Source: an uncultured Paracoccaceae bacterium (GTDB lineage Bacteria; Pseudomonadota; Alphaproteobacteria; Rhodobacterales; Rhodobacteraceae). Taken from it: DNA of 57,936 nt. The stretch's first letter is position 1. Every line of letters starts with the position of its first letter. Shown one piece after another: positions 1 through 57,936 of the stretch. Location of the stretch: positions 1 through 57,936 of the forward strand of contig CANLEQ010000023.1 in assembly GCA_947489705.1 (NCBI GenBank). The letters are read 5' to 3'. A program made the translations under genes and the position numbers. A model generated the notes under the pieces. It had not been told where the DNA came from. It did no database searches and worked only from the letters and a program-made list of their open reading frames with translations.

Positions 1-44
1 CCGACGGTGTCGCCGCGACCGACGCCAAGAACCGCGCCGCCTGA
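1..44 (+). CDS. C-terminal end of an unidentified gene
   Basis: An open frame enters from the left edge and ends at a TGA at 42-44. Only 13 residues are visible (tail DGVAATDAKNRAA), with codon use typical of the high-GC genes around it. No family can be assigned. It may equally be a chance open frame. Confidence 0.2.
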   Translation, partial: DGVAATDAKNRAA

Positions 45-543
45 TCAAAGCGCGTCACCCATATTCAGGCATAGCTCGACGGTCGGTGCGCCGTGATTTA
101 TCACCACAACACGCGTCGACCCGGCGGCCATAACGCCGAGGTCGACCACTGGCTGAGGGAGATCGCAATGCCTGGGCTGGCAATCCGTGCCACGGCATAC
201 AGTCCGCGGACTTTCTTCCTGATCAATCCGTCCTTCGAGATCGAGCACCGCGTCCGCCAGTTCTGCGAAACCTGGAAAAGTCTGCAAGTTCGGCTACACG
301 CGCCGAGTTAAAAAAGACACTTCCCTACCGAACGGCCCTATGCGGACGTTCGCTTCGCCCGGCTGTGTTGCGGCGCAACTCCACCAAACCGGCCATTCGC
401 CGCATTCACACATTTCGAGCGAACGCGAACTCGCAAAGGCGGGACCGAGGGGCCCTCGTCGCATAGCGCCAGACTTCCGTATTGCTCTTGAGAGATCTGG
501 CCGGCGCCGTAGAAAACTCCGCTTCGACCAGACCCAAGCGACA
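45..543. other. Stretch without a recognisable gene
   Basis: About 500 bases between the left edge and the broken VOC gene. Several short open frames cross it on both strands. None has a ribosome binding site, a recognisable family or convincing codon use. It resembles the degenerate intergenic DNA seen elsewhere in this window (for example 9123-9669 and 57569-57855). Nothing functional can be supported here. Confidence 0.5.
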
Positions 544-618
544 TCACATCGCGAAGGCGACACGGCCCTCCTCATCAATCGGCCAAGCCGGATTCCACGC
601 GATCTCCCACATATGGCC

Positions 619-633
619 GTCAGGATCCCCGAC
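619..633. repeat. 15-base direct repeat flanking the IS, left copy
   Basis: GTCAGGATCCCCGAC lies directly against the left end of the IS and is repeated at 2066-2080. Read on the minus strand it encodes VGDPD of the VOC protein, and one copy is needed to rebuild the frame. It therefore behaves as a target-site duplication, although IS3 members usually duplicate only 3-5 bases. Confidence 0.85.
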
Positions 634-672
634 TGTACCGGGGCACGGAAATGAGACAGCGCGCTGCGCTGG

Positions 673-1602
673 TCATGCCGCCATCTTGTTCCCCGTGGCG
701 GCTTCGGTTTCAAGAAGGGCTTTCTGTTCGGCCCTGACCTGATTTGGTGTCTTGTATCCGTGCCGCTCACGCAGCCATGAGGCGTTATACTCTGCTGCGA
801 AGGCAGCCAGGGCCTGCCTGAGCTCTTCGGTGGTCGCGAAGTGGCGAACCCACAGAAGCTGCTCCTTCAAGGTTCGTATGGCCCGCTCGGCCACGCCGTT
901 GCCTTCGGGCTGGCGCACGAAGGAGGGCGAGCTGGCGATGCCGAAGAAGCGGACCTCGTTCTGGAAATCCACCGCCATGTAGTTCGACCCATGGTCATGG
1001 CGCAGCTTCAGGCCCTCGGCCACGCCCGGCTCGATGCCACCAAAATGCCGGGTGACCCCCTGTCGGATCGGCTCGAGCGCCTCCCAACGGCTTGCGCTGG
1101 AGGAGGCATGGGTGCCGACGAATTCCCCCGAGCAGTGATCGACTGCGATGAAGACGTAGGCACGGCCCTCCGCGGTCGTGAAGGATTGCGTCATGTCCGT
1201 CCCCCAGACCTCATCGACCCTCTCTGTCACGATCGTTCCGTCATGGGCGCGGGCATCCCGCTGGACCGGACGGTGCGGGGCCAGAAGGTGGTTCTCCTTC
1301 ATGATCCGGCGCACACGGCGGGCAGCGGTGCGGATGCCAAGAAGCCGCAGCCGCGCCCAGATCTTGCGGTAGCCCTCCCCGGAAAAGGGAGATGACGCGA
1401 TGACGGCGCGGATCTTCTCCAGGATCACGCAATCGGACGCCGCCCCTGTGGGCCCACGACGGCGGGGTGGGTGCGTCTCGTTGGCGGCAGCACTGCTCGA
1501 GACGCGATGCCGGTACATTGTGGCCCGGGAGATCTTCCAGACGTCACAGACCCGCGCCGTTCCGTAGCGCCGCCGCGTGGAGATCGAGTACGCCTGGCTC
1601 AT
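673..1602 (-). CDS. IS3-family transposase, OrfB (DDE integrase domain)
   Basis: This 309-residue protein carries the rve-type catalytic core. The DDE triad is visible as WGTDMTQS (first Asp), RHDHGSNY (second Asp) and GNGVAERAIRTLKE (Glu), preceded by an HTH_21-like region (GYRKIWARLRLLGIRTAARR, then RIMKENHLL). It would cut and join DNA ends of its own element. The start codon overlaps the stop of orfA (ATGA at 1602-1599), so expression probably depends on translational coupling. Many IS3 members instead make an OrfAB fusion by -1 frameshifting. The frame is intact to its stop at 673. The first ~15 residues may be specific to this start choice. Confidence 0.93.
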   Translation of the reverse strand: MSQAYSISTRRRYGTARVCDVWKISRATMYRHRVSSSAAANETHPPRRRGPTGAASDCVILEKIRAVIASSPFSGEGYRKIWARLRLLGIRTAARRVRRIMKENHLLAPHRPVQRDARAHDGTIVTERVDEVWGTDMTQSFTTAEGRAYVFIAVDHCSGEFVGTHASSSASRWEALEPIRQGVTRHFGGIEPGVAEGLKLRHDHGSNYMAVDFQNEVRFFGIASSPSFVRQPEGNGVAERAIRTLKEQLLWVRHFATTEELRQALAAFAAEYNASWLRERHGYKTPNQVRAEQKALLETEAATGNKMAA

Positions 1603-2000
1603 TTCCTCGACCTCCGCCGGGCCAAAGGGCGCCCGCCCTCCAGCTTGTCGATCTTCGCGTACAACAACTCATTGGCCATGGTGATCTCGCCCACCTTGGC
1701 ATGGAGCCGCGCGATCTCTTCGTCGCGGTCATCCTTCTCGCGCTCCTTCAGGGCGCTCTCCGACGCCATAAGAACCCGATCACGCCATTCCGATAACCGG
1801 TGGACCGGAACGTTCAGATCACGTGACACTGCCTCGAGGCTCTCGCCACGCATCAGCCGTTGAACGGCCGTCAGCTTGCGCTTTGCCGAGAAGCGCTTCG
1901 TACCGCCGGCCACGGCCCCGTCGTCGCCAGCGTCATGAGCGAGCGCCGACGAGGCCGTGGCCTCCGTCGCGCCTGATGTAGTCGTCTTCTTGTCGTCCAT
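1599..2000 (-). CDS. IS3-family transposase, OrfA (HTH/leucine zipper)
   Basis: A 133-residue protein with a helix-turn-helix (KRKLTAVQRLMRGESLEAVS, then RDLNVPVHRLSEWRD) and a C-terminal heptad-like segment (EEIARLHAKVGEITMANELL) typical of IS3 OrfA proteins. It binds the terminal inverted repeats and pairs with OrfB. The N-terminal ~35 residues are Ala/Thr-rich and look poorly conserved, so translation may begin somewhat later. Its stop overlaps the start of orfB by four bases. Confidence 0.88.
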   Translation of the reverse strand: MDDKKTTTSGATEATASSALAHDAGDDGAVAGGTKRFSAKRKLTAVQRLMRGESLEAVSRDLNVPVHRLSEWRDRVLMASESALKEREKDDRDEEIARLHAKVGEITMANELLYAKIDKLEGGRPLARRRSRK

Positions 2001-2065
2001 CTCGTACTCCCCTGATCCAGAGAAATAGCGCTACGAACTGTCTCAAGAAACCGTGCCCCAACCCA

Positions 2066-2080
2066 GTCAGGATCCCCGAC
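2066..2080. repeat. 15-base direct repeat flanking the IS, right copy
   Basis: Identical to 619-633 and directly adjacent to the right inverted repeat of the IS. See the left copy for the reading-frame argument. Confidence 0.85.
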
Positions 2081-2724
2081 ATAGCCGCGAAGGCCGCCCT
2101 GGGGCGGGACGTCCGCTTCTCGAAGGACAGTCGCGCCCCCCGCGGCCACGAGCATCTCCATGACGATCCGCACCTCTTCTTCTCCTGAGACATTGTGGGC
2201 GAGTGCCATAGCCCCGGGCGTGTTCAGGCCCTCTGTTTTGGTATCTTCCTCAAGCGAGGTCTTCAGCCATGTCGCGAGGACGAGCCCGTTCATCTGGTAG
2301 AAGACGATTTCCTCGTTCTCGAATACCGGCCTCCAGCCAAAGCCATCCTGGTAGAACCTCTTCGATCTCTCGAGATCGGAAACTCCGAGGGTCACCACTG
2401 CGATCTGTTGTTGCATGTCCATGTCCTGTCGTTGGCCCGCGCGACATGCGCGGACGTTTGGACCATGGGACGCGACACTCGGAGCGCCGATGCGCGAAAG
2501 GACCCTCCGTGCGGGGGCCGGGCCAACCGCACCGACCTAACCTGTTTCTGGTGGTCCGAAACTACTCGACATGGTGCCCCCGGTGCAACGGTTAGGACAT
2601 TCCGGGCAGCGCAGTATCCGGAGCATCGGGTTCCGTCTGCCGCGCGGTGTCTGGACGGTCGGAGGGCGGACAACGCTGCCATCCGTTGCGAGACTCGGCT
2701 ACGAAGCGAGCAAAGGAGAACCCC

Positions 2725-3621
2725 ATGGCCCTGTTCACCGGCCTCTCGGCCTTTCCGCTCTCGCCTGCCGACGACGAGGGGCGTCTGAATCCAGATCTTC
2801 TGGCGCAGTTCCTCGAACGGATCGTGGCTGCGGGCACAGATTCCATCGGGCTGCTCGGCAGTACCGGCGGTTATGCCTATCTGACTCCGGAGGAGCGCAA
2901 GCGCGCGCTCCGGGCTGCCGTAGAATGCGTGGCGGGACGGACGCCGCTGATCGTCGGTGTGGGTGCCCTCACGACCGATGTCGCCAAGGACCTCGCCCGT
3001 GACGCCAGGCAAGCCGGTGCGGATGGCCTGCTGCTCGCGCCCGTCTCCTACCAGCCGCTGACCGACGAAGAGGTGTTTCGGCATTTCGAGGCCGTCGCCG
3101 CGGCCGGGGATCTGCCCCTGTGCATCTACAACAACCCCGGCACCACGAAATTCAGCTTCAGCCTGGAACTGATCGCGCGGCTTTCGGAGCTTCCGAACGT
3201 CGTGGCCGTGAAGATGCCGCTGCCGGCAGATGGCGACTTCGCGGGCGAGCTGCGTCGCTTGCAGGACATGACGCCGGAAGGCTTCGCGATCGGCTACAGC
3301 GGCGACTGGGGCGCAAAGGACGCGCTGCTCGCCGGCGGTGCCAGCTGGTATAGTGTCGTGGCCGGTCTTCTGCCTGAGCCCGCACTGGCGCTCACGCGTG
3401 CCGCACAGGCCGGAGACACGGCCGAGGCTGAGCGCATCGACCGTGCTTTCGATCCCCTCTGGGCGCTCTTTCGAGAATTCGGGAGCTTCCGCGTCATGTT
3501 CGCCATTTCCGAGATCCTCGGGCTGGGGCGGATCAATCCACCACGACCGGTCCTTCCCCTCGAACACGCATGCTGCGGACGCGTCGAGGTTGCCTTGCGT
3601 CCTGTACTCGAGGCGAGCTAG
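2725..3621 (+). CDS. DapA-family (dihydrodipicolinate synthase-like) aldolase/lyase
   Basis: A 298-residue cytoplasmic (beta/alpha)8-barrel protein of the DapA/N-acetylneuraminate lyase superfamily. Visible signatures are the GSTGGYAYLTPEER loop near residue 47, ADGLLLAPVSYQPLTDEEV, the YNNP motif with the conserved Tyr, and AVKMPLP, whose Lys should form the Schiff base. The start at 2725 is preceded by AAAGGAG at 2713-2719; the frame is open further upstream but has no comparable signal. Members condense or cleave pyruvate with an aldehyde, or dehydrate sugar acids. Which reaction applies cannot be decided here, because the Gly-Ser-Thr-Gly loop also differs from canonical DapA. The last ~20 residues (EHACCGRVEVALRPVLEAS) look less typical. 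It stands alone with no obvious operon. Confidence 0.88.
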   Translation: MALFTGLSAFPLSPADDEGRLNPDLLAQFLERIVAAGTDSIGLLGSTGGYAYLTPEERKRALRAAVECVAGRTPLIVGVGALTTDVAKDLARDARQAGADGLLLAPVSYQPLTDEEVFRHFEAVAAAGDLPLCIYNNPGTTKFSFSLELIARLSELPNVVAVKMPLPADGDFAGELRRLQDMTPEGFAIGYSGDWGAKDALLAGGASWYSVVAGLLPEPALALTRAAQAGDTAEAERIDRAFDPLWALFREFGSFRVMFAISEILGLGRINPPRPVLPLEHACCGRVEVALRPVLEAS

Positions 3622-4048
3622 TACCGCCAGGCTACTTGATCAGCTCACTGTCCGAGTGATCGAGACTGCACATCTTATGGTCCGCCCGGGTGGCAGTGTG
3701 GCATTCGGAGAATCTCATAGAAGAGCGTGAAGCCGATTTGCGGCCACGGAAAGACGGCCCTTCGGGCGACCCAAGCCGTAGCGTTCGGCCCATTCCAGAC
3801 ATTCAAGACACCGTCGGCTACCGCGGAGCAGTTTTCTCGAAGCGGACCTAGCGATTGCGCGAAGCATGAGCAGGCGACAATCGTCGACTATCCGGAAAAA
3901 GCCTTCTTTATCGCCCTAATTTAGGAAACCCAACCCAGCGAAAATCTCGCCAAAGCGCATTACTCATTGCTACTATTTGAAAAAATCGGGGAGGGCAATG
4001 GCCGATAGGAAAGCTCTTAGACAGAGATCATAGCATGTCGCGATACGC
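3622..4048. other. Intergenic stretch, composition boundary
   Basis: No gene supported in 427 bases between the DapA-like gene and the Detocs operon. Base composition changes from GC-rich to clearly AT-richer towards 3880-4048, which marks one edge of the acquired defence operon. The left part resembles other degenerate intergenic DNA of this replicon. Confidence 0.5.
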
Positions 4049-5272
4049 CTAGGCAACAATCCTGTCAAAGAAACGTTCCACAAATTCTTTGGTGACCGTC
4101 GCGCTAGCATACGCGGCATACCTTTGAATATCGTCACTCTTGTGCGGATCCGCAAAGTCACAAACGCCCTTTATGACCATGACACTTGGACGAGGAGTGT
4201 CGCAGGCATCGCCAGCGGCAAACACTCCGTAGCCCTCCATTTCTATACCGGCTACCTTCCGGCTTTGCGACCTAATCTCCGCAACAATTGCCTCATCAGC
4301 GATCACGGCAGATCCAGATGCCATTGGTGCGATCACAACTTTGGTAAGATGCGGCGCAGTGTCCGGACCATTGGATGATAGAACCGCTAAAAAGGTGGGG
4401 TCACGTGAAAGTTGATCCATATGAGAACGTGCCGAAGCTGACGGTCCAAGATGGTGCGCTCCCGTTCGGAACTCAGGATCCCCATCTTTTTCACGGACGT
4501 ACTTCCCATTCTGCCAGTCCCAAGACGAGTCAGCAAAAATGACATCGCCGAGGTTGACCTCGCCCTTCACGCCCGCACAAATACCCGTCATAACTATTAG
4601 CCTAGGTCGAAGTTTCTCAATTACGCTACGAACTAGCAGCGAGCTGGAAACCATACCCATCATTTGCGCCGAAGCCGCTACAACGCGTCGCTTCCGGCCG
4701 TTGGACTTGAAGCTACCCTCATGAATAAAGGTTATGTCATCGAGAGGCTTGGCCGGACTAAAGTCCCAATCTAATGCGAGAACTTGAGATAGTTCCGGGT
4801 TCGGAAGCGCACAAACTACTGCCAAATCGACGCCATAGCTTCGAGGCTCTGATGAAGATCGTACATCTAAGAGATAGGTTATGCAGTTCCGCAGCTGGCT
4901 AAGCCACGCGTCGTTACTTTCCGAATATTCGAGGACCGTCCAAACGTTTCGACTAAAGACTGGAGATGCGGTTATCGCTGCGTGGGAATCGGCAGAAATC
5001 CCAACGATCCTCCGGGGCTTGTGCAGATCTGCACCCGAAACCACCTCCTCTAGGAGGTCTATGCAGTTCTGCATTTCAGCATTGCTATCAGGCCATAGAG
5101 GTATAATAATATCGCACACAAGTAAATCGAACACATTCGCTTCTAGCGCATCACGAGCATCATTTGTACAGCTGCAGAACTTAAAGTCGTCACGAGACAT
5201 ACCCAGGCCGATCGCGTCCGTGATTAACGATTGGTAGCGTTGAGGAGCGTCGTCGACGATTAGAATCTTCAA
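4049..5272 (-). CDS. dtcC: Detocs effector DtcC: receiver domain fused to a nucleoside phosphorylase domain
   Basis: The 407-residue protein starts with a response-regulator receiver (ILIVDDAPQRY; acidic pair D7/D8; phosphoacceptor D54 in LLVCDIIIP). From about residue 150 it continues into a PNP/UDP-phosphorylase-type domain (VDLAVVCALPNPELSQVLA, MTGICAGVKGEVNLGDVIFA, GIEMEGYGVFAAGD, VIKGVCDFAD). In the Detocs system this fusion is the effector: once phosphorylated it cleaves ATP to adenine and ribose triphosphate and stops phage replication. I chose a TTG start at 5272-5270, where TTGA overlaps the DtcB stop and GAGGGA lies upstream; an ATG at 5329 would overlap dtcB by 61 bases. The conserved receiver Lys after the last strand is not visible (VLEYSES). 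The MEGYG motif that contacts ribose in the family is intact. Confidence 0.87.
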   Translation of the reverse strand: MKILIVDDAPQRYQSLITDAIGLGMSRDDFKFCSCTNDARDALEANVFDLLVCDIIIPLWPDSNAEMQNCIDLLEEVVSGADLHKPRRIVGISADSHAAITASPVFSRNVWTVLEYSESNDAWLSQLRNCITYLLDVRSSSEPRSYGVDLAVVCALPNPELSQVLALDWDFSPAKPLDDITFIHEGSFKSNGRKRRVVAASAQMMGMVSSSLLVRSVIEKLRPRLIVMTGICAGVKGEVNLGDVIFADSSWDWQNGKYVREKDGDPEFRTGAHHLGPSASARSHMDQLSRDPTFLAVLSSNGPDTAPHLTKVVIAPMASGSAVIADEAIVAEIRSQSRKVAGIEMEGYGVFAAGDACDTPRPSVMVIKGVCDFADPHKSDDIQRYAAYASATVTKEFVERFFDRIVA

Positions 5273-5739
5273 GATATATCCCTCTTCATCTTCCAACCGG
5301 TGATAACTCGATCGAAGTCTGCTTTCCACGTGTCAAACGCGGAGTTAAACCTTATCACCGAAGCCACTGTATTGGGGAACTCAGTGACTATACTTTCCTC
5401 AAGATCGCGAAGGTTGACCTGCCCGTCACCCTTTGGAAAAGCTTCATACCCGGTGATGACAATAACATCAGTCTGGGCGCCGATGAAATCCAAATACCTC
5501 AACACCTCGACACCGCCAAAACCTTGAGGGCGTCCGCCTCCTTCGTCATTAGATACATCGAAAGTCGGCAAAGACATATCTAATAATATCAGATCAGGAA
5601 TAACTTGATCGAGCTGATCGCAGGCCGAATTTACAGAACGGCTAACTTCGACGCGCGCGGTCGGAAAGTCTTTTTCAACCTGCTCAATCAGGTGTCGTAA
5701 CTTTTGACCTTCATCTTCGACTACAAGGACCTTGATCAT
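5269..5739 (-). CDS. dtcB: Detocs stand-alone receiver DtcB
   Basis: A 156-residue single receiver domain (IKVLVVEDEGQKLRHLIE; E8/D9/E10 acidic cluster; phosphoacceptor D54 in LILLDMSLPTFD; VIVITGYEAF for the switch Thr) with no output domain. In Detocs the free receiver is thought to act as a phosphate sink that prevents accidental firing of the effector. An insertion with GGGRPQGFGG sits between the third strand and helix, and the usual Lys near the end of the domain appears replaced (VIRFNS). It starts two bases after the stop of dtcA and its stop overlaps the dtcC start, so all three genes form one operon read leftwards. Confidence 0.85.
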   Translation of the reverse strand: MIKVLVVEDEGQKLRHLIEQVEKDFPTARVEVSRSVNSACDQLDQVIPDLILLDMSLPTFDVSNDEGGGRPQGFGGVEVLRYLDFIGAQTDVIVITGYEAFPKGDGQVNLRDLEESIVTEFPNTVASVIRFNSAFDTWKADFDRVITGWKMKRDIS

Positions 5740-5741
5740 GT

Positions 5742-8700
5742 CTAAACTGCCATTTCAACGGCATCCATAATGAATGAATAGTTGACCTGCATACGAAAAT
5801 GCGTTTTGTCCATGTATCCGAAGTCGACGAGGCCTCGGTCCGACTGGTAAGCGACTGCGGCCAGCTTAAGAAATCCAGTTCCACCTTCCATTCGAGGCTT
5901 CTTTCCAAAATCCCTTTTTGCGATTGCTTCAGATATCACGGCCATCTTCCGATCCTGAGATGGTATTCTCGAGTTCGGTGCGCAATCGTTGATGACTTCA
6001 ATTGAGAGGCTGCCTGTCTCAACGTCAACCAGAAGTGTGACTCCGATACTCGGTTGATCAAGCCTTGAGTAAGCTTTAATGTTGCTGAAGGCAACTAGTA
6101 TGGCATCAGTTATAAAAACTAGATCAGGCCCACGTAAGTATATATTCTCGCTTACCTCAACGGAAATATTCGGTTCGAAGTTTGCGTGAAGCTTTCTTGC
6201 GGATTCGATCGCAACATCCAGTGCCTCCTCCAGTGTGAATGTTTTCTTGACTTCCCTTAGCTCTGGCCGTGTGAACCAGGCAGCGGCTTCTCTGAGCGCC
6301 TCGTTTACCTGTCTCTCGCATAGCGCTAAAGTTTCCGCAGCCTTTGGGAATTCCACCGCGCGGTCATCGAATCGCCTCAGAGACACGCGAAGGTTACCGA
6401 AATGAACTGCCAAATCATCTTTTAGTGTCACTTCGATTCGATATTGAACTGCCTTAAGCGGCTCGTCGAGTACCGCCCAGAATATCACGCATACAGAGTC
6501 TACAAAGTCAGCAAATGAAGACGCCTGCGAATATAGCGCTCTTGCCAACATAAGCAGCGTTGCACTTACGGGAACAGCGAACAGCCCGTCTGGCTTGTCA
6601 GGCGATCGAACCTGTAGGTAAACATCTTTCACTTGAGACAACGAGTAGTCAAACTCAGCGGAGAACGTTTTGAAATCGTTGTCAAGTTCATCCAGGTCGG
6701 GCCTGCTAAGAGTTTCGAACTTTTCAAGCCAGTAACGGTTAGATGAGTACTCACTTTGGGGAGTTGGTCGATTGCTGATAAGTTTTTGAAACTCGAGGGG
6801 TCCGCGGACCAGTCCAACAAACGAGATGTGACGTATCCGTTGGCTCAGAAAATAGTCGAGGCCGAAAGTCGAGCTGCTAAGGAACTCATCTCTCAACTTT
6901 GTAAGTATGGAGGCGAGAATATTGTCGGCCTCATTCTCGGGAGTTATTAGTTCTCCAGAACGCGATTTCGCAACGATGTCACGAAGCTCTTTTAGCGTTT
7001 CGTCATATTTTCCGCTTATTCCCACACCGGCTGAAACAAGATCTGAATAGCGCCCATAGTCCTCGTAAACGTTCTTATAAGCCCATCGGGTAAGCGCGTC
7101 CGTGTCCACATAAATTCTGCTCTGGTCGACGATTTGAAGCCCCTCGTCAACCTTCAATCTTCGCGCAATGCCAGAAACCTCCTCGGAATATTCGATCGAT
7201 TTATCTGGATCCAAGCTGTGGAGTAAGCCGCATATTTTTTGGCGCTCTTCACTTACCGCCCGCGAGCTTTTGAAGACACGGGAAACGTCGAGTACATTCG
7301 GAACACAAACCTCTCTAAGAAAATACACAAATTCGTCCATCGAGCAGTTTTGGCGCTCAGCTTTCATCGACGACGGCGCTTTCTCTTCAGTGGAGCGCAG
7401 GTAGCGCCCGGTAATCATCTTCAAAGTCGAGCCCAAATGATCACGGTCGCCCGACTTCCACAGCATATGCAGCGCGTTAAGGGTCTCGATCGACGGTTGG
7501 AGCCTTTTGAAGTCGTCCGATTGATAACTTTCAACTAGTTGAGACAGCGTCGCCAAGGAGAGGAGGGAGGTATCGGATGAGCCTAACCGGGAGATGAGCG
7601 GAACTAACGTTGGGAGGTCGCTAGTGGCATCAAGACTCCGAACATGGATTAAATCCAATAGGCTGCGAGTAATATTGTCGTTCAAAGGCGGAATGATGGC
7701 AAGAAGATTGTTCACTTCTTCGTACTTCTTGCATAAATAACTATTGACTGCTCCGGCAGCGTATCTGTAACGGGAGTCATACGTTCCGAGCGTCGAGAAA
7801 ATCCTACGCAGTCCAAGATTGTCCTCGAGGCTCGAGTTGGGGGAGTTCAGCCCTACACTATCGAACCGAAGTTTCGGCATCCCATCGCTAGAAAGGATGC
7901 CTTCGACAAACGTCAGAAGACCCCTTCCAATGGGTAGGTATCTATAATTTTGACACACCTTCGCGAGATTGTCAAAATTATTAGCTTTCAAGACACCGTT
8001 ATAGAGGGCGCTGTGTATCGCCTCTTGCAATACGTTTGGATTTGGACCTAATTCTTTGTTGGATCGTAACGCTGACTTATACAGCATTGACCACGGGTCG
8101 CGATCTCCTTTTGGCAGCCTGTTTAATGCTTTGTAAGCGCCCGCGAAGTTCCCATCTTCAATGTGTTGATGCACGTGCTTGAGCGAATCCTCACTTGGGT
8201 GGTCAAGCAGCTTACGAATGCGGAAGTCATCTATCTTCGCCATTTTTGTAAGTTCGTGCTGTATCAAGTCTGGTAGGTCAGAACTTGCAGGGTCTGACAA
8301 TATATTTTGGGCGACAAAAATGAATGTCTCATACAGATCGAATATTGAATTGCATTGTTCGATGCGGAGGATGTCTGCGACGCCGCTCTGTGTCTCTGGC
8401 AGAATGGAAAGGAGGCGATACGCGATGTAACGCCCTAAGGGCTTATCTTTTCTCTTCCGCGATGCTTCGTAAACATTACCTCGAAATCTAGCCCAGGACG
8501 TCCGCTCTTCGTTTCTGATGCTGGTATGAAATGCTACGTAGGACAGGATTCCTCTACGGTGTTTTGCGCGTATCTCCTCTAGGAATGCTTTCTGATCTTC
8601 GAGGCCGCCGAGTCGGTGCCTTGTCGCAATACCGAGCTGAACACTCCACATGGTCTGGCCATACTTCTCACAAAATACTTCAAGTTTTTCGACTGCCTCG

Positions 8701-9122
8701 CGAGGGTCGTTCTGGAGAATGCTCCCCTCGATCGATTGAAGAAAGGATGTAAATTCGTTGATTTGAGCAGCCTCACTCTGGATCCGCGAAGACACCCAAA
8801 GTATTTCCCTCTCCAAGGTCGCTCGGGGGCTTACTATGACTCCGTTGAGGTAGTCGTATCCGAAGTTTAGGTCATGATCTTGCCCAAGCTCTTGCTTCAT
8901 CATTCCTCGTAGCCATGAGATGAGCTCATCATAATCTTCTGGATTTACCAGCAACCTGGCATCAAGTAATGCCTTTCTTAGGTTGGTTCGGAACACCCTG
9001 TTTCGTGCGGTGTCTTCTTCTAGGAATCCACGCCTTCTGCGTTGCGAAAAGACTCCTCGGAAATTGTTTTTAGCCCGATCCAGCGACCCCAACTGTTTCG
9101 CTTTGTAACTGCGCTTCGGCAT
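5742..9122 (-). CDS. dtcA: Detocs sensor kinase DtcA (helical-repeat sensor with C-terminal GHKL ATPase)
   Basis: An 1126-residue cytoplasmic protein. The first ~850 residues are predominantly alpha-helical with TPR-like hairpins (for example VHQHIEDGNFAGAYKALNRL) and no membrane segment. The C-terminus carries histidine-kinase ATPase boxes: N-box AFSNIKAY (about residue 1014), a degenerate D-box IEVINDC (about 1043-1047) and G-box EGGTGFLKLAAV (about 1079). A likely phosphoacceptor is H907 in LAVHFGNLRVSLRRF, which precedes a helical pair resembling a DHp domain. In the described Detocs system the kinase senses phage infection and phosphorylates the receiver-effector. The start at 9122 follows GGGCAGGTGAG. 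Codon use and AT content differ from the flanking plasmid genes, which suggests separate acquisition. The identity of the trigger is unknown. Confidence 0.85.
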   Translation of the reverse strand: MPKRSYKAKQLGSLDRAKNNFRGVFSQRRRRGFLEEDTARNRVFRTNLRKALLDARLLVNPEDYDELISWLRGMMKQELGQDHDLNFGYDYLNGVIVSPRATLEREILWVSSRIQSEAAQINEFTSFLQSIEGSILQNDPREAVEKLEVFCEKYGQTMWSVQLGIATRHRLGGLEDQKAFLEEIRAKHRRGILSYVAFHTSIRNEERTSWARFRGNVYEASRKRKDKPLGRYIAYRLLSILPETQSGVADILRIEQCNSIFDLYETFIFVAQNILSDPASSDLPDLIQHELTKMAKIDDFRIRKLLDHPSEDSLKHVHQHIEDGNFAGAYKALNRLPKGDRDPWSMLYKSALRSNKELGPNPNVLQEAIHSALYNGVLKANNFDNLAKVCQNYRYLPIGRGLLTFVEGILSSDGMPKLRFDSVGLNSPNSSLEDNLGLRRIFSTLGTYDSRYRYAAGAVNSYLCKKYEEVNNLLAIIPPLNDNITRSLLDLIHVRSLDATSDLPTLVPLISRLGSSDTSLLSLATLSQLVESYQSDDFKRLQPSIETLNALHMLWKSGDRDHLGSTLKMITGRYLRSTEEKAPSSMKAERQNCSMDEFVYFLREVCVPNVLDVSRVFKSSRAVSEERQKICGLLHSLDPDKSIEYSEEVSGIARRLKVDEGLQIVDQSRIYVDTDALTRWAYKNVYEDYGRYSDLVSAGVGISGKYDETLKELRDIVAKSRSGELITPENEADNILASILTKLRDEFLSSSTFGLDYFLSQRIRHISFVGLVRGPLEFQKLISNRPTPQSEYSSNRYWLEKFETLSRPDLDELDNDFKTFSAEFDYSLSQVKDVYLQVRSPDKPDGLFAVPVSATLLMLARALYSQASSFADFVDSVCVIFWAVLDEPLKAVQYRIEVTLKDDLAVHFGNLRVSLRRFDDRAVEFPKAAETLALCERQVNEALREAAAWFTRPELREVKKTFTLEEALDVAIESARKLHANFEPNISVEVSENIYLRGPDLVFITDAILVAFSNIKAYSRLDQPSIGVTLLVDVETGSLSIEVINDCAPNSRIPSQDRKMAVISEAIAKRDFGKKPRMEGGTGFLKLAAVAYQSDRGLVDFGYMDKTHFRMQVNYSFIMDAVEMAV

Positions 9123-9669
9123 CTCACCTGCCCTTCGTAACTTCTATATTTTGTGATGCTTATATTTTCGAATGAGCTGCCGTTGCCTTGCTTTTTTTAA
9201 ATCGGAGGAGATGGACTCCTTTTTTCTCTTTCCGCTGCAATAGAGAGTCGCATCGAGACGGTAGAATGCTTTCGTCAAGACGCCAAGTAGATTAGCACGA
9301 ACAGGTTATCTTTCCTCTGCGCGGAATCGCAAGCGGTATCCTAGCCAAGTTCTTCCTTTATCTCGCCATAGCCTACCGAGGAATGAAATGCCGAGAGGAG
9401 TTTCTGAAAGACAGGCAGCGTTCGATAGATCCGCTCCCTCGAATGGCGTATGTTCATGCTCGCTGCATCGAATGTCGGTTTCCCGCCCTTCGTATCTTAC
9501 ATGGGGCGCGGGCCCGGATTCCTTACTTGAGGTCCGCTTCTCGACGTCGGCTGGGGTGCCTTCGCGGCCGCAGCGAAAGCCCGCTTCCCGCCCTCCGTGT
9601 CGATTGCTGCGGCTGCACTTCTCCTTGCTGGGTATTACAACCAAGCACCTCTTCGAACATGCATTTCCC
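9123..9669. other. Intergenic region upstream of the Detocs operon
   Basis: The part from 9123 to about 9300 is AT-rich and should hold the leftward promoter of dtcA (reading left: ATATAAG and ATATAGA boxes at about 9140-9172; no clear -35). From about 9330 the sequence is GC-rich again with a 112-codon open frame on the minus strand (9306-9644). Its Arg/Glu/Ser-rich low-complexity translation and lack of a ribosome binding site argue against a gene. Confidence 0.5.
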
Positions 9670-10332
9670 CTACCCTGCCTCGTCCCCGTCCCGTCGATCT
9701 CCCTCCGCCACGATCCGCATTACATCGTCCGGCAAGGGCCGCTGCAGCGCCCTCGCCTCGTCGAAGGGTGCCCTCAGCCACGTCTCCCATTCATCCGGCT
9801 CGGTCAGGATCACCGGCATGGCCTTCGGGTGGATCGCGCCCACGGTCTCGTTCGCCTCGGTGGTGAGAAATCCATAAAGATCAGCCGTCACTTCGCCTTC
9901 CTTCACCTTCCGCACACTCGTCCATTCGGTCCAGATACCCGCGAAGAAGGTCAGCGGCCGGTCTTCGTCTCGGGCGAACCAGACCGGCGTGCGGCTCTTG
10001 TCGGTCTCGACGCGGTATTCCGAGAAGCTGGTGAAAGGAACGAGGCACCGATGCTCCACCCCAAGCCAGCGCCGCCAGTGCGACGAGCCGAGATTTCGGA
10101 CGTTCGTCACGCCCGGATCTGTCTTGCGGTTCTTCAGCGCGAAGGCGGGCGACGGCATCCCCCACCGCATCATGACCAGCTCGCGGCCGCCATCGCCCTG
10201 GCGAACGACCGGGGCGGATTGGTCGGGGAAGATCGCAGTCAGGGATGGGAGATTACCTGTCTTGTCTGTCATGGCCCCGGCGATCTCCCGGATCGCGGCC
10301 TGGCCCTTGGTCATGGCGTACAGATTGCAGAT
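9670..10332 (-). CDS. SRAP-domain abasic-site DNA-protein crosslink enzyme (YedK/HMCES family), probable AUC start
   Basis: A 220-residue SRAP protein that crosslinks through Cys2 to abasic sites in single-stranded DNA. Family residues are visible: N77 in VTNVRN, E105 in TSFSEY, H168 in IHPKAMPVIL, plus the W-rich MMRWGMPSP and FFAGIWTEW blocks. The essential N-terminus MCNLYA is encoded directly upstream of the first ATG, but its initiator is ATC (10332-10330), preceded by GAGGAGA at the usual distance and three bases after the resolvase stop. Starting at ATG 10314 would lose Cys2 and six residues. I therefore infer non-AUG initiation coupled to the upstream gene; a single-base mutation is the alternative. 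In a plasmid, SRAP may protect single-stranded DNA during transfer or support a defence or SOS response. Confidence 0.85.
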   Translation of the reverse strand: MCNLYAMTKGQAAIREIAGAMTDKTGNLPSLTAIFPDQSAPVVRQGDGGRELVMMRWGMPSPAFALKNRKTDPGVTNVRNLGSSHWRRWLGVEHRCLVPFTSFSEYRVETDKSRTPVWFARDEDRPLTFFAGIWTEWTSVRKVKEGEVTADLYGFLTTEANETVGAIHPKAMPVILTEPDEWETWLRAPFDEARALQRPLPDDVMRIVAEGDRRDGDEAG

Positions 10333-10335
10333 GGC

Positions 10336-10941
10336 TCAGGTCTCCTCGGGGGATAGGCCGACTTTGGAACGGGCATCGCGGATGCGCTGTACGGTCTGAC
10401 GGCTGATCCCAAACCGTCGTGCCAGGGCAGAAATCGTCTCGCCCTTTTTCAGCGCAGCTTCGATCTCCCCTCGACGAGCTTGATCGACGGAGGGCGGCCT
10501 GCCGAGCCGCTTGCCTTGAGCGCGGGCCCGATCCACCCCGGCCTTCGTTCGCTCGATAAGCAGTTCTCGCTCGAATTGCGCGACGACGTTGAGGATGTTC
10601 GTCGTCATCCGTCCCACGGCGCTGGTCAGGTCCGCATCGCCCAGATCGAGGCTCTTCACCCGGACCGACATCTCGCCCAGCCGTTCGATCGTTGCCATGA
10701 CATCCATCGCGTTGCGCCCGAGCCGGTCCATCTTCGTGACCACCAGCAAGTCGCCCGGCTCCAGCCGGTCGACGAGGCGCGCGAAGCCCGGTCGCTCCAT
10801 CGCCGCAACGCTGCCCGAGACGGTCTCGGCAACGAGGCGGTAGTCTTCGACCGCAATACCGGCAGCGGCAATCTGAAGTTTCTGGTTCTCGGTAGTCTGC
10901 CCGGCGGTAGAGACGCGGAGATAGGCGAAAGTACGTGCCAT
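10336..10941 (-). CDS. Serine recombinase (resolvase/invertase family)
   Basis: A 201-residue small serine recombinase: catalytic Ser11 in FAYLRVSTAGQ, LLVVTKMDRLGRN and the E-helix ERELLIERTKAG, followed by a Hin-type C-terminal HTH (TISALARRFGISRQTVQRIR). It would resolve cointegrates or multimers, or invert DNA. No inverted transposon ends were recognised around it, so it may serve plasmid multimer resolution; a res site would be expected in 10942-11139. The start at 10941 (MARTF) was chosen because the family begins just before the catalytic strand; the frame extends 18 codons upstream. Its stop lies three bases before the putative AUC start of the SRAP gene. Confidence 0.92.
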   Translation of the reverse strand: MARTFAYLRVSTAGQTTENQKLQIAAAGIAVEDYRLVAETVSGSVAAMERPGFARLVDRLEPGDLLVVTKMDRLGRNAMDVMATIERLGEMSVRVKSLDLGDADLTSAVGRMTTNILNVVAQFERELLIERTKAGVDRARAQGKRLGRPPSVDQARRGEIEAALKKGETISALARRFGISRQTVQRIRDARSKVGLSPEET

Positions 10942-11139
10942 TCTGTCCGAAATCCCGTCGTTATTTAAGGTCATGCCCAGAACGCATTGAGGCATACTTT
11001 TGGGCAGGCATAAAGAGGGGTGGCCGGAATCGGTCGATTACGGGCAGGCGTTGCATCAGACTCAGAACCGCATGAACGAGGCTACAGCCTTCTTAACGCG
11101 CGTAGTTGGTACAGTGACCGGGCCCATCCATCGCTTGGG

Positions 11140-14100
11140 TCATTCCGCAGCTTTAACTTTGGTCTCAGTCTCAAGGCGCAGCGGCGGCAGGGCGTCGATG
11201 ATTTCCATTGTCGTTATACTCACCGTTATCACCCGTCGCAGAAGGGTAAGGGGGTATTCCGGGTCTTTCATGGTCTCGATGGCGAAGCGGTTGGCGTCAT
11301 TGACGATGTCGCTGCCCTTCTTAGTCTTCGGGTTGTAGGCGTCTTTCGTGACTGACTGGCGCTCCATGACGTGCTCAATCGCGCTCTTGCCGTTCACGAC
11401 ATATCGGTAGGCCGCCTCGGGGACGTCCGTTAGGGTGATGCGGTCGTTGTAGTGGATCGTGGTACAGTCCTGGTTCGGGCGCTTGCCGCCGAAGCGCATC
11501 TTCTCCACGCGGTAGAACGCCTCCGGGTCGTCCACGACCCAGGTGAGGGGATCGCCCTCGCGGTAGGTGACGGGGTGGGGCTCCGCGTCCTCGTAGCCGA
11601 CATGCAGGTTTGCGAGCCGGCGCCCGGCGTCGCGGAAGGCGCGGTAGTCCTCCACGCGCGCGACGGCGGGGATGCGCGGGAGGGCCTTCTTGAGGTTGTC
11701 GGCATAGCGAGTCCGGTAGTCGGGGGCATGGAGCAGGCCGTAGACATAGTGGAACAGGTCCTCCTTGGTGATCGCCTCGCCGGGCCAGGCGGCCTGGAAG
11801 TGGGCGAGGCCCTCGTCGCTGATCCCGTCGCGGCGGACGAGGCCGGGACCGTCCGGGCTGGGGAAGAGATCGGGGGTGTCGCCGTCCTCCTTTGTTTGCT
11901 CGTAGTAGTGCAGCGGGAAGCACTGGGAGCCCGCCATGTCGGCGGTATGCAGTGCGGGCGGGCGGTCGACCATAAGGGCGGAGAACTGGCCCTTATGGCC
12001 GACGGCCGAGAGCGAGATCGCCCGTGTCCGGGTCTCGGCGTCGGGGTAGATGGAAGGGATGCGGTAGACCATCTCGTTCAGCCGCGGATCGAAGTAGAGC
12101 CAGCGCGGCGTGAAGGGGCGATAGGTCGCGCGCACCGGGCGATCCATGTCAGTAGCGAGTGGCTTATCCCTGTCGAGATCGCGAGACAGGGATCGCGTCC
12201 AAGCGATCTTTCGAGGATCGTCAATCCGCCGCCGCTCTTCACTGGGGCTTCCTGCTGATCGACGGTGAATGGCCGAACGTGACAGTTCGTAGGTTTCAAT
12301 CATGCGACCGATATTGGTCAGAAGATCGGAGCGAGATGAGTTCACCGCCCAGGCGTCACGGTTCGTCACCACGCCGAGAGAATAAAGATCGAACAGGCTC
12401 GTTTCGGCTCCCTTGGACTTGTCTCCGATGGGCATGAACTCGTGAAATGACGTATCCCGCTGATTGATCCAGTCGCCGTGCTCGTCCGGTTCGATCCGGG
12501 TCCAACCACCGGCTTCCTCAACCCCGCCGATGCTGCCGAACTCGCGCACGATCCGCAGCTTGTCGTCCCTACTTAGGTAGTCACCGATGTCGTGATAGTG
12601 GATCGCCCCGGCCCCAGCAGCGCCTGGCCTCTTGGTAAGCACAAACACGGCGATAGTAGCCTTCGTACCTTCCCCGAAAACATTGCCGCTTTCCTTCTTT
12701 CTGCGCTCGCCTGAGGTGTTCGCATTTCCGCGCGCGTTGAAGATGCGAAGGTCACTGAATTCTTCGATCAAGCAGCGCCGGATTCCCGCCGTCGCTTTGC
12801 CGTCTAAAAAGCCACCATTGGTGATGAAGGCCACCACCCCACCGTGCTCGCCCAACCGGTCGGACGCCCAACGGATTGCCCGCACGTAGCTGTTGTAGAG
12901 GTCGGCGACGTAGACCGCGTCGCTTCGAACTGCGTAGGTGTTCTCCACCCGCGCATCGAGCTTTGGGTACGAGAGCTTGGCCTCGCCGCTAGTCGTCCAT
13001 TCCTGGTTCACGACGTAGGGCGGGTTCCCCACGATCACCCGGATGTCGAGCTCGCGCTGGCGCGTCCGACGCTCGGCATTGTCGGGCAGCAGGTCGTCGT
13101 GCCGGTCCGGGTGCTCGTGCAGCGCGAAGGTGTCGGTCAGCAGGATGCCGCAGAAGGGCTCGTACGCCGCAGCCTCGTCCTCACCGTCAGCGCCGCCCAC
13201 GAGGTCGGCATAGACCGTCTCGATGTTGATCGCCGCGATGTAGTAGGCGAGCAGGATGATCTCGTTTGCGTGCAGCTCCTCGCGGTACTTGCGCGCCAGA
13301 TCATCCGGCGCGATCAACCCCGATTGCAGCAGGCGCGTGATGAACGTCCCCGTGCCCGTGAACGGGTCGATGACGTGCACCCCCTTCGCCCCGATGCCCA
13401 CGCCGAAGTCGCGGCGCAAGGCCTCGTCGACGGAATGGAGGATGAAGTCCACGATCTCCACCGGCGTGTAGACCACGCCCATGCGTTTCGTCGTTCGCGG
13501 GAAGGCCGACTTGAAGAAGTCGTCGTAGAGCTGGACGATCAGCTTCTGCTTGGCGGCCGGATCGGTCAGCCCTTCGGCGCGGCGGCGGACGGAGGCGTAG
13601 AACTCCTCCAGGCTCTCGGATTCACGGTCGATCTGCGCCTCGTCCAAACGTGCGACGATGTCCTGCATGGCGCGGGAGATCGGGTTCTCGTCGGTGAAGC
13701 GATTGCCCCGGAACAGGCTCTCGAAGACGGGCCGCGTGATGACGTGCTGAGCCAGCATCTCGATGGCGTCGGCCTCGGAGATCGCCTCGTTCAGGTCGTC
13801 GTGCAGCTCCCTGAGGAAAGCGTCGAAAGTCGCGCGGGCCTCTGGGTCCTCCAGCAGTGCCTCGATGCGGGTGATGTGCCGCTCGGCGATGCGAGCAATG
13901 TCGGCAGCCCAGCGGTCCCAGTATTCCTTGGTGCCGCACTTCTTGACGATCTGCGCGCGGATCGCGGCGGAGAACTCGTCCACGAAGAGCTCGCCCTGCG
14001 ACGTGCCGCGCCCGCCGCCGTCGCCCTCGTCATCGCCCGGCGCGCTGCCCTGGCCGATGCCGGTGCCGCCATCCGGAGATTTGCCGCCGGGTAGATCAGG

Positions 14101-16065
14101 CGCAACCGCGACGATCTCGATCCGGCTGCCCTCGGTCTGGCCCAGGTGGATCTTGTTGATGTCTCCATCGAGCCGCTCGTCGTGCGAGCGCAGGGCATTC
14201 AGAATCTGCCAGACGACGCGGTAGCGCTCGTTGTCGTTCAGAGCCTCTTCGGGGGAGGTGCCGCCGGGGATGGCAACCGGCAGGATGACGTAACCCATCT
14301 TCTTGCTGCGATCCGGGGTCTGACGCATGACCCGACCCACGGACTGGACGACATCAATCTGGCTCTTGCGCGGGTGCAGGAACATGATGCCGTCGAGCGC
14401 GGGCACATCCACGCCCTCCGACAAGCAGCGCGCGTTGGTGAGGATGCGGCAGTTGTCGTCGCCAGGATCGGCCTTCAGCCAATCCAGCAGTCGACCCCGG
14501 CTATCGGCATTGAATGTGCCATCGACATGACGCACCTCGCAGTCGAGGATCATTTCTTCATCGGGGTTCTGCGTCCGGAACTCCTCCGCGACGGCAGTGA
14601 ACTCGCTCTCAATGACTTTCGAGGACTTGATGTCCCGGCAAAAGATCAGCGCACGCCGCATGGCGCCGGTATCGCTGCCCACGTCGATCTTGAGGTCGGT
14701 CTTGGTAAGTGCCTTGTAGCAGCCAACGATCTTCGTCGCGTCGTCGAGCGCAAGATCGCTGTCGGATGTCTCCAGCCGACGCTGAACCGAGCGAGCGACC
14801 TTTCCTTCATCCACCGCCAGCACGATGACCTTGTAGTCTACCAGCAGCCCCTTCTCGACTGCCCATGAGAAGCCACGCTCGAACAGCGTCTCTCCATAGG
14901 TCGCGGGATCGTCCATTTGTGCGAGCGTCAGGGATTGCTCCTTGGCGCGCTGGCGCGCCGCCTCGCCGTAGATGCGCGGCGTGGCGGTCATGTAGAGGCG
15001 CTTGGCGGCGAGGACGTGCGCGTCACTATGAATACGGACGAAGTTCGACTCGTCCTCCTCTCCGGTGGTCACGCCCGTCGTACGGTGCGCCTCGTCGCAG
15101 ACGATCAGGTCGAAGGCCCCGAGCCCCGCCTCCTGCGCAGCGGAGAGCACCTGGATGGACTGGTAGGTGGCAAAGACAACCGTCATCGCGTCCGGCGCGG
15201 TATCGGCCATCTTCTCGGCCAGTGCCGTGCCGTTCGTGGTCGCCGGATAGGCAAGGTCGTGGATCGCGATGTCGGCGGTGTCCTGACGACCCTGGCGCTT
15301 TCCGACCTTAGCGTCCGAGCATACCGCGAAGGACCGCAACGGCACCTCGGCGTCGTTCGTCCATTCTCGCACGGCTTGGGACATGAGCGCGAGCGAAGGA
15401 ACCATAAAAAGGACTCTGCCACCCGTACCGACCAAGTCTTCGGCAATACGAAGAGACGTGAACGTCTTGCCGGTGCCGCAGGCGAGGATGAGCTTGCCAC
15501 GGTCGGCTTCTTCAAGCCCCGTGCGGACGGCCTCCAGCGCCTCCTGTTGGTGCGGGCGCAGGGTCTTCGTCTCGGAGACCTTCACCTCGCCGGTCCGCAC
15601 GAAATCGGACCAGAGAATCGGGCTGGCCTCCAAGTCGCTGAGGCCAATCCGGTTCGTTGGGATCGCCTGTCCCTGTAGGGCTTTCTCGGCCCGGTCGGTC
15701 CAGTTGCCGTCGCTCGTGTCAACGATCAACCTTCGGACGAAACCCTCTTTACCCGAAGCAGTGAAGAAGCTGTCGATGTCGCTTTTGTCGACCTTCTTTG
15801 CTCTGTCGTAGAACTTGCACTGAACCGCGCAGAAGCCGGACCCATCTGCCAAGGTAGCGACAAGATCAATTCCGCTGTCGGAAGCATCCTCTCCGCGGCC
15901 CTTCGCCCACTCCTCATAAGTCTCCACCCTTGAGAAAAAGGCCGCTTGAAGGGGGTCGTGGCGGAGGTAGACAGCGGCGAACTTCTCAAAATATGTCCCC
16001 TTTTCCCGCTCTGTACGAGCGGTCTCGCGAAAGCGCTTAAGGAGGTCTCTCAGGTCTTCACTCAT
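11140..16065 (-). CDS. Type ISP single-chain restriction-modification enzyme
   Basis: A 1641-residue protein with the domain order of Type ISP enzymes (LlaGI/LlaBIII). It has an Mrr-like PD-(D/E)XK nuclease at residues ~1-110 (SGIDLVATL with D67, VQCKFY with Q82-x-K84). A superfamily 2 helicase/translocase follows (GTGKT 197-201, DEAH 324-327, SVGRVMRQTPDRSKK further on). Then comes a coupler, an N6-adenine methyltransferase (VIDPFTGTGTFITRL near 900, NPPY near 1012) and a C-terminal target-recognition region. It binds an asymmetric site, methylates one strand, or translocates and cuts when unmethylated sites meet head-on. Full length with every key motif present, so probably active. It stands alone, as expected because one polypeptide does everything. 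A distant alternative would be a DEAD/DEAH methylase of another defence class, but the nuclease motif argues for Type ISP. Confidence 0.93.
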   Translation of the reverse strand: MSEDLRDLLKRFRETARTEREKGTYFEKFAAVYLRHDPLQAAFFSRVETYEEWAKGRGEDASDSGIDLVATLADGSGFCAVQCKFYDRAKKVDKSDIDSFFTASGKEGFVRRLIVDTSDGNWTDRAEKALQGQAIPTNRIGLSDLEASPILWSDFVRTGEVKVSETKTLRPHQQEALEAVRTGLEEADRGKLILACGTGKTFTSLRIAEDLVGTGGRVLFMVPSLALMSQAVREWTNDAEVPLRSFAVCSDAKVGKRQGRQDTADIAIHDLAYPATTNGTALAEKMADTAPDAMTVVFATYQSIQVLSAAQEAGLGAFDLIVCDEAHRTTGVTTGEEDESNFVRIHSDAHVLAAKRLYMTATPRIYGEAARQRAKEQSLTLAQMDDPATYGETLFERGFSWAVEKGLLVDYKVIVLAVDEGKVARSVQRRLETSDSDLALDDATKIVGCYKALTKTDLKIDVGSDTGAMRRALIFCRDIKSSKVIESEFTAVAEEFRTQNPDEEMILDCEVRHVDGTFNADSRGRLLDWLKADPGDDNCRILTNARCLSEGVDVPALDGIMFLHPRKSQIDVVQSVGRVMRQTPDRSKKMGYVILPVAIPGGTSPEEALNDNERYRVVWQILNALRSHDERLDGDINKIHLGQTEGSRIEIVAVAPDLPGGKSPDGGTGIGQGSAPGDDEGDGGGRGTSQGELFVDEFSAAIRAQIVKKCGTKEYWDRWAADIARIAERHITRIEALLEDPEARATFDAFLRELHDDLNEAISEADAIEMLAQHVITRPVFESLFRGNRFTDENPISRAMQDIVARLDEAQIDRESESLEEFYASVRRRAEGLTDPAAKQKLIVQLYDDFFKSAFPRTTKRMGVVYTPVEIVDFILHSVDEALRRDFGVGIGAKGVHVIDPFTGTGTFITRLLQSGLIAPDDLARKYREELHANEIILLAYYIAAINIETVYADLVGGADGEDEAAAYEPFCGILLTDTFALHEHPDRHDDLLPDNAERRTRQRELDIRVIVGNPPYVVNQEWTTSGEAKLSYPKLDARVENTYAVRSDAVYVADLYNSYVRAIRWASDRLGEHGGVVAFITNGGFLDGKATAGIRRCLIEEFSDLRIFNARGNANTSGERRKKESGNVFGEGTKATIAVFVLTKRPGAAGAGAIHYHDIGDYLSRDDKLRIVREFGSIGGVEEAGGWTRIEPDEHGDWINQRDTSFHEFMPIGDKSKGAETSLFDLYSLGVVTNRDAWAVNSSRSDLLTNIGRMIETYELSRSAIHRRSAGSPSEERRRIDDPRKIAWTRSLSRDLDRDKPLATDMDRPVRATYRPFTPRWLYFDPRLNEMVYRIPSIYPDAETRTRAISLSAVGHKGQFSALMVDRPPALHTADMAGSQCFPLHYYEQTKEDGDTPDLFPSPDGPGLVRRDGISDEGLAHFQAAWPGEAITKEDLFHYVYGLLHAPDYRTRYADNLKKALPRIPAVARVEDYRAFRDAGRRLANLHVGYEDAEPHPVTYREGDPLTWVVDDPEAFYRVEKMRFGGKRPNQDCTTIHYNDRITLTDVPEAAYRYVVNGKSAIEHVMERQSVTKDAYNPKTKKGSDIVNDANRFAIETMKDPEYPLTLLRRVITVSITTMEIIDALPPLRLETETKVKAAE

Positions 16066-16277
16066 TCCGCGTGGTATCTTTCAGGCATTTGATTTGTTGG
16101 GACATGATCGGGGCTTAAGTAGGCGGTATGCAATGACCGTTTGAAATCTAGATGTTTTTAGCCCGTACGGGTTAAGCCCTTGAAGTGGTGATGCACCCGC
16201 AGCGAACGACCTCTTTGGCCGATCCTAAGGCATTTTCTACGGCTCTAGCCGCATCCGCGCGGGTCCACTGTTACTGA
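16066..16277. other. Intergenic gap between the nuclease and restriction genes
   Basis: About 210 bases with no gene supported. It should hold the leftward promoter of the Type ISP gene and the end of the repC-nuclease transcription unit. No terminator hairpin was recognised. Confidence 0.4.
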
Positions 16278-16784
16278 TCAGCTTCTTTGCCTCCGCCGGT
16301 AATCGGATGGCTCTTCCACGTCCTCGAACAGCCAGAGGCCGCGTCCCGCCGCCTGCGCGTCCTTGGCCTCCTCACGGTAATCGGATTCCCGCGCATAGGG
16401 GAACACGACGCCGTTCTCGACGAGGGCACGGTTGAGGTTTCGCTCGCCGGTGTAGCAGGTTGCCAGCGGCCGATCGTAGAAATCCCGCTCGGTGCTTTCG
16501 CAACGGACCGAGCGAGGCCCAACCATCTCGCGGAAACTGTCGCGGGCCCAGATCCCGCAGTCGATCTTGACCCCCGCAAGGGTCGCCGGCTGGCCGAGCT
16601 CGCAGGCGTCGATGCCGGCGAGGCGGATGTTCTCCCCGTCGATCCTTACGTTGTCGCCGTCGCGGATCGTGGGAACACCCTCGTAAACTGTGACGGTCTC
16701 CTCCGCGCCCGGGCCAGACTGGTCCTGGCAGGCGGCGAGGCTCCCGAGGGCGAAGAGCGCAATGGCGGCCGCAGGTTTCAACAT
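16278..16784 (-). CDS. Lipoprotein with staphylococcal nuclease-like (SNase) domain
   Basis: 168 residues with a lipoprotein signal peptide (hydrophobic segment ending in LAAC, Cys19) and a thermonuclease-like OB fold (DGDNVRIDGENIRLAGIDAC, DFYDRPLATCYTGERNLNRA, ENGVVFPYA). Such proteins are exported calcium-dependent nucleases or catalytically reduced relatives. The Arg/Glu positions (RLAGID, ERDFYDRPL) appear partly kept, but activity is uncertain. The start overlaps the 3' end of repC by seven bases, so it is translationally coupled to the replication gene. This SNase family is common on alphaproteobacterial plasmids. A membrane-anchored nuclease might act in entry exclusion or DNA uptake, which is inference only. 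Confidence 0.85.
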   Translation of the reverse strand: MLKPAAAIALFALGSLAACQDQSGPGAEETVTVYEGVPTIRDGDNVRIDGENIRLAGIDACELGQPATLAGVKIDCGIWARDSFREMVGPRSVRCESTERDFYDRPLATCYTGERNLNRALVENGVVFPYARESDYREEAKDAQAAGRGLWLFEDVEEPSDYRRRQRS

Positions 16785-17863
16785 GGGACCGGCTCCTCTT
16801 GCAGAAGCCCGAACAGGGTGCGGTGTAGGTTCGCGGTGCCTTTCTCCGCCCTTTCTGCCATGCGCCGAACCCAGCCCCCGACCGAGCGGACGGGTCCACC
16901 ACGTTCATGGCTCTTGGCGTCAGCCATCATCACGATGATCGCGGCCCCGTTGGTCCCCACGGCATTCTGCGCCACTGACCAGGCGGACGGACTGATCCCG
17001 AGAGCTTCCGCCCGCTGGTAGGCGATACCGGCGAGAATGTGCCACGACGGATGCCCGTACTGCTCCATCTCGATGCGCCAGTCGTCCGGTGCGGCCATCA
17101 CTGCCTGTCGCAGGCTCACATGCTCGAGCCCACATGTGGGCTTCTGGCGCACCGGCTCCTTCTGGACCTTCTTCTCGGCAGGCATCGCCGGATTACAAAT
17201 TTCTGATTGTTCTTGTTCTGTAATGTATGCCCTGCCGCAATTTTCCGGCTGACCGGCACTATTTTTCCGGTCAGCCATCATCGCGGAGATCAATCGGTCG
17301 ACCTTTTCCACAAGGGCTTCCAAGGTTGCGAGGCCCAGCTTTGCGATGTCTTTCGGAAGGTCGCTCCACTGGGCTTTCAGATCGGCCGGTATCCCCTCGC
17401 GCCTGAATGTCCGTGTCAGGTTCCCTCGCTTCTCAGAGATGAGGAACCGGAGCTGCGCGCACCGGGTATAGGTGTTTTTCTTTTCCGCAGCGCGCTCGGC
17501 CCATCCTTCGGCGCTGTCCAGCAACGGGGAAAGGTCGATCCCGGCAATGTGGACGATGGCCCCTGTCTTGTCGCGTTGGACATGACGCCGGCCGTTGGCA
17601 AGACAGCGGTTCGTCGCCAGTCCTAGATCGACCAGTTTCGCGATGCGGTACCGGATGGTCCGGTCTTCGCACCCGAGCTTGTCACAAAGGAGCTGCATGG
17701 ATGCGGAGCTGACGGGGCTCGGGGCTCCGTTGGGGATGTGGTCGATCAGGGTGTCCACCAGTGTTTTCAGTCCTGGCTTCAGTTTCAGGACGTAGGTGGC
17801 ATCCTTGAATGCGCGGTAGAGGATCTTCCGCTGGTCTTGTCGGTCCGGTTCGTTCTGGTTCAT
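16778..17863 (-). CDS. repC: RepC-type plasmid replication initiator (no adjacent repA/repB)
   Basis: A 361-residue protein with the RepC N-terminal winged-helix region (LCDKLGCEDRTIRYRIAKLV, NGRRHVQRDKTGAIVHIAGI, IDLSPLLDSAEGW) and the C-terminal RepC domain (PDDWRIEMEQYGHPSWHILA, GTNGAAIIVMMADAKSHERG, VRSVGGWVRRMAERAEKG). It binds the origin, which in RepABC-type replicons lies inside repC itself. The start at 17863 follows AAGGACAGG. RepA/RepB partition genes are absent next to it, which matches the stand-alone RepC class of Rhodobacterales plasmids. The only ParA-like protein in the window is VirC1 at 36.3 kb. It is slightly shorter than most RepC proteins (about 400). Copy number is probably set by an antisense RNA in the leader (see 17966-18043). 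Confidence 0.85.
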   Translation of the reverse strand: MNQNEPDRQDQRKILYRAFKDATYVLKLKPGLKTLVDTLIDHIPNGAPSPVSSASMQLLCDKLGCEDRTIRYRIAKLVDLGLATNRCLANGRRHVQRDKTGAIVHIAGIDLSPLLDSAEGWAERAAEKKNTYTRCAQLRFLISEKRGNLTRTFRREGIPADLKAQWSDLPKDIAKLGLATLEALVEKVDRLISAMMADRKNSAGQPENCGRAYITEQEQSEICNPAMPAEKKVQKEPVRQKPTCGLEHVSLRQAVMAAPDDWRIEMEQYGHPSWHILAGIAYQRAEALGISPSAWSVAQNAVGTNGAAIIVMMADAKSHERGGPVRSVGGWVRRMAERAEKGTANLHRTLFGLLQEEPVPC

Positions 17864-17930
17864 TGCCTGTCCTTGGGATGAGGCAAGGAAGCGACACACG
17901 ATCTCCCTGTTCGCACAGGTGCGTTTTTAC

Positions 17931-17959
17931 TTGCTCGTCGTTTCGGGAGGGACTAGAAC
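17931..17959 (+). promoter_or_regulatory. Candidate promoter of an antisense RNA in the repC leader
   Basis: TTGCTC (17931-17936) and TAGAAC (17954-17959) are separated by 17 bases and point away from repC on the opposite strand. The match to sigma-70 boxes is moderate. Support comes mainly from the terminator hairpin about 50 bases downstream. Confidence 0.4.
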
Positions 17960-17965
17960 CGGACC

Positions 17966-18043
17966 TAGACATTAGTGGCCATTCAGGGACGCCAATCCCT
18001 TGGTTCTAACCCCCCGTGCAGGTCGCCGCCTCGCGGGGGTTTT
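17966..18043 (+). ncRNA. Candidate counter-transcribed RNA controlling repC
   Basis: In RepABC-type plasmids a small antisense RNA is made from the strand opposite repC, in the leader just upstream of repC. It ends in a terminator-like hairpin and lowers RepC synthesis. Here the predicted transcript starts near 17966 and runs away from repC. It contains an internal hairpin (AGGGA...TCCCT around 17984-18001) and ends in a C5/G5 stem followed by TTTT. Length would be about 78 bases. No protein is encoded. The call rests on position and architecture only. Confidence 0.4.
18008..18043 (+). terminator. Rho-independent terminator-like hairpin
   Basis: AACCCCC (18008-18014) pairs with GGGGGTT (18035-18041) across a 20-base loop and is followed by further T residues. 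No protein gene on the + strand ends here, so the hairpin is best explained as the end of the antisense RNA. Confidence 0.55.
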
Positions 18044-18279
18044 ACTTTGTGGGTATGCTTGCCCTCTGCTGCTCTTGATTCTTGTTCTTCTTGTTCCAAG
18101 GAATAGTCGGTTCAGGGGGTTGGAGCAATTCTGGCGTTAACCAGCATCTGCGACCACCCTTGAGACGCGACTGTTCCCTAGCCCAACTGTAACGTCTTAC
18201 AATATGCGAACGATATTACAAGAAGCGTTGGGTAGTCCACGAGTAGCGCGATCGTTTCTCATCCGCAAGATGTATGAGT
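18044..18279. other. Leader/intergenic stretch upstream of the repC antisense region
   Basis: No gene supported. It contains a pyrimidine-rich run at about 18070-18100 (repeated TTCTTG) and an imperfect inverted repeat TTACAATAT...ATATTACAA around 18195-18217. These could be part of the repC leader or promoter. Confidence 0.4.
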
Positions 18280-18465
18280 TCAGCATGGTTGGATGAGCGT
18301 TTCACCGTCTTCGCACACGACATCACCCTCCGGCCTGTTGCCGTGAAGCCACATGATCTGCTGGTCGCCGTTATCCCATTCGTAAACGTAACCGACCACC
18401 TGCTTGCTCTGGGCAATCAGCACCCGGTCAACGGGCGTTCCAAACTTACGATCAGTATAAGACAT
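18280..18465 (-). CDS. Small hypothetical protein downstream of a LuxR-type operator
   Basis: A 61-residue polar protein (MSYTDRKFGTPVDRVLIAQS, then VGYVYEWDNGDQQIMWLHGN) with no signal peptide or membrane segment and no family I recognise. The start at 18465 was preferred over an upstream alternative at 18510, because the shorter form starts at a natural Met with a purine-rich AGGG upstream. A 28-base palindrome nearly identical in core to the one in the luxR-luxI promoter lies at 18543-18570, 78 bases upstream of this start and on its transcription path. The gene is therefore a candidate quorum-sensing target. Function unknown. Confidence 0.55.
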   Translation of the reverse strand: MSYTDRKFGTPVDRVLIAQSKQVVGYVYEWDNGDQQIMWLHGNRPEGDVVCEDGETLIQPC

Positions 18466-18542
18466 GCCAGGGCCCTGCCGTCGGTGAGTCAGGCAGACCC
18501 TTGGGACCAATTCTAGGAAAGTGAACCCTGAAATCCCGAAAT

Positions 18543-18570
18543 GTGGCTTATCGGATAAGCCGATAAGACA
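18543..18570. promoter_or_regulatory. Palindromic operator, lux-box-like, copy 1
   Basis: The core CTTATCGGATAAGCCGATAA (18547-18566, plus G at 18567) is a 21-base palindrome with one mismatched pair. It shares TCGGATAA and CCGATAAGACA with the operator at 19254-19282. It lies between the 3' end of luxR and the 5' side of the small gene at 18280-18465, both read leftwards. No T-run follows, so a terminator role for luxR is less likely than an operator for the small gene. Confidence 0.65.
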
Positions 18571-18573
18571 ATT

Positions 18574-19230
18574 TTAATCAAAATATCCTCTGCTCATGGC
18601 GATAGCCACGGCTTGAGTACGGGTTTTGGCGTCGAGCTTGCCTTGTGCCTTGATCGCTCGCGCCTTCACGGCCGACTCGGAGAGGTTCAGCAACTCGGCG
18701 GTTTCACGCTGAGCCATGCCGTCCCGAAAGCATCTGAGTACAGAGAGCTCACCGTCGCTCAGTGTCGCCTTGTCCATGACGATCTCTACCCACGTTTTGA
18801 ACAGCGTGTGCAGAACTTCGATTTCGCTATCTGTCAGCTCGCGGTCAGGCCGTGTCACGCTCAAGAAGGATCTGCGACCCGAGGATTTCCGCGAAAACAT
18901 CGCGCCGAAGCGAAGCCCGTACTCACCCGCTAGTCGGTTCACGCCCAACGGGTCTGGAAAGCGAACAGCGGACCAACGCTTTGCCCCGTTGCTGGTAAGG
19001 CCCCACATCAGGATAGGGTCAGCATGATACAAGTTTTTCTGTTCGTAGATCGCGCGCCATGCAGGGGAGAAAGTTGTGACCAGGTGCTCTGGCCCCTTCC
19101 AGCTCAAACCGAACCCGAGAACGTAGCCGCCAGTTGCGATCTCGACGAGTGGCGAACCGTCTGCATCGAAGTTAGGGATGAGGAGCGGGATCATCCCCCT
19201 GTCAGCTTCTACCGGTGTTGCAGAGGTCAT
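18574..19230 (-). CDS. LuxR-family acyl-homoserine-lactone-responsive regulator
   Basis: A 218-residue regulator with an N-terminal autoinducer-binding domain (residues ~20-145; YEQKNLYHADPILMWGLTSN carries the Tyr/Asp pocket, with a Trp in KRWSAVRF) and a C-terminal GerE HTH (LSDGELSVLRCFRDGMAQRE, then LNLSESAVKARAIKAQGKLD). It would bind the signal made by the neighbouring LuxI and act at the palindromes on either side of its own gene. It is transcribed divergently from the luxI operon. The ATG at 19230 has only a weak ribosome binding site; Met13 is an alternative. Whether it activates or represses is not visible. An operator only 24 bases upstream of its own start suggests autoregulation. 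Confidence 0.9.
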   Translation of the reverse strand: MTSATPVEADRGMIPLLIPNFDADGSPLVEIATGGYVLGFGLSWKGPEHLVTTFSPAWRAIYEQKNLYHADPILMWGLTSNGAKRWSAVRFPDPLGVNRLAGEYGLRFGAMFSRKSSGRRSFLSVTRPDRELTDSEIEVLHTLFKTWVEIVMDKATLSDGELSVLRCFRDGMAQRETAELLNLSESAVKARAIKAQGKLDAKTRTQAVAIAMSRGYFD

Positions 19231-19253
19231 AATTCTAGTCCCAGGGCGCGAAA

Positions 19254-19282
19254 GTGTCTTTTCGGATAATCCGATAAGACAC
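19254..19282. promoter_or_regulatory. Palindromic operator in the divergent luxR-luxI promoter, copy 2
   Basis: A 29-base palindrome with a single mismatched pair: arms GTGTCTT and AAGACAC surround CGGATAATCCG. It lies between the luxR start (19230, leftward) and the 19334 start (rightward). It is longer and more regular than a classical 20-base lux box but matches copy 1 at 18543-18570. It is the best candidate binding site for the LuxR protein and could control both directions. Confidence 0.75.
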
Positions 19283-19333
19283 TTTTAACAATTATTCAAA
19301 GACAATCGCGTTCGGTCTGCATAGTTGGTTCTC

Positions 19334-19549
19334 ATGGCGAATTTGCATGTGAACGGCTGGGATACGGGACGCGAGGTCACCCATCAAGGGACCGTCGAGT
19401 TCACGTCTGACATGGCCGATACGTTGAACAAGTTCTTCGCGGCTTACGAGGCCGAGGGTGTGGTGACGGTCGAAGTCACCAATCGAGGGTTGTGGCTTCG
19501 CAACCCGCACACTGGCGGACGACAGTTTCTGGGATTGGCAAGGCTATAA
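19334..19549 (+). CDS. Small hypothetical protein, first gene of the luxI operon
   Basis: A 71-residue protein (MANLHVNGWDTGREVTHQGT, VEFTSDMADTLNKFFAAYEA, VTVEVTNRGLWLRNPHTGGR) with no signal peptide or membrane segment. I do not recognise a family. It ends one base before the luxI start, so the two genes are certainly co-transcribed under the 19254-19282 operator. A start at 19325 (GTG, three codons earlier) is possible. Its fixed position with luxI suggests a role in signal synthesis or in tuning the response, for example as an anti-activator. That is inference without family support. Confidence 0.65.
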   Translation: MANLHVNGWDTGREVTHQGTVEFTSDMADTLNKFFAAYEAEGVVTVEVTNRGLWLRNPHTGGRQFLGLARL

Positions 19550-19550
19550 A

Positions 19551-20186
19551 ATGGTTCAGCAAATTACCGAAAGCTTGATGGAGTCGCACTGCGCCCCGGT
19601 TAGCTTTGGCCTCCAAGTCAGCATACTGGAGATGCCGTACGGGCTGAGTAGGTGGAACCTGGTCCACGATTTCCTACAGTTCCGGAAGCGGGTTTTCATC
19701 GACGAGATGGATTGGCAGCTCAACGTGTACGGTGGGATGGAGTACGAGCAGTACGACACGTTCGACGCCGTGTATGTCGTTGCTCATCGGGGGGACGAAG
19801 TGTGTGGTGGCGCACGCCTTCGTCGGACTGATGCCGTTAGCGGGACCGGGGCGCTGACTTACTCCTATATGATCCGCGATGCCCATCTGGGACTACTGCC
19901 GGGAATGCCGCAGAACCTGTGCTATGAGACGCCGCCCCAGTCCTCGGAGATCTGGGAGCTAACCCGCTTGGCAGCTTCCCACAGCTCCGAAGTAACGAAG
20001 GCAATCTTGCTTGGGGCAAACAGGTTTCTGGCCGGAAAAGGTGCGTCGGAGTGTTATTTCCTCGGCTGGCCTGGCTTTGTTCGCATGGCACGCAGCATGA
20101 AGTTCTCGCCGCGCCCTCTAGGGCCTGTGGTCGAGAACGGTGACGGTAAGTTCCTCGCCTTCACTTGCCCTGTCGTGGTGAACTGA
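19551..20186 (+). CDS. LuxI-family acyl-homoserine-lactone synthase
   Basis: A 211-residue autoinducer synthase that would make an acyl-homoserine lactone from S-adenosylmethionine and an acyl carrier. Conserved family positions are present: FLQFRKRVFIDEMDW (Arg, Phe and Trp of the N-terminal block), YDTFDAVYVVA (two Asp), CGGARLRRTDA and SEIWELTRLAAS (Glu and Arg of the C-terminal block). A variable N-terminal extension of ~27 residues precedes the usual start of homology, so translation could also begin at Met10 (19578). It is the second gene of an operon headed by the 71-residue protein. Acyl-chain preference is not visible. Confidence 0.9.
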   Translation: MVQQITESLMESHCAPVSFGLQVSILEMPYGLSRWNLVHDFLQFRKRVFIDEMDWQLNVYGGMEYEQYDTFDAVYVVAHRGDEVCGGARLRRTDAVSGTGALTYSYMIRDAHLGLLPGMPQNLCYETPPQSSEIWELTRLAASHSSEVTKAILLGANRFLAGKGASECYFLGWPGFVRMARSMKFSPRPLGPVVENGDGKFLAFTCPVVVN

Positions 20187-20375
20187 CGCCGACAGGCAGT
20201 ATCGCACAGCATTCCTGTACTTATCTTGTAAGGCATATCGCCTCACTGACGACGTTGCGCTTGAACGCCTTTAGAGCGTTCAGGCGAGCGTCTTTCACCA
20301 CACCTCAGCAAAGCTTCAGGGAATCGCTTGGATCGCCTAGTGCTGTCCGGCTAAATTGCGCCCGAGCGGTGTTCA

Positions 20376-20405
20376 ATGCAACCTATGCGAACTTAAAGGT
20401 TGCAT
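20376..20405. promoter_or_regulatory. Perfect 8-base inverted repeat upstream of the transfer operon
   Basis: ATGCAACC at 20376-20383 and GGTTGCAT at 20398-20405 with a 14-base spacer. It could be an operator or a leader hairpin for the transfer operon. Confidence 0.45.
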
Positions 20406-20425
20406 ACACCATTGTAAGAACGTAG

Positions 20426-20454
20426 AACTCGTGTGTCGGTATGACATACGAGTT
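20426..20454. promoter_or_regulatory. Long inverted repeat just upstream of the transfer operon
   Basis: AACTCGTGTGTC (20426-20437) and GACATACGAGTT (20443-20454) form 12-base arms with one mismatch around GGTAT. It ends 21 bases before the GTG of the first gene and next to its GAGGAG ribosome binding site, so it could be a repressor operator or an RNA hairpin that limits translation. It is unrelated in sequence to the lux palindromes. Confidence 0.6.
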
Positions 20455-20475
20455 GGCGCTGCTGAGGAGCCACTC

Positions 20476-20805
20476 GTGAGCCCAAGAACAATTGACGAAG
20501 CTCCGAATGTGGTAAGCGAAGATGGATTCCGGGATCTCCTCACCCGCGGCTACCACGTGGACGTGGTTGCGCTGGAAGACGCAGAGAAGCGAAGTTCCTA
20601 CTGGTATGGCCAGTGGACGACCCGTGTGGTCTCACCTGATGGCCTCGATGACAGGCTGTTGGTCATCAGCCGAAAGTCGCTCAAACCTCGGATCTTCAAG
20701 ACAGCGAACGGCCTCATCAGCTTCCTCAGTGACGTTGGATGTTCGTCGGCCAACATTCTGCTGCGAAAAGGCGGTCGCTCGAGCCATTTCATCAGTCAGG
20801 AATAG
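20476..20805 (+). CDS. Hypothetical protein, first gene of the transfer operon
   Basis: A 109-residue protein starting at GTG 20476 with GAGGAG seven bases upstream. The frame is open further back, but no start there has a comparable signal. The sequence (EDGFRDLLTRGYHVDVVALE, YWYGQWTTRVVSPDGLDDRL, SRKSLKPRIFKTANGLISFL) is soluble and has no family I recognise. It is separated by about 80 bases from the next gene and lies directly behind the 20426-20454 inverted repeat. Position suggests a regulatory or accessory role in transfer. Confidence 0.6.
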   Translation: MSPRTIDEAPNVVSEDGFRDLLTRGYHVDVVALEDAEKRSSYWYGQWTTRVVSPDGLDDRLLVISRKSLKPRIFKTANGLISFLSDVGCSSANILLRKGGRSSHFISQE

Positions 20806-20884
20806 CGCACCCAAGCCCCCGAAAACGAGGGAAACGCCGGGCCGCGAAGGTGGTAGGGGAAAGCCCTCCGCCAAGGTTCGGGCG

Positions 20885-21247
20885 ATGTGCTTCGGGGCGA
20901 ACCTTCTGGCTCTCCCCTACTTTGCCGCAGTTTGGTCCTTCACCGAGTATGCCGGGGCAATCGCGACGCCTTGGACGATCGGTTGGATCATTCTCTGGCT
21001 GATCTATTCACCGATCGTCACCTGGGCTGGGGTGTATCTCTTTGCTTGGGCGCGCTGGCCCATGATGGGCTTTGTGGCAGCACTCGTCGCCGCTGTTCCC
21101 TTCTGGCCAGACGCGATCTGGATGCTGGTCACGATGTTCGTCTCAGCCGTCCTGGGTGCAGTCTTTCAGGTCTGGATCACGATAGCTGTTTTCGTGGCGA
21201 TCGTCTGTGGCGTCTGGGTTTGGTATCATGGGGGGATCGTCCTGTGA
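20885..21247 (+). CDS. Small integral membrane protein upstream of virB1
   Basis: A 120-residue, strongly hydrophobic protein with about four membrane segments (LLALPYFAAVWSFTEYAG, IGWIILWLIYSPIVTWAG, PMMGFVAALVAAVPFWPDA, QVWITIAVFVAIVCGVWVW). I recognise no family. Its stop overlaps the GTG start of virB1 (GTGA at 21244-21247), so it is the translationally coupled front gene of the virB operon. Start at ATG 20885. It might aid entry exclusion or assembly, but there is no direct evidence. Confidence 0.65.
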   Translation: MCFGANLLALPYFAAVWSFTEYAGAIATPWTIGWIILWLIYSPIVTWAGVYLFAWARWPMMGFVAALVAAVPFWPDAIWMLVTMFVSAVLGAVFQVWITIAVFVAIVCGVWVWYHGGIVL

Positions 21248-21924
21248 TCCGCGGCTGCGTTCTTGGTCTCCTCGTTCTTGCAGTTCCCGCAACCAGCTAT
21301 GCCACCGTCTATGAATACTCTCGCGATGGCCGCGTCGTCGTACGAGATTCATCAGCGCCGAAAGCTGAACCGCAGCCGCAGACCTCCCGGCCGGCTCGTG
21401 TATCCTCCTCCCGCGCGACTTACCTTAGAATGGCCGAGCAAGTGGCGCTCCGGCACGCGGGTGGTGCAGGTCCGCGCCGGGCGGGCCTTGATGCTGCATC
21501 TTTCATGCGCGTCTTCGTTGAGTTGATCCGGGCGGAAAGCGGCTTTAATCCCCGCGCCCTGTCGCCGAAGGGCGCGCAGGGTCTCGGTCAGCTCATGCCG
21601 GCGACCGCGCGCGATCTCGGTGTCCGCGATCCTTGGGACCCGGCGCAGAACCTTGACGGTGCCGCCCGCTATTTCTCGGCACAACTCGAACGCTTTGGCA
21701 ACGTCCGCCATGCGCTTGCGGCCTACAATGCGGGTCCGCATCGCGTGGTGCAGTATGGCGGAATACCTCCCTTTCGGGAGACCCGTGCTTACGTCGCCAA
21801 AATCACTGCCGCGGTTGGTCAAGTCCCAACGGCAGAACCCGGACCTGCGCTGCAACGCAGGTCCACCACCCCCACCATCTCTACCAAAAATCCCGCAAAG
21901 GACCTCTCTGTATGGCAGTATTGA
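21244..21924 (+). CDS. virB1: VirB1-like lytic transglycosylase
   Basis: A 226-residue periplasmic enzyme that opens peptidoglycan for the secretion channel. It has an N-terminal signal peptide (GTG start; IRGCVLGLLVLAVPATSYA). A variable linker follows, then an SLT domain with the catalytic Glu in LIRAESGFNPRALSPKGAQG, the QGLGQLMPATARDLGV block and AYNAGPHRV. The GTG start overlaps the stop of the upstream membrane-protein gene and gives a good signal peptide. It overlaps virB2 by 13 bases. Confidence 0.93.
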   Translation: MIRGCVLGLLVLAVPATSYATVYEYSRDGRVVVRDSSAPKAEPQPQTSRPARVSSSRATYLRMAEQVALRHAGGAGPRRAGLDAASFMRVFVELIRAESGFNPRALSPKGAQGLGQLMPATARDLGVRDPWDPAQNLDGAARYFSAQLERFGNVRHALAAYNAGPHRVVQYGGIPPFRETRAYVAKITAAVGQVPTAEPGPALQRRSTTPTISTKNPAKDLSVWQY

Positions 21925-22196
21925 CCCCCTCGCACCGTCGCATCGCGACGGTTGCGCTCGCCCTGAGTTTTGCCGCCGGCCCGGCGCTGGCGCAAGACCT
22001 GTCCCCCCTCAACAACTTCTTCACGACCATCGGCACCGCTCTGACGGGCACGACGGGTCGAGCACTTGGCCTTGTCGCCGTCGCTGCGGTCGGCATCGCG
22101 TTCCTGATGGGCCGCATGAACTGGATGTTCGCCGGTTCTGTCCTGATCGGTCTCGTGATCCTGTTCGGTGCGGGCACGATCCTCGCGGGTCTCTGA
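21912..22196 (+). CDS. virB2: VirB2-like pilin precursor
   Basis: A 94-residue major pilin candidate with a long signal peptide cleaved after GPALAQ (about residue 28). Two membrane helices follow (ALGLVAVAAVGIAFLMG and MFAGSVLIGLVILFGAGTI) separated by RMNW, the classical VirB2 arrangement. It forms the extracellular pilus of the transfer system. Position between virB1 and virB3 confirms the call. Confidence 0.9.
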   Translation: MAVLTPSHRRIATVALALSFAAGPALAQDLSPLNNFFTTIGTALTGTTGRALGLVAVAAVGIAFLMGRMNWMFAGSVLIGLVILFGAGTILAGL

Positions 22197-22199
22197 TCC

Positions 22200-22475
22200 A
22201 TGCCTAACCCGTGCTTCCTGGCGCTTACGCGACCGGTCTCGATTGCGGGATTGCCGATGTCCTACGTCGTGATGCTCTTCATCGTGACGGTCGGTGGTTT
22301 CGTCGCTTTCCTGTCGGTCTTGTGGCTGCTGGGAAGCGCGGCCATCGGCTACGCCGCGCTCCGCGCGCTGGCCAATTATGACCCCCGCTATCTCGATGTC
22401 ATTTTCGTAAGCCTGTCTCGGACGCCGCCCACCCCGAGCTGGTTCAAGGGTAAGGGGATGATTTACCGTGCTTGA
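22200..22475 (+). CDS. virB3: VirB3-like inner-membrane protein
   Basis: 91 residues with the VirB3 layout: a short N-terminus (FLALTRPVSIAGLPMSYVV), one or two membrane segments (MLFIVTVGGFVAFLSVLWLL) and a short C-terminal part (ALANYDPRYLDVIFVSLSRT). It works with VirB4 in pilus assembly. It overlaps the virB4 start by eight bases. Confidence 0.88.
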   Translation: MPNPCFLALTRPVSIAGLPMSYVVMLFIVTVGGFVAFLSVLWLLGSAAIGYAALRALANYDPRYLDVIFVSLSRTPPTPSWFKGKGMIYRA

Positions 22476-24828
22476 TCTGAAGCAGGGCCTTGGACGCCGC
22501 GCCGTCGATCCACCGGGCCTTACACGCGAACATATGCTGGCGTCCTACCTTCCCTATGTGACTGGTGTGGGCGAGGACGTCATCATGCTTCGCGACGGCG
22601 ATGTGATGGCATCGTTCCTCGTCGCAGGCATCGAGGCGGACACCGCCGACGCGACATTCGTCGATGATGTTGCACGAGCTTTCGCCGCGACGGTCGCGCA
22701 AGCGCGGCCTGACATCGCATTCTACGTCCATCGCGTTTCCCATGAGACCGCGCCGATCCTGCCGCCCGTCGAGGGTGACGGACTTGCCGCGCGGATCGAC
22801 GCGCAATGGCAGGGCTTGATTTCCGGAGGTGGCTTGCGCGAGCGGGTCACGATGGTCTCCGTCGTCGTTCGCCCCCGCAAGCTGGCGGGATTGATGGCTC
22901 GTATCACGGGTGGTTCCAAGCGCGACTTGCGCGCCGAACGTGCCCGGCGCATCGCCGTGTTGAACGAAGTCACCACCAACCTGATGCAAGCGGTTGGTGT
23001 GACCCGGCCCGAACGACTAACCCTCGCGGACGGACGCTGGCTCGGACTGCTCCGCACGGCCGTGACCGGCAAGTACGCCCCGCTGACACCGGGTGCTGCG
23101 TTCACGCCGATCTCCAACCTTCTGGTGGACAGCCGCGTCGATTTCCGGGGCGACAGCTTCGTCGTCCTGGGCACGGATGAGGACGATCTGCGCTTCGGGG
23201 CGATGTTCACCTTCAAGAAGTACCCGACCGAGACCGCGCCGGGATTTCTCGACCGGCTCGACTTGCCCGGTGATACGGTCGTGACGCACTCTTTCACGCC
23301 GATCGACCTCGTGCCGGCACTCGGTCGTGTGCAGCGCACGGTCCGGCAGATGAGCGCAGCCGACGACGCGGCCCGCTCAGCGCAGGCGCAGCTTACCGAT
23401 GCGGCCGACGATCTTGCTTCGGGGCGGATCAGTTTCGGTCAGCACCAAGTCTCGATCATGGCCGTTGCGCGAAGCCAGGAGGAACTGAACGATCTCTCCT
23501 CCGAGATCCGGACGCAATCGCAGCGCGCGCTCGCCGTGGCCGTGCGAGAGGACATCGGGGCGCGAACGGCGTATTTCGCGCAGCACCCGGGCAACTTTTC
23601 CTTCCGGTCGCGCGACGCGATGATCTCATCGGCCTGCTTCGCGGATTTTGCGGCGCTGCACACGACCGGGCGCGGTCTCAAGCCGGGAAGCGAGCCCTGG
23701 GGGGCTCCCATCACGATCCTGCCCACGCTGGGCGGTGAGCCCTACCGCTTCAATTTCCACCAGCCGGGAGAGCCGGGCGACCGGACGGTGGGTCATACGC
23801 TCGTCATCGGCCGCACTGGATCGGGCAAGACGCTCGGCACCGCGTTCCTGCTGGCACAGGCGCAGCGCGTCGGCCCCCGCATCATCGCCTTCGACAAGGA
23901 TCGCGGCCTTGAAAGCGCAATCCGCGGGCTCGGGGGCAGCTACTCGCCCGTTCAGATGGGTGTGCCGACCGGGTTCAATCCGTTTCGCTCGGAATCCGAC
24001 CTGCGGGGCGTAGGCTGGCTGACGGACTGGCTCGGGGCGCTACTGACCAACGACTCCGTGCCGCTCAGCCCGACGCAATCCGAGGCGCTGTCGCAGGCGG
24101 CGCGGTCGAACGCCGAGTCCGATCCTTTCCTGCAAACGCTGGCCTCATTTCGCAGCCAGCTCGTCGCGGTCGATGACGGTGGCGATCTGCATACCCGGTT
24201 GGGCCAGTGGGACGACGGCAAGTATCACTGGCTGTTCTCCGGCACCGGCACCGATCCACTGACCTTCGATAACCGGATCACCGCGTTCGACCTGACCGAG
24301 ATCTTCGACAGCCCGGCGGTTCGCACGGCGTGGCTGTCCTATGTGTTCCGCCGCATCGAGCGCACGGTCGAGGACGGTCGGCCCACGATCATCGTTCTCG
24401 ACGAAGCCTGGAAGATGCTTGACGATGCGTATTTCCAGTCCCGTCTGAAGGACTGGATGCTGACGATGCGGAAGAAGAACGTCGTCGTCGTGATGCTCAC
24501 GCAGCGCGTCAGCCATATCGCGGAGAGCGCCGCAGGCGGCTCGATCTTCGAAAGCTGTGTCACGCAAATCCTGTTCCCGAGCTCGAAGAATACGGGGCGT
24601 GAACTGGCCCCCCTGAACCTTACCGATCGGGAAGAGGAGTTCCTCTGCACGTCGGCGTCGGGGGCGCACACGGCGCTGGTTCGGGCAAACGATGCCAGCA
24701 CCATCGTTGATCTCGACCTGTCGGTCCTTGGACCGATGCTCGGCACGCTCGGCGCGGGCCGCACGTCCAATGAGGCGGACGAGACCGACGAGGAACCCAA
24801 AATCATCCAATACGAGGAGGCCGTCTGA
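22468..24828 (+). CDS. virB4: VirB4 ATPase of the type IV secretion system
   Basis: A 786-residue ATPase, the usual VirB4 size, with the N-terminal CagE/TrbE domain and a RecA-like C-terminal domain. Walker A is VIGRTGSGKT (about residues 447-456) and Walker B TIIVLDEAWKML (about 639-650); WMLTMRKKNVVVVMLTQRVS follows. It powers pilus biogenesis and substrate transport at the inner membrane. The GTG start at 22468 lies inside the end of virB3 and follows a G-rich ribosome binding site. The stop overlaps the next ATG. Confidence 0.95.
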   Translation: MLDLKQGLGRRAVDPPGLTREHMLASYLPYVTGVGEDVIMLRDGDVMASFLVAGIEADTADATFVDDVARAFAATVAQARPDIAFYVHRVSHETAPILPPVEGDGLAARIDAQWQGLISGGGLRERVTMVSVVVRPRKLAGLMARITGGSKRDLRAERARRIAVLNEVTTNLMQAVGVTRPERLTLADGRWLGLLRTAVTGKYAPLTPGAAFTPISNLLVDSRVDFRGDSFVVLGTDEDDLRFGAMFTFKKYPTETAPGFLDRLDLPGDTVVTHSFTPIDLVPALGRVQRTVRQMSAADDAARSAQAQLTDAADDLASGRISFGQHQVSIMAVARSQEELNDLSSEIRTQSQRALAVAVREDIGARTAYFAQHPGNFSFRSRDAMISSACFADFAALHTTGRGLKPGSEPWGAPITILPTLGGEPYRFNFHQPGEPGDRTVGHTLVIGRTGSGKTLGTAFLLAQAQRVGPRIIAFDKDRGLESAIRGLGGSYSPVQMGVPTGFNPFRSESDLRGVGWLTDWLGALLTNDSVPLSPTQSEALSQAARSNAESDPFLQTLASFRSQLVAVDDGGDLHTRLGQWDDGKYHWLFSGTGTDPLTFDNRITAFDLTEIFDSPAVRTAWLSYVFRRIERTVEDGRPTIIVLDEAWKMLDDAYFQSRLKDWMLTMRKKNVVVVMLTQRVSHIAESAAGGSIFESCVTQILFPSSKNTGRELAPLNLTDREEEFLCTSASGAHTALVRANDASTIVDLDLSVLGPMLGTLGAGRTSNEADETDEEPKIIQYEEAV

Positions 24829-24959
24829 TGGTCCGGATCATCGCCGCTCTGGCGCTCGCCGCCCTTCTGGGGGGCTGCGCGACCTACACCGAGCGCATGT
24901 CGCCCTGCGTCTGCGGGGAATGGGAAGCAATCAACGCGGAAGGAGTGGCTACGGTATGA
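24828..24959 (+). CDS. VirB7-like small lipoprotein
   Basis: A 43-residue gene that begins within the virB4 stop (TGATG) and ends within the virB5 start. The protein MVRIIAALALAALLGGCATY has a lipoprotein signal with lipobox LGGC (Cys17) and a short mature part with two more cysteines (MSPCVCGEW). In VirB systems a tiny lipoprotein (VirB7) anchors VirB9 in the outer membrane, sometimes by a disulfide. The order here (between B4 and B5) differs from Agrobacterium, where virB7 follows virB6. Overlap at both ends with bona fide vir genes makes this a real gene. Confidence 0.8.
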   Translation: MVRIIAALALAALLGGCATYTERMSPCVCGEWEAINAEGVATV

Positions 24960-25651
24960 AGAAGATCCTTCGAACCACCGCGATCGCGGCGTCGATCACT
25001 TTGTCGGCCGCGGGTGCGGGTTACGCCCAGGGCGTGCCGACCTTCGACGCCGCCTCTGTCGCTCAGGCTCTCGCGCAACTCGAACAGATGCGGCAGGACT
25101 ACGCCAACCAACTTCAGCAGCTTCAGAGCATGACTGGCGACAAGGCGATCGCCGGTATCCTGAACTCTGCCCCGGAGATCGCGGCGCGGGAATCGGCTGA
25201 CAGCCTCTCCTCGATCATGTCGGGCGCGATGACGGGTTCGGCCATTCCGGGCAACTCGTCGGCACTGACCTCGCGGATCAACGACCTGAAAGCGACGTTC
25301 GCCCTGCCGGACATCAACGCCTTCCTGACATCGGACAAACCGCAGGACCGGGCGCTCGCGACGCAGGCCGGGGCTGGTCTGGCGGCGGTCGCGACGGCCG
25401 AGGACACCTATGCGCGCGCCAACACGTCGATGGGCCGTGTGAACCAGCTCATCGGACAGATCGACAGCAATGCCGATCTCAAGGCGTCGGTGGATTACAA
25501 CACGCGGATGCTGGGCGAGATTGCGGTGTTGCTGAACGAAAGCCTGCGGCTTCAGGCGGCGCAGACCAATGCTGCCGGGACGGACTCGCTGCAGGCGGCC
25601 CGTGACCTGACCGCCCAACGGAACTTCATGCGTGTGGGAGACGGAGAATGA
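24956..25651 (+). CDS. virB5: VirB5-like minor pilin/adhesin
   Basis: 231 residues: signal peptide MKKILRTTAIAASITLSAAG (cleaved after GYA) and a helical mature protein with a coiled-coil start (LAQLEQMRQDYANQLQQLQS). It ends in a long helix (AVLLNESLRLQAAQTNAAG), as expected for VirB5/TrbJ proteins at the pilus tip. The ATG at 24956 overlaps the lipoprotein stop and was preferred over upstream in-frame starts, because it gives a signal peptide. It overlaps the next gene by four bases. Confidence 0.87.
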   Translation: MKKILRTTAIAASITLSAAGAGYAQGVPTFDAASVAQALAQLEQMRQDYANQLQQLQSMTGDKAIAGILNSAPEIAARESADSLSSIMSGAMTGSAIPGNSSALTSRINDLKATFALPDINAFLTSDKPQDRALATQAGAGLAAVATAEDTYARANTSMGRVNQLIGQIDSNADLKASVDYNTRMLGEIAVLLNESLRLQAAQTNAAGTDSLQAARDLTAQRNFMRVGDGE

Positions 25652-26064
25652 CGATGCGATCGAACCTGGCCGCGGCGGCGGCCGCACTGATCCTGGCGAC
25701 GCCAATGGCCTACGCCGCCGGCGGCTCGTGGATATGCGAGAACCAGATGGACATGGACTATGAAGAAACCCGTGCGATCTCCGGCTCGAACAACGGCCTC
25801 TATCAGATCCTGGTGAAGACGCGGGAGAACTGGGACATCGCGCATATGCGCGAGCAATGCGAAGCCTATGCCGAAGGCCGCCCCTACGAAATCTCCTGCC
25901 TCGATGATCGGCGGGACTGGGACGAGATCGTGGCGATGGTGCCGGAGGAATACTTCGGCATGTCAAATGAAGCCTTGTACCCGCATTTTCTCGCGATGGA
26001 GAGCAATCAGGAAAAAGCCAGCGAGGTTGCGGATTACTGCCGCGACGTCGACGCGATCGAGTAA
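25648..26064 (+). CDS. Secreted hypothetical protein inside the virB operon
   Basis: A 138-residue protein with a signal peptide (MTMRSNLAAAAAALILATPM, then AYA). Its mature domain is acidic, Tyr/Met-rich and has four Cys (GGSWICENQMDMDYEETRA, MREQCEAYAEGRPYEISCLD, SEVADYCRDVDAIE). Even Cys number and export suggest disulfides. I do not recognise a family. Coupled to virB5 by ATGA overlap and followed by virB6 after 15 bases, it is an integral operon member. A periplasmic accessory or entry-exclusion role, similar to the small genes next to trbJ/virB5 in other systems, is possible but unproven. Confidence 0.75.
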   Translation: MTMRSNLAAAAAALILATPMAYAAGGSWICENQMDMDYEETRAISGSNNGLYQILVKTRENWDIAHMREQCEAYAEGRPYEISCLDDRRDWDEIVAMVPEEYFGMSNEALYPHFLAMESNQEKASEVADYCRDVDAIE

Positions 26065-26079
26065 AGAAAGGCGGGCCCG

Positions 26080-27210
26080 ATGGCGACGTATGTCGAGAAC
26101 ACTTTGACGAGGCTTGATGGCGCGATTGGTAGCTATGCCGAGAGCAGCTTCGCAGCGTTCGCCGGGCCGATCGCGACCGTGTGCCAGGCAATGGGTGTCG
26201 TTGGCTTGGCCTTCATCGCCTTCAATGCCCTCACACAATGGGCCCCGATCAGGCTCAGCGAGTACCTCAAGTGGGGCATCCGCTACGTCATCGTCACCGC
26301 CGTTGCGACAAGCTGGGCGCAATTCCAGCCGATCTACGACATCGTCACCAACGTCCCCGGTGAACTCGGCGCGAAGTTGATGGGGATCGTCAGCGCGCCG
26401 AACCTGAACACCGCCTTCGACGAGATGATCTCCACCATGTTCGACTTCTCCGACAAGCTGGCCGACGAGGCCGGTATGTTCTCGATCAGTATGGCGTCGA
26501 TCGTCGTGTGGATCATCGGCTCGTTGATGGCGGCGGCAGCGATCATTGTCATCTCGCTTGGAAAGATCGGTCTCGGCATGGCAATCGCCTTGGCCCCGAT
26601 CTTCATCCCGACGCTGATGTTCAAGGCAACGTCGAACCTGTTCGAGAGCTGGGTGCGCTTCACCCTCGGATTCGCCCTGATCCCGCTGGTCATGGCCGGT
26701 GTCGTCGGGGCGATCGTCGGGATCGGTCAAAGCCTGATCTCCACGGCATCCGGTGCGGCCGATCTCGAAGATGCAGCCGGTTTCCTGATCGTGGGTGTCG
26801 GCGCGATCTTCATGACGGCGATGGTGCCCACGCTGGTCAACGGCCTCTCCGGCACGATCACGGCGACGGCGAACGGTGTCGCGATGGCACTCGGCGGCGC
26901 GGGAATGGCAGTCGGTGGAGCCGCGGCCGGCATCGCAGGCACTCGAGCCGCAAAGCAAGCCGCGTCTCCCGTTATCAGCGGCCAGATCGAGGGGCACCGG
27001 GCGGGACGTGCCGCCTCCGCCGCCGGCGGAAGCTATTGGGAAGGTCGGCAGATCGAGATGCAGCGCCAGAAGGAGCATCGTCTCAAATACGCCGATGGTG
27101 CCAGCCGTCAGGCCGCCTTCCGTGGTGAGCAGGCCAGCAGGGTCGACCGTTTCAAGGCCGCGAATGCCGGGCAGCGGTTCGAGAACCGCAGACAAAAAAG
27201 AGAAGACTGA
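26080..27210 (+). CDS. virB6: VirB6/TrbL-like polytopic membrane protein
   Basis: 376 residues with a periplasmic N-terminal part and about six membrane segments (for example VCQAMGVVGLAFIAFNAL, SMASIVVWIIGSLMAAAAI, GLGMAIALAPIFIPTLMF, GFALIPLVMAGVVGAIVG). It has the VirB6 signature near ALAPIFIPTLMFKAT and a long basic cytoplasmic tail (REGQ/RQ-rich, residues ~300-376). It forms part of the inner-membrane channel. Start at 26080 after AAAGGCGGG. Confidence 0.9.
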   Translation: MATYVENTLTRLDGAIGSYAESSFAAFAGPIATVCQAMGVVGLAFIAFNALTQWAPIRLSEYLKWGIRYVIVTAVATSWAQFQPIYDIVTNVPGELGAKLMGIVSAPNLNTAFDEMISTMFDFSDKLADEAGMFSISMASIVVWIIGSLMAAAAIIVISLGKIGLGMAIALAPIFIPTLMFKATSNLFESWVRFTLGFALIPLVMAGVVGAIVGIGQSLISTASGAADLEDAAGFLIVGVGAIFMTAMVPTLVNGLSGTITATANGVAMALGGAGMAVGGAAAGIAGTRAAKQAASPVISGQIEGHRAGRAASAAGGSYWEGRQIEMQRQKEHRLKYADGASRQAAFRGEQASRVDRFKAANAGQRFENRRQKRED

Positions 27211-27285
27211 GCGACAGCTTCAGCAGCCAATGTTTCAAGGACAACCCGCATCCCTTCGGATGCGGTCTGAGAGGAATCTGCCCTC

Positions 27286-27960
27286 ATGGCAAAGAAGACA
27301 TCCGAACAGACATCCGAAGCCTTCGAGAACGAGGTCTTCTTCTCGATGCGCCGGCAACGCAACATGGGCTGGATCGTAGGTGGTCTCGGCATGATGATCG
27401 GTCTCGTTTCGGTCGCCACTCTGGCCTTCACGGTCCCGCTCAAGGAAATACGGCCCTACGTCGTGATGGTGGACCGCGCCACCGGCGAGTCCGAGCAGGT
27501 CGTCTCGGTCCGCCCGACCTCGCTCGAAGATCAGCGCGCGGTCCTCGAGGCGGAGCTGGTGCGCTACGTCACGAACCGCGAGACCTACGACCCGACCGAC
27601 AATCCCGAACGGATTCCCGTGGTCGATGCGATGTCACAGGGTCAGGCTCAGTCTTCCCTGCGGAGCGTGTGGAACAGCGGATCGGACCAGTACCCGCCGT
27701 CGATCTATGGCGGCGATACCGTCATCACCACGCGGGTCCGGTCGGTCTCGATCCTCGACGAGAACACCGCGCAAGTCCGCTTCGTGCGACGGCTGGAGAC
27801 AGAGGGTGCAACTCCGGTGGAGCGCGATTTTGTGGCGGTCGTCGGCTACGCTTTCGAGCCCCGCACCGAGCGCACGCTCGATCAGGTCTGGCGGAACCCG
27901 CTCGGTTTCACCGTCACCGGCTACCGCATCGACGCCGAAACCCTTGATCCGAGAGGCTGA
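27286..27960 (+). CDS. virB8: VirB8 inner-membrane assembly factor
   Basis: 224 residues: a short cytoplasmic N-terminus, one membrane helix (MGWIVGGLGMMIGLVSVATL) and the NTF2-like periplasmic domain (PYVVMVDRATGESEQVVSV, RYVTNRETYDPTDNPERI, FVAVVGYAFEPRTERTLDQV, NPLGFTVTGYRID). It nucleates assembly and contacts VirB4, VirB9 and VirB10. Start 27286 after AGAGGA; 75 bases separate it from virB6, five from virB9. Confidence 0.94.
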   Translation: MAKKTSEQTSEAFENEVFFSMRRQRNMGWIVGGLGMMIGLVSVATLAFTVPLKEIRPYVVMVDRATGESEQVVSVRPTSLEDQRAVLEAELVRYVTNRETYDPTDNPERIPVVDAMSQGQAQSSLRSVWNSGSDQYPPSIYGGDTVITTRVRSVSILDENTAQVRFVRRLETEGATPVERDFVAVVGYAFEPRTERTLDQVWRNPLGFTVTGYRIDAETLDPRG

Positions 27961-27965
27961 CCCAG

Positions 27966-28763
27966 ATGAAACACGCCATCGCCATCCTGGCGCTCGTCGC
28001 CTCGGCCGGTCTCGCCGCGGCTGAAACCAAGCCCCGCCCCTTCCCGCAAGACAGCCGTATCAGGTCGTTCACCTACGACGAGCACGAGGTCTACCGGCTC
28101 GATACCTACATGCGTTTCATCACGTCGATCGAGTTCGAGCCCGGCGAGAACATCGAGTCCGTTCAGGTGGGTGACAGCGAGAGCTGGCAGATCGTTCGTC
28201 TCGACCGGGGCGACGTGCTGTCGGTCAAGCCGTTGATCGAGGGGGCTTACACCAACATGACGGTCTACACGAACCAGCGGCCCTACACGTTCGAGCTGCG
28301 GGCACGGCAGGGCCAGGTCGGCTCGCCCGACCTGAATTATCGCGTGTCGTTCCGCTATCCCGGCGTCGAAGCACGACAGCGCAACGCCGCGATCGAGCGC
28401 GCGGAGCGCCCGAAGGACTTCAACTACTATGCCACCGGCGACGCGGCTTCGATCAAGCCGGTGCAGGTCTACGATGACGGGAAGCGGACGATTTTCGTCT
28501 TCCCCGAGAATGCGCGGCGGCCGGGCATCTTCCTTGTCGGGCCGGACGGGCGCGAGAGCATCGTCAATGTCCGCCATGCCGAGAACGCCAGTGTCGTGGA
28601 CCGCGTTTCGGATCGCTGGACGATCCGCATCGGTGACGAGGAAATCTGCGTGGCGCATGGCGATGTGATCCGCTCGGTGCCGGGCGGCCGTCGCGCCCCC
28701 CAACTCGCCCGGGGCTATGCCGCCTACGATCCTGAAATCAGCGGCAGCGTGGTGCTGAAATGA
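27966..28763 (+). CDS. virB9: VirB9 outer-membrane core protein
   Basis: 265 residues: signal peptide (MKHAIAILALVASAGLAAA) and the VirB9/TrbG beta-rich domains (VYRLDTYMRFITSIEFEPGE, SWQIVRLDRGDVLSVKPL, TNMTVYTNQRPYTFELRAR, RTIFVFPENARRPGIFLV). Together with the lipoprotein and VirB10 it forms the outer-membrane ring. It ends four bases inside virB10. Confidence 0.94.
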   Translation: MKHAIAILALVASAGLAAAETKPRPFPQDSRIRSFTYDEHEVYRLDTYMRFITSIEFEPGENIESVQVGDSESWQIVRLDRGDVLSVKPLIEGAYTNMTVYTNQRPYTFELRARQGQVGSPDLNYRVSFRYPGVEARQRNAAIERAERPKDFNYYATGDAASIKPVQVYDDGKRTIFVFPENARRPGIFLVGPDGRESIVNVRHAENASVVDRVSDRWTIRIGDEEICVAHGDVIRSVPGGRRAPQLARGYAAYDPEISGSVVLK

Positions 28764-30070
28764 GCGATCAAGGAGCAAACAAACGCGATCAGATGATCGA
28801 CGGCGGTTCGGACAGTTCTGGTCGTGGCCGGACCTTGGCTGGGGTTGCCTTGCTCGGAGCCGTGGGTATTGGGGCTTACTTCATGCTCGTACCCGTCTCG
28901 GATGACATCGGCGTACCCGACACCTCCCAGACGCAGGAGATGCAGAGGCGCGAAACGTCGACGGGCGTGGATACGACAATGCCGGCCGGCCAACCCTTGG
29001 ATCAGCCAGACACAACGCCGATACCTGCCGTAATGGCCCCTATGACGTCTCCGGTTCCTGGCAACGATGGCAGCGAGGTGGACCGCCAGCGCATTGCCGA
29101 ACTCGAAGCACAGCTCGATGCCCTTCGCGAAGCGCAAGCCGGCGGTGATCCCGAACTGGAACAGGCTTTGCAGGACATGCAGGACAAGCTCGACCGCGAG
29201 CGGGAGGAAGCCGACGCGCGCTATCAGGCACTGTTGGCCCAGCTCTCGCAGAACGCCGGAGGCGGTAATACAGGTATGACAGATGACGAACGCGCCGCCC
29301 GCGAACGTCTTGAAGAAGAGCGGCAGCGCCGGGCTGCGATCGCCGAGGCACAGATCATGTCGGACGGCATCGTTCTCGATGCGGCCGGCGCGAAGACCGG
29401 GGGAGGCAATCAGGGCGGCTCGACCACCAGTAACGGCTCCGGGCGCGAGCTGACCTCGAACGAGCAGTTCATGGCGGAGGCCAGCACGCAGAGCTACGAC
29501 ACCGTGCGCGCGACCCGTATCGCCAATCCCGGCCGGACCGTCGTGCAGGGCACGACGCTCAATGCCGTGCTGGAGACCGCGATCTCGACCGAACTGCCTG
29601 GCGTGATCCGTGCCGTCGTGACCGGCGACGTGATGAGCTACGACGGTATGAACGTGCTGCTGCCGCGGGGCACGCGCCTGATCGGGTCGTACAATTCGGA
29701 CGTCTCGGTCATCCAGGATCGGGTTCAGATTGCGTGGAACCGGGCGGTGACACCAGAGGGCATCAGCGTCGAGCTGGGCGGCTACGGGGCTGACGCGCTC
29801 GGCATGTCGGGACAAGCCGGACAGGTGGACAGTCGGTTCCGCCAGCGGTTCGGTTCGGCCGCGTTGATCTCGCTGATCGGTGCCGGTCCCGATGTCGTCA
29901 TTCGAGAGGATACCGGGGGCGATACGGCAGATGCGATGGAGGATGTCGGTGACGACATGGCCACGGCCACGCAAGGTGTCATGGGCGATTACCTGAATGC
30001 CGGGCCGGTCATCTACATCGCCCAGGGCGTCTACATGACAGTGTTCGTCAACAGGGACTTGGTGTTTTGA
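28760..30070 (+). CDS. virB10: VirB10 core-complex protein
   Basis: 436 residues: cytoplasmic N-terminus, one membrane helix (LAGVALLGAVGIGAYFMLV) and a Pro/Gln linker. A coiled-coil segment follows (DRQRIAELEAQLDALREAQA to EEADARYQALLAQLSQ), and a C-terminal beta-barrel (residues ~235-436; RTVVQGTTLNAVLETAIST, VLLPRGTRLIGSYNSDV, QVDSRFRQRFGSAALISLIG) spans to the outer membrane. It transmits ATP-driven changes to the channel. The stop overlaps the TTG start of virB11. Confidence 0.94.
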   Translation: MSDQGANKRDQMIDGGSDSSGRGRTLAGVALLGAVGIGAYFMLVPVSDDIGVPDTSQTQEMQRRETSTGVDTTMPAGQPLDQPDTTPIPAVMAPMTSPVPGNDGSEVDRQRIAELEAQLDALREAQAGGDPELEQALQDMQDKLDREREEADARYQALLAQLSQNAGGGNTGMTDDERAARERLEEERQRRAAIAEAQIMSDGIVLDAAGAKTGGGNQGGSTTSNGSGRELTSNEQFMAEASTQSYDTVRATRIANPGRTVVQGTTLNAVLETAISTELPGVIRAVVTGDVMSYDGMNVLLPRGTRLIGSYNSDVSVIQDRVQIAWNRAVTPEGISVELGGYGADALGMSGQAGQVDSRFRQRFGSAALISLIGAGPDVVIREDTGGDTADAMEDVGDDMATATQGVMGDYLNAGPVIYIAQGVYMTVFVNRDLVF

Positions 30071-31059
30071 ACCAGCGTTCGAGCCCGGCGAGCTATGCCG
30101 AGCAGGGCCTTCTTCCGCTCCGCAACCTCCTCGTCGACGAAGGCGTCAACGAGGTCGTCATCAACCCCGACCGTTCCGTCTGGGTCGAGTACGCGCAGCG
30201 CGGCCACATGGAGCGATGGGACGGGACGATCCCGCCTGAACGGTTGAACGCGCTCGGCGCGCATTTGGCCGGTGAGGCCAAGACCCAGCTTGGCCGCAAT
30301 CACCCTATCGTGTCGGGCCGTGTCCATGTCTTCGGCCAGTCCATGCGGGTGCAGGTCATCGTGCCTCCGGCGATCGAAACCGGCGTGTCGGTGTCGATCC
30401 GCAAGTACGTCTCGCGCATCCTCGAACTGCACGAAGTGGGCTTCCTCATGGGAGCCGAGGTCGATGTCGAGCGCCAGCGTCTCGACCGGCTGGAGGAATT
30501 GCGCGGGCTGGCCGAGGCCGGCGACCTGGCGAACCTCATGCACCGGGCCGTTACCGAGAAACTCAACATCCTCGTCTCCGGCGGCACGTCCTCGGGCAAG
30601 ACCACTCTTGCCCGCGCGATCATGTCGATGGCCGACCGGGGCGAGCGCATGGTGACGATCGAAGATGCCCCCGAGCTGCACTTGCCGCATCCGAATACTG
30701 TTGGTCTCGTCGCCGACCGGCGGACGGACTCGGAACGCTCCCCTGCCCGGCTTCTGGAAAGCGCACTCCGGATGCGACCCGACCGGCTGATCCTGGGTGA
30801 AATCCGCGGCGCGGAGGCGTTCAACTTCCTTGAGGCGATCAACACCGGGCATCCCGGCTCGATCAGCACCATCCATGCCGACAGCCCGCAGCTCGCGCTC
30901 GAACGCATGGCGATGATGGTGCTTCGCGCGGGGCTCGATCTCGGCCGTGATGACATTCTGGACTATGCCCGGTCGACCATCGACCTCGTGATACAGACAG
31001 GACGCCACGAGGGGCGTCGTGGCGTCCTGCAAGTTTTCATGCCGGCATTGGCAGACTAA
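30067..31059 (+). CDS. virB11: VirB11 traffic ATPase
   Basis: A 330-residue hexameric ATPase: Walker A GGTSSGKTT at residues 172-180, Asp box TIEDAPELHL, Walker B LRMRPDRLILGEIRGAEAF, and GHPGSISTIHADSP. Translation starts at TTG 30067 overlapping the virB10 stop, which is consistent with coupling. It is the last gene of the operon. Its stop codon overlaps the stop codon of the convergent virD4 (31056-31059). Confidence 0.95.
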   Translation: MNQRSSPASYAEQGLLPLRNLLVDEGVNEVVINPDRSVWVEYAQRGHMERWDGTIPPERLNALGAHLAGEAKTQLGRNHPIVSGRVHVFGQSMRVQVIVPPAIETGVSVSIRKYVSRILELHEVGFLMGAEVDVERQRLDRLEELRGLAEAGDLANLMHRAVTEKLNILVSGGTSSGKTTLARAIMSMADRGERMVTIEDAPELHLPHPNTVGLVADRRTDSERSPARLLESALRMRPDRLILGEIRGAEAFNFLEAINTGHPGSISTIHADSPQLALERMAMMVLRAGLDLGRDDILDYARSTIDLVIQTGRHEGRRGVLQVFMPALAD

Positions 31060-33206
31060 GCGTCGAACGAGTCTCCGGAATTACCTTTGTTTCGAGCGTG
31101 GCTCGCTTGGGCCGCCGCGAGATTCGTCTTCTTCAAACCCTTCTTTGCGACGGAATCCGCGTTCGCTTCTGCATCCATCTCAGATTGGGTTGGAGTGCCT
31201 TCGCCATGTTCTGACGCAGTGTCCGGTTGTTCGGTGTCGTCTTGATCGAGGTCCGAATGATACAGTTGCTGCGCGACAATGAGGGCCTCGCTCATATGTC
31301 GCCACTGATTGCGAACCAAGTAGACATGCTGCTCGTCGGCCGGTTCGGCAGCTGAGTCAGCATCGTCTTCGTCGGTCGGTGTTCCGGTGGTGTCTTGTGG
31401 CTCGGCTTCGCTATTGGCTTCGACCGGATCAGTGACGGCGGCGGGTGTCTCCTCGACAGGTCGATGGTCCGCGATTGGATTGACGGCCGCCCCGCCTTGT
31501 GTCGGTTGCGGTTCGACGGGTTCCTGAGGAATCTCCAACGGTTCGTCGGGGAGTTCTTTGGGTTCGGGATAGGGACCGGACTGACCTTCGAACAACGGCT
31601 TGAGTAGCCGGTCCTGATCGTACAGCACCTTGTTCACGAGTATCGGGTTGGAGCCTTGGACCAGGGCCACGATCAGATCGTCGCCAAGCATCCGGAGTTG
31701 CTCGGGACGGATCAATGGCGCTCCGTCTTCGCGCTCCTGATACGAGGTCGACATATCGCCGCCTTTCCATGACTTCGACCGCGACTTGCGGGTGAAATCG
31801 CCGATCGCTGAGCTGATGTAGTTTGGCGTGTCCTTGTCCGCCGGGGCCATGAAGAGCTGCATCCGGCAGTTCGCGAGGATCACCGCCGCCCCTTCCTTGC
31901 CATAGACATCGAGCGAGGAGATCGTCTGCACCACGATCATGATCCGGCCGCCGTAGCTGCGGAGCGTGGCAATCGCCGAGACCAGTACATCCATTCTTCC
32001 GAGGGCCGGGAACTCGTCGAGACAGAACAGGACGGGGTATTTCTCCCCCTTCTCCAGATCGGGTTCCGCTCGCTGCATGATGGAGATCGTCTGCTGGAAC
32101 ATCAGGCGAATGAGAGGAGCCAACGGGACGAGATCGTTTGGGGAGACGACGAGATAGATCGACGCGGGCTCGGAGCGCAGCGTTTTGATCGAGAAGTCCG
32201 AGGCCGACGTCGCCGCCCTCACGGCCGGGTCTGCCCAGAGGCTGAGGCCACCGTCGCTCAGTACCGAAAGATAGGAGCTGAGGATACGCGCCTCCATGCC
32301 CCCCATCTTGTAGAAGATCTTCTTGGCTTCAGGAGATTTCACCTCGTCGCCCAGCTTGCGGAGCGTGGCGAAGGCATCGCCGGGTTGCGAGAGTGCGTCG
32401 AAGACTGCGCCGATGGTCGGCGTCTCGCGCTGCACCGCCAGCATTGCCGTCGCCGCGAAGATTTCGCGCGCGCCTTCGAGGAAGCCCTGGCCGTTGCCAT
32501 GCGCGATGATGAACGACGCAGCGAGCCGCCGCGCCTCGGTGAACCGACGCCGCTCATGTGTCTCGGCCACATCTTGCAAGGGGTTGTAGCGGTGCGTCCG
32601 GCCATCCTCGGCATAGGGAGAGAACTTGTAGACCGCATCGCCGAACGAGACGCGACGCCGACTGGTCTTGGTGAAGAGCTCGCCCTTGAGGTCGAGCGCG
32701 AGGATCGAGCCCGGATAGGTCAGGATCGTCGGGATGACGACGCTGCGGGTCTTGCCCGATCCGGTCGGAGCCGAGGTGATGCTGTGCGGGATGTCCCGCG
32801 ACGACAGGAAATCGGCCTTCGATTTCGGTGTGCCGATTTTGCCGTAGATCGGGCCGTTCAGGTGATTGAGTGAGGTCAGAAGACGGGACCGCTTCATCTC
32901 GGATTTCGTTGCCCATCGAGCCGAGCCATGACTGGTGAGCTGGCGTTTGGTGCCCAACGCGGGGATCGCGATCGCCAGCGCCACTCCGAGACCGCCCCAG
33001 ATCATGAGTGCCGTCCTGATCGGCTCAACCGTGGTAATGTCGCCGAGTGTCGCGGGCATGAAGTCGAAGATCGTGGTGAAACCGACATTCGTGATGTCGC
33101 GCCCAGTGATCCAGGAGGCATATGCGCCGGCGGCGATTGCTCCCAGCATCAGCCCGATTACTAGGCCGCCCAGAGCCAGCGCCAGGATGGATTTTGCAGG
33201 TGACAT
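31056..33206 (-). CDS. virD4: VirD4/TraG coupling protein
   Basis: A 716-residue inner-membrane ATPase that hands relaxase-DNA to the channel. Two N-terminal membrane helices precede Walker A SAPTGSGKTRSV (about 145-156) and Walker B PVLFCLDEFPALGRMD (about 383). A long acidic Glu/Pro-rich C-terminal tail (from ~545, for example EPKELPDEPLEIPQEPVEPQ) ends near residue 716. Such tails in coupling proteins recruit substrates or partners. It is transcribed towards virB11 with relaxase and mobC upstream in the same direction. The start at 33206 gives the membrane anchor. Confidence 0.95.
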   Translation of the reverse strand: MSPAKSILALALGGLVIGLMLGAIAAGAYASWITGRDITNVGFTTIFDFMPATLGDITTVEPIRTALMIWGGLGVALAIAIPALGTKRQLTSHGSARWATKSEMKRSRLLTSLNHLNGPIYGKIGTPKSKADFLSSRDIPHSITSAPTGSGKTRSVVIPTILTYPGSILALDLKGELFTKTSRRRVSFGDAVYKFSPYAEDGRTHRYNPLQDVAETHERRRFTEARRLAASFIIAHGNGQGFLEGAREIFAATAMLAVQRETPTIGAVFDALSQPGDAFATLRKLGDEVKSPEAKKIFYKMGGMEARILSSYLSVLSDGGLSLWADPAVRAATSASDFSIKTLRSEPASIYLVVSPNDLVPLAPLIRLMFQQTISIMQRAEPDLEKGEKYPVLFCLDEFPALGRMDVLVSAIATLRSYGGRIMIVVQTISSLDVYGKEGAAVILANCRMQLFMAPADKDTPNYISSAIGDFTRKSRSKSWKGGDMSTSYQEREDGAPLIRPEQLRMLGDDLIVALVQGSNPILVNKVLYDQDRLLKPLFEGQSGPYPEPKELPDEPLEIPQEPVEPQPTQGGAAVNPIADHRPVEETPAAVTDPVEANSEAEPQDTTGTPTDEDDADSAAEPADEQHVYLVRNQWRHMSEALIVAQQLYHSDLDQDDTEQPDTASEHGEGTPTQSEMDAEANADSVAKKGLKKTNLAAAQASHARNKGNSGDSFDA

Positions 33207-33236
33207 TCTGTCTGTCCTTGTTGTCCGAAGCTCGTC

Positions 33237-35018
33237 TCAGAGACCGTGGCCGTTGGCGTCGCGCTCGCGCTTGGCCCGCTCGGCATCCGCGCGGTCTTGC
33301 TGGCGCTTCGCTTCCTCGCGCTGCGCCGCCGTCTGCCTCTCGGCGGCCTGTTCAGCCTGAACCTGCTGGTAAACCGGGTTGGCTTCGCGCGCGGCTGTAC
33401 GCGCTGCCTCGTCCTGCGCTGCTGTCTGTCGCGCTCGCTCTTGCTGCGATGCCTCGGGGGCGGCGGTCGTGTCACGTCCCGCATTCTGGCGGGACGCTTC
33501 GGGGTACGCTTCGGGGTCGCGGGACCGGACGGCATCGTAGATCGTCGCGATCTCGCGGTGCATCTTCGACAGGGCAACGTCGCGCGATTGCACATCCTCC
33601 GGACCGTCGCCGCGTGCCACGCGGGTCCGGGCGCGTTCCTCGACCTCGGCGCGCTCGAACTGTTGCTCCAGTCCTTTTGACGGCGCAGGTCCCGCATACC
33701 GTTCGACGGTCGCCTCGGGATCGGTGCCGAAGCGAATGGCCACCGCCTTCACCTTCTCTTCCACGGCGCTACGCGCTGCCGTGGCGTTTGGATCGTTTGC
33801 ATCGAAGCCGCGATACCGTCCGCTCGTACTGGGCTCGGTGTAAGGTGCGAGATCTCGGGGATTTGCCAGGATCGGCGCGGTCTCCGCCTTCAACGCGGCG
33901 ATGTCGCGCGTCATTCTCATTCGCGTGGCGCTGTCGCTCACCTGCCCCATGCCGCGATCTATCTTGTCCATATTCTCGCGGATTTCCGCTTTTGCTTCCT
34001 CGACGCGCTGGTTCATGTCGGTCTCCTGCCGATTGCTGATTTTTGCCGTGATGTCCGCAATGGCCTTTCCCTCGGCCGCGGCTGCGGAGGCCGCGTAGAG
34101 GATCTTGGAGGCTTCGGGGGACCGGGCCTCGACGATCTGCGCCTGCATCGCGAAACGCCGCGACTGATGCAGCAGCGCCGCTGCTGCGAGGGTTGCCGTT
34201 TCCTGTGTATGAGCCGGAGCGACCGGAGCTCGACCTTCCTTGCCAGCCAGCCGGTACTCCGCGTCCGGCACCGGCCGGTCGTGGACACCCCGCGCCAGGC
34301 GCGGAGTCGCTTCAAGTTCGATCCCTTCACGACCGGCGACATCCACGAGGACCTCGCGCATTCGGTCGTAGTTCATGTCGCTCCGCTGCGAGACCTTGAG
34401 CCATTCGCCTTGCTCCAGTCCGCGCCGGTAAACGACGACGTGCATGTGCGGATGCGCCCGGTCGGTGTGAAACGCCGTGTAATAGTCGTAGCTGTCGCCG
34501 CCGTAATTGCCCGACCCGAACATCTCTTCGGCCCACGCCCGCCCTGCTTGTTTGGCTGCATCGGGGTCGGTGTTCTCGGGAAAGCTGGCAATAAAGTGCG
34601 AGGTTCGGTCCGCCCTGCCAGATCCCTCCGGCGGCATCCGCCACAACCGCTCTATTTCCGCAGCCTGCACGTCGTCGATTTCGGCTCCCAGCAAGGTTTC
34701 GGATCGCTCCAGAGATTGCTGGCCGTCGCGCGAAAGGTACGCCATCTGCGCCCGCAGCCCGCGCACATCGGACGCCCCGCCCTTGCGGATCATCTTGATC
34801 ACCGCCTGCGGTTTGCGGCCGGGCAATACCCCGCCACCGCTCATGCGCGAGATGTTCCGCTTGTGGGCCGCTTTCAACGCCAATCCGGTCTCGACCTCGC
34901 GGTGTCGTCGCGCCCGTCCGGCCTCGACGATCGCCCAGTCCTTTCCCATGACGGCATCGAGCGCGGAGACATTGTTCGGGGCTGTGCGAGCCCGCTTCAG
35001 AAGATCGAGAACCAGCAT
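33237..35018 (-). CDS. VirD2-like MOBP relaxase
   Basis: A 593-residue relaxase. The catalytic Tyr is probably Y94 in LRAQMAYLSRDG. The metal-binding motif is HTDRAHPHMHVVVYRR (H184, D186, H189, H191, H193), the pattern of VirD2-type relaxases. The C-terminal ~300 residues are Glu/Ala/Arg-rich and probably coiled. It would cut the + strand at the oriT candidate 35551-35563, stay bound to the 5' end and lead the strand through the channel. The N-terminal ~60 residues before homology may be partly untranslated; ATG 35018 is two bases after the mobC stop. No obvious eukaryotic nuclear signal was seen, so bacterial conjugation rather than T-DNA delivery is the likely task. Confidence 0.9.
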   Translation of the reverse strand: MLVLDLLKRARTAPNNVSALDAVMGKDWAIVEAGRARRHREVETGLALKAAHKRNISRMSGGGVLPGRKPQAVIKMIRKGGASDVRGLRAQMAYLSRDGQQSLERSETLLGAEIDDVQAAEIERLWRMPPEGSGRADRTSHFIASFPENTDPDAAKQAGRAWAEEMFGSGNYGGDSYDYYTAFHTDRAHPHMHVVVYRRGLEQGEWLKVSQRSDMNYDRMREVLVDVAGREGIELEATPRLARGVHDRPVPDAEYRLAGKEGRAPVAPAHTQETATLAAAALLHQSRRFAMQAQIVEARSPEASKILYAASAAAAEGKAIADITAKISNRQETDMNQRVEEAKAEIRENMDKIDRGMGQVSDSATRMRMTRDIAALKAETAPILANPRDLAPYTEPSTSGRYRGFDANDPNATAARSAVEEKVKAVAIRFGTDPEATVERYAGPAPSKGLEQQFERAEVEERARTRVARGDGPEDVQSRDVALSKMHREIATIYDAVRSRDPEAYPEASRQNAGRDTTAAPEASQQERARQTAAQDEAARTAAREANPVYQQVQAEQAAERQTAAQREEAKRQQDRADAERAKRERDANGHGL

Positions 35019-35020
35019 CG

Positions 35021-35497
35021 TCAGTCCGCCGATGCTTGCTGGAGCCGTGCCAGGCCATCTTCGCGCCGAGCTGCGAGATCGAGGATGGTTTGCGTCTGGC
35101 TGTGGACGCGGGCCAGCTCGCGAGCCAGCTCCGCGCGCTCCTCCATGAACGCCTTGTAATCGGGATCGCGGGTCCGGTTGGCCGACTTGGCGATCTGGTT
35201 GATGTTCCGGGCTACGCCGATGAGTTGGCGTGTGATGTCCCTCAAGACCTCGATCTGCGCCGGATCGGCCTCGACGAACCCGCCGATCCGACGCACCGCA
35301 ATCCGCAAGGCGCGGCTTCTCTTGATCCCGAGCTGCGCGATCTGCGTGTCAAACTCTGCCAGTTCGGCTTCCGTTACCCGTACCGTCACCACCTTGTCGG
35401 CACGTCGGGCAGGCTTTTCGGCCGATGGGTCAACCCAATCACCGCCCTTCATCTCGCGGTTCTTCCAAGCTGGCGCTTTGGGATCGTCGTTCGTCAT
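35021..35497 (-). CDS. MobC/VirD1-like relaxosome protein (ribbon-helix-helix)
   Basis: 158 residues with an N-terminal ribbon-helix-helix (KVVTVRVTEAELAEFDTQIA, then KRSRALRIAVRRIGGFVE) and the MobC-type helical region (VLRDITRQLIGVARNINQIA, KSANRTRDPDYKAFMEERAE). These proteins bind oriT, melt it and help the relaxase to nick, as VirD1 does for VirD2. Located two bases upstream of the relaxase and 35 bases from the palindrome next to the nic-like site. Confidence 0.87.
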   Translation of the reverse strand: MTNDDPKAPAWKNREMKGGDWVDPSAEKPARRADKVVTVRVTEAELAEFDTQIAQLGIKRSRALRIAVRRIGGFVEADPAQIEVLRDITRQLIGVARNINQIAKSANRTRDPDYKAFMEERAELARELARVHSQTQTILDLAARREDGLARLQQASAD

Positions 35498-35531
35498 CTG
35501 CTCGCGCTTTCGCTGATCTGACCTTCTAATA

Positions 35532-35563
35532 TCAAATGTACTACATTTGAATATATCCTGCCA
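35532..35563 (+). other. Candidate oriT: palindrome plus T-DNA-border-type nic site
   Basis: A 19-base palindrome (TCAAATGTA-C-TACATTTGA, 35532-35550) is followed without a gap by ATATATCCTGCCA (35551-35563). On the other strand that is TGGCAGGATATAT, the 13-base core of Agrobacterium T-DNA borders and close to MOBP nic sites (ATCCTG/C). By analogy VirD2 would cut the + strand between 35560 and 35561. The site lies next to mobC and the relaxase, where MOBP origins are usually found. The identity of the border core is directly visible; the cut position and strand are inferred. Confidence 0.85.
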
Positions 35564-35782
35564 ATCTCTCTACTTCATACCTTCGGCTTCCCATCAACGT
35601 CAAACCTTTACCGCCGTTTGCGACTTCGATGACGGCTCGTGGCCAGAGCACCCGAGTGAACGAGGAAGAATCCCCTCAGAAGCCGTGAAAGCCGCCTCAG
35701 AGCGTAAACCTCCGGGATCGCGCCCCGGGAGACCCAGAGGGACGTCAGGACGACCCCAGCGGCCTCTCAGGCTGTTTTCGCA
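35564..35782. other. Part of the oriT region between nic site and tandem repeats
   Basis: No gene supported. GC-rich and slightly purine-rich, with short repeated CCTCAGA/CCTCTCAG elements. It may contribute protein-binding sites of the relaxosome. Confidence 0.4.
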
Positions 35783-35935
35783 GGACAAAGCTCCAATGGT
35801 CCAACGCTGTGTTGTGGAGATGATCCATTAGGACAGGGCTCCAAAGCTGCTTTGTGAGGGTCGTCCAACGGGACAAGGCTCCAACGCTGTGTTGTGAGGA
35901 TCATCCAACAATACAAAGCTCCATCACGTCGTTAG
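35783..35935 (+). repeat. 40-base tandem repeats, overdrive-like
   Basis: Three full units and one partial unit. Each starts GGACAARGCTCC (35783, 35831, 35871; degenerate at 35911) and contains CGCTGTGTTGTG or a close variant (35805, 35845 as AGCTGCTTTGTG, 35885), exactly 40 bases apart. This core resembles the CGCTGTGTATG stretch of the Ti-plasmid overdrive, the enhancer bound by VirC1. It lies about 220-340 bases from the nic-like site and just upstream of virC1-virC2. Confidence 0.75.
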
Positions 35936-36261
35936 TACAATCTGACAAAGGTCCGAAATGACAAAGCGTCAGTAGGACATAAGGACAATGCGGCAAGGCG
36001 TGTTTGTTACTGGAGGACAAAAGGACATAGCGACATTACGGCAACATGACATTGATCCAGTACGGCAATGGGGGTTTGCTACAACGGGGGAAGAATACAA
36101 TGATACAAAGAGGCGGTGGGACAAAGCTGCGTTGAGCGAAAGAAGAGCGCGAAGTCCGGGCGACAGACGAACCGAACCCGAAGAGGGGGAGGGTGCCAGA
36201 AGTCCCCCACGCGCAGGCGGCAGGGCGAAACCTGCCCGAGAGAGGCAAAGGAGTGGATCGA
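35936..36261. other. GACA-rich leader upstream of virC1
   Basis: No gene. The sequence repeats GGACA/GACAAAG/GACATA-type words at short distances (for example 35944, 35959, 35975, 35983, 36017, 36024, 36119). These could be spaced binding sites for the RHH protein VirC2, for VirC1, or a centromere. The virC1 promoter must lie here. Confidence 0.5.
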
Positions 36262-37041
36262 ATGTTGGACAGTGAACAGGATGCGGCGGCGGAACCGGCC
36301 CCCGACGAAGCCAGCGCCCCGAAGGTCATTACCTTCATGAGTATGAAAGGTGGTGCTGGAAAAACGATCAGCCTCATGGCGCTCGCATCAGGCCTCGTTG
36401 AACGGGGTTTTCGCGTCGCAACCCTCGAGGCAGATGAAGTCACGCCGATTACCAAGTGGCGGAAACATGCGTTGGGTAAGGAGACGTGGAACCCGAACGT
36501 CTTCATCCATCAGGCTCGGCACGCGGAAGACCTCCCGGTCGTCTTCCAGGCGATCGAAAAGGACAACGTCGATTACGTTCTCGTCGACACCAAGGGCGGC
36601 GGCTCTGACATCAACCAGACATTGATCCTGAACTCGCAACTCGTGATCGTGCCGTCCGGTCTCGATGGGACCGAAATGGATGCCCTCTTCGAGACCTGCA
36701 ACTATCTGGTCGAAGTCGTCGAAGACGCGGCAGAAGAGATCCCTGTCGTGATTCTCCTCAACAGGACACCCACACGCGAATCCGCTCTGCCGGTAACGCA
36801 TCGCATGAGCCTCGCGACACTCATCAAGGCGGAGTTGCCCGTATTGAGGACCCGACTGCCCGACAGACAGGTGCATGCCGACACTGCATCGTCGGGAATA
36901 CTCAAGCGATACTACGAGTATTGTCGGGTCACACCCGACCGGCGACTGGTCGCACCCGAGGTTCTCAAGGCGATCCGGGATTCGGAAGCCTTGACGGACG
37001 AGGTCCTCGCGATCCTGACGGCACCTGAGGAGACTGCGTGA
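36262..37041 (+). CDS. virC1: VirC1-like ParA-family ATPase
   Basis: A 259-residue MinD/ParA-type ATPase: deviant Walker A FMSMKGGAGKT (residues ~25-35), DYVLVDTKGGGSD and the C-terminal ParA regions. In Agrobacterium VirC1 binds overdrive, brings the relaxosome to the cell pole and raises T-strand number. The start at 36262 follows AAAGGAG with an eight-base spacer; an in-frame GTG lies three codons upstream. It overlaps virC2 by one base. Because no other ParA-like gene is present, it might also serve plasmid partition. Sequence to VirC1 versus generic ParA cannot be fully separated by eye; the adjacent VirC2-like gene decides for VirC1. Confidence 0.85.
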   Translation: MLDSEQDAAAEPAPDEASAPKVITFMSMKGGAGKTISLMALASGLVERGFRVATLEADEVTPITKWRKHALGKETWNPNVFIHQARHAEDLPVVFQAIEKDNVDYVLVDTKGGGSDINQTLILNSQLVIVPSGLDGTEMDALFETCNYLVEVVEDAAEEIPVVILLNRTPTRESALPVTHRMSLATLIKAELPVLRTRLPDRQVHADTASSGILKRYYEYCRVTPDRRLVAPEVLKAIRDSEALTDEVLAILTAPEETA

Positions 37042-37811
37042 TGGTTTTCAAGCTGAAGAGAATGCCGTCTGAAATGGACTACGATACGGTTCGGGCTCGG
37101 CAGAGAGAGCGCGAAAAGAACGGCTCGGAAGAGCTTGCCGACGATCCGACCCGCAAGCCCGAGACCTCCGAGGTTTCGGATGTATCGGAGGCTTCGAGTT
37201 CGACAGAGACGACCGGTGAAACCGTTCCCGTGACCGATATTGATCCTGCCGGGTTCGACCATCAACTCCCCGAACCCGAACCCGAACCCGAACAGCAAGA
37301 GCCTGCCTCCGGTTCGTCGGTCTCAACAGGCACAGACACCGCCCTGCACTCGGCGAGGGGTCCTGAAGAAGCTGGTGAGCAAAGACGTAAAACCTCGGAC
37401 CGATCGGCCAGGATCACTAAGCCGGTCGGTGAAGATCAATCGCAGCGCGTGACAATCAAGGGATATGCCGCACAACCGGTTTCCGGTGTTTCAGCGACAT
37501 ACGATGAGATCGCGCCGGTCTACGGAGAGCAGGCTGCCCTCAGTCACCTCATTGACGTTGCCCTGACATCCTTCGTGGAGGCATTGGAGGCCGGTCAGGT
37601 CGATCAAAACCAGGTCACGCCGATCTATTCTTCGGTTGCCAAGAAGCGGCAAGTCCACCGGACTATCCCAAAAGCCAGCTATGAGATCATCCTCGACAAA
37701 GTTGATCCAAACAGAATCCTGAAGCCCGGAACCGCTGGACGGGCGATCGTGCAAGGGGCGCTCAACTACTTCGTCATACAAGAAAAAGAACGCAGTAAAG
37801 GGCACCGATAA
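37041..37811 (+). CDS. virC2: VirC2-like RHH DNA-binding protein
   Basis: 256 residues: an acidic, low-complexity Glu/Ser/Pro-rich N-terminal half (EVSDVSEASSSTETTGET, PEPEPEPEQQEPASG), then a compact C-terminal domain from ~140. That domain (GEQAALSHLIDVALTSFVEA, KKRQVHRTIPKASYEIILDK, PGTAGRAIVQGALNYFVIQE) has the ribbon-helix-helix layout of VirC2, which binds DNA near the border together with VirC1. Start ATG at 37041; a GTG directly before it is possible. Confidence 0.8.
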   Translation: MVFKLKRMPSEMDYDTVRARQREREKNGSEELADDPTRKPETSEVSDVSEASSSTETTGETVPVTDIDPAGFDHQLPEPEPEPEQQEPASGSSVSTGTDTALHSARGPEEAGEQRRKTSDRSARITKPVGEDQSQRVTIKGYAAQPVSGVSATYDEIAPVYGEQAALSHLIDVALTSFVEALEAGQVDQNQVTPIYSSVAKKRQVHRTIPKASYEIILDKVDPNRILKPGTAGRAIVQGALNYFVIQEKERSKGHR

Positions 37812-37971
37812 CACGCGGATCGCCGGCCCATTCCCGGTTTCCCACAGGCCCTCGCTCGATACCTTTGGTCTCGCTCGGGCCTGCTTCGCCCCGAACCTCC
37901 ACTCCCAGGGTCGTTCCGGCCCGGGGTGGATAACCGGCAATGGGCCTCCGGCATCGCGCTTGGCTAAACGC
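37812..37971. other. Convergent intergenic region after virC2
   Basis: About 160 bases without a gene between virC2 and the terminator that serves the leftward leading-region gene. No clear terminator for virC2 was found. Confidence 0.4.
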
Positions 37972-37996
37972 GAAAAGCCCCGCCGAAGGCGGGGCT
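37972..37996 (-). terminator. Rho-independent terminator of the 38018-38590 gene
   Basis: Reading leftwards, a perfect nine-base stem AGCCCCGCC/GGCGGGGCT with loop TTC is followed by TTTTCG. It lies 22 bases after the stop of the minus-strand gene at 38018. Confidence 0.85.
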
Positions 37997-38017
37997 CAAC
38001 ATGGTAGGGCAGGGGGG

Positions 38018-38590
38018 TCAGTCCTTCGCGAGACGCCGCATCTGATCGTGAGCGAGTGGCGCACCGGGTTCGGATCGTTCTCTGCTGATTGCGAGGTCTC
38101 CGACGATCGCGGCAAAATCATCAGACCGGGTACGGGTGATCTTCTCGCCGTCGCCGGACACGTTGATTTCCATCTCCGGTGTCAGCCTGAGAAACTCCCC
38201 GTTGGCCTCGATCCAGCTTGTGTCGTCGGCTCCGCTGATCGCTTCGCGCTTGATGGAGCCATCGGCCTGGACGGTGATCCAGACATCGCCGACGCGGACC
38301 TTCACGCCGTAATGGTCGATAATCACGCCGGTCCAACCGATCGCCTCGGGATCACGACGCACGACGAGCTGATCGGGATGGAGCTTGATCTGCACATCGC
38401 CCGCATCGCCGTGGCCGCGCACGACAAGGAAGGACTCTTTCACCTTCGGATCGTCGGTGACGCCGGCGACCCCGTTCTTCGGGGACCACAGGCGAGGGTC
38501 CTGCCGGCTCCGGCCGTCCTTGTTGCGGTGGAAGGCGATGAGGAGCTGCGCGGACTTCCACGCTGATTTGATGCTGGTGAAAGCGTTCAT
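38018..38590 (-). CDS. Hypothetical plasmid protein of the leading region
   Basis: A 190-residue soluble protein starting at 38590 (MNAFTSIKSAWKSAQLLIAF) with GGAAAGG upstream; longer in-frame starts have no such signal. The middle and C-terminal parts are beta-rich and repetitive in shape (DVQIKLHPDQLVVRRDPEAI, GVIIDHYGVKVRVGDVWITV, GEFLRLTPEMEINVSGDGEK), suggesting a beta-solenoid or OB-like fold. I do not recognise the family. It ends at a strong terminator and lies closest to oriT among the minus-strand leading-region genes. Confidence 0.7.
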   Translation of the reverse strand: MNAFTSIKSAWKSAQLLIAFHRNKDGRSRQDPRLWSPKNGVAGVTDDPKVKESFLVVRGHGDAGDVQIKLHPDQLVVRRDPEAIGWTGVIIDHYGVKVRVGDVWITVQADGSIKREAISGADDTSWIEANGEFLRLTPEMEINVSGDGEKITRTRSDDFAAIVGDLAISRERSEPGAPLAHDQMRRLAKD

Positions 38591-38689
38591 GGTCAGCCTT
38601 TCCGACGGGATCATCCGTGTCCCGATACTATCATGTGGCCCTCTAAAGGCCAAAGAAATCAGGGGTTAGAGGCGATTTCTCGCCTCTGT

Positions 38690-39133
38690 TCACGCTGCAC
38701 TGTTGGCCTCGTCGCGGAACCGATCCAGCACCTCGGCCGGTGTCGGATGATGCGAGAAGATCGGCCGCTCCTGAACGACATCGAAGTCCCGGCGGCACAT
38801 TTCCACCGCGCGCAGGTCGTGGTCAGGATGTGCCACCACGCCGCCGTTGCGGTACTGGAAGGCGCACCATTTCTGGAGGCCCTGCGGGTTCTGAGCCGCC
38901 TCGAGCGCGATCTCGGCCGCGACGAGTCTTTGCACCTCCGCGGACAACGCGCTGTCCTTGATCGACGGGTGGCAATCATCGTGGCGGCAGTCAGGGCCCT
39001 CATCAAAGCCAAAGGCCATGCCGGGATGGCGTTCGGCAAGGAGCCGAATGGTGATCTGCGCCGCACGCGCGGTGTCGGTGTGGCTGACAAACCGCTTCGG
39101 AAAGACAGACAGAAGATGGATGGAATGGATCAC
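38690..39133 (-). CDS. Hypothetical plasmid protein, third gene of a coupled leading-region operon
   Basis: A 147-residue protein starting at GTG 39133, which overlaps the stop of the upstream gene (GTGA). Sequence HSIHLLSVFPKRFVSHTDT, ITIRLLAERHPGMAFGFDEG and HHPTPAEVLDRFRDEANSAA; Cys/His residues at PDCRHDDCHP may bind metal. No family recognised. The frame is open further up to 39556 but that part is a shadow of the neighbouring genes. Confidence 0.65.
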   Translation of the reverse strand: MIHSIHLLSVFPKRFVSHTDTARAAQITIRLLAERHPGMAFGFDEGPDCRHDDCHPSIKDSALSAEVQRLVAAEIALEAAQNPQGLQKWCAFQYRNGGVVAHPDHDLRAVEMCRRDFDVVQERPIFSHHPTPAEVLDRFRDEANSAA

Positions 39134-39513
39134 AGCGCGGCCTCCAGTTCGCGGGTTTCGGCCACGGCGGCAATCGCACGCTCGGCACGCAGGGCAGCAC
39201 GACGCAAAAGCGCCCGCCCGTTCGGTTCCTCGGTTCGGATCGACACTGCATCGACGAGCCAGGCATCGGAGAGATGACCGTTGCGCCCGGTAGCAAGGTC
39301 GCGAACCTGGGCGAGATGACCGCCCGCGATCCGCTTGGTGACGAACCGGCCGCGCTCCCATGCGCTGTAATCGCGCGGGAGCCATGCCTCGACTTGCAGC
39401 TTGCGGCCTTGGATGAGGACGATTGTGCCGATCGGTACGGTGCCGACCTGGCGGATGCGCCCGCTGATCTCGACACGGCGATGACGCTGGCTGTTGTATT
39501 GGCGGATCATCAC
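39130..39513 (-). CDS. Hypothetical plasmid protein, second gene of the coupled operon
   Basis: A 127-residue basic protein (YNSQRHRRVEISGRIRQVGT, GTIVLIQGRKLQVEAWLPRD, RNGHLSDAWLVDAVSIRTEE) with a beta-rich centre and helical end. No family recognised. Starts at 39513 (or the second Met at 39510), overlapping the stop of the gene above, and overlaps the gene below by four bases. Confidence 0.65.
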   Translation of the reverse strand: MMIRQYNSQRHRRVEISGRIRQVGTVPIGTIVLIQGRKLQVEAWLPRDYSAWERGRFVTKRIAGGHLAQVRDLATGRNGHLSDAWLVDAVSIRTEEPNGRALLRRAALRAERAIAAVAETRELEAAL

Positions 39514-39881
39514 ACGCCCCCCTCAAAGTAGGCGCGGTCGCGCATCTGTTGTTCATGGTATTCGTCAGCCCGCTCGGCCTCGGCCACGTCCTCGATCGTC
39601 TCGAAGAGGCCAGCCACGCGCGCTTCGATCGCGACGGTTTCGGCGTCCTCCGTCACGTCGCGCCACGGGTATTCGGAGACTGCGTTGATCCGCTCGCAAA
39701 GGGCGTCGATCTGTTCGGGGTCGAGGGGCGTGAACTCGTTGCAGTCGGTCGCGATCTCCTCGATCTCCAAGGGAAGGGCAGGGGTCTGCTGCAAGAGGCG
39801 CAGCCCGGCGAGGATGGTGGCCAGCTCGTAGCGGTCCACGTCCTCGATGGCGGTGGAATGAAGGGGCATTGTCGTCTCCAT
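39510..39881 (-). CDS. Acidic hypothetical plasmid protein, first gene of the coupled operon
   Basis: A 123-residue very acidic helical protein (EDVDRYELATILAGLRLLQQ, LDPEQIDALCERINAVSEY, ETIEDVAEAERADEYHEQQM). No family recognised. Met at 39869 is an alternative start. Strong negative charge resembles DNA-mimic or anti-defence proteins often found in leading regions, but that is only an analogy. It heads the operon 39881-38690, and a repeated non-coding element lies about 190 bases upstream (40067-40182). Confidence 0.65.
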   Translation of the reverse strand: METTMPLHSTAIEDVDRYELATILAGLRLLQQTPALPLEIEEIATDCNEFTPLDPEQIDALCERINAVSEYPWRDVTEDAETVAIEARVAGLFETIEDVAEAERADEYHEQQMRDRAYFEGGV

Positions 39882-40550
39882 CTGGGAGGTTTCTCCGATC
39901 CTGTCCGGATCACTCCCAAGCGAAGCTGCCTCTCTTCTCTCCTTGCGCTTCCCTGTCCTTCTTGCTCGGCCCGAAGGGCCGTGTGAACGGAGCTGTCCAC
40001 ATGCTGCGAGTCGGACGCGCCATCACACAGCGAAGGGAGACGAGTGGCTTGTGGTCAGGTCCGGAACGCACCGGGGACCGTCACTCGAAGGGCCGAGACC
40101 TGGCCCGCTGACCGACCATTTGGCCGCGGTGGCGGGCGGCTCCGGAGGAGACGGCCGACGCCGCATCAGGCCGAAGGGAGGGCAGGGGGTCAGGGCTCGG
40201 GGAGGCCCGCCGGAGGTGGGCCGAGTAGGGCGCCAAGCGCACGGCGAAGGCCGTGCGCGGAGGGGCCACGATCCTTCGGTTCTTGACGTTCCATCGCCCC
40301 CGGATTCTGGTTGTCGCGTTGGATATTTCCTCGCGAAAGACAGAGCTGAGGCCCATACCAATCAGGACCATCAACCGCTGCTCAGGCTGTCGCGCTTTGA
40401 TCGGCGTGGCGATGCGGGCTGGATTCTGCTACCGCGTGGACGGGGATATTCGCCGAGGCAGCACCATCAGGCCGGGCCGGACGTGCTGCCACGCGTTCGG
40501 CCCGAAGCACCCTGCGGTATCACCAACTGACGCGCCCGGTGACAACGGCG
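39882..40550. other. Gene-free GC-rich region containing repeat element copy A
   Basis: About 670 bases with no supported gene. Open frames on both strands here are rich in Arg/Gly/Pro/Ser and lack ribosome binding sites. It contains the ~116-base element at 40067-40182 and a GGCCCGAAGGGCC hairpin near 39969. It lies upstream of the coupled minus-strand operon and so probably holds its promoter. Confidence 0.6.
40067..40182. repeat. Dispersed ~116-base element, copy A
   Basis: Aligns over its whole length with 43352-43467. Conserved blocks are CGCACC, CGAAGGGCCGAGA, CGACCAT, GGCTCCGGAGGAGAC and GCATC followed by GGCCG and AGGGAGG. About three quarters of positions agree, with equal spacing and no coding signature. 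It is a candidate structured DNA or RNA element. Confidence 0.7.
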
Positions 40551-40573
40551 AAAGCGGCCCCCGAAGGGGCCGC
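40551..40573 (-). terminator. Rho-independent terminator of the 40582-40968 gene
   Basis: An eight-base stem GCGGCCCC/GGGGCCGC with a four-base loop follows the minus-strand stop by nine bases and is followed leftwards by CTTTC. Confidence 0.75.
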
Positions 40574-40581
40574 ACTCGCCG

Positions 40582-40968
40582 TCAGTCGTCTTCGACATCG
40601 GGGAGATTGTCGAGATACTCGTCGGGTTCCTCGGGAGCGTCGAGATCGTCGTTGTCGCTCCAGTTCGACCAGTCTTCTTCGACAGGTTCGGGCTCATCGC
40701 CCTCGAAGCAGCCGCAAGGGCAGGTGTCGGCGTCCAGCCAGTGTTGGCAGAGCCCGTCTGGGCGCTCCTCGATTTCGACGATCACGCCCTTTGCCTTCAG
40801 GGCTTCCACGGTCGCGTCGAAGTGCTCGGCCGGGACGTGGCCGAGCAGGTCGTAGGCTTCCGCATTGCGGGCTTGCTGCCAGAGTTCATAGACGCAGCCG
40901 TAGTTGCCTTTGGCCTGACCGTTGGCGTCGACGTAGGCGACGGTGGCGGCGATGTCGAAGTCGGACAT
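40582..40968 (-). CDS. Acidic hypothetical plasmid protein with Cys cluster
   Basis: A 128-residue protein. The N-terminal half is ordered (DIAATVAYVDANGQAKGNYG, VYELWQQARNAEAYDLLGHV, FDATVEALKAKGVIVEIEE), followed by a Cys-rich turn (TCPCGCFEG) and an extremely acidic tail (EPEPVEEDWSNWSDNDDLD). No family recognised. Possible metal binding at the Cys cluster. Strong terminator directly behind. Single gene, minus strand, in the leading region; DNA mimicry is conceivable. Confidence 0.7.
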   Translation of the reverse strand: MSDFDIAATVAYVDANGQAKGNYGCVYELWQQARNAEAYDLLGHVPAEHFDATVEALKAKGVIVEIEERPDGLCQHWLDADTCPCGCFEGDEPEPVEEDWSNWSDNDDLDAPEEPDEYLDNLPDVEDD

Positions 40969-41769
40969 GATGGTCTCCTGTGATGCAGACTCACGCTGAG
41001 ATGCGGGAGCATGTCCGGTCCCCCGATTCCGAAGCGCCCCGGGTCAAGGACGCGAAGCGCCGGCGGAGCCGGGCGGAAAAGTCTTCGCAGGGACCGGATA
41101 CAGCTCGTGCGACGGCTGGCGGCGGGAGCCACGGTGCAGGCAGCGCGACGGTGCCGAAGAGTTTTCCGATCCTTGAGGCGGGGTGCTTTGGGAGCGCATC
41201 CGGAGGATATGCTGCCGCCTCTCAGTGTGTGCGTTTCCGATCAGCAGTCGGCGGCGGACGCGCGGTGGAGGGCTGACGCGGAGACGGCGATGGAGGGCAG
41301 GGAGCGGTCGCGGCACGCGATCCCGACCGGACTGCAATCGGTGGCTCGGCGACAGACCGGAGCCGCCGCGGCCGCCGCGGCCGCCTCGGCTGCGGGTGCC
41401 AGGTGCGACGCCGCGCGACTGCGCGACGGGCCGCCAAGGACCGTTCCCTGCCCGACACGCGAAGCCGAGGGCAGGGGGCCGACGCGCACCACATGAACGG
41501 CGCGACCAGCGGCGCGGCACGGTTGCCTGTGGGCATGATGTCTTACGCGGCCCTCCGGCCCGCCGCAGGCGGGGCGGAGGTTAACAGCCGCGTCCATCCA
41601 TGTTTGTTCGGCGGAACGGCGGAGCCGGGGCTGTCGCGCCGCAGGCGCTCCCGCGCGGACAGCGCAGGGCCGGGGCGGGCGGGGCCGGCAGAGCCGGTTC
41701 CGCCCGCCCTGGTCAACCTCGATCCGGTCGCGGGCAAGGGCGACGGTTCCACCTGGGCGGCGCTCGCAC
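40969..41769. other. Long gene-free GC-rich region
   Basis: About 800 bases between a terminator and the next gene with no supported coding. All open frames are Arg/Ala/Pro-rich low-complexity translations. The stretch has many short GC-rich inverted repeats (for example CCGCCGCAGGCGG near 41568). It lies upstream of the 40582-40968 gene and is unusually long for a plasmid intergenic region. Confidence 0.55.
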
Positions 41770-41798
41770 AAAAAAGGGCGACCCGTGCGGGGCCGCCC
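41770..41798 (-). terminator. Rho-independent terminator of the DUF2493 gene
   Basis: Reading leftwards, GGGCGGCCCCG/CGGGTCGCCC forms a strong stem followed by TTTTTT (41775-41770). It lies 25 bases after the stop at 41824. Confidence 0.85.
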
Positions 41799-41823
41799 TG
41801 TCTCGGGGTTCTATGGGTGCGGG

Positions 41824-42747
41824 TCAGGCGTCCCGCTGCGCCTCCGGCTTGGGGATGCGGGCGACGTGGAGTTTCTTGCCCTCGGCCTTTTCGGCAAGGT
41901 TGAGGCCGATGCCGCCGCCTCCGAAGAGGATCACGCCAGCGATCCGGGCGGTCAGCATTTCGTCATTCGCGCGGAACGGGGCGGCCCGATTGTGCGCGGC
42001 CCAGTTCGGGCGGAAAAGGATCTGCGGTACCTTGCGCGATTTCGCCCATGCGGCGGCGATGCGCTCGGCTCCGCGCGAAGCCTTGTGGCAAAGCACCATG
42101 TCCGGGCATCTGGCAAGGGCGGCGTCCAGCCGCTTCCAGATGGGCGCGCTCTCGATCCAATCGGCATCGCCAGCGACGGCGATCTTGGTTCCAGCGATCT
42201 TGTTGCGCTCGGCTTCCTCGCGGTCGGCGGCGTCCAGTAGCTTTTTCGCCTCGAATACCGCGCCGGTTTCCATCGCGCGGCGCGTGGTCCGGTCGCCGGT
42301 GACGGGGGTGTAATGCTCGCCCGTCTCGCTCTCGTAAAGCTGGGCGGCTTGCTCGGCCATGACTTTGAGGGCGTCGGCTCTCTCTTGCAGGATGGTGAAA
42401 AGGCGCGTGGTCTGGTCAAGCTCCTGCTCCGCGATCTCGCTGCCGTCCTGCGATCCGATCAGGGCGCGGGCCTTCACTTTCTGACGGTCGGCGGCTTGGT
42501 CCAGCGACACGGCGCGGCGCTGGAACATGGTCGCGAAGGCATGGGCGAGGGGTTCCACCTCGGACGCGAGGCCCGATCCCTGAAGGACGCCGAAAAGAGC
42601 CTCGAACGCTTCGCCCACCGCGCGGCCTTGCAATTCCTCGTCGTTCGGAATGGGCAGGTCGTCGCTGCCGTTTTCGGTGAGGCCAAACAGTTCGATTTCA
42701 TCATAGGTCGTCAGCATCGGGATCGTTCCTAATTGTGCGCCGGACAT
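41824..42747 (-). CDS. DUF2493/SLOG-fold protein
   Basis: 307 residues. The C-terminal part (from ~185) carries the DUF2493 Rossmann-like fold: TKIAVAGDADWIESAPIWKR, DAALARCPDMVLCHKASRGA, ERIAAAWAKSRKVPQILFRP and the GVILFGGGGIGLNLAEKAEG loop. SLOG proteins bind nucleotide-derived ligands, and relatives take part in stress and defence signalling. The N-terminal ~180 residues are helical (QERADALKVMAEQAAQLYES) and unlike known domains. Typical of Rhodobacterales plasmids. It starts at 42747 and ends at a strong terminator. In the leading region it could have an anti-defence or regulatory task; that is inference. Confidence 0.85.
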   Translation of the reverse strand: MSGAQLGTIPMLTTYDEIELFGLTENGSDDLPIPNDEELQGRAVGEAFEALFGVLQGSGLASEVEPLAHAFATMFQRRAVSLDQAADRQKVKARALIGSQDGSEIAEQELDQTTRLFTILQERADALKVMAEQAAQLYESETGEHYTPVTGDRTTRRAMETGAVFEAKKLLDAADREEAERNKIAGTKIAVAGDADWIESAPIWKRLDAALARCPDMVLCHKASRGAERIAAAWAKSRKVPQILFRPNWAAHNRAAPFRANDEMLTARIAGVILFGGGGIGLNLAEKAEGKKLHVARIPKPEAQRDA

Positions 42748-42905
42748 TTCCGGCTTTGGAGGGAAGCGCCATTCGCTTTCCCTGCATCCTTTTTACTAAT
42801 TAAATGCGCCCCGATCTAATGGTTTATTCGCCTTTTCAGTGAATTGTTTTCTTGCCCCAATTCCCTAATTCCGTTTGTTTTGATTCCTGTTGTCTGGCGC
42901 ACACC

Positions 42906-42930
42906 CCGAATTGATTGCAAATCAATTCGG
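42906..42930. promoter_or_regulatory. Perfect 11-base inverted repeat in an AT-rich segment
   Basis: CCGAATTGATT / AATCAATTCGG around GCA, 159 bases upstream of the DUF2493 gene. A second short hairpin GGCGC-TTTA-GCGCC follows at about 42943. It could be an operator or part of a folded single-strand promoter. Confidence 0.5.
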
Positions 42931-43351
42931 AATAAAGAGAATGGCGCTTTAGCGCCTCCTTATTCTTCAATACGGACAGACCCGTCAGGGCACCGTTTGT
43001 TCGTCATCCCGCAGCCAGTTCGCACGGCCAGAACAGGACGGGCCGGAGGGTCGGGGGCAACGTCAAATGCGGAGGGTCCGCGCGCTTGCGCGTGGAAGCC
43101 GTATTTGTCGTTGGGGAGCGCAGCGACCGGACCGCCGGCCGTCCGGTCCGTCAGGTTCGATCAGGCCGCGAACGGAGCGGGATGACGAGCAGGCGGTGCC
43201 TTGGGCGCTGGTCCGGCTTGAAGCCCCGGCCGAGCGGCGTTCGTCGCGAAGCGGCGAATCCCCGAGGACGGCGGTTCAGCCTGGTGCAACGGAGGGGCGT
43301 TCGGCGAAGTCCGAACCCCCGGTCCATAGCGCGGGGCCGATGCAGTTCGCT

Positions 43352-43467
43352 CGCACCAGTCCGGTCGTCACCCGAAGGGCCGAGAGCTGATCGCCTGAAC
43401 GACCATACGGCCGTGGCGCGACTGGCTCCGGAGGAGACAGGGAGCGACGCATCGGGCCGTAGGGAGG
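43352..43467. repeat. Dispersed ~116-base element, copy B
   Basis: Second copy of the element at 40067-40182, same orientation and same length, diverged but with conserved blocks intact (CGAAGGGCCGAGA, CGACCAT, GGCTCCGGAGGAGAC). It lies about 600 bases upstream of the leftward DUF2493 gene. Confidence 0.7.
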
Positions 43468-43726
43468 TGTCATTTCCATTCATTTTTGCGAACGGACAAA
43501 GATTGATGCGAATGACTGTCGAGGCGGACGTTCGTGCCAGACGTAGCGAACGACGGCTTCGAGCCCATTGCAGAAGTGCCAAATCCTTGCTGCGCTGCTG
43601 CTCGCAGTAGAACCGCAGCTGCGTTGCGGCGCAGATCCACGCGGCGCAGCAGCGAACACTTCGGACATTCACGCGGTGTGTCAGCTGCGCAAGATGATAG
43701 GTTCGCGCAGAACTCTGGAGGCCATA

Positions 43727-44362
43727 ATGACCGGTGAGCGGAACGATCATTGGGAACGCGTCTACGCGACGAAAGACGAAGCCGAAGTCAGCTGGTATCA
43801 GGACACCCCCTCCGTCTCTCTCAAAATGATCGAGAGGGCAGGGGTAAACCGCGATGCGGCGATCGTCGACATCGGCGGCGGGGCCTCGAACCTGGTGGAT
43901 GCTCTGCTCGATCGCGGCTTCACAGACCTGACCGTGCTCGATCTCTCAGAGATGGCGCTTCACGTCTCGGGGAAGCGTCTCGGCGCTGCCGCCGAACAAG
44001 TTCAGTGGATCGCTGCCGACATCACCCGATGGCAACCTGAACGACATTATACCTTCTGGCACGACCGGGCCACGTTTCACTTTCTGACCGATCCGCGGGA
44101 TCGAGCGGCCTATCTCGCGGCCCTGAAGGCTGCGGTCCCGAACGGAGGGTGGGCGATGCTCGCGACATTCGCTCTCGACGGTCCCGAGAAATGCAGCGGT
44201 CTGCCGGTGGTCCGATACAGCCCGGACACGCTGGCTGTATGCCTGGGGTCCGAGTTCACTCTCGTGAACCAGCGTCATCACCTGCATGCGACACCGGGTG
44301 GTGCGAGCCAGTCCTTCCAGTTCAGCTTGTTCCGGCGCGAGCCGGTAACCCATGCTCAGTAG
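43727..44362 (+). CDS. Class I SAM-dependent methyltransferase
   Basis: A 211-residue methyltransferase: NDHWERVYATKDEAEVSWYQ at the N-terminus, motif I IVDIGGGASNLVDALLDRG, LTVLDLSEMAL, WIAADITRWQPER and YTFWHDRATFHFLTD. Members with this start are often close to metal or chalcogen resistance genes and may methylate thiols or metalloids; the substrate is unknown. ATG 43727 follows CTGGAGG. It lies next to the persulfide cluster but separately (about 210 bases, opposite to the regulator). Confidence 0.85.
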   Translation: MTGERNDHWERVYATKDEAEVSWYQDTPSVSLKMIERAGVNRDAAIVDIGGGASNLVDALLDRGFTDLTVLDLSEMALHVSGKRLGAAAEQVQWIAADITRWQPERHYTFWHDRATFHFLTDPRDRAAYLAALKAAVPNGGWAMLATFALDGPEKCSGLPVVRYSPDTLAVCLGSEFTLVNQRHHLHATPGGASQSFQFSLFRREPVTHAQ

Positions 44363-44575
44363 CGGAGAACTTACGCCGCGCTCTTGAGACCTGCCGAGCC
44401 CACGCCGCTGCACTACGCGGTCGGCGGAGCGGTCTGGACGACAGAGCCGCTGTGGCTCTGGGACTGAAACGGGGCCTCCGCCTTTCGCAGGAAAAGATCG
44501 GCCCGTTCGTGAAGGACGACGCCGAACGTAAGGCGAAGGTCGGAATTCTCGGGCGAGTGTACCGGCCTGTGCTGC

Positions 44576-44884
44576 TTAGTCCGCCTCGCGGGCGCAATAG
44601 AGCCCGTGCAGCGTTTCCAGCACGGCTGCGACCTCTCGTCCCTTCACACCGTAATAGATTGTCTGCCGGTCGCGCCGTCCCTCGATCAGGCCGGCGTCCT
44701 TCAGGCGTTTGAGCTGTTGCGACATCGACGACTGCGACATGCCGCAGGCTTGCGCCAGCTCGCCCACCGAACGCTCGCCATCGAGCAACCGACACAGGAT
44801 CTGCAAGCGCGCCTCAGAGGCCAGCATCTCCATCAGCGCTGCCGCCCGTGGGATATCCCCCTCGAGGAAGTCAGTGGTTTGCAT
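44576..44884 (-). CDS. SqrR/BigR-type ArsR-family persulfide sensor
   Basis: A 102-residue winged-helix repressor (EARLQILCRLLDGERSVGEL, MSQSSMSQQLKRLKDAGLIE, RDRQTIYYGVKGREVAAVLE). Two Cys at residues 31 and 97 (ILCRL and GLYCAR) are 66 residues apart, the spacing of the reactive pair in SqrR and BigR, which forms a di- to tetrasulfide bridge on exposure to sulfide or persulfide and releases DNA. Start at 44884 by homology; the frame extends upstream into the promoter. It is divergent from the YeeE-PDO-SulP genes, which it should repress. Confidence 0.88.
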   Translation of the reverse strand: MQTTDFLEGDIPRAAALMEMLASEARLQILCRLLDGERSVGELAQACGMSQSSMSQQLKRLKDAGLIEGRRDRQTIYYGVKGREVAAVLETLHGLYCAREAD

Positions 44885-44890
44885 TTTAGA

Positions 44891-44906
44891 CCTATTGAAT
44901 ATTAGG
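44891..44906. promoter_or_regulatory. Candidate operator of the SqrR/BigR-like repressor
   Basis: CCTATTGAATATTAGG is an imperfect palindrome with an AATATT core, in the AT-rich divergent promoter. AT-rich imperfect palindromes are typical of BigR operators. It lies seven bases from the repressor start and about 75 from the yeeE start. Confidence 0.5.
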
Positions 44907-44979
44907 AAGTAATAATATATAGGAATTCTGAGACAGATCAAGCCCGACGGCGCAGGTCGTCGTATCACGGAGTCGCAAG

Positions 44980-45414
44980 ATGGAAACCTCATTCACCCCT
45001 TGGCTGTCGCTTGGCGGCGGCCTGTTGATCGGGGCCTCGGCGGTGCTGCTGATGGCCACGAACGGCCGCATCGCCGGCATCAGCGGCCTCACCTCGCGCG
45101 TCTTCGCGCGCTCCACCGACAGCGAGGCACGCGGCGTCTCGGCCCTGTTCGTCCTGGGCCTGCTTCTGGCTGCGCCGATCTGGCTGCTGACCTCCGGCGA
45201 ATGGCCGCAGCAATGGGTGCCGTCGAACCCCGCCCTGATGGCGGTTGCGGGCCTCCTCGTGGGCTTCGGCGCGACATATGGCAATGGCTGCACCTCGGGC
45301 CACGGCGTCTGTGGCATCAGCCGCGGCTCGCTTCGCTCGGTCGCCGCCACCGCGACCTTTATGACAGCGGCCGTCGTCACAGTCCTCGTCACACGTCACC
45401 TGATCGGAGGCTGA
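44980..45414 (+). CDS. YeeE/YedE-family transporter half, first gene (PmpA-like)
   Basis: A 144-residue membrane protein with four hydrophobic segments (WLSLGGGLLIGASAVLLMAT, ALFVLGLLLAAPIWLLTSGE, PALMAVAGLLVGFGATYGNG, AATATFMTAAVVTVLVTRHL). The conserved YeeE motif GNGCTSGHGVCGISRGS with its Cys pair is thought to pass thiosulfate or polysulfide sulfur across the membrane. Paired with the next gene it makes a full transporter. It is one base from the next gene. Confidence 0.88.
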   Translation: METSFTPWLSLGGGLLIGASAVLLMATNGRIAGISGLTSRVFARSTDSEARGVSALFVLGLLLAAPIWLLTSGEWPQQWVPSNPALMAVAGLLVGFGATYGNGCTSGHGVCGISRGSLRSVAATATFMTAAVVTVLVTRHLIGG

Positions 45415-45415
45415 G

Positions 45416-45859
45416 ATGAAACAGTTCTTCGCGCTTCTCTCCGGCCTGATCTTTGGCTTCGGCCTGATCCTCTCGGGAATGGCTAACCCGGCCAAGGTTC
45501 TGAACTTCCTCGATGTGTTCGGCACCTGGGACCCGAGCCTCGCCTTCGTCATGGGCGGTGCCATCGCGGTGACCGCGCCAGGCTTCGCGTGGCTCACCCG
45601 CAGCCGCTCGCGCCCCTTCTTCGACACCGAGTTCCGTCTCCCGAACCGGACCGATATCGATCCGAGGCTGTTGTCTGGCGCGGTGCTGTTCGGCATCGGC
45701 TGGGGCCTTGGCGGATTCTGCCCCGGCCCGGCGCTGACCGCGCTGCCGATCGCGGCGACCGGCACGCTGGTCTTTTTCCCCTTCATGCTGGCCGGCATGT
45801 GGCTGGCCCGGCACACACCCGACCTCTCCCTGCCTTTCCGCAAAGGAGCTACGCAATGA
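45416..45859 (+). CDS. YeeE/YedE-family transporter half, second gene (PmpB-like)
   Basis: 147 residues: LIFGFGLILSGMANPAKVLN, SLAFVMGGAIAVTAPGFAWL and GIGWGLGGFCPGPALTALPI, with the conserved Cys in GFCPGPAL typical of the second YeeE half (DUF6691). It works with the preceding protein. Its stop overlaps the start of the dioxygenase (ATGA). Confidence 0.88.
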   Translation: MKQFFALLSGLIFGFGLILSGMANPAKVLNFLDVFGTWDPSLAFVMGGAIAVTAPGFAWLTRSRSRPFFDTEFRLPNRTDIDPRLLSGAVLFGIGWGLGGFCPGPALTALPIAATGTLVFFPFMLAGMWLARHTPDLSLPFRKGATQ

Positions 45860-46773
45860 CCGATCCCCTGAAGAGCCGCGTTGTCCGCCATTCGCCCTCG
45901 ACCGGCGAAGGCAGCCCCGACGTCTGGGGCATTTACGAGCCCGATACCGGTTCAATCCAGTACATCTGTGCCGATCCGAAGACGCGTCAGGCAGCGTTGA
46001 TCGACGTGGCTTGGAACTTCGATCACAAGAATTACCGCTTCTCGACTGAGAGCATGGATCAGGTGCTCGACATCGTGCGCGACAACGACCTGACAGTGCA
46101 GTGGGTGCTGGATACCCACCCCCACGCAGACCACGTCATGGCCTCGGCACATCTCAAGGAGCGCACGGGCGCTCCGAACGCAATTGGCCAGAAGGTCCAC
46201 GACATCGCAAGGCTGTGGGAAGAGATCTACAACTTGCCCGGCGCCTTCGTGCCCGACCGCGACTTCGATCACCTGTTCGCGGATAGCGAGACCTTTCGGA
46301 TTGGCGATCTCGAAGCGCGGGTGATGCTGTCACCCGGTCACACGCTGGGCTCGATCACCTATGTCTGCGGCGACGCGGCCTTCGTGCACGACACGCTGAT
46401 GCATCCCGACGCCGGCACCTCGCGTTCGGACTTCCCCGGCGGCAAGACCACTGAGCTGTGGGACTCGATCCAGGCCATCCTCGCGCTGCCCGGCAACACG
46501 CGCCTGAATGTGGGCCACGATTATGGCACGAAGGAGCGAAAAGAGCCGATGTGGGAGGCCACGGTGGACGAGCACAAGGCGCACAACATCCATGTGAAGG
46601 ACGGCACGGAGCGCGAAGCCTTCATCGAGCGCCGACAGGCACGCGACAAGACGTTGGCGCTGCCGAACCGCATCCTCGCCGCGTTGCAGATCAACCTGCG
46701 CGGCGGGCGGCTGCCCCCGGCCGAGAATGACGGCAACCACTACCTGAAGCTGCCGGTGAACCGTTTCGACTAA
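45856..46773 (+). CDS. Persulfide dioxygenase (metallo-beta-lactamase fold, ETHE1/Blh-like)
   Basis: A 305-residue iron-dependent enzyme that oxidises glutathione persulfide to sulfite and glutathione. The metal motif THPHADH is at residues 87-93, with further ligands in LSPGHTLGSITYV and VHDTLMHPDAGTSRSDFPGG. Full length for the Blh subgroup. The start at 45856 is preceded by AGGAG and overlaps the previous stop. Together with the SqrR-like regulator and YeeE pair it forms the classical bigR-type operon for sulfide detoxification. Confidence 0.93.
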   Translation: MTDPLKSRVVRHSPSTGEGSPDVWGIYEPDTGSIQYICADPKTRQAALIDVAWNFDHKNYRFSTESMDQVLDIVRDNDLTVQWVLDTHPHADHVMASAHLKERTGAPNAIGQKVHDIARLWEEIYNLPGAFVPDRDFDHLFADSETFRIGDLEARVMLSPGHTLGSITYVCGDAAFVHDTLMHPDAGTSRSDFPGGKTTELWDSIQAILALPGNTRLNVGHDYGTKERKEPMWEATVDEHKAHNIHVKDGTEREAFIERRQARDKTLALPNRILAALQINLRGGRLPPAENDGNHYLKLPVNRFD

Positions 46774-46845
46774 TTCGATGGGCGGCCCGGTGATCAGTCG
46801 CGGGCCGCCCATCCTTCCAATCCATACAAGTCGGATCGCTCCGGA

Positions 46846-48597
46846 ATGACCCTTCCTCCGCTGTCGCGCTACCTGCCGATCCTCGACTGGGGACGGCGCT
46901 ACGACCGGTCGACCTTCACCGGCGACATGGTCGCCGCGGTGATCGTCACGATCATGCTGATCCCGCAATCGCTGGCCTACGCACTTCTGGCAGGCATGCC
47001 GCCGGAGGCCGGGATCTACGCCTCGATCGCGCCGATCGTGCTCTACGCAGTCTTCGGAACCTCCCGCGCGCTGGCAGTGGGCCCCGTCGCGGTCGTTTCG
47101 CTGATGACGGCGGCCGCGGTGGGCAATGTCGCGGCCAGCGGCACGGCGGGCTATGTGGCCGCCGCGCTGACGTTGGCCTTCCTGTCCGGCGCCTTGCTAC
47201 TGGCACTGGGGCTGTTCCGCCTGGGCTTTCTCGCCAACTTCCTGTCGCACCCGGTGATCGCGGGCTTCATCACCGCGAGCGGCATCCTGATCGCGGCGAG
47301 CCAGCTGCGCCACATCCTGGGCATCCAGGGCGAGGGCCACACGCTGATCGAGATCCTCGCCGGCATGTTTACGCATCTGGGCGAGACCAACCTCGTGACC
47401 GTGGTCATCGGAGTCTCGGCCACAGCTTTCCTGTTTTGGGTTCGCAGAGGGCTGAAGCCATTGCTCCGCCGCCTCGGGCTGGGGCCGCGCATGGCCGATA
47501 TCGGTGCCAAGACCGGACCCGTTCTGGCCATCGTCGCCACCACTCTCGCGGTCTGGGTCTTTGATCTGAGCGAGCGTGGCGTGGCCATTGTCGGCGAGGT
47601 GCCCCAAAGCCTTCCGCCGCTGACGCTCCCGTCATTCTCGCCCGATCTGCTCTCACAACTCTTCGTGCCCGCGCTGCTGATCTCGATCATCGGCTTCGTC
47701 GAAAGCATCTCGGTCGCGCAGACGCTGGCGGCCAAGAAGCGCCAGCGCATCGACCCGGATCAGGAGCTGATCGGCCTCGGCGCCGCGAACATCGGCGCGG
47801 CCTTCACCGGAGGCTTTCCGGTCACCGGGGGCTTCTCGCGTTCGGTGGTCAACTATGACGCCGGCGCCGAGACACCCGCCGCCGGGGCGTTCACCGCCGC
47901 GGGGCTGGCGCTCGCTGCGCTGTTTCTCACGCCGTTGATCCACTCCCTGCCCAAGGCGACCTTGGCCGCGACAATCATCGTCGCTGTTCTGAGCCTCGTG
48001 GATTTCTCGATCCTGAAACGCGCCTGGAACTTCAGCCGGGCCGATTTCGCCGCCGTCTCGGTCACGATCCTGCTGACGCTCCTCCTGGGCGTCGAGGTCG
48101 GAGTGACGGCGGGTGTCGTCACGTCGGTCCTTGTGCATCTCTATAAGACCTCACGCCCGCACATGGCGGTGGTGGGCCGGGTGCCGGGGACCGAGCATTT
48201 CCGCAACGTGCTGCGCCACGAGGTTGAGACCCAGCCGCACGTGCTGTCGCTGCGATTGGACGAGAGCCTCTATTTTCCGAATGCTCGCTATCTCGAAGAC
48301 CAACTGGCAGCTTTGGCCGCTGACAAGCCGGAGCTCACCGACGTGGTGCTGATGTTCGCGGCAGTGAACGAAATCGACCTGTCGGCGCTGGAATCGCTCG
48401 AGGCGATCAACACGAGACTCAGGGACGCCGGCATCCGGTTGCACCTGAGTGAGGTGAAGGGCCCGGTGATGGACCGGCTCAAGCGCAGCCATTTCCTCGA
48501 CGAACTGACCGGCGAGGTGTTCCTCAGCCAACATGAGGCAGCCAGCGAGCTGGCGCCACAGCAGAGACAATTGGCCAATGCCAAGGAAGAACAATGA
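46846..48597 (+). CDS. SulP-family anion transporter with STAS domain
   Basis: A 583-residue transporter: about 12 membrane segments with the SulP signature (TIMLIPQSLAYALLAGMPPE, GIYASIAPIVLYAVFGTSRA, GGFPVTGGFSRSVVNYDAGA) and a C-terminal STAS domain (from ~455; VVLMFAAVNEIDLSALESLE). SulP proteins carry sulfate, bicarbonate or other anions; placed after the persulfide dioxygenase it may export sulfite or sulfate. It starts 72 bases behind the dioxygenase and probably shares its transcript. Confidence 0.92.
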   Translation: MTLPPLSRYLPILDWGRRYDRSTFTGDMVAAVIVTIMLIPQSLAYALLAGMPPEAGIYASIAPIVLYAVFGTSRALAVGPVAVVSLMTAAAVGNVAASGTAGYVAAALTLAFLSGALLLALGLFRLGFLANFLSHPVIAGFITASGILIAASQLRHILGIQGEGHTLIEILAGMFTHLGETNLVTVVIGVSATAFLFWVRRGLKPLLRRLGLGPRMADIGAKTGPVLAIVATTLAVWVFDLSERGVAIVGEVPQSLPPLTLPSFSPDLLSQLFVPALLISIIGFVESISVAQTLAAKKRQRIDPDQELIGLGAANIGAAFTGGFPVTGGFSRSVVNYDAGAETPAAGAFTAAGLALAALFLTPLIHSLPKATLAATIIVAVLSLVDFSILKRAWNFSRADFAAVSVTILLTLLLGVEVGVTAGVVTSVLVHLYKTSRPHMAVVGRVPGTEHFRNVLRHEVETQPHVLSLRLDESLYFPNARYLEDQLAALAADKPELTDVVLMFAAVNEIDLSALESLEAINTRLRDAGIRLHLSEVKGPVMDRLKRSHFLDELTGEVFLSQHEAASELAPQQRQLANAKEEQ

Positions 48598-48934
48598 TAT
48601 CAGTCAGCGAGTATTGAGATCTGGACGGGGTCATGACCGCGAAGCTTGCTGTTGATGGCCAGGTTGAACAACGTGAGATCGCGCAGATTCTCCGATAGTT
48701 CGAGCCGCGCGGATCGCCCAGACCTGCTTCGGCTGTCCAACGCCGGGGGTGCTTCTGACCTGGGCGGCCTCGGGGTGTGTAAAGCCAGGAGTTTCAGGCG
48801 AGGGCGGCTGGGCACTTGTCTCTGCTGCCCGAGAGATCGGCGATCAAGGAGGTGCTGAGCGACTACGCGGTGATGCGGGAGCAGACGCGCCTGTGTTATC
48901 GTCCTTGATTAGAAGCGGAATCGCAGCTTCAAGG
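48598..48934. other. Junction between sulfur and metal modules
   Basis: About 340 bases without an intact gene. It contains the remnant of a tyrosine recombinase (48600-48728). The rest has no supported gene. Confidence 0.6.
48600..48728 (-). pseudogene. Fragment of a tyrosine recombinase/integrase
   Basis: The minus strand encodes LRDLTLFNLAINSKLRGHDP preceded by ARLELSEN. This matches the N-terminal part of a common proteobacterial phage-integrase-like family (consensus ...ALFNLAIDSKLRGCDLV...). Upstream and downstream parts are missing. It marks an old recombination event at the edge of the metal island. Confidence 0.6.
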
Positions 48935-49414
48935 TCACGCAGCAGCGTAGCTGGTGAAAACTTCGGTCGATCCATCGCCTCGGATGAGGAACACGTCGTA
49001 GGCCTCGCGCTCACGTTCCGGCCCCATCCCGGGCGAACCATAGGGCATACCCGGCACTGCGAGGCCAATAGCGTCAAGGCGTTCCTCCAGAAGACGGCGA
49101 ATGTCGGCAACAGGCACGTGGCCTTCGATCATGTAGCCATCCACGCGGCCCGTATGGCAGGAAGCCATCTCCTGCGCGATGCCGTTGTCGAGCTTGTAGC
49201 GCATCAGAAGCGTCCCGGCGCTCGCCTCCGTCGTGACGACGAAGCCGTCGTTTTCGAGGATCTCGATCCATGCTGAGCAGCAGCTGCAGTTGGGGTCCTT
49301 CATCACGTGGATCGCCGGTTCGGTGCCTTGCGCCAAGGCACTGAGGGGCGATGCAGCCAATAGTGCCGTCGCTCCGACGAGGGTCTTTCGGCGAGAAATA
49401 GTATCGAGCCTCAT
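48935..49414 (-). CDS. DUF411 metal-binding protein with Tat signal
   Basis: 159 residues starting at 49414 (RBS AGAAAGGAA): a twin-arginine-type signal (RRKTLVGATALLAASPLSAL) and the DUF411 domain with the CSCCSAW metal-binding motif (Cys43, 45, 46) and a later SCHTG Cys. DUF411 (CopG-like) proteins are periplasmic copper-binding partners of copper ATPases. It lies 38 bases behind the ATPase in the same direction. Confidence 0.88.
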   Translation of the reverse strand: MRLDTISRRKTLVGATALLAASPLSALAQGTEPAIHVMKDPNCSCCSAWIEILENDGFVVTTEASAGTLLMRYKLDNGIAQEMASCHTGRVDGYMIEGHVPVADIRRLLEERLDAIGLAVPGMPYGSPGMGPEREREAYDVFLIRGDGSTEVFTSYAAA

Positions 49415-49452
49415 TTGGGTTTCCTTTCTGATTGGTGTGGTGTGCTGTCGGG

Positions 49453-51786
<2,334 letters not shown>

Positions 51787-51853
51787 GGTCTGCCAGCCTT
51801 TCGAACTCTTGTTTCAGCTTGCGGCATCCAGCCGTTGGAAGCTCAAGCCCTTT

Positions 51854-53164
51854 TCAATGGTGGTCGTAAGCATCTTCCGGGGCGGGATTGCGTGCGAGGA
51901 AGATCCCAACGAACAGGAACACCAGCGCCATGCCGATCGCACCCAGGACGACGATCAAGGGGTCGGACTGCCACTTCATCCCGGAAAAGGCGGCCAGGAC
52001 CACGGAATCGAAGGCGATTGCCGTCAGCAACACCCAGCCCCGAGCGCCGATTTCCTCGCGCAGATGCCGGAACACGCCGAAGTGGATGATCATGTCCATC
52101 ACCAGATAGAAGAAGGCCCCGAGCGAAGCGATGCGGCTGAGGTCGAAGAAAATTGTCAGGAATCCTGCGATTACGACGGTGTAGACGAGCGTGTGGTCCT
52201 TGATTGCGCCCGGCATCCCGAAATGACTGTGCGGGATCATCTTCATGTCGGTCAGCATCGCCAGCATCCGCGAGACCGCGAACACGCTGGCGATCAGACC
52301 AGACGCCGTGGCCACCAGCGCCAGCGCCACGGTCAGGTAAAAGCCGGTCTGACCGAGAGAGGGCTGGGCCGCTTCGGCCAGCGCATAGTCCTTCGCCGCC
52401 ACGATGCGGTCGAGCGGCAGGCTGGAGCCGACCGCGAAGGCCACCAGCAGATAGACGACGACGCAGATGGCAATCGACCAGATGATGGCCCGGCCCACAT
52501 TGCGGTGCGGGTCGGTGACCTCTGCGCCGCTGTTGGTGATGGTCGTGAAGCCCTTGAAGGCCAGGATCGACAGCGCTACCGACGCCACGAAGCCAGTGGC
52601 GCCCATGTCTCCACCCGTCGCCTCGAACGAGATGCCGCTCGCCCAGAGGCCGGCTGTCCCGAACAGCGCGATGCCGCCCACCTTGAGTACGGCCATGACG
52701 ATGGAGAACAGCCCGACGGACCGGTTGCCAGAGACGTTCACGAGATAGGCGAAGACGATCAGCCCCACGCCGAGGACCGGCACGAGAACGCTGTCCGGAT
52801 CGCCGCCGAAGGCTCGCAGGGTGTAGGTTCCGAAGGTGCGCGCGACGAGGCTTTCGTTGATGACCATCGATAGCGCCATCAGGAGAGCGGCGCCCGCCGC
52901 GACTGTCGTCGGTCCGTAGGCTTTCTTCAGGATCATCCCGATGCCGCCCGCAGACGGGTATGCGTTCGACATCTTGATGTAGGTGTAGGCGCTGAAGGCT
53001 GTCACGATGGCGCCGACGACAAACGAGAGCGGGAAGAGAGGCCCGGCCAATTCGGCGATCTGCCCGGTCAGCGCGAAGATGCCCGCGCCGATCATCACGC
53101 CGGTGCCCATGGCGACCGCGCCAGGCAGGGTGATGCTGTTCTTCTGGTACTCGCTTCCCGTCAT
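51854..53164 (-). CDS. APC-superfamily permease
   Basis: 436 residues with 12 membrane segments and the amino-acid/polyamine/organocation family start (ITLPGAVAMGTGVMIGAGIF). ITNSGAEVTDPHRNVGRAII in the middle resembles the family signature of YjeH/cationic amino-acid types. The substrate is unknown. Coupled to the TVP38 gene (ATGA overlap) and 67 bases upstream of the copper ATPase. Confidence 0.88.
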   Translation of the reverse strand: MTGSEYQKNSITLPGAVAMGTGVMIGAGIFALTGQIAELAGPLFPLSFVVGAIVTAFSAYTYIKMSNAYPSAGGIGMILKKAYGPTTVAAGAALLMALSMVINESLVARTFGTYTLRAFGGDPDSVLVPVLGVGLIVFAYLVNVSGNRSVGLFSIVMAVLKVGGIALFGTAGLWASGISFEATGGDMGATGFVASVALSILAFKGFTTITNSGAEVTDPHRNVGRAIIWSIAICVVVYLLVAFAVGSSLPLDRIVAAKDYALAEAAQPSLGQTGFYLTVALALVATASGLIASVFAVSRMLAMLTDMKMIPHSHFGMPGAIKDHTLVYTVVIAGFLTIFFDLSRIASLGAFFYLVMDMIIHFGVFRHLREEIGARGWVLLTAIAFDSVVLAAFSGMKWQSDPLIVVLGAIGMALVFLFVGIFLARNPAPEDAYDHH

Positions 53165-53835
53165 GGATTTCCCTTCTCAGGCCTCTTCCTCATGGCCACC
53201 CAGAGCAGCGGCAGACCCGTCACTAGGCCGAGGCCAAGTACTGCCCATGTCGCCCGGCCCAGATCTCCGCTGACCGCCTCGCCGCCGAAATGCGCCAGCA
53301 GGAAGCTTGCCGGGACGATGCCGGCCAGTGTTGCAAGTGCGAAACGCCAGGCATGCAGTCGGCTGAGCCCAGCGGCGTAGCTGATCATGTCGAAAGAGAC
53401 GAAGGGCATCAGCCGGCTGGCAAAGACCGTCGCCGTCAACGCGGTTTGCGAGCCGAGGAGGCCGGCATCGACGCGATTGCCGAACACCCGCCGCAGGACG
53501 TCATGCCCCAGAACCCGCGCGAGGCCGAATGCGATCAGCGCCCCGAGCTCCGCGCCGATCACGACCTGCACCGTACCCCAGAGATGTCCGTAGGCCGCTC
53601 CCGCCGCCAGCGCGATGGGTGCACTCGGGATCGGGCTGGCCACTACCGCGACGGTCATGAGCGTGACGATCAGGACCGGGCCCCAGAGACCCGCACGCGC
53701 CACCAGCGTTTCCAGACGTTCGCCGTCCAGAAGTCCGCGAGCCTCGGCGAACACCGAGGGCGCGACCAACCAGACGCCGAGCAGGACGATCCCGAAGATC
53801 GTAAGGCCCGCGAGAATGGCGACGCGCAGGCTCAT
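53161..53835 (-). CDS. TVP38/TMEM64 (DedA-like) membrane protein
   Basis: A 224-residue membrane protein: LAGLTIFGIVLLGVWLVAPS, VLIVTLMTVAVVASPIPSAP, LAAGAAYGHLWGTVQVVIGA and the family motif FASRLMPFVSFDMISYAAGL. Members are lipid or other small-molecule scramblases/transporters in the inner membrane, often found next to mercury and copper genes. The start at ATG 53835 lies behind the DUF302 stop. Confidence 0.88.
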   Translation of the reverse strand: MSLRVAILAGLTIFGIVLLGVWLVAPSVFAEARGLLDGERLETLVARAGLWGPVLIVTLMTVAVVASPIPSAPIALAAGAAYGHLWGTVQVVIGAELGALIAFGLARVLGHDVLRRVFGNRVDAGLLGSQTALTATVFASRLMPFVSFDMISYAAGLSRLHAWRFALATLAGIVPASFLLAHFGGEAVSGDLGRATWAVLGLGLVTGLPLLWVAMRKRPEKGNP

Positions 53836-53836
53836 C

Positions 53837-54223
53837 TCAGATCGCCTCGACGGCCTTCGCCAGAAGGTCGCGGACATCGCCCGCCACGGCCGTCAGTTCA
53901 GCGTTCTCGATCGCTTGCATCGACGCCACCGGATCGATGGCGCTGACCTCTACGCCGCCCTCGACCTCGCGCAGAATGACATTGCAGGGCAGCATCGCGC
54001 CCACCCGCGGCTCGATCCCGATGGCCTGATACGCCATCTTTGGGTTGCAGGCCCCGAGGATGCGATAGGCCGGCATCTCGACATCCAACTTCTTTTTCAT
54101 CGTCGCTTTGACGTCGATCTCGGTCAGGACGCCAAAGCCATTATCAGCAAGCGCCTTTCGCGCCCGAGCGTCGACGTCGTCGATACCCGCGTCGGGGATA
54201 ATTCGATTGATCGTGTAGGCCAT
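53837..54223 (-). CDS. DUF302 protein
   Basis: 128 residues with the DUF302 fold (ARARKALADNGFGVLTEIDV, AYRILGACNPKMAYQAIGIE, VGAMLPCNVILREVEGGVEV). The GACNP and LPCNV cysteines are characteristic. Function unknown; often encoded in copper and heavy-metal islands. One base before the TVP38 start and 12 bases behind the small membrane gene. Confidence 0.9.
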   Translation of the reverse strand: MAYTINRIIPDAGIDDVDARARKALADNGFGVLTEIDVKATMKKKLDVEMPAYRILGACNPKMAYQAIGIEPRVGAMLPCNVILREVEGGVEVSAIDPVASMQAIENAELTAVAGDVRDLLAKAVEAI

Positions 54224-54235
54224 TGCGAACTCCTT

Positions 54236-54364
54236 TCATTTACGAAGATATTTTATCAGCGCTGCTATGATCAAAACAATGAGCGCCAAGCAAAGCAGAC
54301 CGAACAGCCAGCCAAACCCCATCCCGAAACCCATTCCGGGGCCCATATCATTCCAGTTCATCAT
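54236..54364 (-). CDS. 42-residue single-span membrane peptide
   Basis: A short gene with a strong AAGGAGG ribosome binding site. The protein begins MMNWNDMGPGMGFGMGFGWL and continues into one hydrophobic helix (FGLLCLALIVLIIAALIKY) with a basic end. Met/Gly-rich N-terminus suggests copper affinity, as found in small membrane proteins beside multicopper oxidases. Transcribed with DUF302; no family name known to me. Confidence 0.75.
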   Translation of the reverse strand: MMNWNDMGPGMGFGMGFGWLFGLLCLALIVLIIAALIKYLRK

Positions 54365-54485
54365 CTCATCCTCCTTGTTTCCTGCTGAGTGGTGCGCCCT
54401 GCAACCGGCCCTTGCGACAACATCGCGCAGAACAACACGGCACGGAGCCAGTGTCCGGGCGCTCCATCCGAACGCCCCGCCCCAA

Positions 54486-56039
54486 TTAAACCGACGCTGT
54501 GACCGCGAGTTCAGTCATCATGCCGGTCGCCAAATGCGGCATGTGATGGCAATGCAGCATCCAGCTCGCGGCCTCGCCGGCGTCCAGGGCGACGTCGACC
54601 ATCGACATTGGCGGCACGTGAACCGTGTCTCGAAGTGCGCCGGCAACGCGTCGCCCGTTCAACCCGACGACCTGGAACACATGACCATGCAGATGCATCG
54701 GGTGGGCCATCATCGACATATTGTGGAATGACAGCACGACTCGCTCGCCGCTGCGCGCGATGATCGGCTGGTGCTGTCCCCAGACGGCCCCGTTGATCGT
54801 CCAGACGTAAGGCTGCATCGAGCCGCCCAGCATCAGCATCTGGCTGCGATCCACCGGCCGATCAGGCAGGGCATCGCGGGCGATCAGGCGCGATTCCTGC
54901 GCAAGATCGGTGTCGAACGCCGGTGCCTCGGTCTCCGCCATGGCATCTAGACGTCGGACATCGGCACCCTGCGTGGCGAGGATCAGGCCAGTGCGCTCCC
55001 GCGCGCCTTCCCGCAGTGCGAGGATCGGCCAGGCGCCGCCTTCGTTCGGCAGGTCGATCTCGATGTCCAGGCGCTGGCCCATCGCCAGCCCGAACCGCGT
55101 GCCAGCGAGAGGCTGGACGGCGTGCCCGTCTACCGCGACCAGCCGCGCCTCTGCACCGCCGGTCTCGATCCAGAACACCGTCGCCGCGGCGGCGTTGATG
55201 ACCCGAAGCCGGATACGGCCACCGCGCTCGACCTGGACCACCTCCGGGTCCGACAGGGTCCGGTCATTGGCGAGATAGGCGTCCCAGTCATAGTCGTTCA
55301 GGTCCATGGCCATGCCGCCCATCTGGCCGCCCATACCCATCATCCCGCCCATTCCGGGCATGTTGCCCATCGGCATGCCGCCCGTGGCGCCATGGCCCAT
55401 GGCCCCGTGATCCATGCCCTGCATCGCCCCCATCCCTCCCATGGCAGCGCCCTGATCGGGCAATGCACCGGCACCATGGCCCGCGCCGTGCCCGCCGCCA
55501 TGACCTGCGCCGATCTCGGCCAGAACCTCCTCGGGGGCCTTGAAGGAGAAGTCATGAAGGAACATCACGACCTCCTGCCGGTCGGCCGCCAGATGCTCCT
55601 GCGAGCGCACGATCAGCGGCGCGGCGAGCAACTGCATCTCCTGCGTCGGCACATGGCTGTGCATCCAGTGGGTGCCCGGCAGCGCCTCGAAGTCGTAGGA
55701 TCGGGTCTCACCGGGGGCGAGAAGGGGCATCGGCATGTCCGGCACGCCGTCCTGCGCATTTGGCGGGATCTGGCCGTGCCAGTGGATGATGGTGCCGACA
55801 TCGAGATCGTTGGTCAGATCGACCCGGAACCTCTGGCCGGGGTCGAGGATCAGTCCCTGACCGCCGGGGCCGGCAAGCCCGAAGACCGTGGCAGCGCGAC
55901 CGTCGATGTCGAGCGTGCGCGTCGCAGCGGAGAGGCTGATCGGTGCCACCGCCTGCGCAAAGGCGATGCGGGGCATCTGTGCAGCGCCAATGGCGGCCGC
56001 ACTTGCGGCAAGAAAGCCGCGTCTTGAAAGCGTGTTCAT
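54486..56039 (-). CDS. Periplasmic multicopper oxidase (CopA/CueO-like, Met-rich)
   Basis: 517 residues: Tat signal (SRRGFLAASAAAIGAAQMPR), three cupredoxin domains with all copper motifs (IHWHG 85-89, HWMHSHV 124-130, HPMHLHGHVFQV, and HCHHMPHLATGM at the end). A Met/Gly/His-rich insert lies at ~170-240 (MGGMGAMQGMDHGAMGHGA). It oxidises Cu(I) to less toxic Cu(II) in the periplasm. Full length. About 70 bases behind the small secreted protein and 120 ahead of the membrane peptide. Confidence 0.95.
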   Translation of the reverse strand: MNTLSRRGFLAASAAAIGAAQMPRIAFAQAVAPISLSAATRTLDIDGRAATVFGLAGPGGQGLILDPGQRFRVDLTNDLDVGTIIHWHGQIPPNAQDGVPDMPMPLLAPGETRSYDFEALPGTHWMHSHVPTQEMQLLAAPLIVRSQEHLAADRQEVVMFLHDFSFKAPEEVLAEIGAGHGGGHGAGHGAGALPDQGAAMGGMGAMQGMDHGAMGHGATGGMPMGNMPGMGGMMGMGGQMGGMAMDLNDYDWDAYLANDRTLSDPEVVQVERGGRIRLRVINAAAATVFWIETGGAEARLVAVDGHAVQPLAGTRFGLAMGQRLDIEIDLPNEGGAWPILALREGARERTGLILATQGADVRRLDAMAETEAPAFDTDLAQESRLIARDALPDRPVDRSQMLMLGGSMQPYVWTINGAVWGQHQPIIARSGERVVLSFHNMSMMAHPMHLHGHVFQVVGLNGRRVAGALRDTVHVPPMSMVDVALDAGEAASWMLHCHHMPHLATGMMTELAVTASV

Positions 56040-56111
56040 TGTCGTCTCCTCGGGACTTATGTCCCGTTCATCAATACCGATGGGACGCCGCGGGCGTCGG
56101 CCCGGGCGCGC

Positions 56112-56510
56112 TCAGAGGAGACGGAGTTTGGGAGGGCGTTCGTTCAGTCCCGGCGCACGGCTGACGTGGATTGCCTCGGACGCGACGTCATGACTTGCGG
56201 CGCCGTGGGCGTGCCCGGCTTCGCCGCCTGCCGACGTCAGAAAGGCCGAGAGGCCTGCGCAGACGAACTCGCACATCTCGGCATCGGCCGATCCACACTG
56301 CTCTCCAGCGTCACAGTCGAGGCCCGCAATGGCCGGAGCGTGCATCATATCGGCGACATGCATCGAGTGATCCACACCGGAATTCATGCTCATGCGTGTC
56401 GCATGCGCGGAGGTCACCGTCGTCACCACGGTGATCGCGAGTATGGCAAGCATGGTGACGACACGTGCGAGCATGCTGCAAAGATAGGCATTGCTCACGA
56501 GAATGTCCAT
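56112..56510 (-). CDS. Small secreted Cys/His/Met-rich protein
   Basis: 132 residues starting at 56510: a membrane segment or signal (VVTMLAILAITVVTTVTSAH), then His/Met-rich (MSMNSGVDHSMHVADMMHA) and Cys-rich (DCDAGEQCGSADAEMCEFVC) sequence, which suggests metal binding. Met at 56474 is an alternative start. I do not recognise a family. First gene of the leftward copper operon, just ahead of the multicopper oxidase. Confidence 0.65.
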   Translation of the reverse strand: MDILVSNAYLCSMLARVVTMLAILAITVVTTVTSAHATRMSMNSGVDHSMHVADMMHAPAIAGLDCDAGEQCGSADAEMCEFVCAGLSAFLTSAGGEAGHAHGAASHDVASEAIHVSRAPGLNERPPKLRLL

Positions 56511-56591
56511 TGTCGCAGGCGCCTCGCCGCTGGCACAACGTGGTCTCGACCAAACGCGAATGTTATTCCGCAGTGATCGGGGACAGACGTC

Positions 56592-57053
56592 TTGAAAAAA
56601 GCTCTCCGAAATACTGTCGGGATCGGTCTGGTCGTCGGAGGTGTGATCCTCGCGGTCTTTGCCGGCTGGCGTTATGCCGGTACCGCATCCACCGCCGTGG
56701 CGTCGGCGGACATCATCGCGCAAGGACGCCAGATCTATGCGGATCAGTGCGCCGCCTGCCACGGCGCGGACCTGGAGGGCCAGCCGGACTGGCGCTCGCC
56801 GCTTCCGTCCGGCCGGTTGCCCGCACCGCCGCACGACGAAAGCGGCCACACATGGCACCATCCCGACGAGGTCCTGTTCCGCATCGTCAAGGAAGGCACC
56901 GCCGCCATCGTGGGGGGCGGGTACGAGAGCGACATGCCCGGCTTCGCAGACGTACTGAGCGATGCGGAGATCCGTGCCGTTCTCGACTACATCAAGAGCA
57001 CATGGCCAGAGCGCGAGCGCAGCTATCAGTTGGAAGTCTCGCGCTCCGGATGA
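56592..57053 (+). CDS. Membrane-anchored c-type cytochrome
   Basis: A 153-residue protein starting at TTG 56592: N-terminal membrane anchor (GIGLVVGGVILAVFAGWRYA) and a single-haem cytochrome c domain with CAACH (Cys53, Cys56, His57) and an axial Met in SDMPGFADVL. It is divergent from the copper operon and may accept electrons in the periplasm, for example from the oxidase, but this is inference. Confidence 0.88.
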   Translation: MKKALRNTVGIGLVVGGVILAVFAGWRYAGTASTAVASADIIAQGRQIYADQCAACHGADLEGQPDWRSPLPSGRLPAPPHDESGHTWHHPDEVLFRIVKEGTAAIVGGGYESDMPGFADVLSDAEIRAVLDYIKSTWPERERSYQLEVSRSG

Positions 57054-57181
57054 GGGGGGCACGAAACGGAGGCCGCATCCGGTATCCTTCTCGTCCGGTT
57101 TCAAGGACAAGAAGGGCCCCTGTAACGTTACTTGGAACAACGGATTTGTAACACTGAACTTCAGTCGTAATTGGATCTTTA

Positions 57182-57568
57182 GCGGTCTTCGACCGCGACG
57201 AACCGGAGTTCGCCGCCAAGGGACTGCACCGGATTGCCGAGCCTTACCGCATTGAGACGGAGATCCGTGGCATGGGTGCCTACCAACGACTGTCCGCTCG
57301 TGACGCCCGTAGCGGACTCTTCGTCGCTGAGTTCGGAGCCTGGCTGCAGGCACAACGTCTCCGAATTTCGGCCAAGTCACGCCTCGGCGAGAAGCTGACC
57401 TACATCCATCGCCAGTGGGGCGGTCAGCAGACATTCATCGATGACGGCCGCGTCGACCCCGACGCCTACCTGAAGGCCTGCCTCGAAGCCATCTCTGCTG
57501 ACCACCCGGCGAGCAGGATTGGCTCACTGCTCCCCTGGGATCTTAAGCCGTCTGCTGATCCCGCGTGA
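57182..57568 (+). pseudogene. IS66-family transposase remnant (TnpC C-terminal part)
   Basis: The frame encodes HRIAEPYRIETEIRG, RSGLFVAEFGAWLQAQRLRI, SAKSRLGEKLTYIHRQWGGQ, FIDDGRVDPDAYLKACLEAI and IGSLLPWDL, matching the end of IS66 TnpC. The conserved block after FLDDGR (NAVERAIRP...) is deleted, so DGR joins directly to the last domain. Upstream parts are missing. Inactive remnant. Confidence 0.75.
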
Positions 57569-57855
57569 GGCGGAGACATCGCTTGCGAGGCCGAAATCCA
57601 AGAGCGTCCGTTCGTTCAATTGCGGAGAAAGCTCGCTTTGTCCGTATCGGCGGCGCTGCGACGAGGCGCAGCGAAAGGTGGGATTAGGTTCCCTGGTCCG
57701 GCGCAGCCTTCAACGACCGCTTCCGTGATCTGCGCCGCGGCGCAGAACCCTGCGTGCTGCGGCTGCGAGCGACTCCATCGTCATGCTGCAGTTGCATCGG
57801 TAAGTCGCCGAACGACCGGAAAGTCGGAGGTTTTTCGATGTGGGCCGCGGCGTGA
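57569..57855. other. Intergenic stretch without a recognisable gene
   Basis: Degenerate GC-rich DNA with no gene supported. It contains short repeated GCGGCGC/CGCGGCGCAG words also present near 43620-43650. Confidence 0.4.
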
Positions 57856-57936
57856 CTAGGTGTTCAGTCCCGGCATTTGGTGGATCGGATCGATGATGAA
57901 TCTGTCCGGCTCTGATGTCCAGATTTTGCAGATGTA
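57856..57936 (-). CDS. C-terminal end of a gene entering from the right, possibly a transposase
   Basis: The last 26 codons on the minus strand (YICKIWTSEPDRFIIDPIHQ, then MPGLNT and TAG at 57858-57856). The pattern of Trp-x-x-x-Pro-x-x-Phe with Pro and a GLNT end resembles ends of IS481-like transposases as I remember them. Only a fragment is visible. Confidence 0.4.
   Translation of the reverse strand, partial: YICKIWTSEPDRFIIDPIHQMPGLNT

What the first reader, a model, noticed from the sequence alone, without database searches (positions are those of the whole stretch)
35532..35563. Exact T-DNA border core beside a palindrome at the putative oriT
ATATATCCTGCCA at 35551-35563 is the complement of TGGCAGGATATAT, the 13-base core of Agrobacterium borders. 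It abuts a 19-base palindrome and lies next to mobC and a VirD2-type relaxase with the HxDxxHPHxH motif. With virC1, virC2, virD4 and virB1-B11 in the same window, the whole DNA-processing and export side of the T-DNA pathway is present in a non-Agrobacterium setting. Nicking after 35560 on the + strand is inferred from border cutting.
Basis: partly seen in the sequence, partly recalled or inferred. Interest (0 to 1): 0.85.

Follow-up and report, generated by a model that had tools for sequence, protein, structure and literature searches.

The report
Border-like oriT on a conjugative plasmid
A plasmid from a probable relative of Jannaschia appears to start its transfer to other bacteria at a DNA site that is almost letter for letter the T-DNA border which Agrobacterium uses to send DNA into plants, but here still joined to a hairpin and a repeat array that the plant-transfer borders seem to have lost or moved.

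Summary
TGGCAGGATATAT is exact on the minus strand at 35551-35563 and abuts a 19-base palindrome. The published border motif fits at 18 of 19 specified positions. The genome holds three exact copies, each beside VirD1- and VirD2-like genes, and 29 of 33 related loci, gathered without using the core, carry CAGGATATAT plus the hairpin in register. Hairpin arms covary (93.5% paired; 0 of 500 shuffles).

Best reading: the conjugative oriT (nic plus relaxosome hairpin) of a self-transmissible plasmid, not a T-DNA border. The relaxase clade is sister to Ti/Ri and rhizobial VirD2 (one side weakly supported). Between oriT and virC1 lies a plasmid-specific array of 8- or 9-base units (27 of 28 loci), resembling 8-base arrays beside 5 of 26 border sites examined.

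Boldest reading: T-DNA borders and overdrive are pieces of this oriT module moved out of the virC-virD gap, with the hairpin's far arm lost. The nick after 35560 and all binding roles are inferred; nothing was tested at the bench.

The parts
35551..35563 (-). nic-region core TGGCAGGATATAT; CAGGATATAT is the part kept in most relatives
35560..35561 (+). predicted nick, ATATATCCTG^CCA; the transferred strand would lead towards virC1 (inferred)
   Evidence: MOBP nick rule in PMC3772185 (passages); not tested
35532..35550 (.). 19-base palindrome / hairpin, 5' of nic on the nicked strand; apex GT-N3-AC on the minus strand
35820..36139 (.). array of about 40 degenerate 8-base units (about ..GGACA / ..TCCA) between oriT and virC1; TRF sees a 40-base period at 35800-35923
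35021..35497 (-). VirD1/MobC-type relaxosome protein, 158 aa
33237..35018 (-). VirD2-type MOBP relaxase, 593 aa, motif HTDRAHPHMH
31056..33206 (-). VirD4 coupling protein
36262..37041 (+). VirC1 (ParA-like); the ORF opens at 36193, and 36262 is the first ATG (start not proven)
37038..37811 (+). VirC2-like; a profile of 21 relatives matches solved VirC2 (2rh3) at E = 9.5e-22
20887..31059 (+). virB-type secretion genes (B1-like transglycosylase, B4, B5, B6, B8, B9, B10, B11 identified)
16778..17899 (-). RepC replication protein, so the contig is taken as a plasmid
18574..20186 (.). LuxR-type regulator (minus, 18574-19230) and LuxI-like synthase (plus, 19551-20186) next to virB

Best explanation
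This is the origin of transfer of a self-transmissible RepC plasmid. The VirD2-type relaxase, helped by the VirD1/MobC protein, would cut the plus strand between 35560 and 35561 (ATATATCCTG^CCA), stay on the new 5' end and lead the strand, virC side first, through VirD4 and the VirB channel into another bacterium. The hairpin 5' of the nick would be the relaxosome recognition and strand-rejoining element. The 8-base array next to virC1 would load VirC1/VirC2, the ParA-like and ribbon-helix-helix pair that stimulates nicking and delivers the relaxosome to the channel. Shown by sequence: the core, the covarying hairpin, the array, the gene set and order, and conservation across the relaxase clade. 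Inferred: nicking, strand, which protein binds what, and transfer itself.
For: Of 33 hairpin-clade loci gathered without using the core (window and L003 not counted; near-duplicates included), 29 carry exact CAGGATATAT and N6-GT-N3-AC in the same register; 3 Roseibium loci have CAGGATATTG with spacing shorter by one, and 1 Roseibium locus has a degenerate core with the same hairpin. Hairpin covariation on 25 distinct rows: 93.5% of cells paired against 75.7% shuffled (0 of 500), 6 of 8 pairs changed on both sides (4 of 500), slid controls 35-55%. Of seven plasmid records taken for their relaxase or VirD1 genes, six have exactly one CAGGATATATN6GT; the seventh, Paracoccus, lies outside the clade and has none. 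In the five annotated relatives L004-L007 and L015 an ATPase/VirC1 gene and its partner stand divergent from virD1-relaxase-virD4. A nick hexamer ATCCTG with an adjacent inverted repeat is the described MOBP oriT anatomy (PMC3772185, passages). Array.
Against: No nick, binding or transfer was measured. The number of further pair types in the hairpin is not unusual (65 of 500 shuffles reach it). The VirC2-array link rests on one pair of plasmids; in more distant relatives VirC1 diverges too (33-61% identity). One locus of 28 (L025) shows no array. The contig ends do not overlap, so completeness is unproven. VirB2, B3 and B7 were not looked for.
Confidence: 0.87

Rival explanations
1. A working T-DNA-like border: the site marks one end of a segment exported to a eukaryotic host, as in Agrobacterium.
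For: 18 of 19 specified positions of the border motif; Ti-type virC/virD/virB set.
Against: Single copy in the window and single in each related plasmid with a hit; full hairpin present; relaxase outside the Ti clade. The VirE2 search of the genome found nothing but is inconclusive, since its controls did not ring.
Confidence: 0.04
2. The resemblance to the border is only the general MOBP nick consensus (YATCCTGY), met by chance in its longer form.
For: RP4 TraI, Ti VirD2 and H. pylori tfs4 VirD2 all need ATCCTG (PMC3772185, passages); a deeper Rhodobacteraceae clade has TGGCAGGATATG, so the last bases do vary.
Against: The full CAGGATATAT is kept in 29 of 33 loci of the clade. The GT at +7,+8 is shared with 24 of 24 exact border 13-mers in 10 rhizobial/Ti/Ri records. 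The two relaxase groups are sisters.
Confidence: 0.06
3. The palindrome is an operator for autoregulation of virD1 or virC1 that happens to lie by the core, not part of oriT.
For: It lies just upstream of virD1, and the VirD1/MobC protein hits NikA-like, a ribbon-helix-helix family (recalled). Both roles could coexist.
Against: Fixed spacing to the core, and a GT at the apex position shared with border sites that are far from virD1 (pTi-SAKURA sites 18 and 44 kb away).
Confidence: 0.12
4. The 8/9-base array is a plasmid centromere (partition site) or a coding low-complexity stretch rather than a relaxosome part.
For: ParA-like plus ribbon-helix-helix proteins with short iterons is the build of type Ib partition (recalled). 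In the 9-base arrays of L002 and L003 an open frame runs through.
Against: Most best lags are multiples of 8 (20 of 28), which a reading frame does not follow; the array lies by oriT in 27 of 28 loci; Ti VirC1/VirC2 act in transfer, not in cell division (PMC8406263, passages).
Confidence: 0.25

Closest known systems
T-DNA borders of Ti/Ri plasmids (for example pTi-SAKURA L110, L116)
   Same: CAGGATATAT core, GT at +7,+8, VirD1/VirD2/VirC1/VirC2 set; 8-base array right of one or two sites in pRi1724, pTiS4 and pTi6.2
   Different: Ti sites lie away from virD1 in two or more copies and without a full hairpin; overdrive lies right of the right border (PMC4285021, passages), whereas here the array is on the other side of the core, in the leading region; the virC1-virD1 gaps of nine Ti/rhizobial plasmids hold neither core nor array
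MOBP oriTs of RP4 and H. pylori tfs4
   Same: ATCCTG nick hexamer; an inverted repeat beside it (PMC3772185, passages)
   Different: longer core, GT-N3-AC apex, VirD1-type helper, virC1/virC2 next to it, and an array
VirD2 plasmids of Roseobacter and Phaeobacter (for example pTB1, pP92_e)
   Same: same module, same hairpin type
   Different: other hairpin arms and array units; an outer inverted repeat that the window lacks

Membership tests
MOBP / VirD2-type relaxase | relaxase domain with the three-histidine motif | tested here: met
   PF03432 at 53.8 bits (cut-off 24.6); NCBIfam VirD2 152 bits, below its equivalog cut-off 623; HTDRAHPHMH
Ti VirD2 | relaxase within the Ti VirD2 clade | tested here: not met
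   sister clade; the 47-row parent has 99/95, the hairpin clade 99/97, the Ti/rhizobial side only 91/55; midpoint root; long branches flagged
MOBP oriT | ATCCTG nick hexamer with adjacent inverted repeat near the relaxase gene | tested here: met
   anatomy from PMC3772185 (passages)
MOBP oriT | site- and strand-specific nick; mobilisation in cis | not testable with these tools
   needs bench work
T-DNA border | motif YGRCAGGATATATNNNNNKGTMAWN | tested here: not met
   18 of 19 positions; G in place of A at +10
T-DNA border | two or more copies delimiting a segment | tested here: not met
   one copy in the window; the other two exact copies in the genome lie on other contigs at the same oriT-like place; the contig may be incomplete
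VirD1 | VirD1 family profile | tested here: met
   PF07328 56 bits (cut-off 28.2); NCBIfam 130 bits, below its equivalog cut-off 173; MobC and NikA-like also hit
VirC1 | VirC1 family profile | tested here: met
   PF07015 163 bits (cut-off 24); NCBIfam 163 bits, below its equivalog cut-off 313
VirC2 | VirC2 C-terminal domain | tested here: met
   single protein below both cut-offs (PF07181 21.7 of 25; NCBIfam 37.9 of 255), but the 21-row profile hits solved VirC2 2rh3 at 9.5e-22
overdrive / T-DNA transfer stimulator | 8-base repeats near the nick site bound by VirC1 | tested here: inconclusive
   8-base period met; it lies on the other side of the core; binding not testable

The most novel reading that the evidence does not exclude
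The T-DNA border and its overdrive are a dismantled oriT. The ancestral module, kept by the window's plasmid family, sits between virC1 and virD1: core, covarying hairpin closed by GT-N3-AC, and a VirC1/VirC2-read array of 8-base units. In the sister Rhizobiaceae lineage the core with the near half of the hairpin (the border's GTMAAC is the former apex) was copied out of the virC-virD gap, lost the far arm and in some cases kept an 8-base array beside it, so that it could nick without rejoining and delimit a segment. p42a, with five contiguous pairs still in register beside an exact core, and the hairpin in the deeper TGGCAGGATATG clade fit such a path.
Probability: 0.45. Interest if true: 0.82.

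Novelty: new variant of a known kind. Interest (0 to 1): 0.64.

Why it matters
That borders are the functional equivalents of conjugative oriTs is established (PMC12857230, passages). What is added is a family of conjugative plasmids in which the border's working set (core, apex, array, VirD1/VirD2/VirC1/VirC2 and the divergent gene order) still stands together as an ordinary oriT, in the sister lineage of Ti VirD2. It gives a concrete before-state for the origin of T-DNA transfer, predicts what the border's GTMAAC and the overdrive are relics of, and gives testable roles for hairpin arms (relaxase/VirD1) and array units (VirC2). It also supplies an oriT signature for a plasmid group that typing often misses: PLSDB's MOB-suite line says non-mobilizable for five of the six clade records fetched from that collection.

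Tried and rejected
Outer inverted repeat around core plus hairpin: own left and right flanks pair better than swapped ones (0 of 5000 permutations as high; 16 of 27 loci score 14 or more, but so do 163 of 702 swapped pairs), and the window has none (score 6), so it is not part of the window's feature.

GCAGGATATAT as a genome-wide marker: too common, present in 218 of 394 family genomes; dropped. Loci L079-L108 from that call were not read.

IMG/VR scan for relatives: none. Wider searches gave few more members: 2 of 390 order genomes at E 1e-60 and 4 of 385 class genomes at E 1e-40, own genome included in both. In the family search 87 of 394 genomes matched at E 1e-20, at most two candidates per genome were scored and 30 loci were handed out; the other matches were not read.

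VirE2 in the own genome: no match, but the control genomes did not ring, so inconclusive. Relaxase against PDB sequences: no hit.

First idea that borders on p42a were unreported, resting on PMC4788154 (passages): rejected, since PMC8554961 (passages) reports five border-like sequences there.

Rows dropped: 14 of 85 relaxase rows left out of the tree as duplicates or short rows (L014, L028, L033, L036, L040, L044, L045, L046, L051, L053, L054, L057, L059, L076). From the count of 33: L033 (same record as L005), L046 (same site as L019), L036 and L044 (contig cut at the gene), L014 (insertion sequence upstream; its site was found elsewhere on the plasmid). The 33 still hold near-copies: L027 with L028, and L005 with L029, L032 and L041. 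L015 came by DNA similarity of relaxase and virD4, the rest by protein. The array test took 28 loci; L028, L029, L032, L033, L041 (near-copies) and L047, L075, L077 were left out. Weaker Rhodobacteraceae relaxases L062-L064 and L066-L073 showed neither CAGGATATAT nor TGGCAGGATATG nearby; two of these 11 (L063, L072) do have CAGGATAT some 1.3 and 0.6 kb upstream, not assessed. L042, L043 and L048 also lack the core.

Full report
What is there. The minus strand at 35563-35551 reads TGGCAGGATATAT, followed at once by TCAAATGTAGTACATTTGA (35550-35532), a palindrome, and then by the VirD1/MobC gene (35497-35021) and the relaxase gene. On the plus strand this is hairpin, ATATATCCTG, predicted nick, CCA. 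The contig (57,936 bases, one of 156 in the assembly) carries RepC, LuxR/LuxI-like regulators, virB1-like, B4, B5, B6, B8-B11, VirD4, VirC1 and VirC2. The nearest relaxase outside the genome is 91% identical, in an uncultured Jannaschia, so the host is probably a Rhodobacterales; the genome itself is unnamed.

Is it more than chance? Yes. The genome has three exact 13-mers and none of the reversed control. The other two (L002, L003) have the same layout: hairpin, VirD1-like gene of 158 aa, VirD2-like relaxase and a divergent ParA/VirC1-like gene. Their hairpins differ: CCAAAAGTAGAACTTTTGG and AGAAGTGTAACACACTTCT.

Conservation tested without using the core. Relatives were gathered by relaxase or VirD1 protein or, for L014 and L015, by DNA similarity over relaxase and virD4. 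In the window's relaxase clade 33 loci could be assessed (window and L003 left out; other exclusions and near-copies are listed under Tried and rejected): 29 have exact CAGGATATAT with N6-GT-N3-AC, 3 Roseibium loci have CAGGATATTG with the hairpin one base nearer, and 1 Roseibium locus has a decayed core with the same hairpin. A second, deeper Rhodobacteraceae relaxase group (16 of 16 loci: L049-L061, L065, L074, L078) has TGGCAGGATATG and a shorter or less perfect hairpin with GT..AC at its apex (hairpin read by eye). Weaker relaxases L062-L064 and L066-L073 showed neither form, though two of these 11 hold a shorter CAGGATAT further upstream that I did not assess.

The hairpin is under structural constraint. 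On 26 sequences (25 distinct) the 8 pairs form in 93.5% of cells; shuffles average 75.7% and none of 500 reaches it; 6 of 8 pairs show changes on both sides (4 of 500 shuffles reach 6); the two apex pairs never vary; sliding the arms drops pairing to 35-55%. The count of further pair types (14) is not unusual, 65 of 500. The window hairpin folds as single-stranded DNA at -5.9 kcal/mol, z -6.2.

Relation to T-DNA borders. The published search motif for borders, YGRCAGGATATATNNNNNKGTMAWN (PMC8756689, passage), fits the window at 18 of 19 specified positions. Among 27 sites with the exact 10-mer the right-hand part (6 positions) fits at 5 in 16, at 4 in 9, at 3 in 2; a random site would fit at 5 or more with probability 0.025 and at 4 or more with 0.14. 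So the border's KGTMA lines up with the hairpin's loop-closing GT. I took 12 Ti, Ri and rhizobial vir-plasmid records out of some 190 with a VirD1 match: TGRCAGGATAT occurs in 12 of 12, with 0 in the reversed control. The full TGRCAGGATATAT occurs 24 times in 10 of the 12, all 24 with GT at +7,+8; of the 9 shorter matches 1 has it. Of the 24, one (p42a L120, CCTGATGTAAAACATCGTG) still pairs at 6 of 8 positions at the oriT spacing, five of them contiguous; four more (L119, L131, L138, L146) pair at 5 of 8 with the loop one base shorter; the rest have lost the far arm. The virC1-virD1 gaps of nine such plasmids (233-270 bases) have no core within one mismatch and no period above z 3.4. Not every one keeps the virC/virD neighbourhood: p42a has virC and virD apart, and no virC gene is listed by virD1 of pAt1D132b.

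Tree. With 71 of 85 rows, the hairpin-oriT loci and Roseibium form one clade (33 rows, 99/97), sister, within a 47-row clade (99/95), to a 14-row clade of Ti/Ri and rhizobial VirD2 (91/55, weak). The root is at the midpoint only, and the program warns of long branches, among them pAvF25e and pRsp8C3a on the rhizobial side. That the deeper group also has a hairpin suggests, by parsimony, that borders lost it; this is inference.

The array. Between oriT and virC1, 27 of 28 loci show a strong period (z about 5 or more; L025 fails), while 5 of 273 control segments reach 5. Best lags are multiples of 8 in 20, of 9 in 6, 17 in one and 7 in L025. The unit is plasmid-specific. Of 26 border-like sites, 5, on four plasmids (pRi1724, pTiS4, pTi6.2 twice, M. 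mediterraneum R31), have an 8-base array just to their right; pTi-SAKURA's two and the others show none by this test. VirC1 is reported to bind overdrive (PMC4285021, passages), and VirC2 has a C-terminal ribbon-helix-helix fold (title of Lu et al. 2009 seen in a reference list). In the window's nearest relative, L016, DNA similarity runs through relaxase, VirD1, hairpin and core to 35566, is absent to 36241 (the array) and resumes at virC1. VirC1, VirD1, relaxase, VirD4 and VirB11 are 91-95% identical but VirC2 62% (68% in its C-terminal 117 residues). I take this as a hint that VirC2 reads the array; it is one pair, and in more distant relatives VirC1 diverges too.

What is in print. Nine paper searches (listings, some capped) and passages of PMC3772185, PMC4788154, PMC4886583, PMC4511512, PMC8554961, PMC8406263, PMC4285021, PMC12857230 and PMC8756689 were seen. 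They cover the link of borders and oriT, VirD2-like relaxases in Roseobacter-group plasmids and the MOBP nick rule. None of these listings or passages describes an oriT sequence, this hairpin or this array in Rhodobacterales plasmids. The library lacks most subscription journals, so this is not proof of absence. The 1991 comparison of IncP nick regions with borders is recalled, not read.

Verdict. An oriT of known kind (MOBP) in a new and informative form.

Noticed in passing
L157 (S. meliloti pRRI128_4) and L158 (M. mediterraneum R31 plasmid unnamed1): Non-Ti symbiont plasmids carry exact border 13-mers (4 and 2) with a gene annotated RolB family between or beside them and virC/virD1 genes on the same plasmid. 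A paper search (12 of 31 papers listed) showed nothing specific on this.
   Followed up: partly
L113, L118 (pRLa12), L132 (pRL7), L119 (pRsp8C3a): Exact border 13-mers with GT at +7 on Rhizobium plasmids; the one on pRsp8C3a is followed by telomere-like CCCTAA repeats.
   Followed up: partly
window 35567-36241 against L016: DNA similarity with the closest relative stops three bases past the core and resumes at virC1, as if the leading region had been exchanged at the nick site.
   Followed up: no
L003-L007, L015, L021, L023, L024, L026, L027, L030, L034, L035, L075, L077: A second, outer inverted repeat of variable sequence encloses core and hairpin (for example GGGGAGGGAGAGT in L077); absent in the window.
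   Followed up: partly
window 36001-36008: The octamer TGTTTGTT, the recalled octopine overdrive word, occurs inside the array (read by eye); one 8-mer in 300 bases may be chance.
   Followed up: no
window 11140-16065: A 1641-aa single-chain type ISP restriction-modification protein on the same plasmid.
   Followed up: no
L049-L061, L065, L074, L078: A second Rhodobacteraceae relaxase group shares a nearly invariant candidate oriT, TTGGCAGGATATG...TTTGTCCGAGGGGTCTG.
   Followed up: partly
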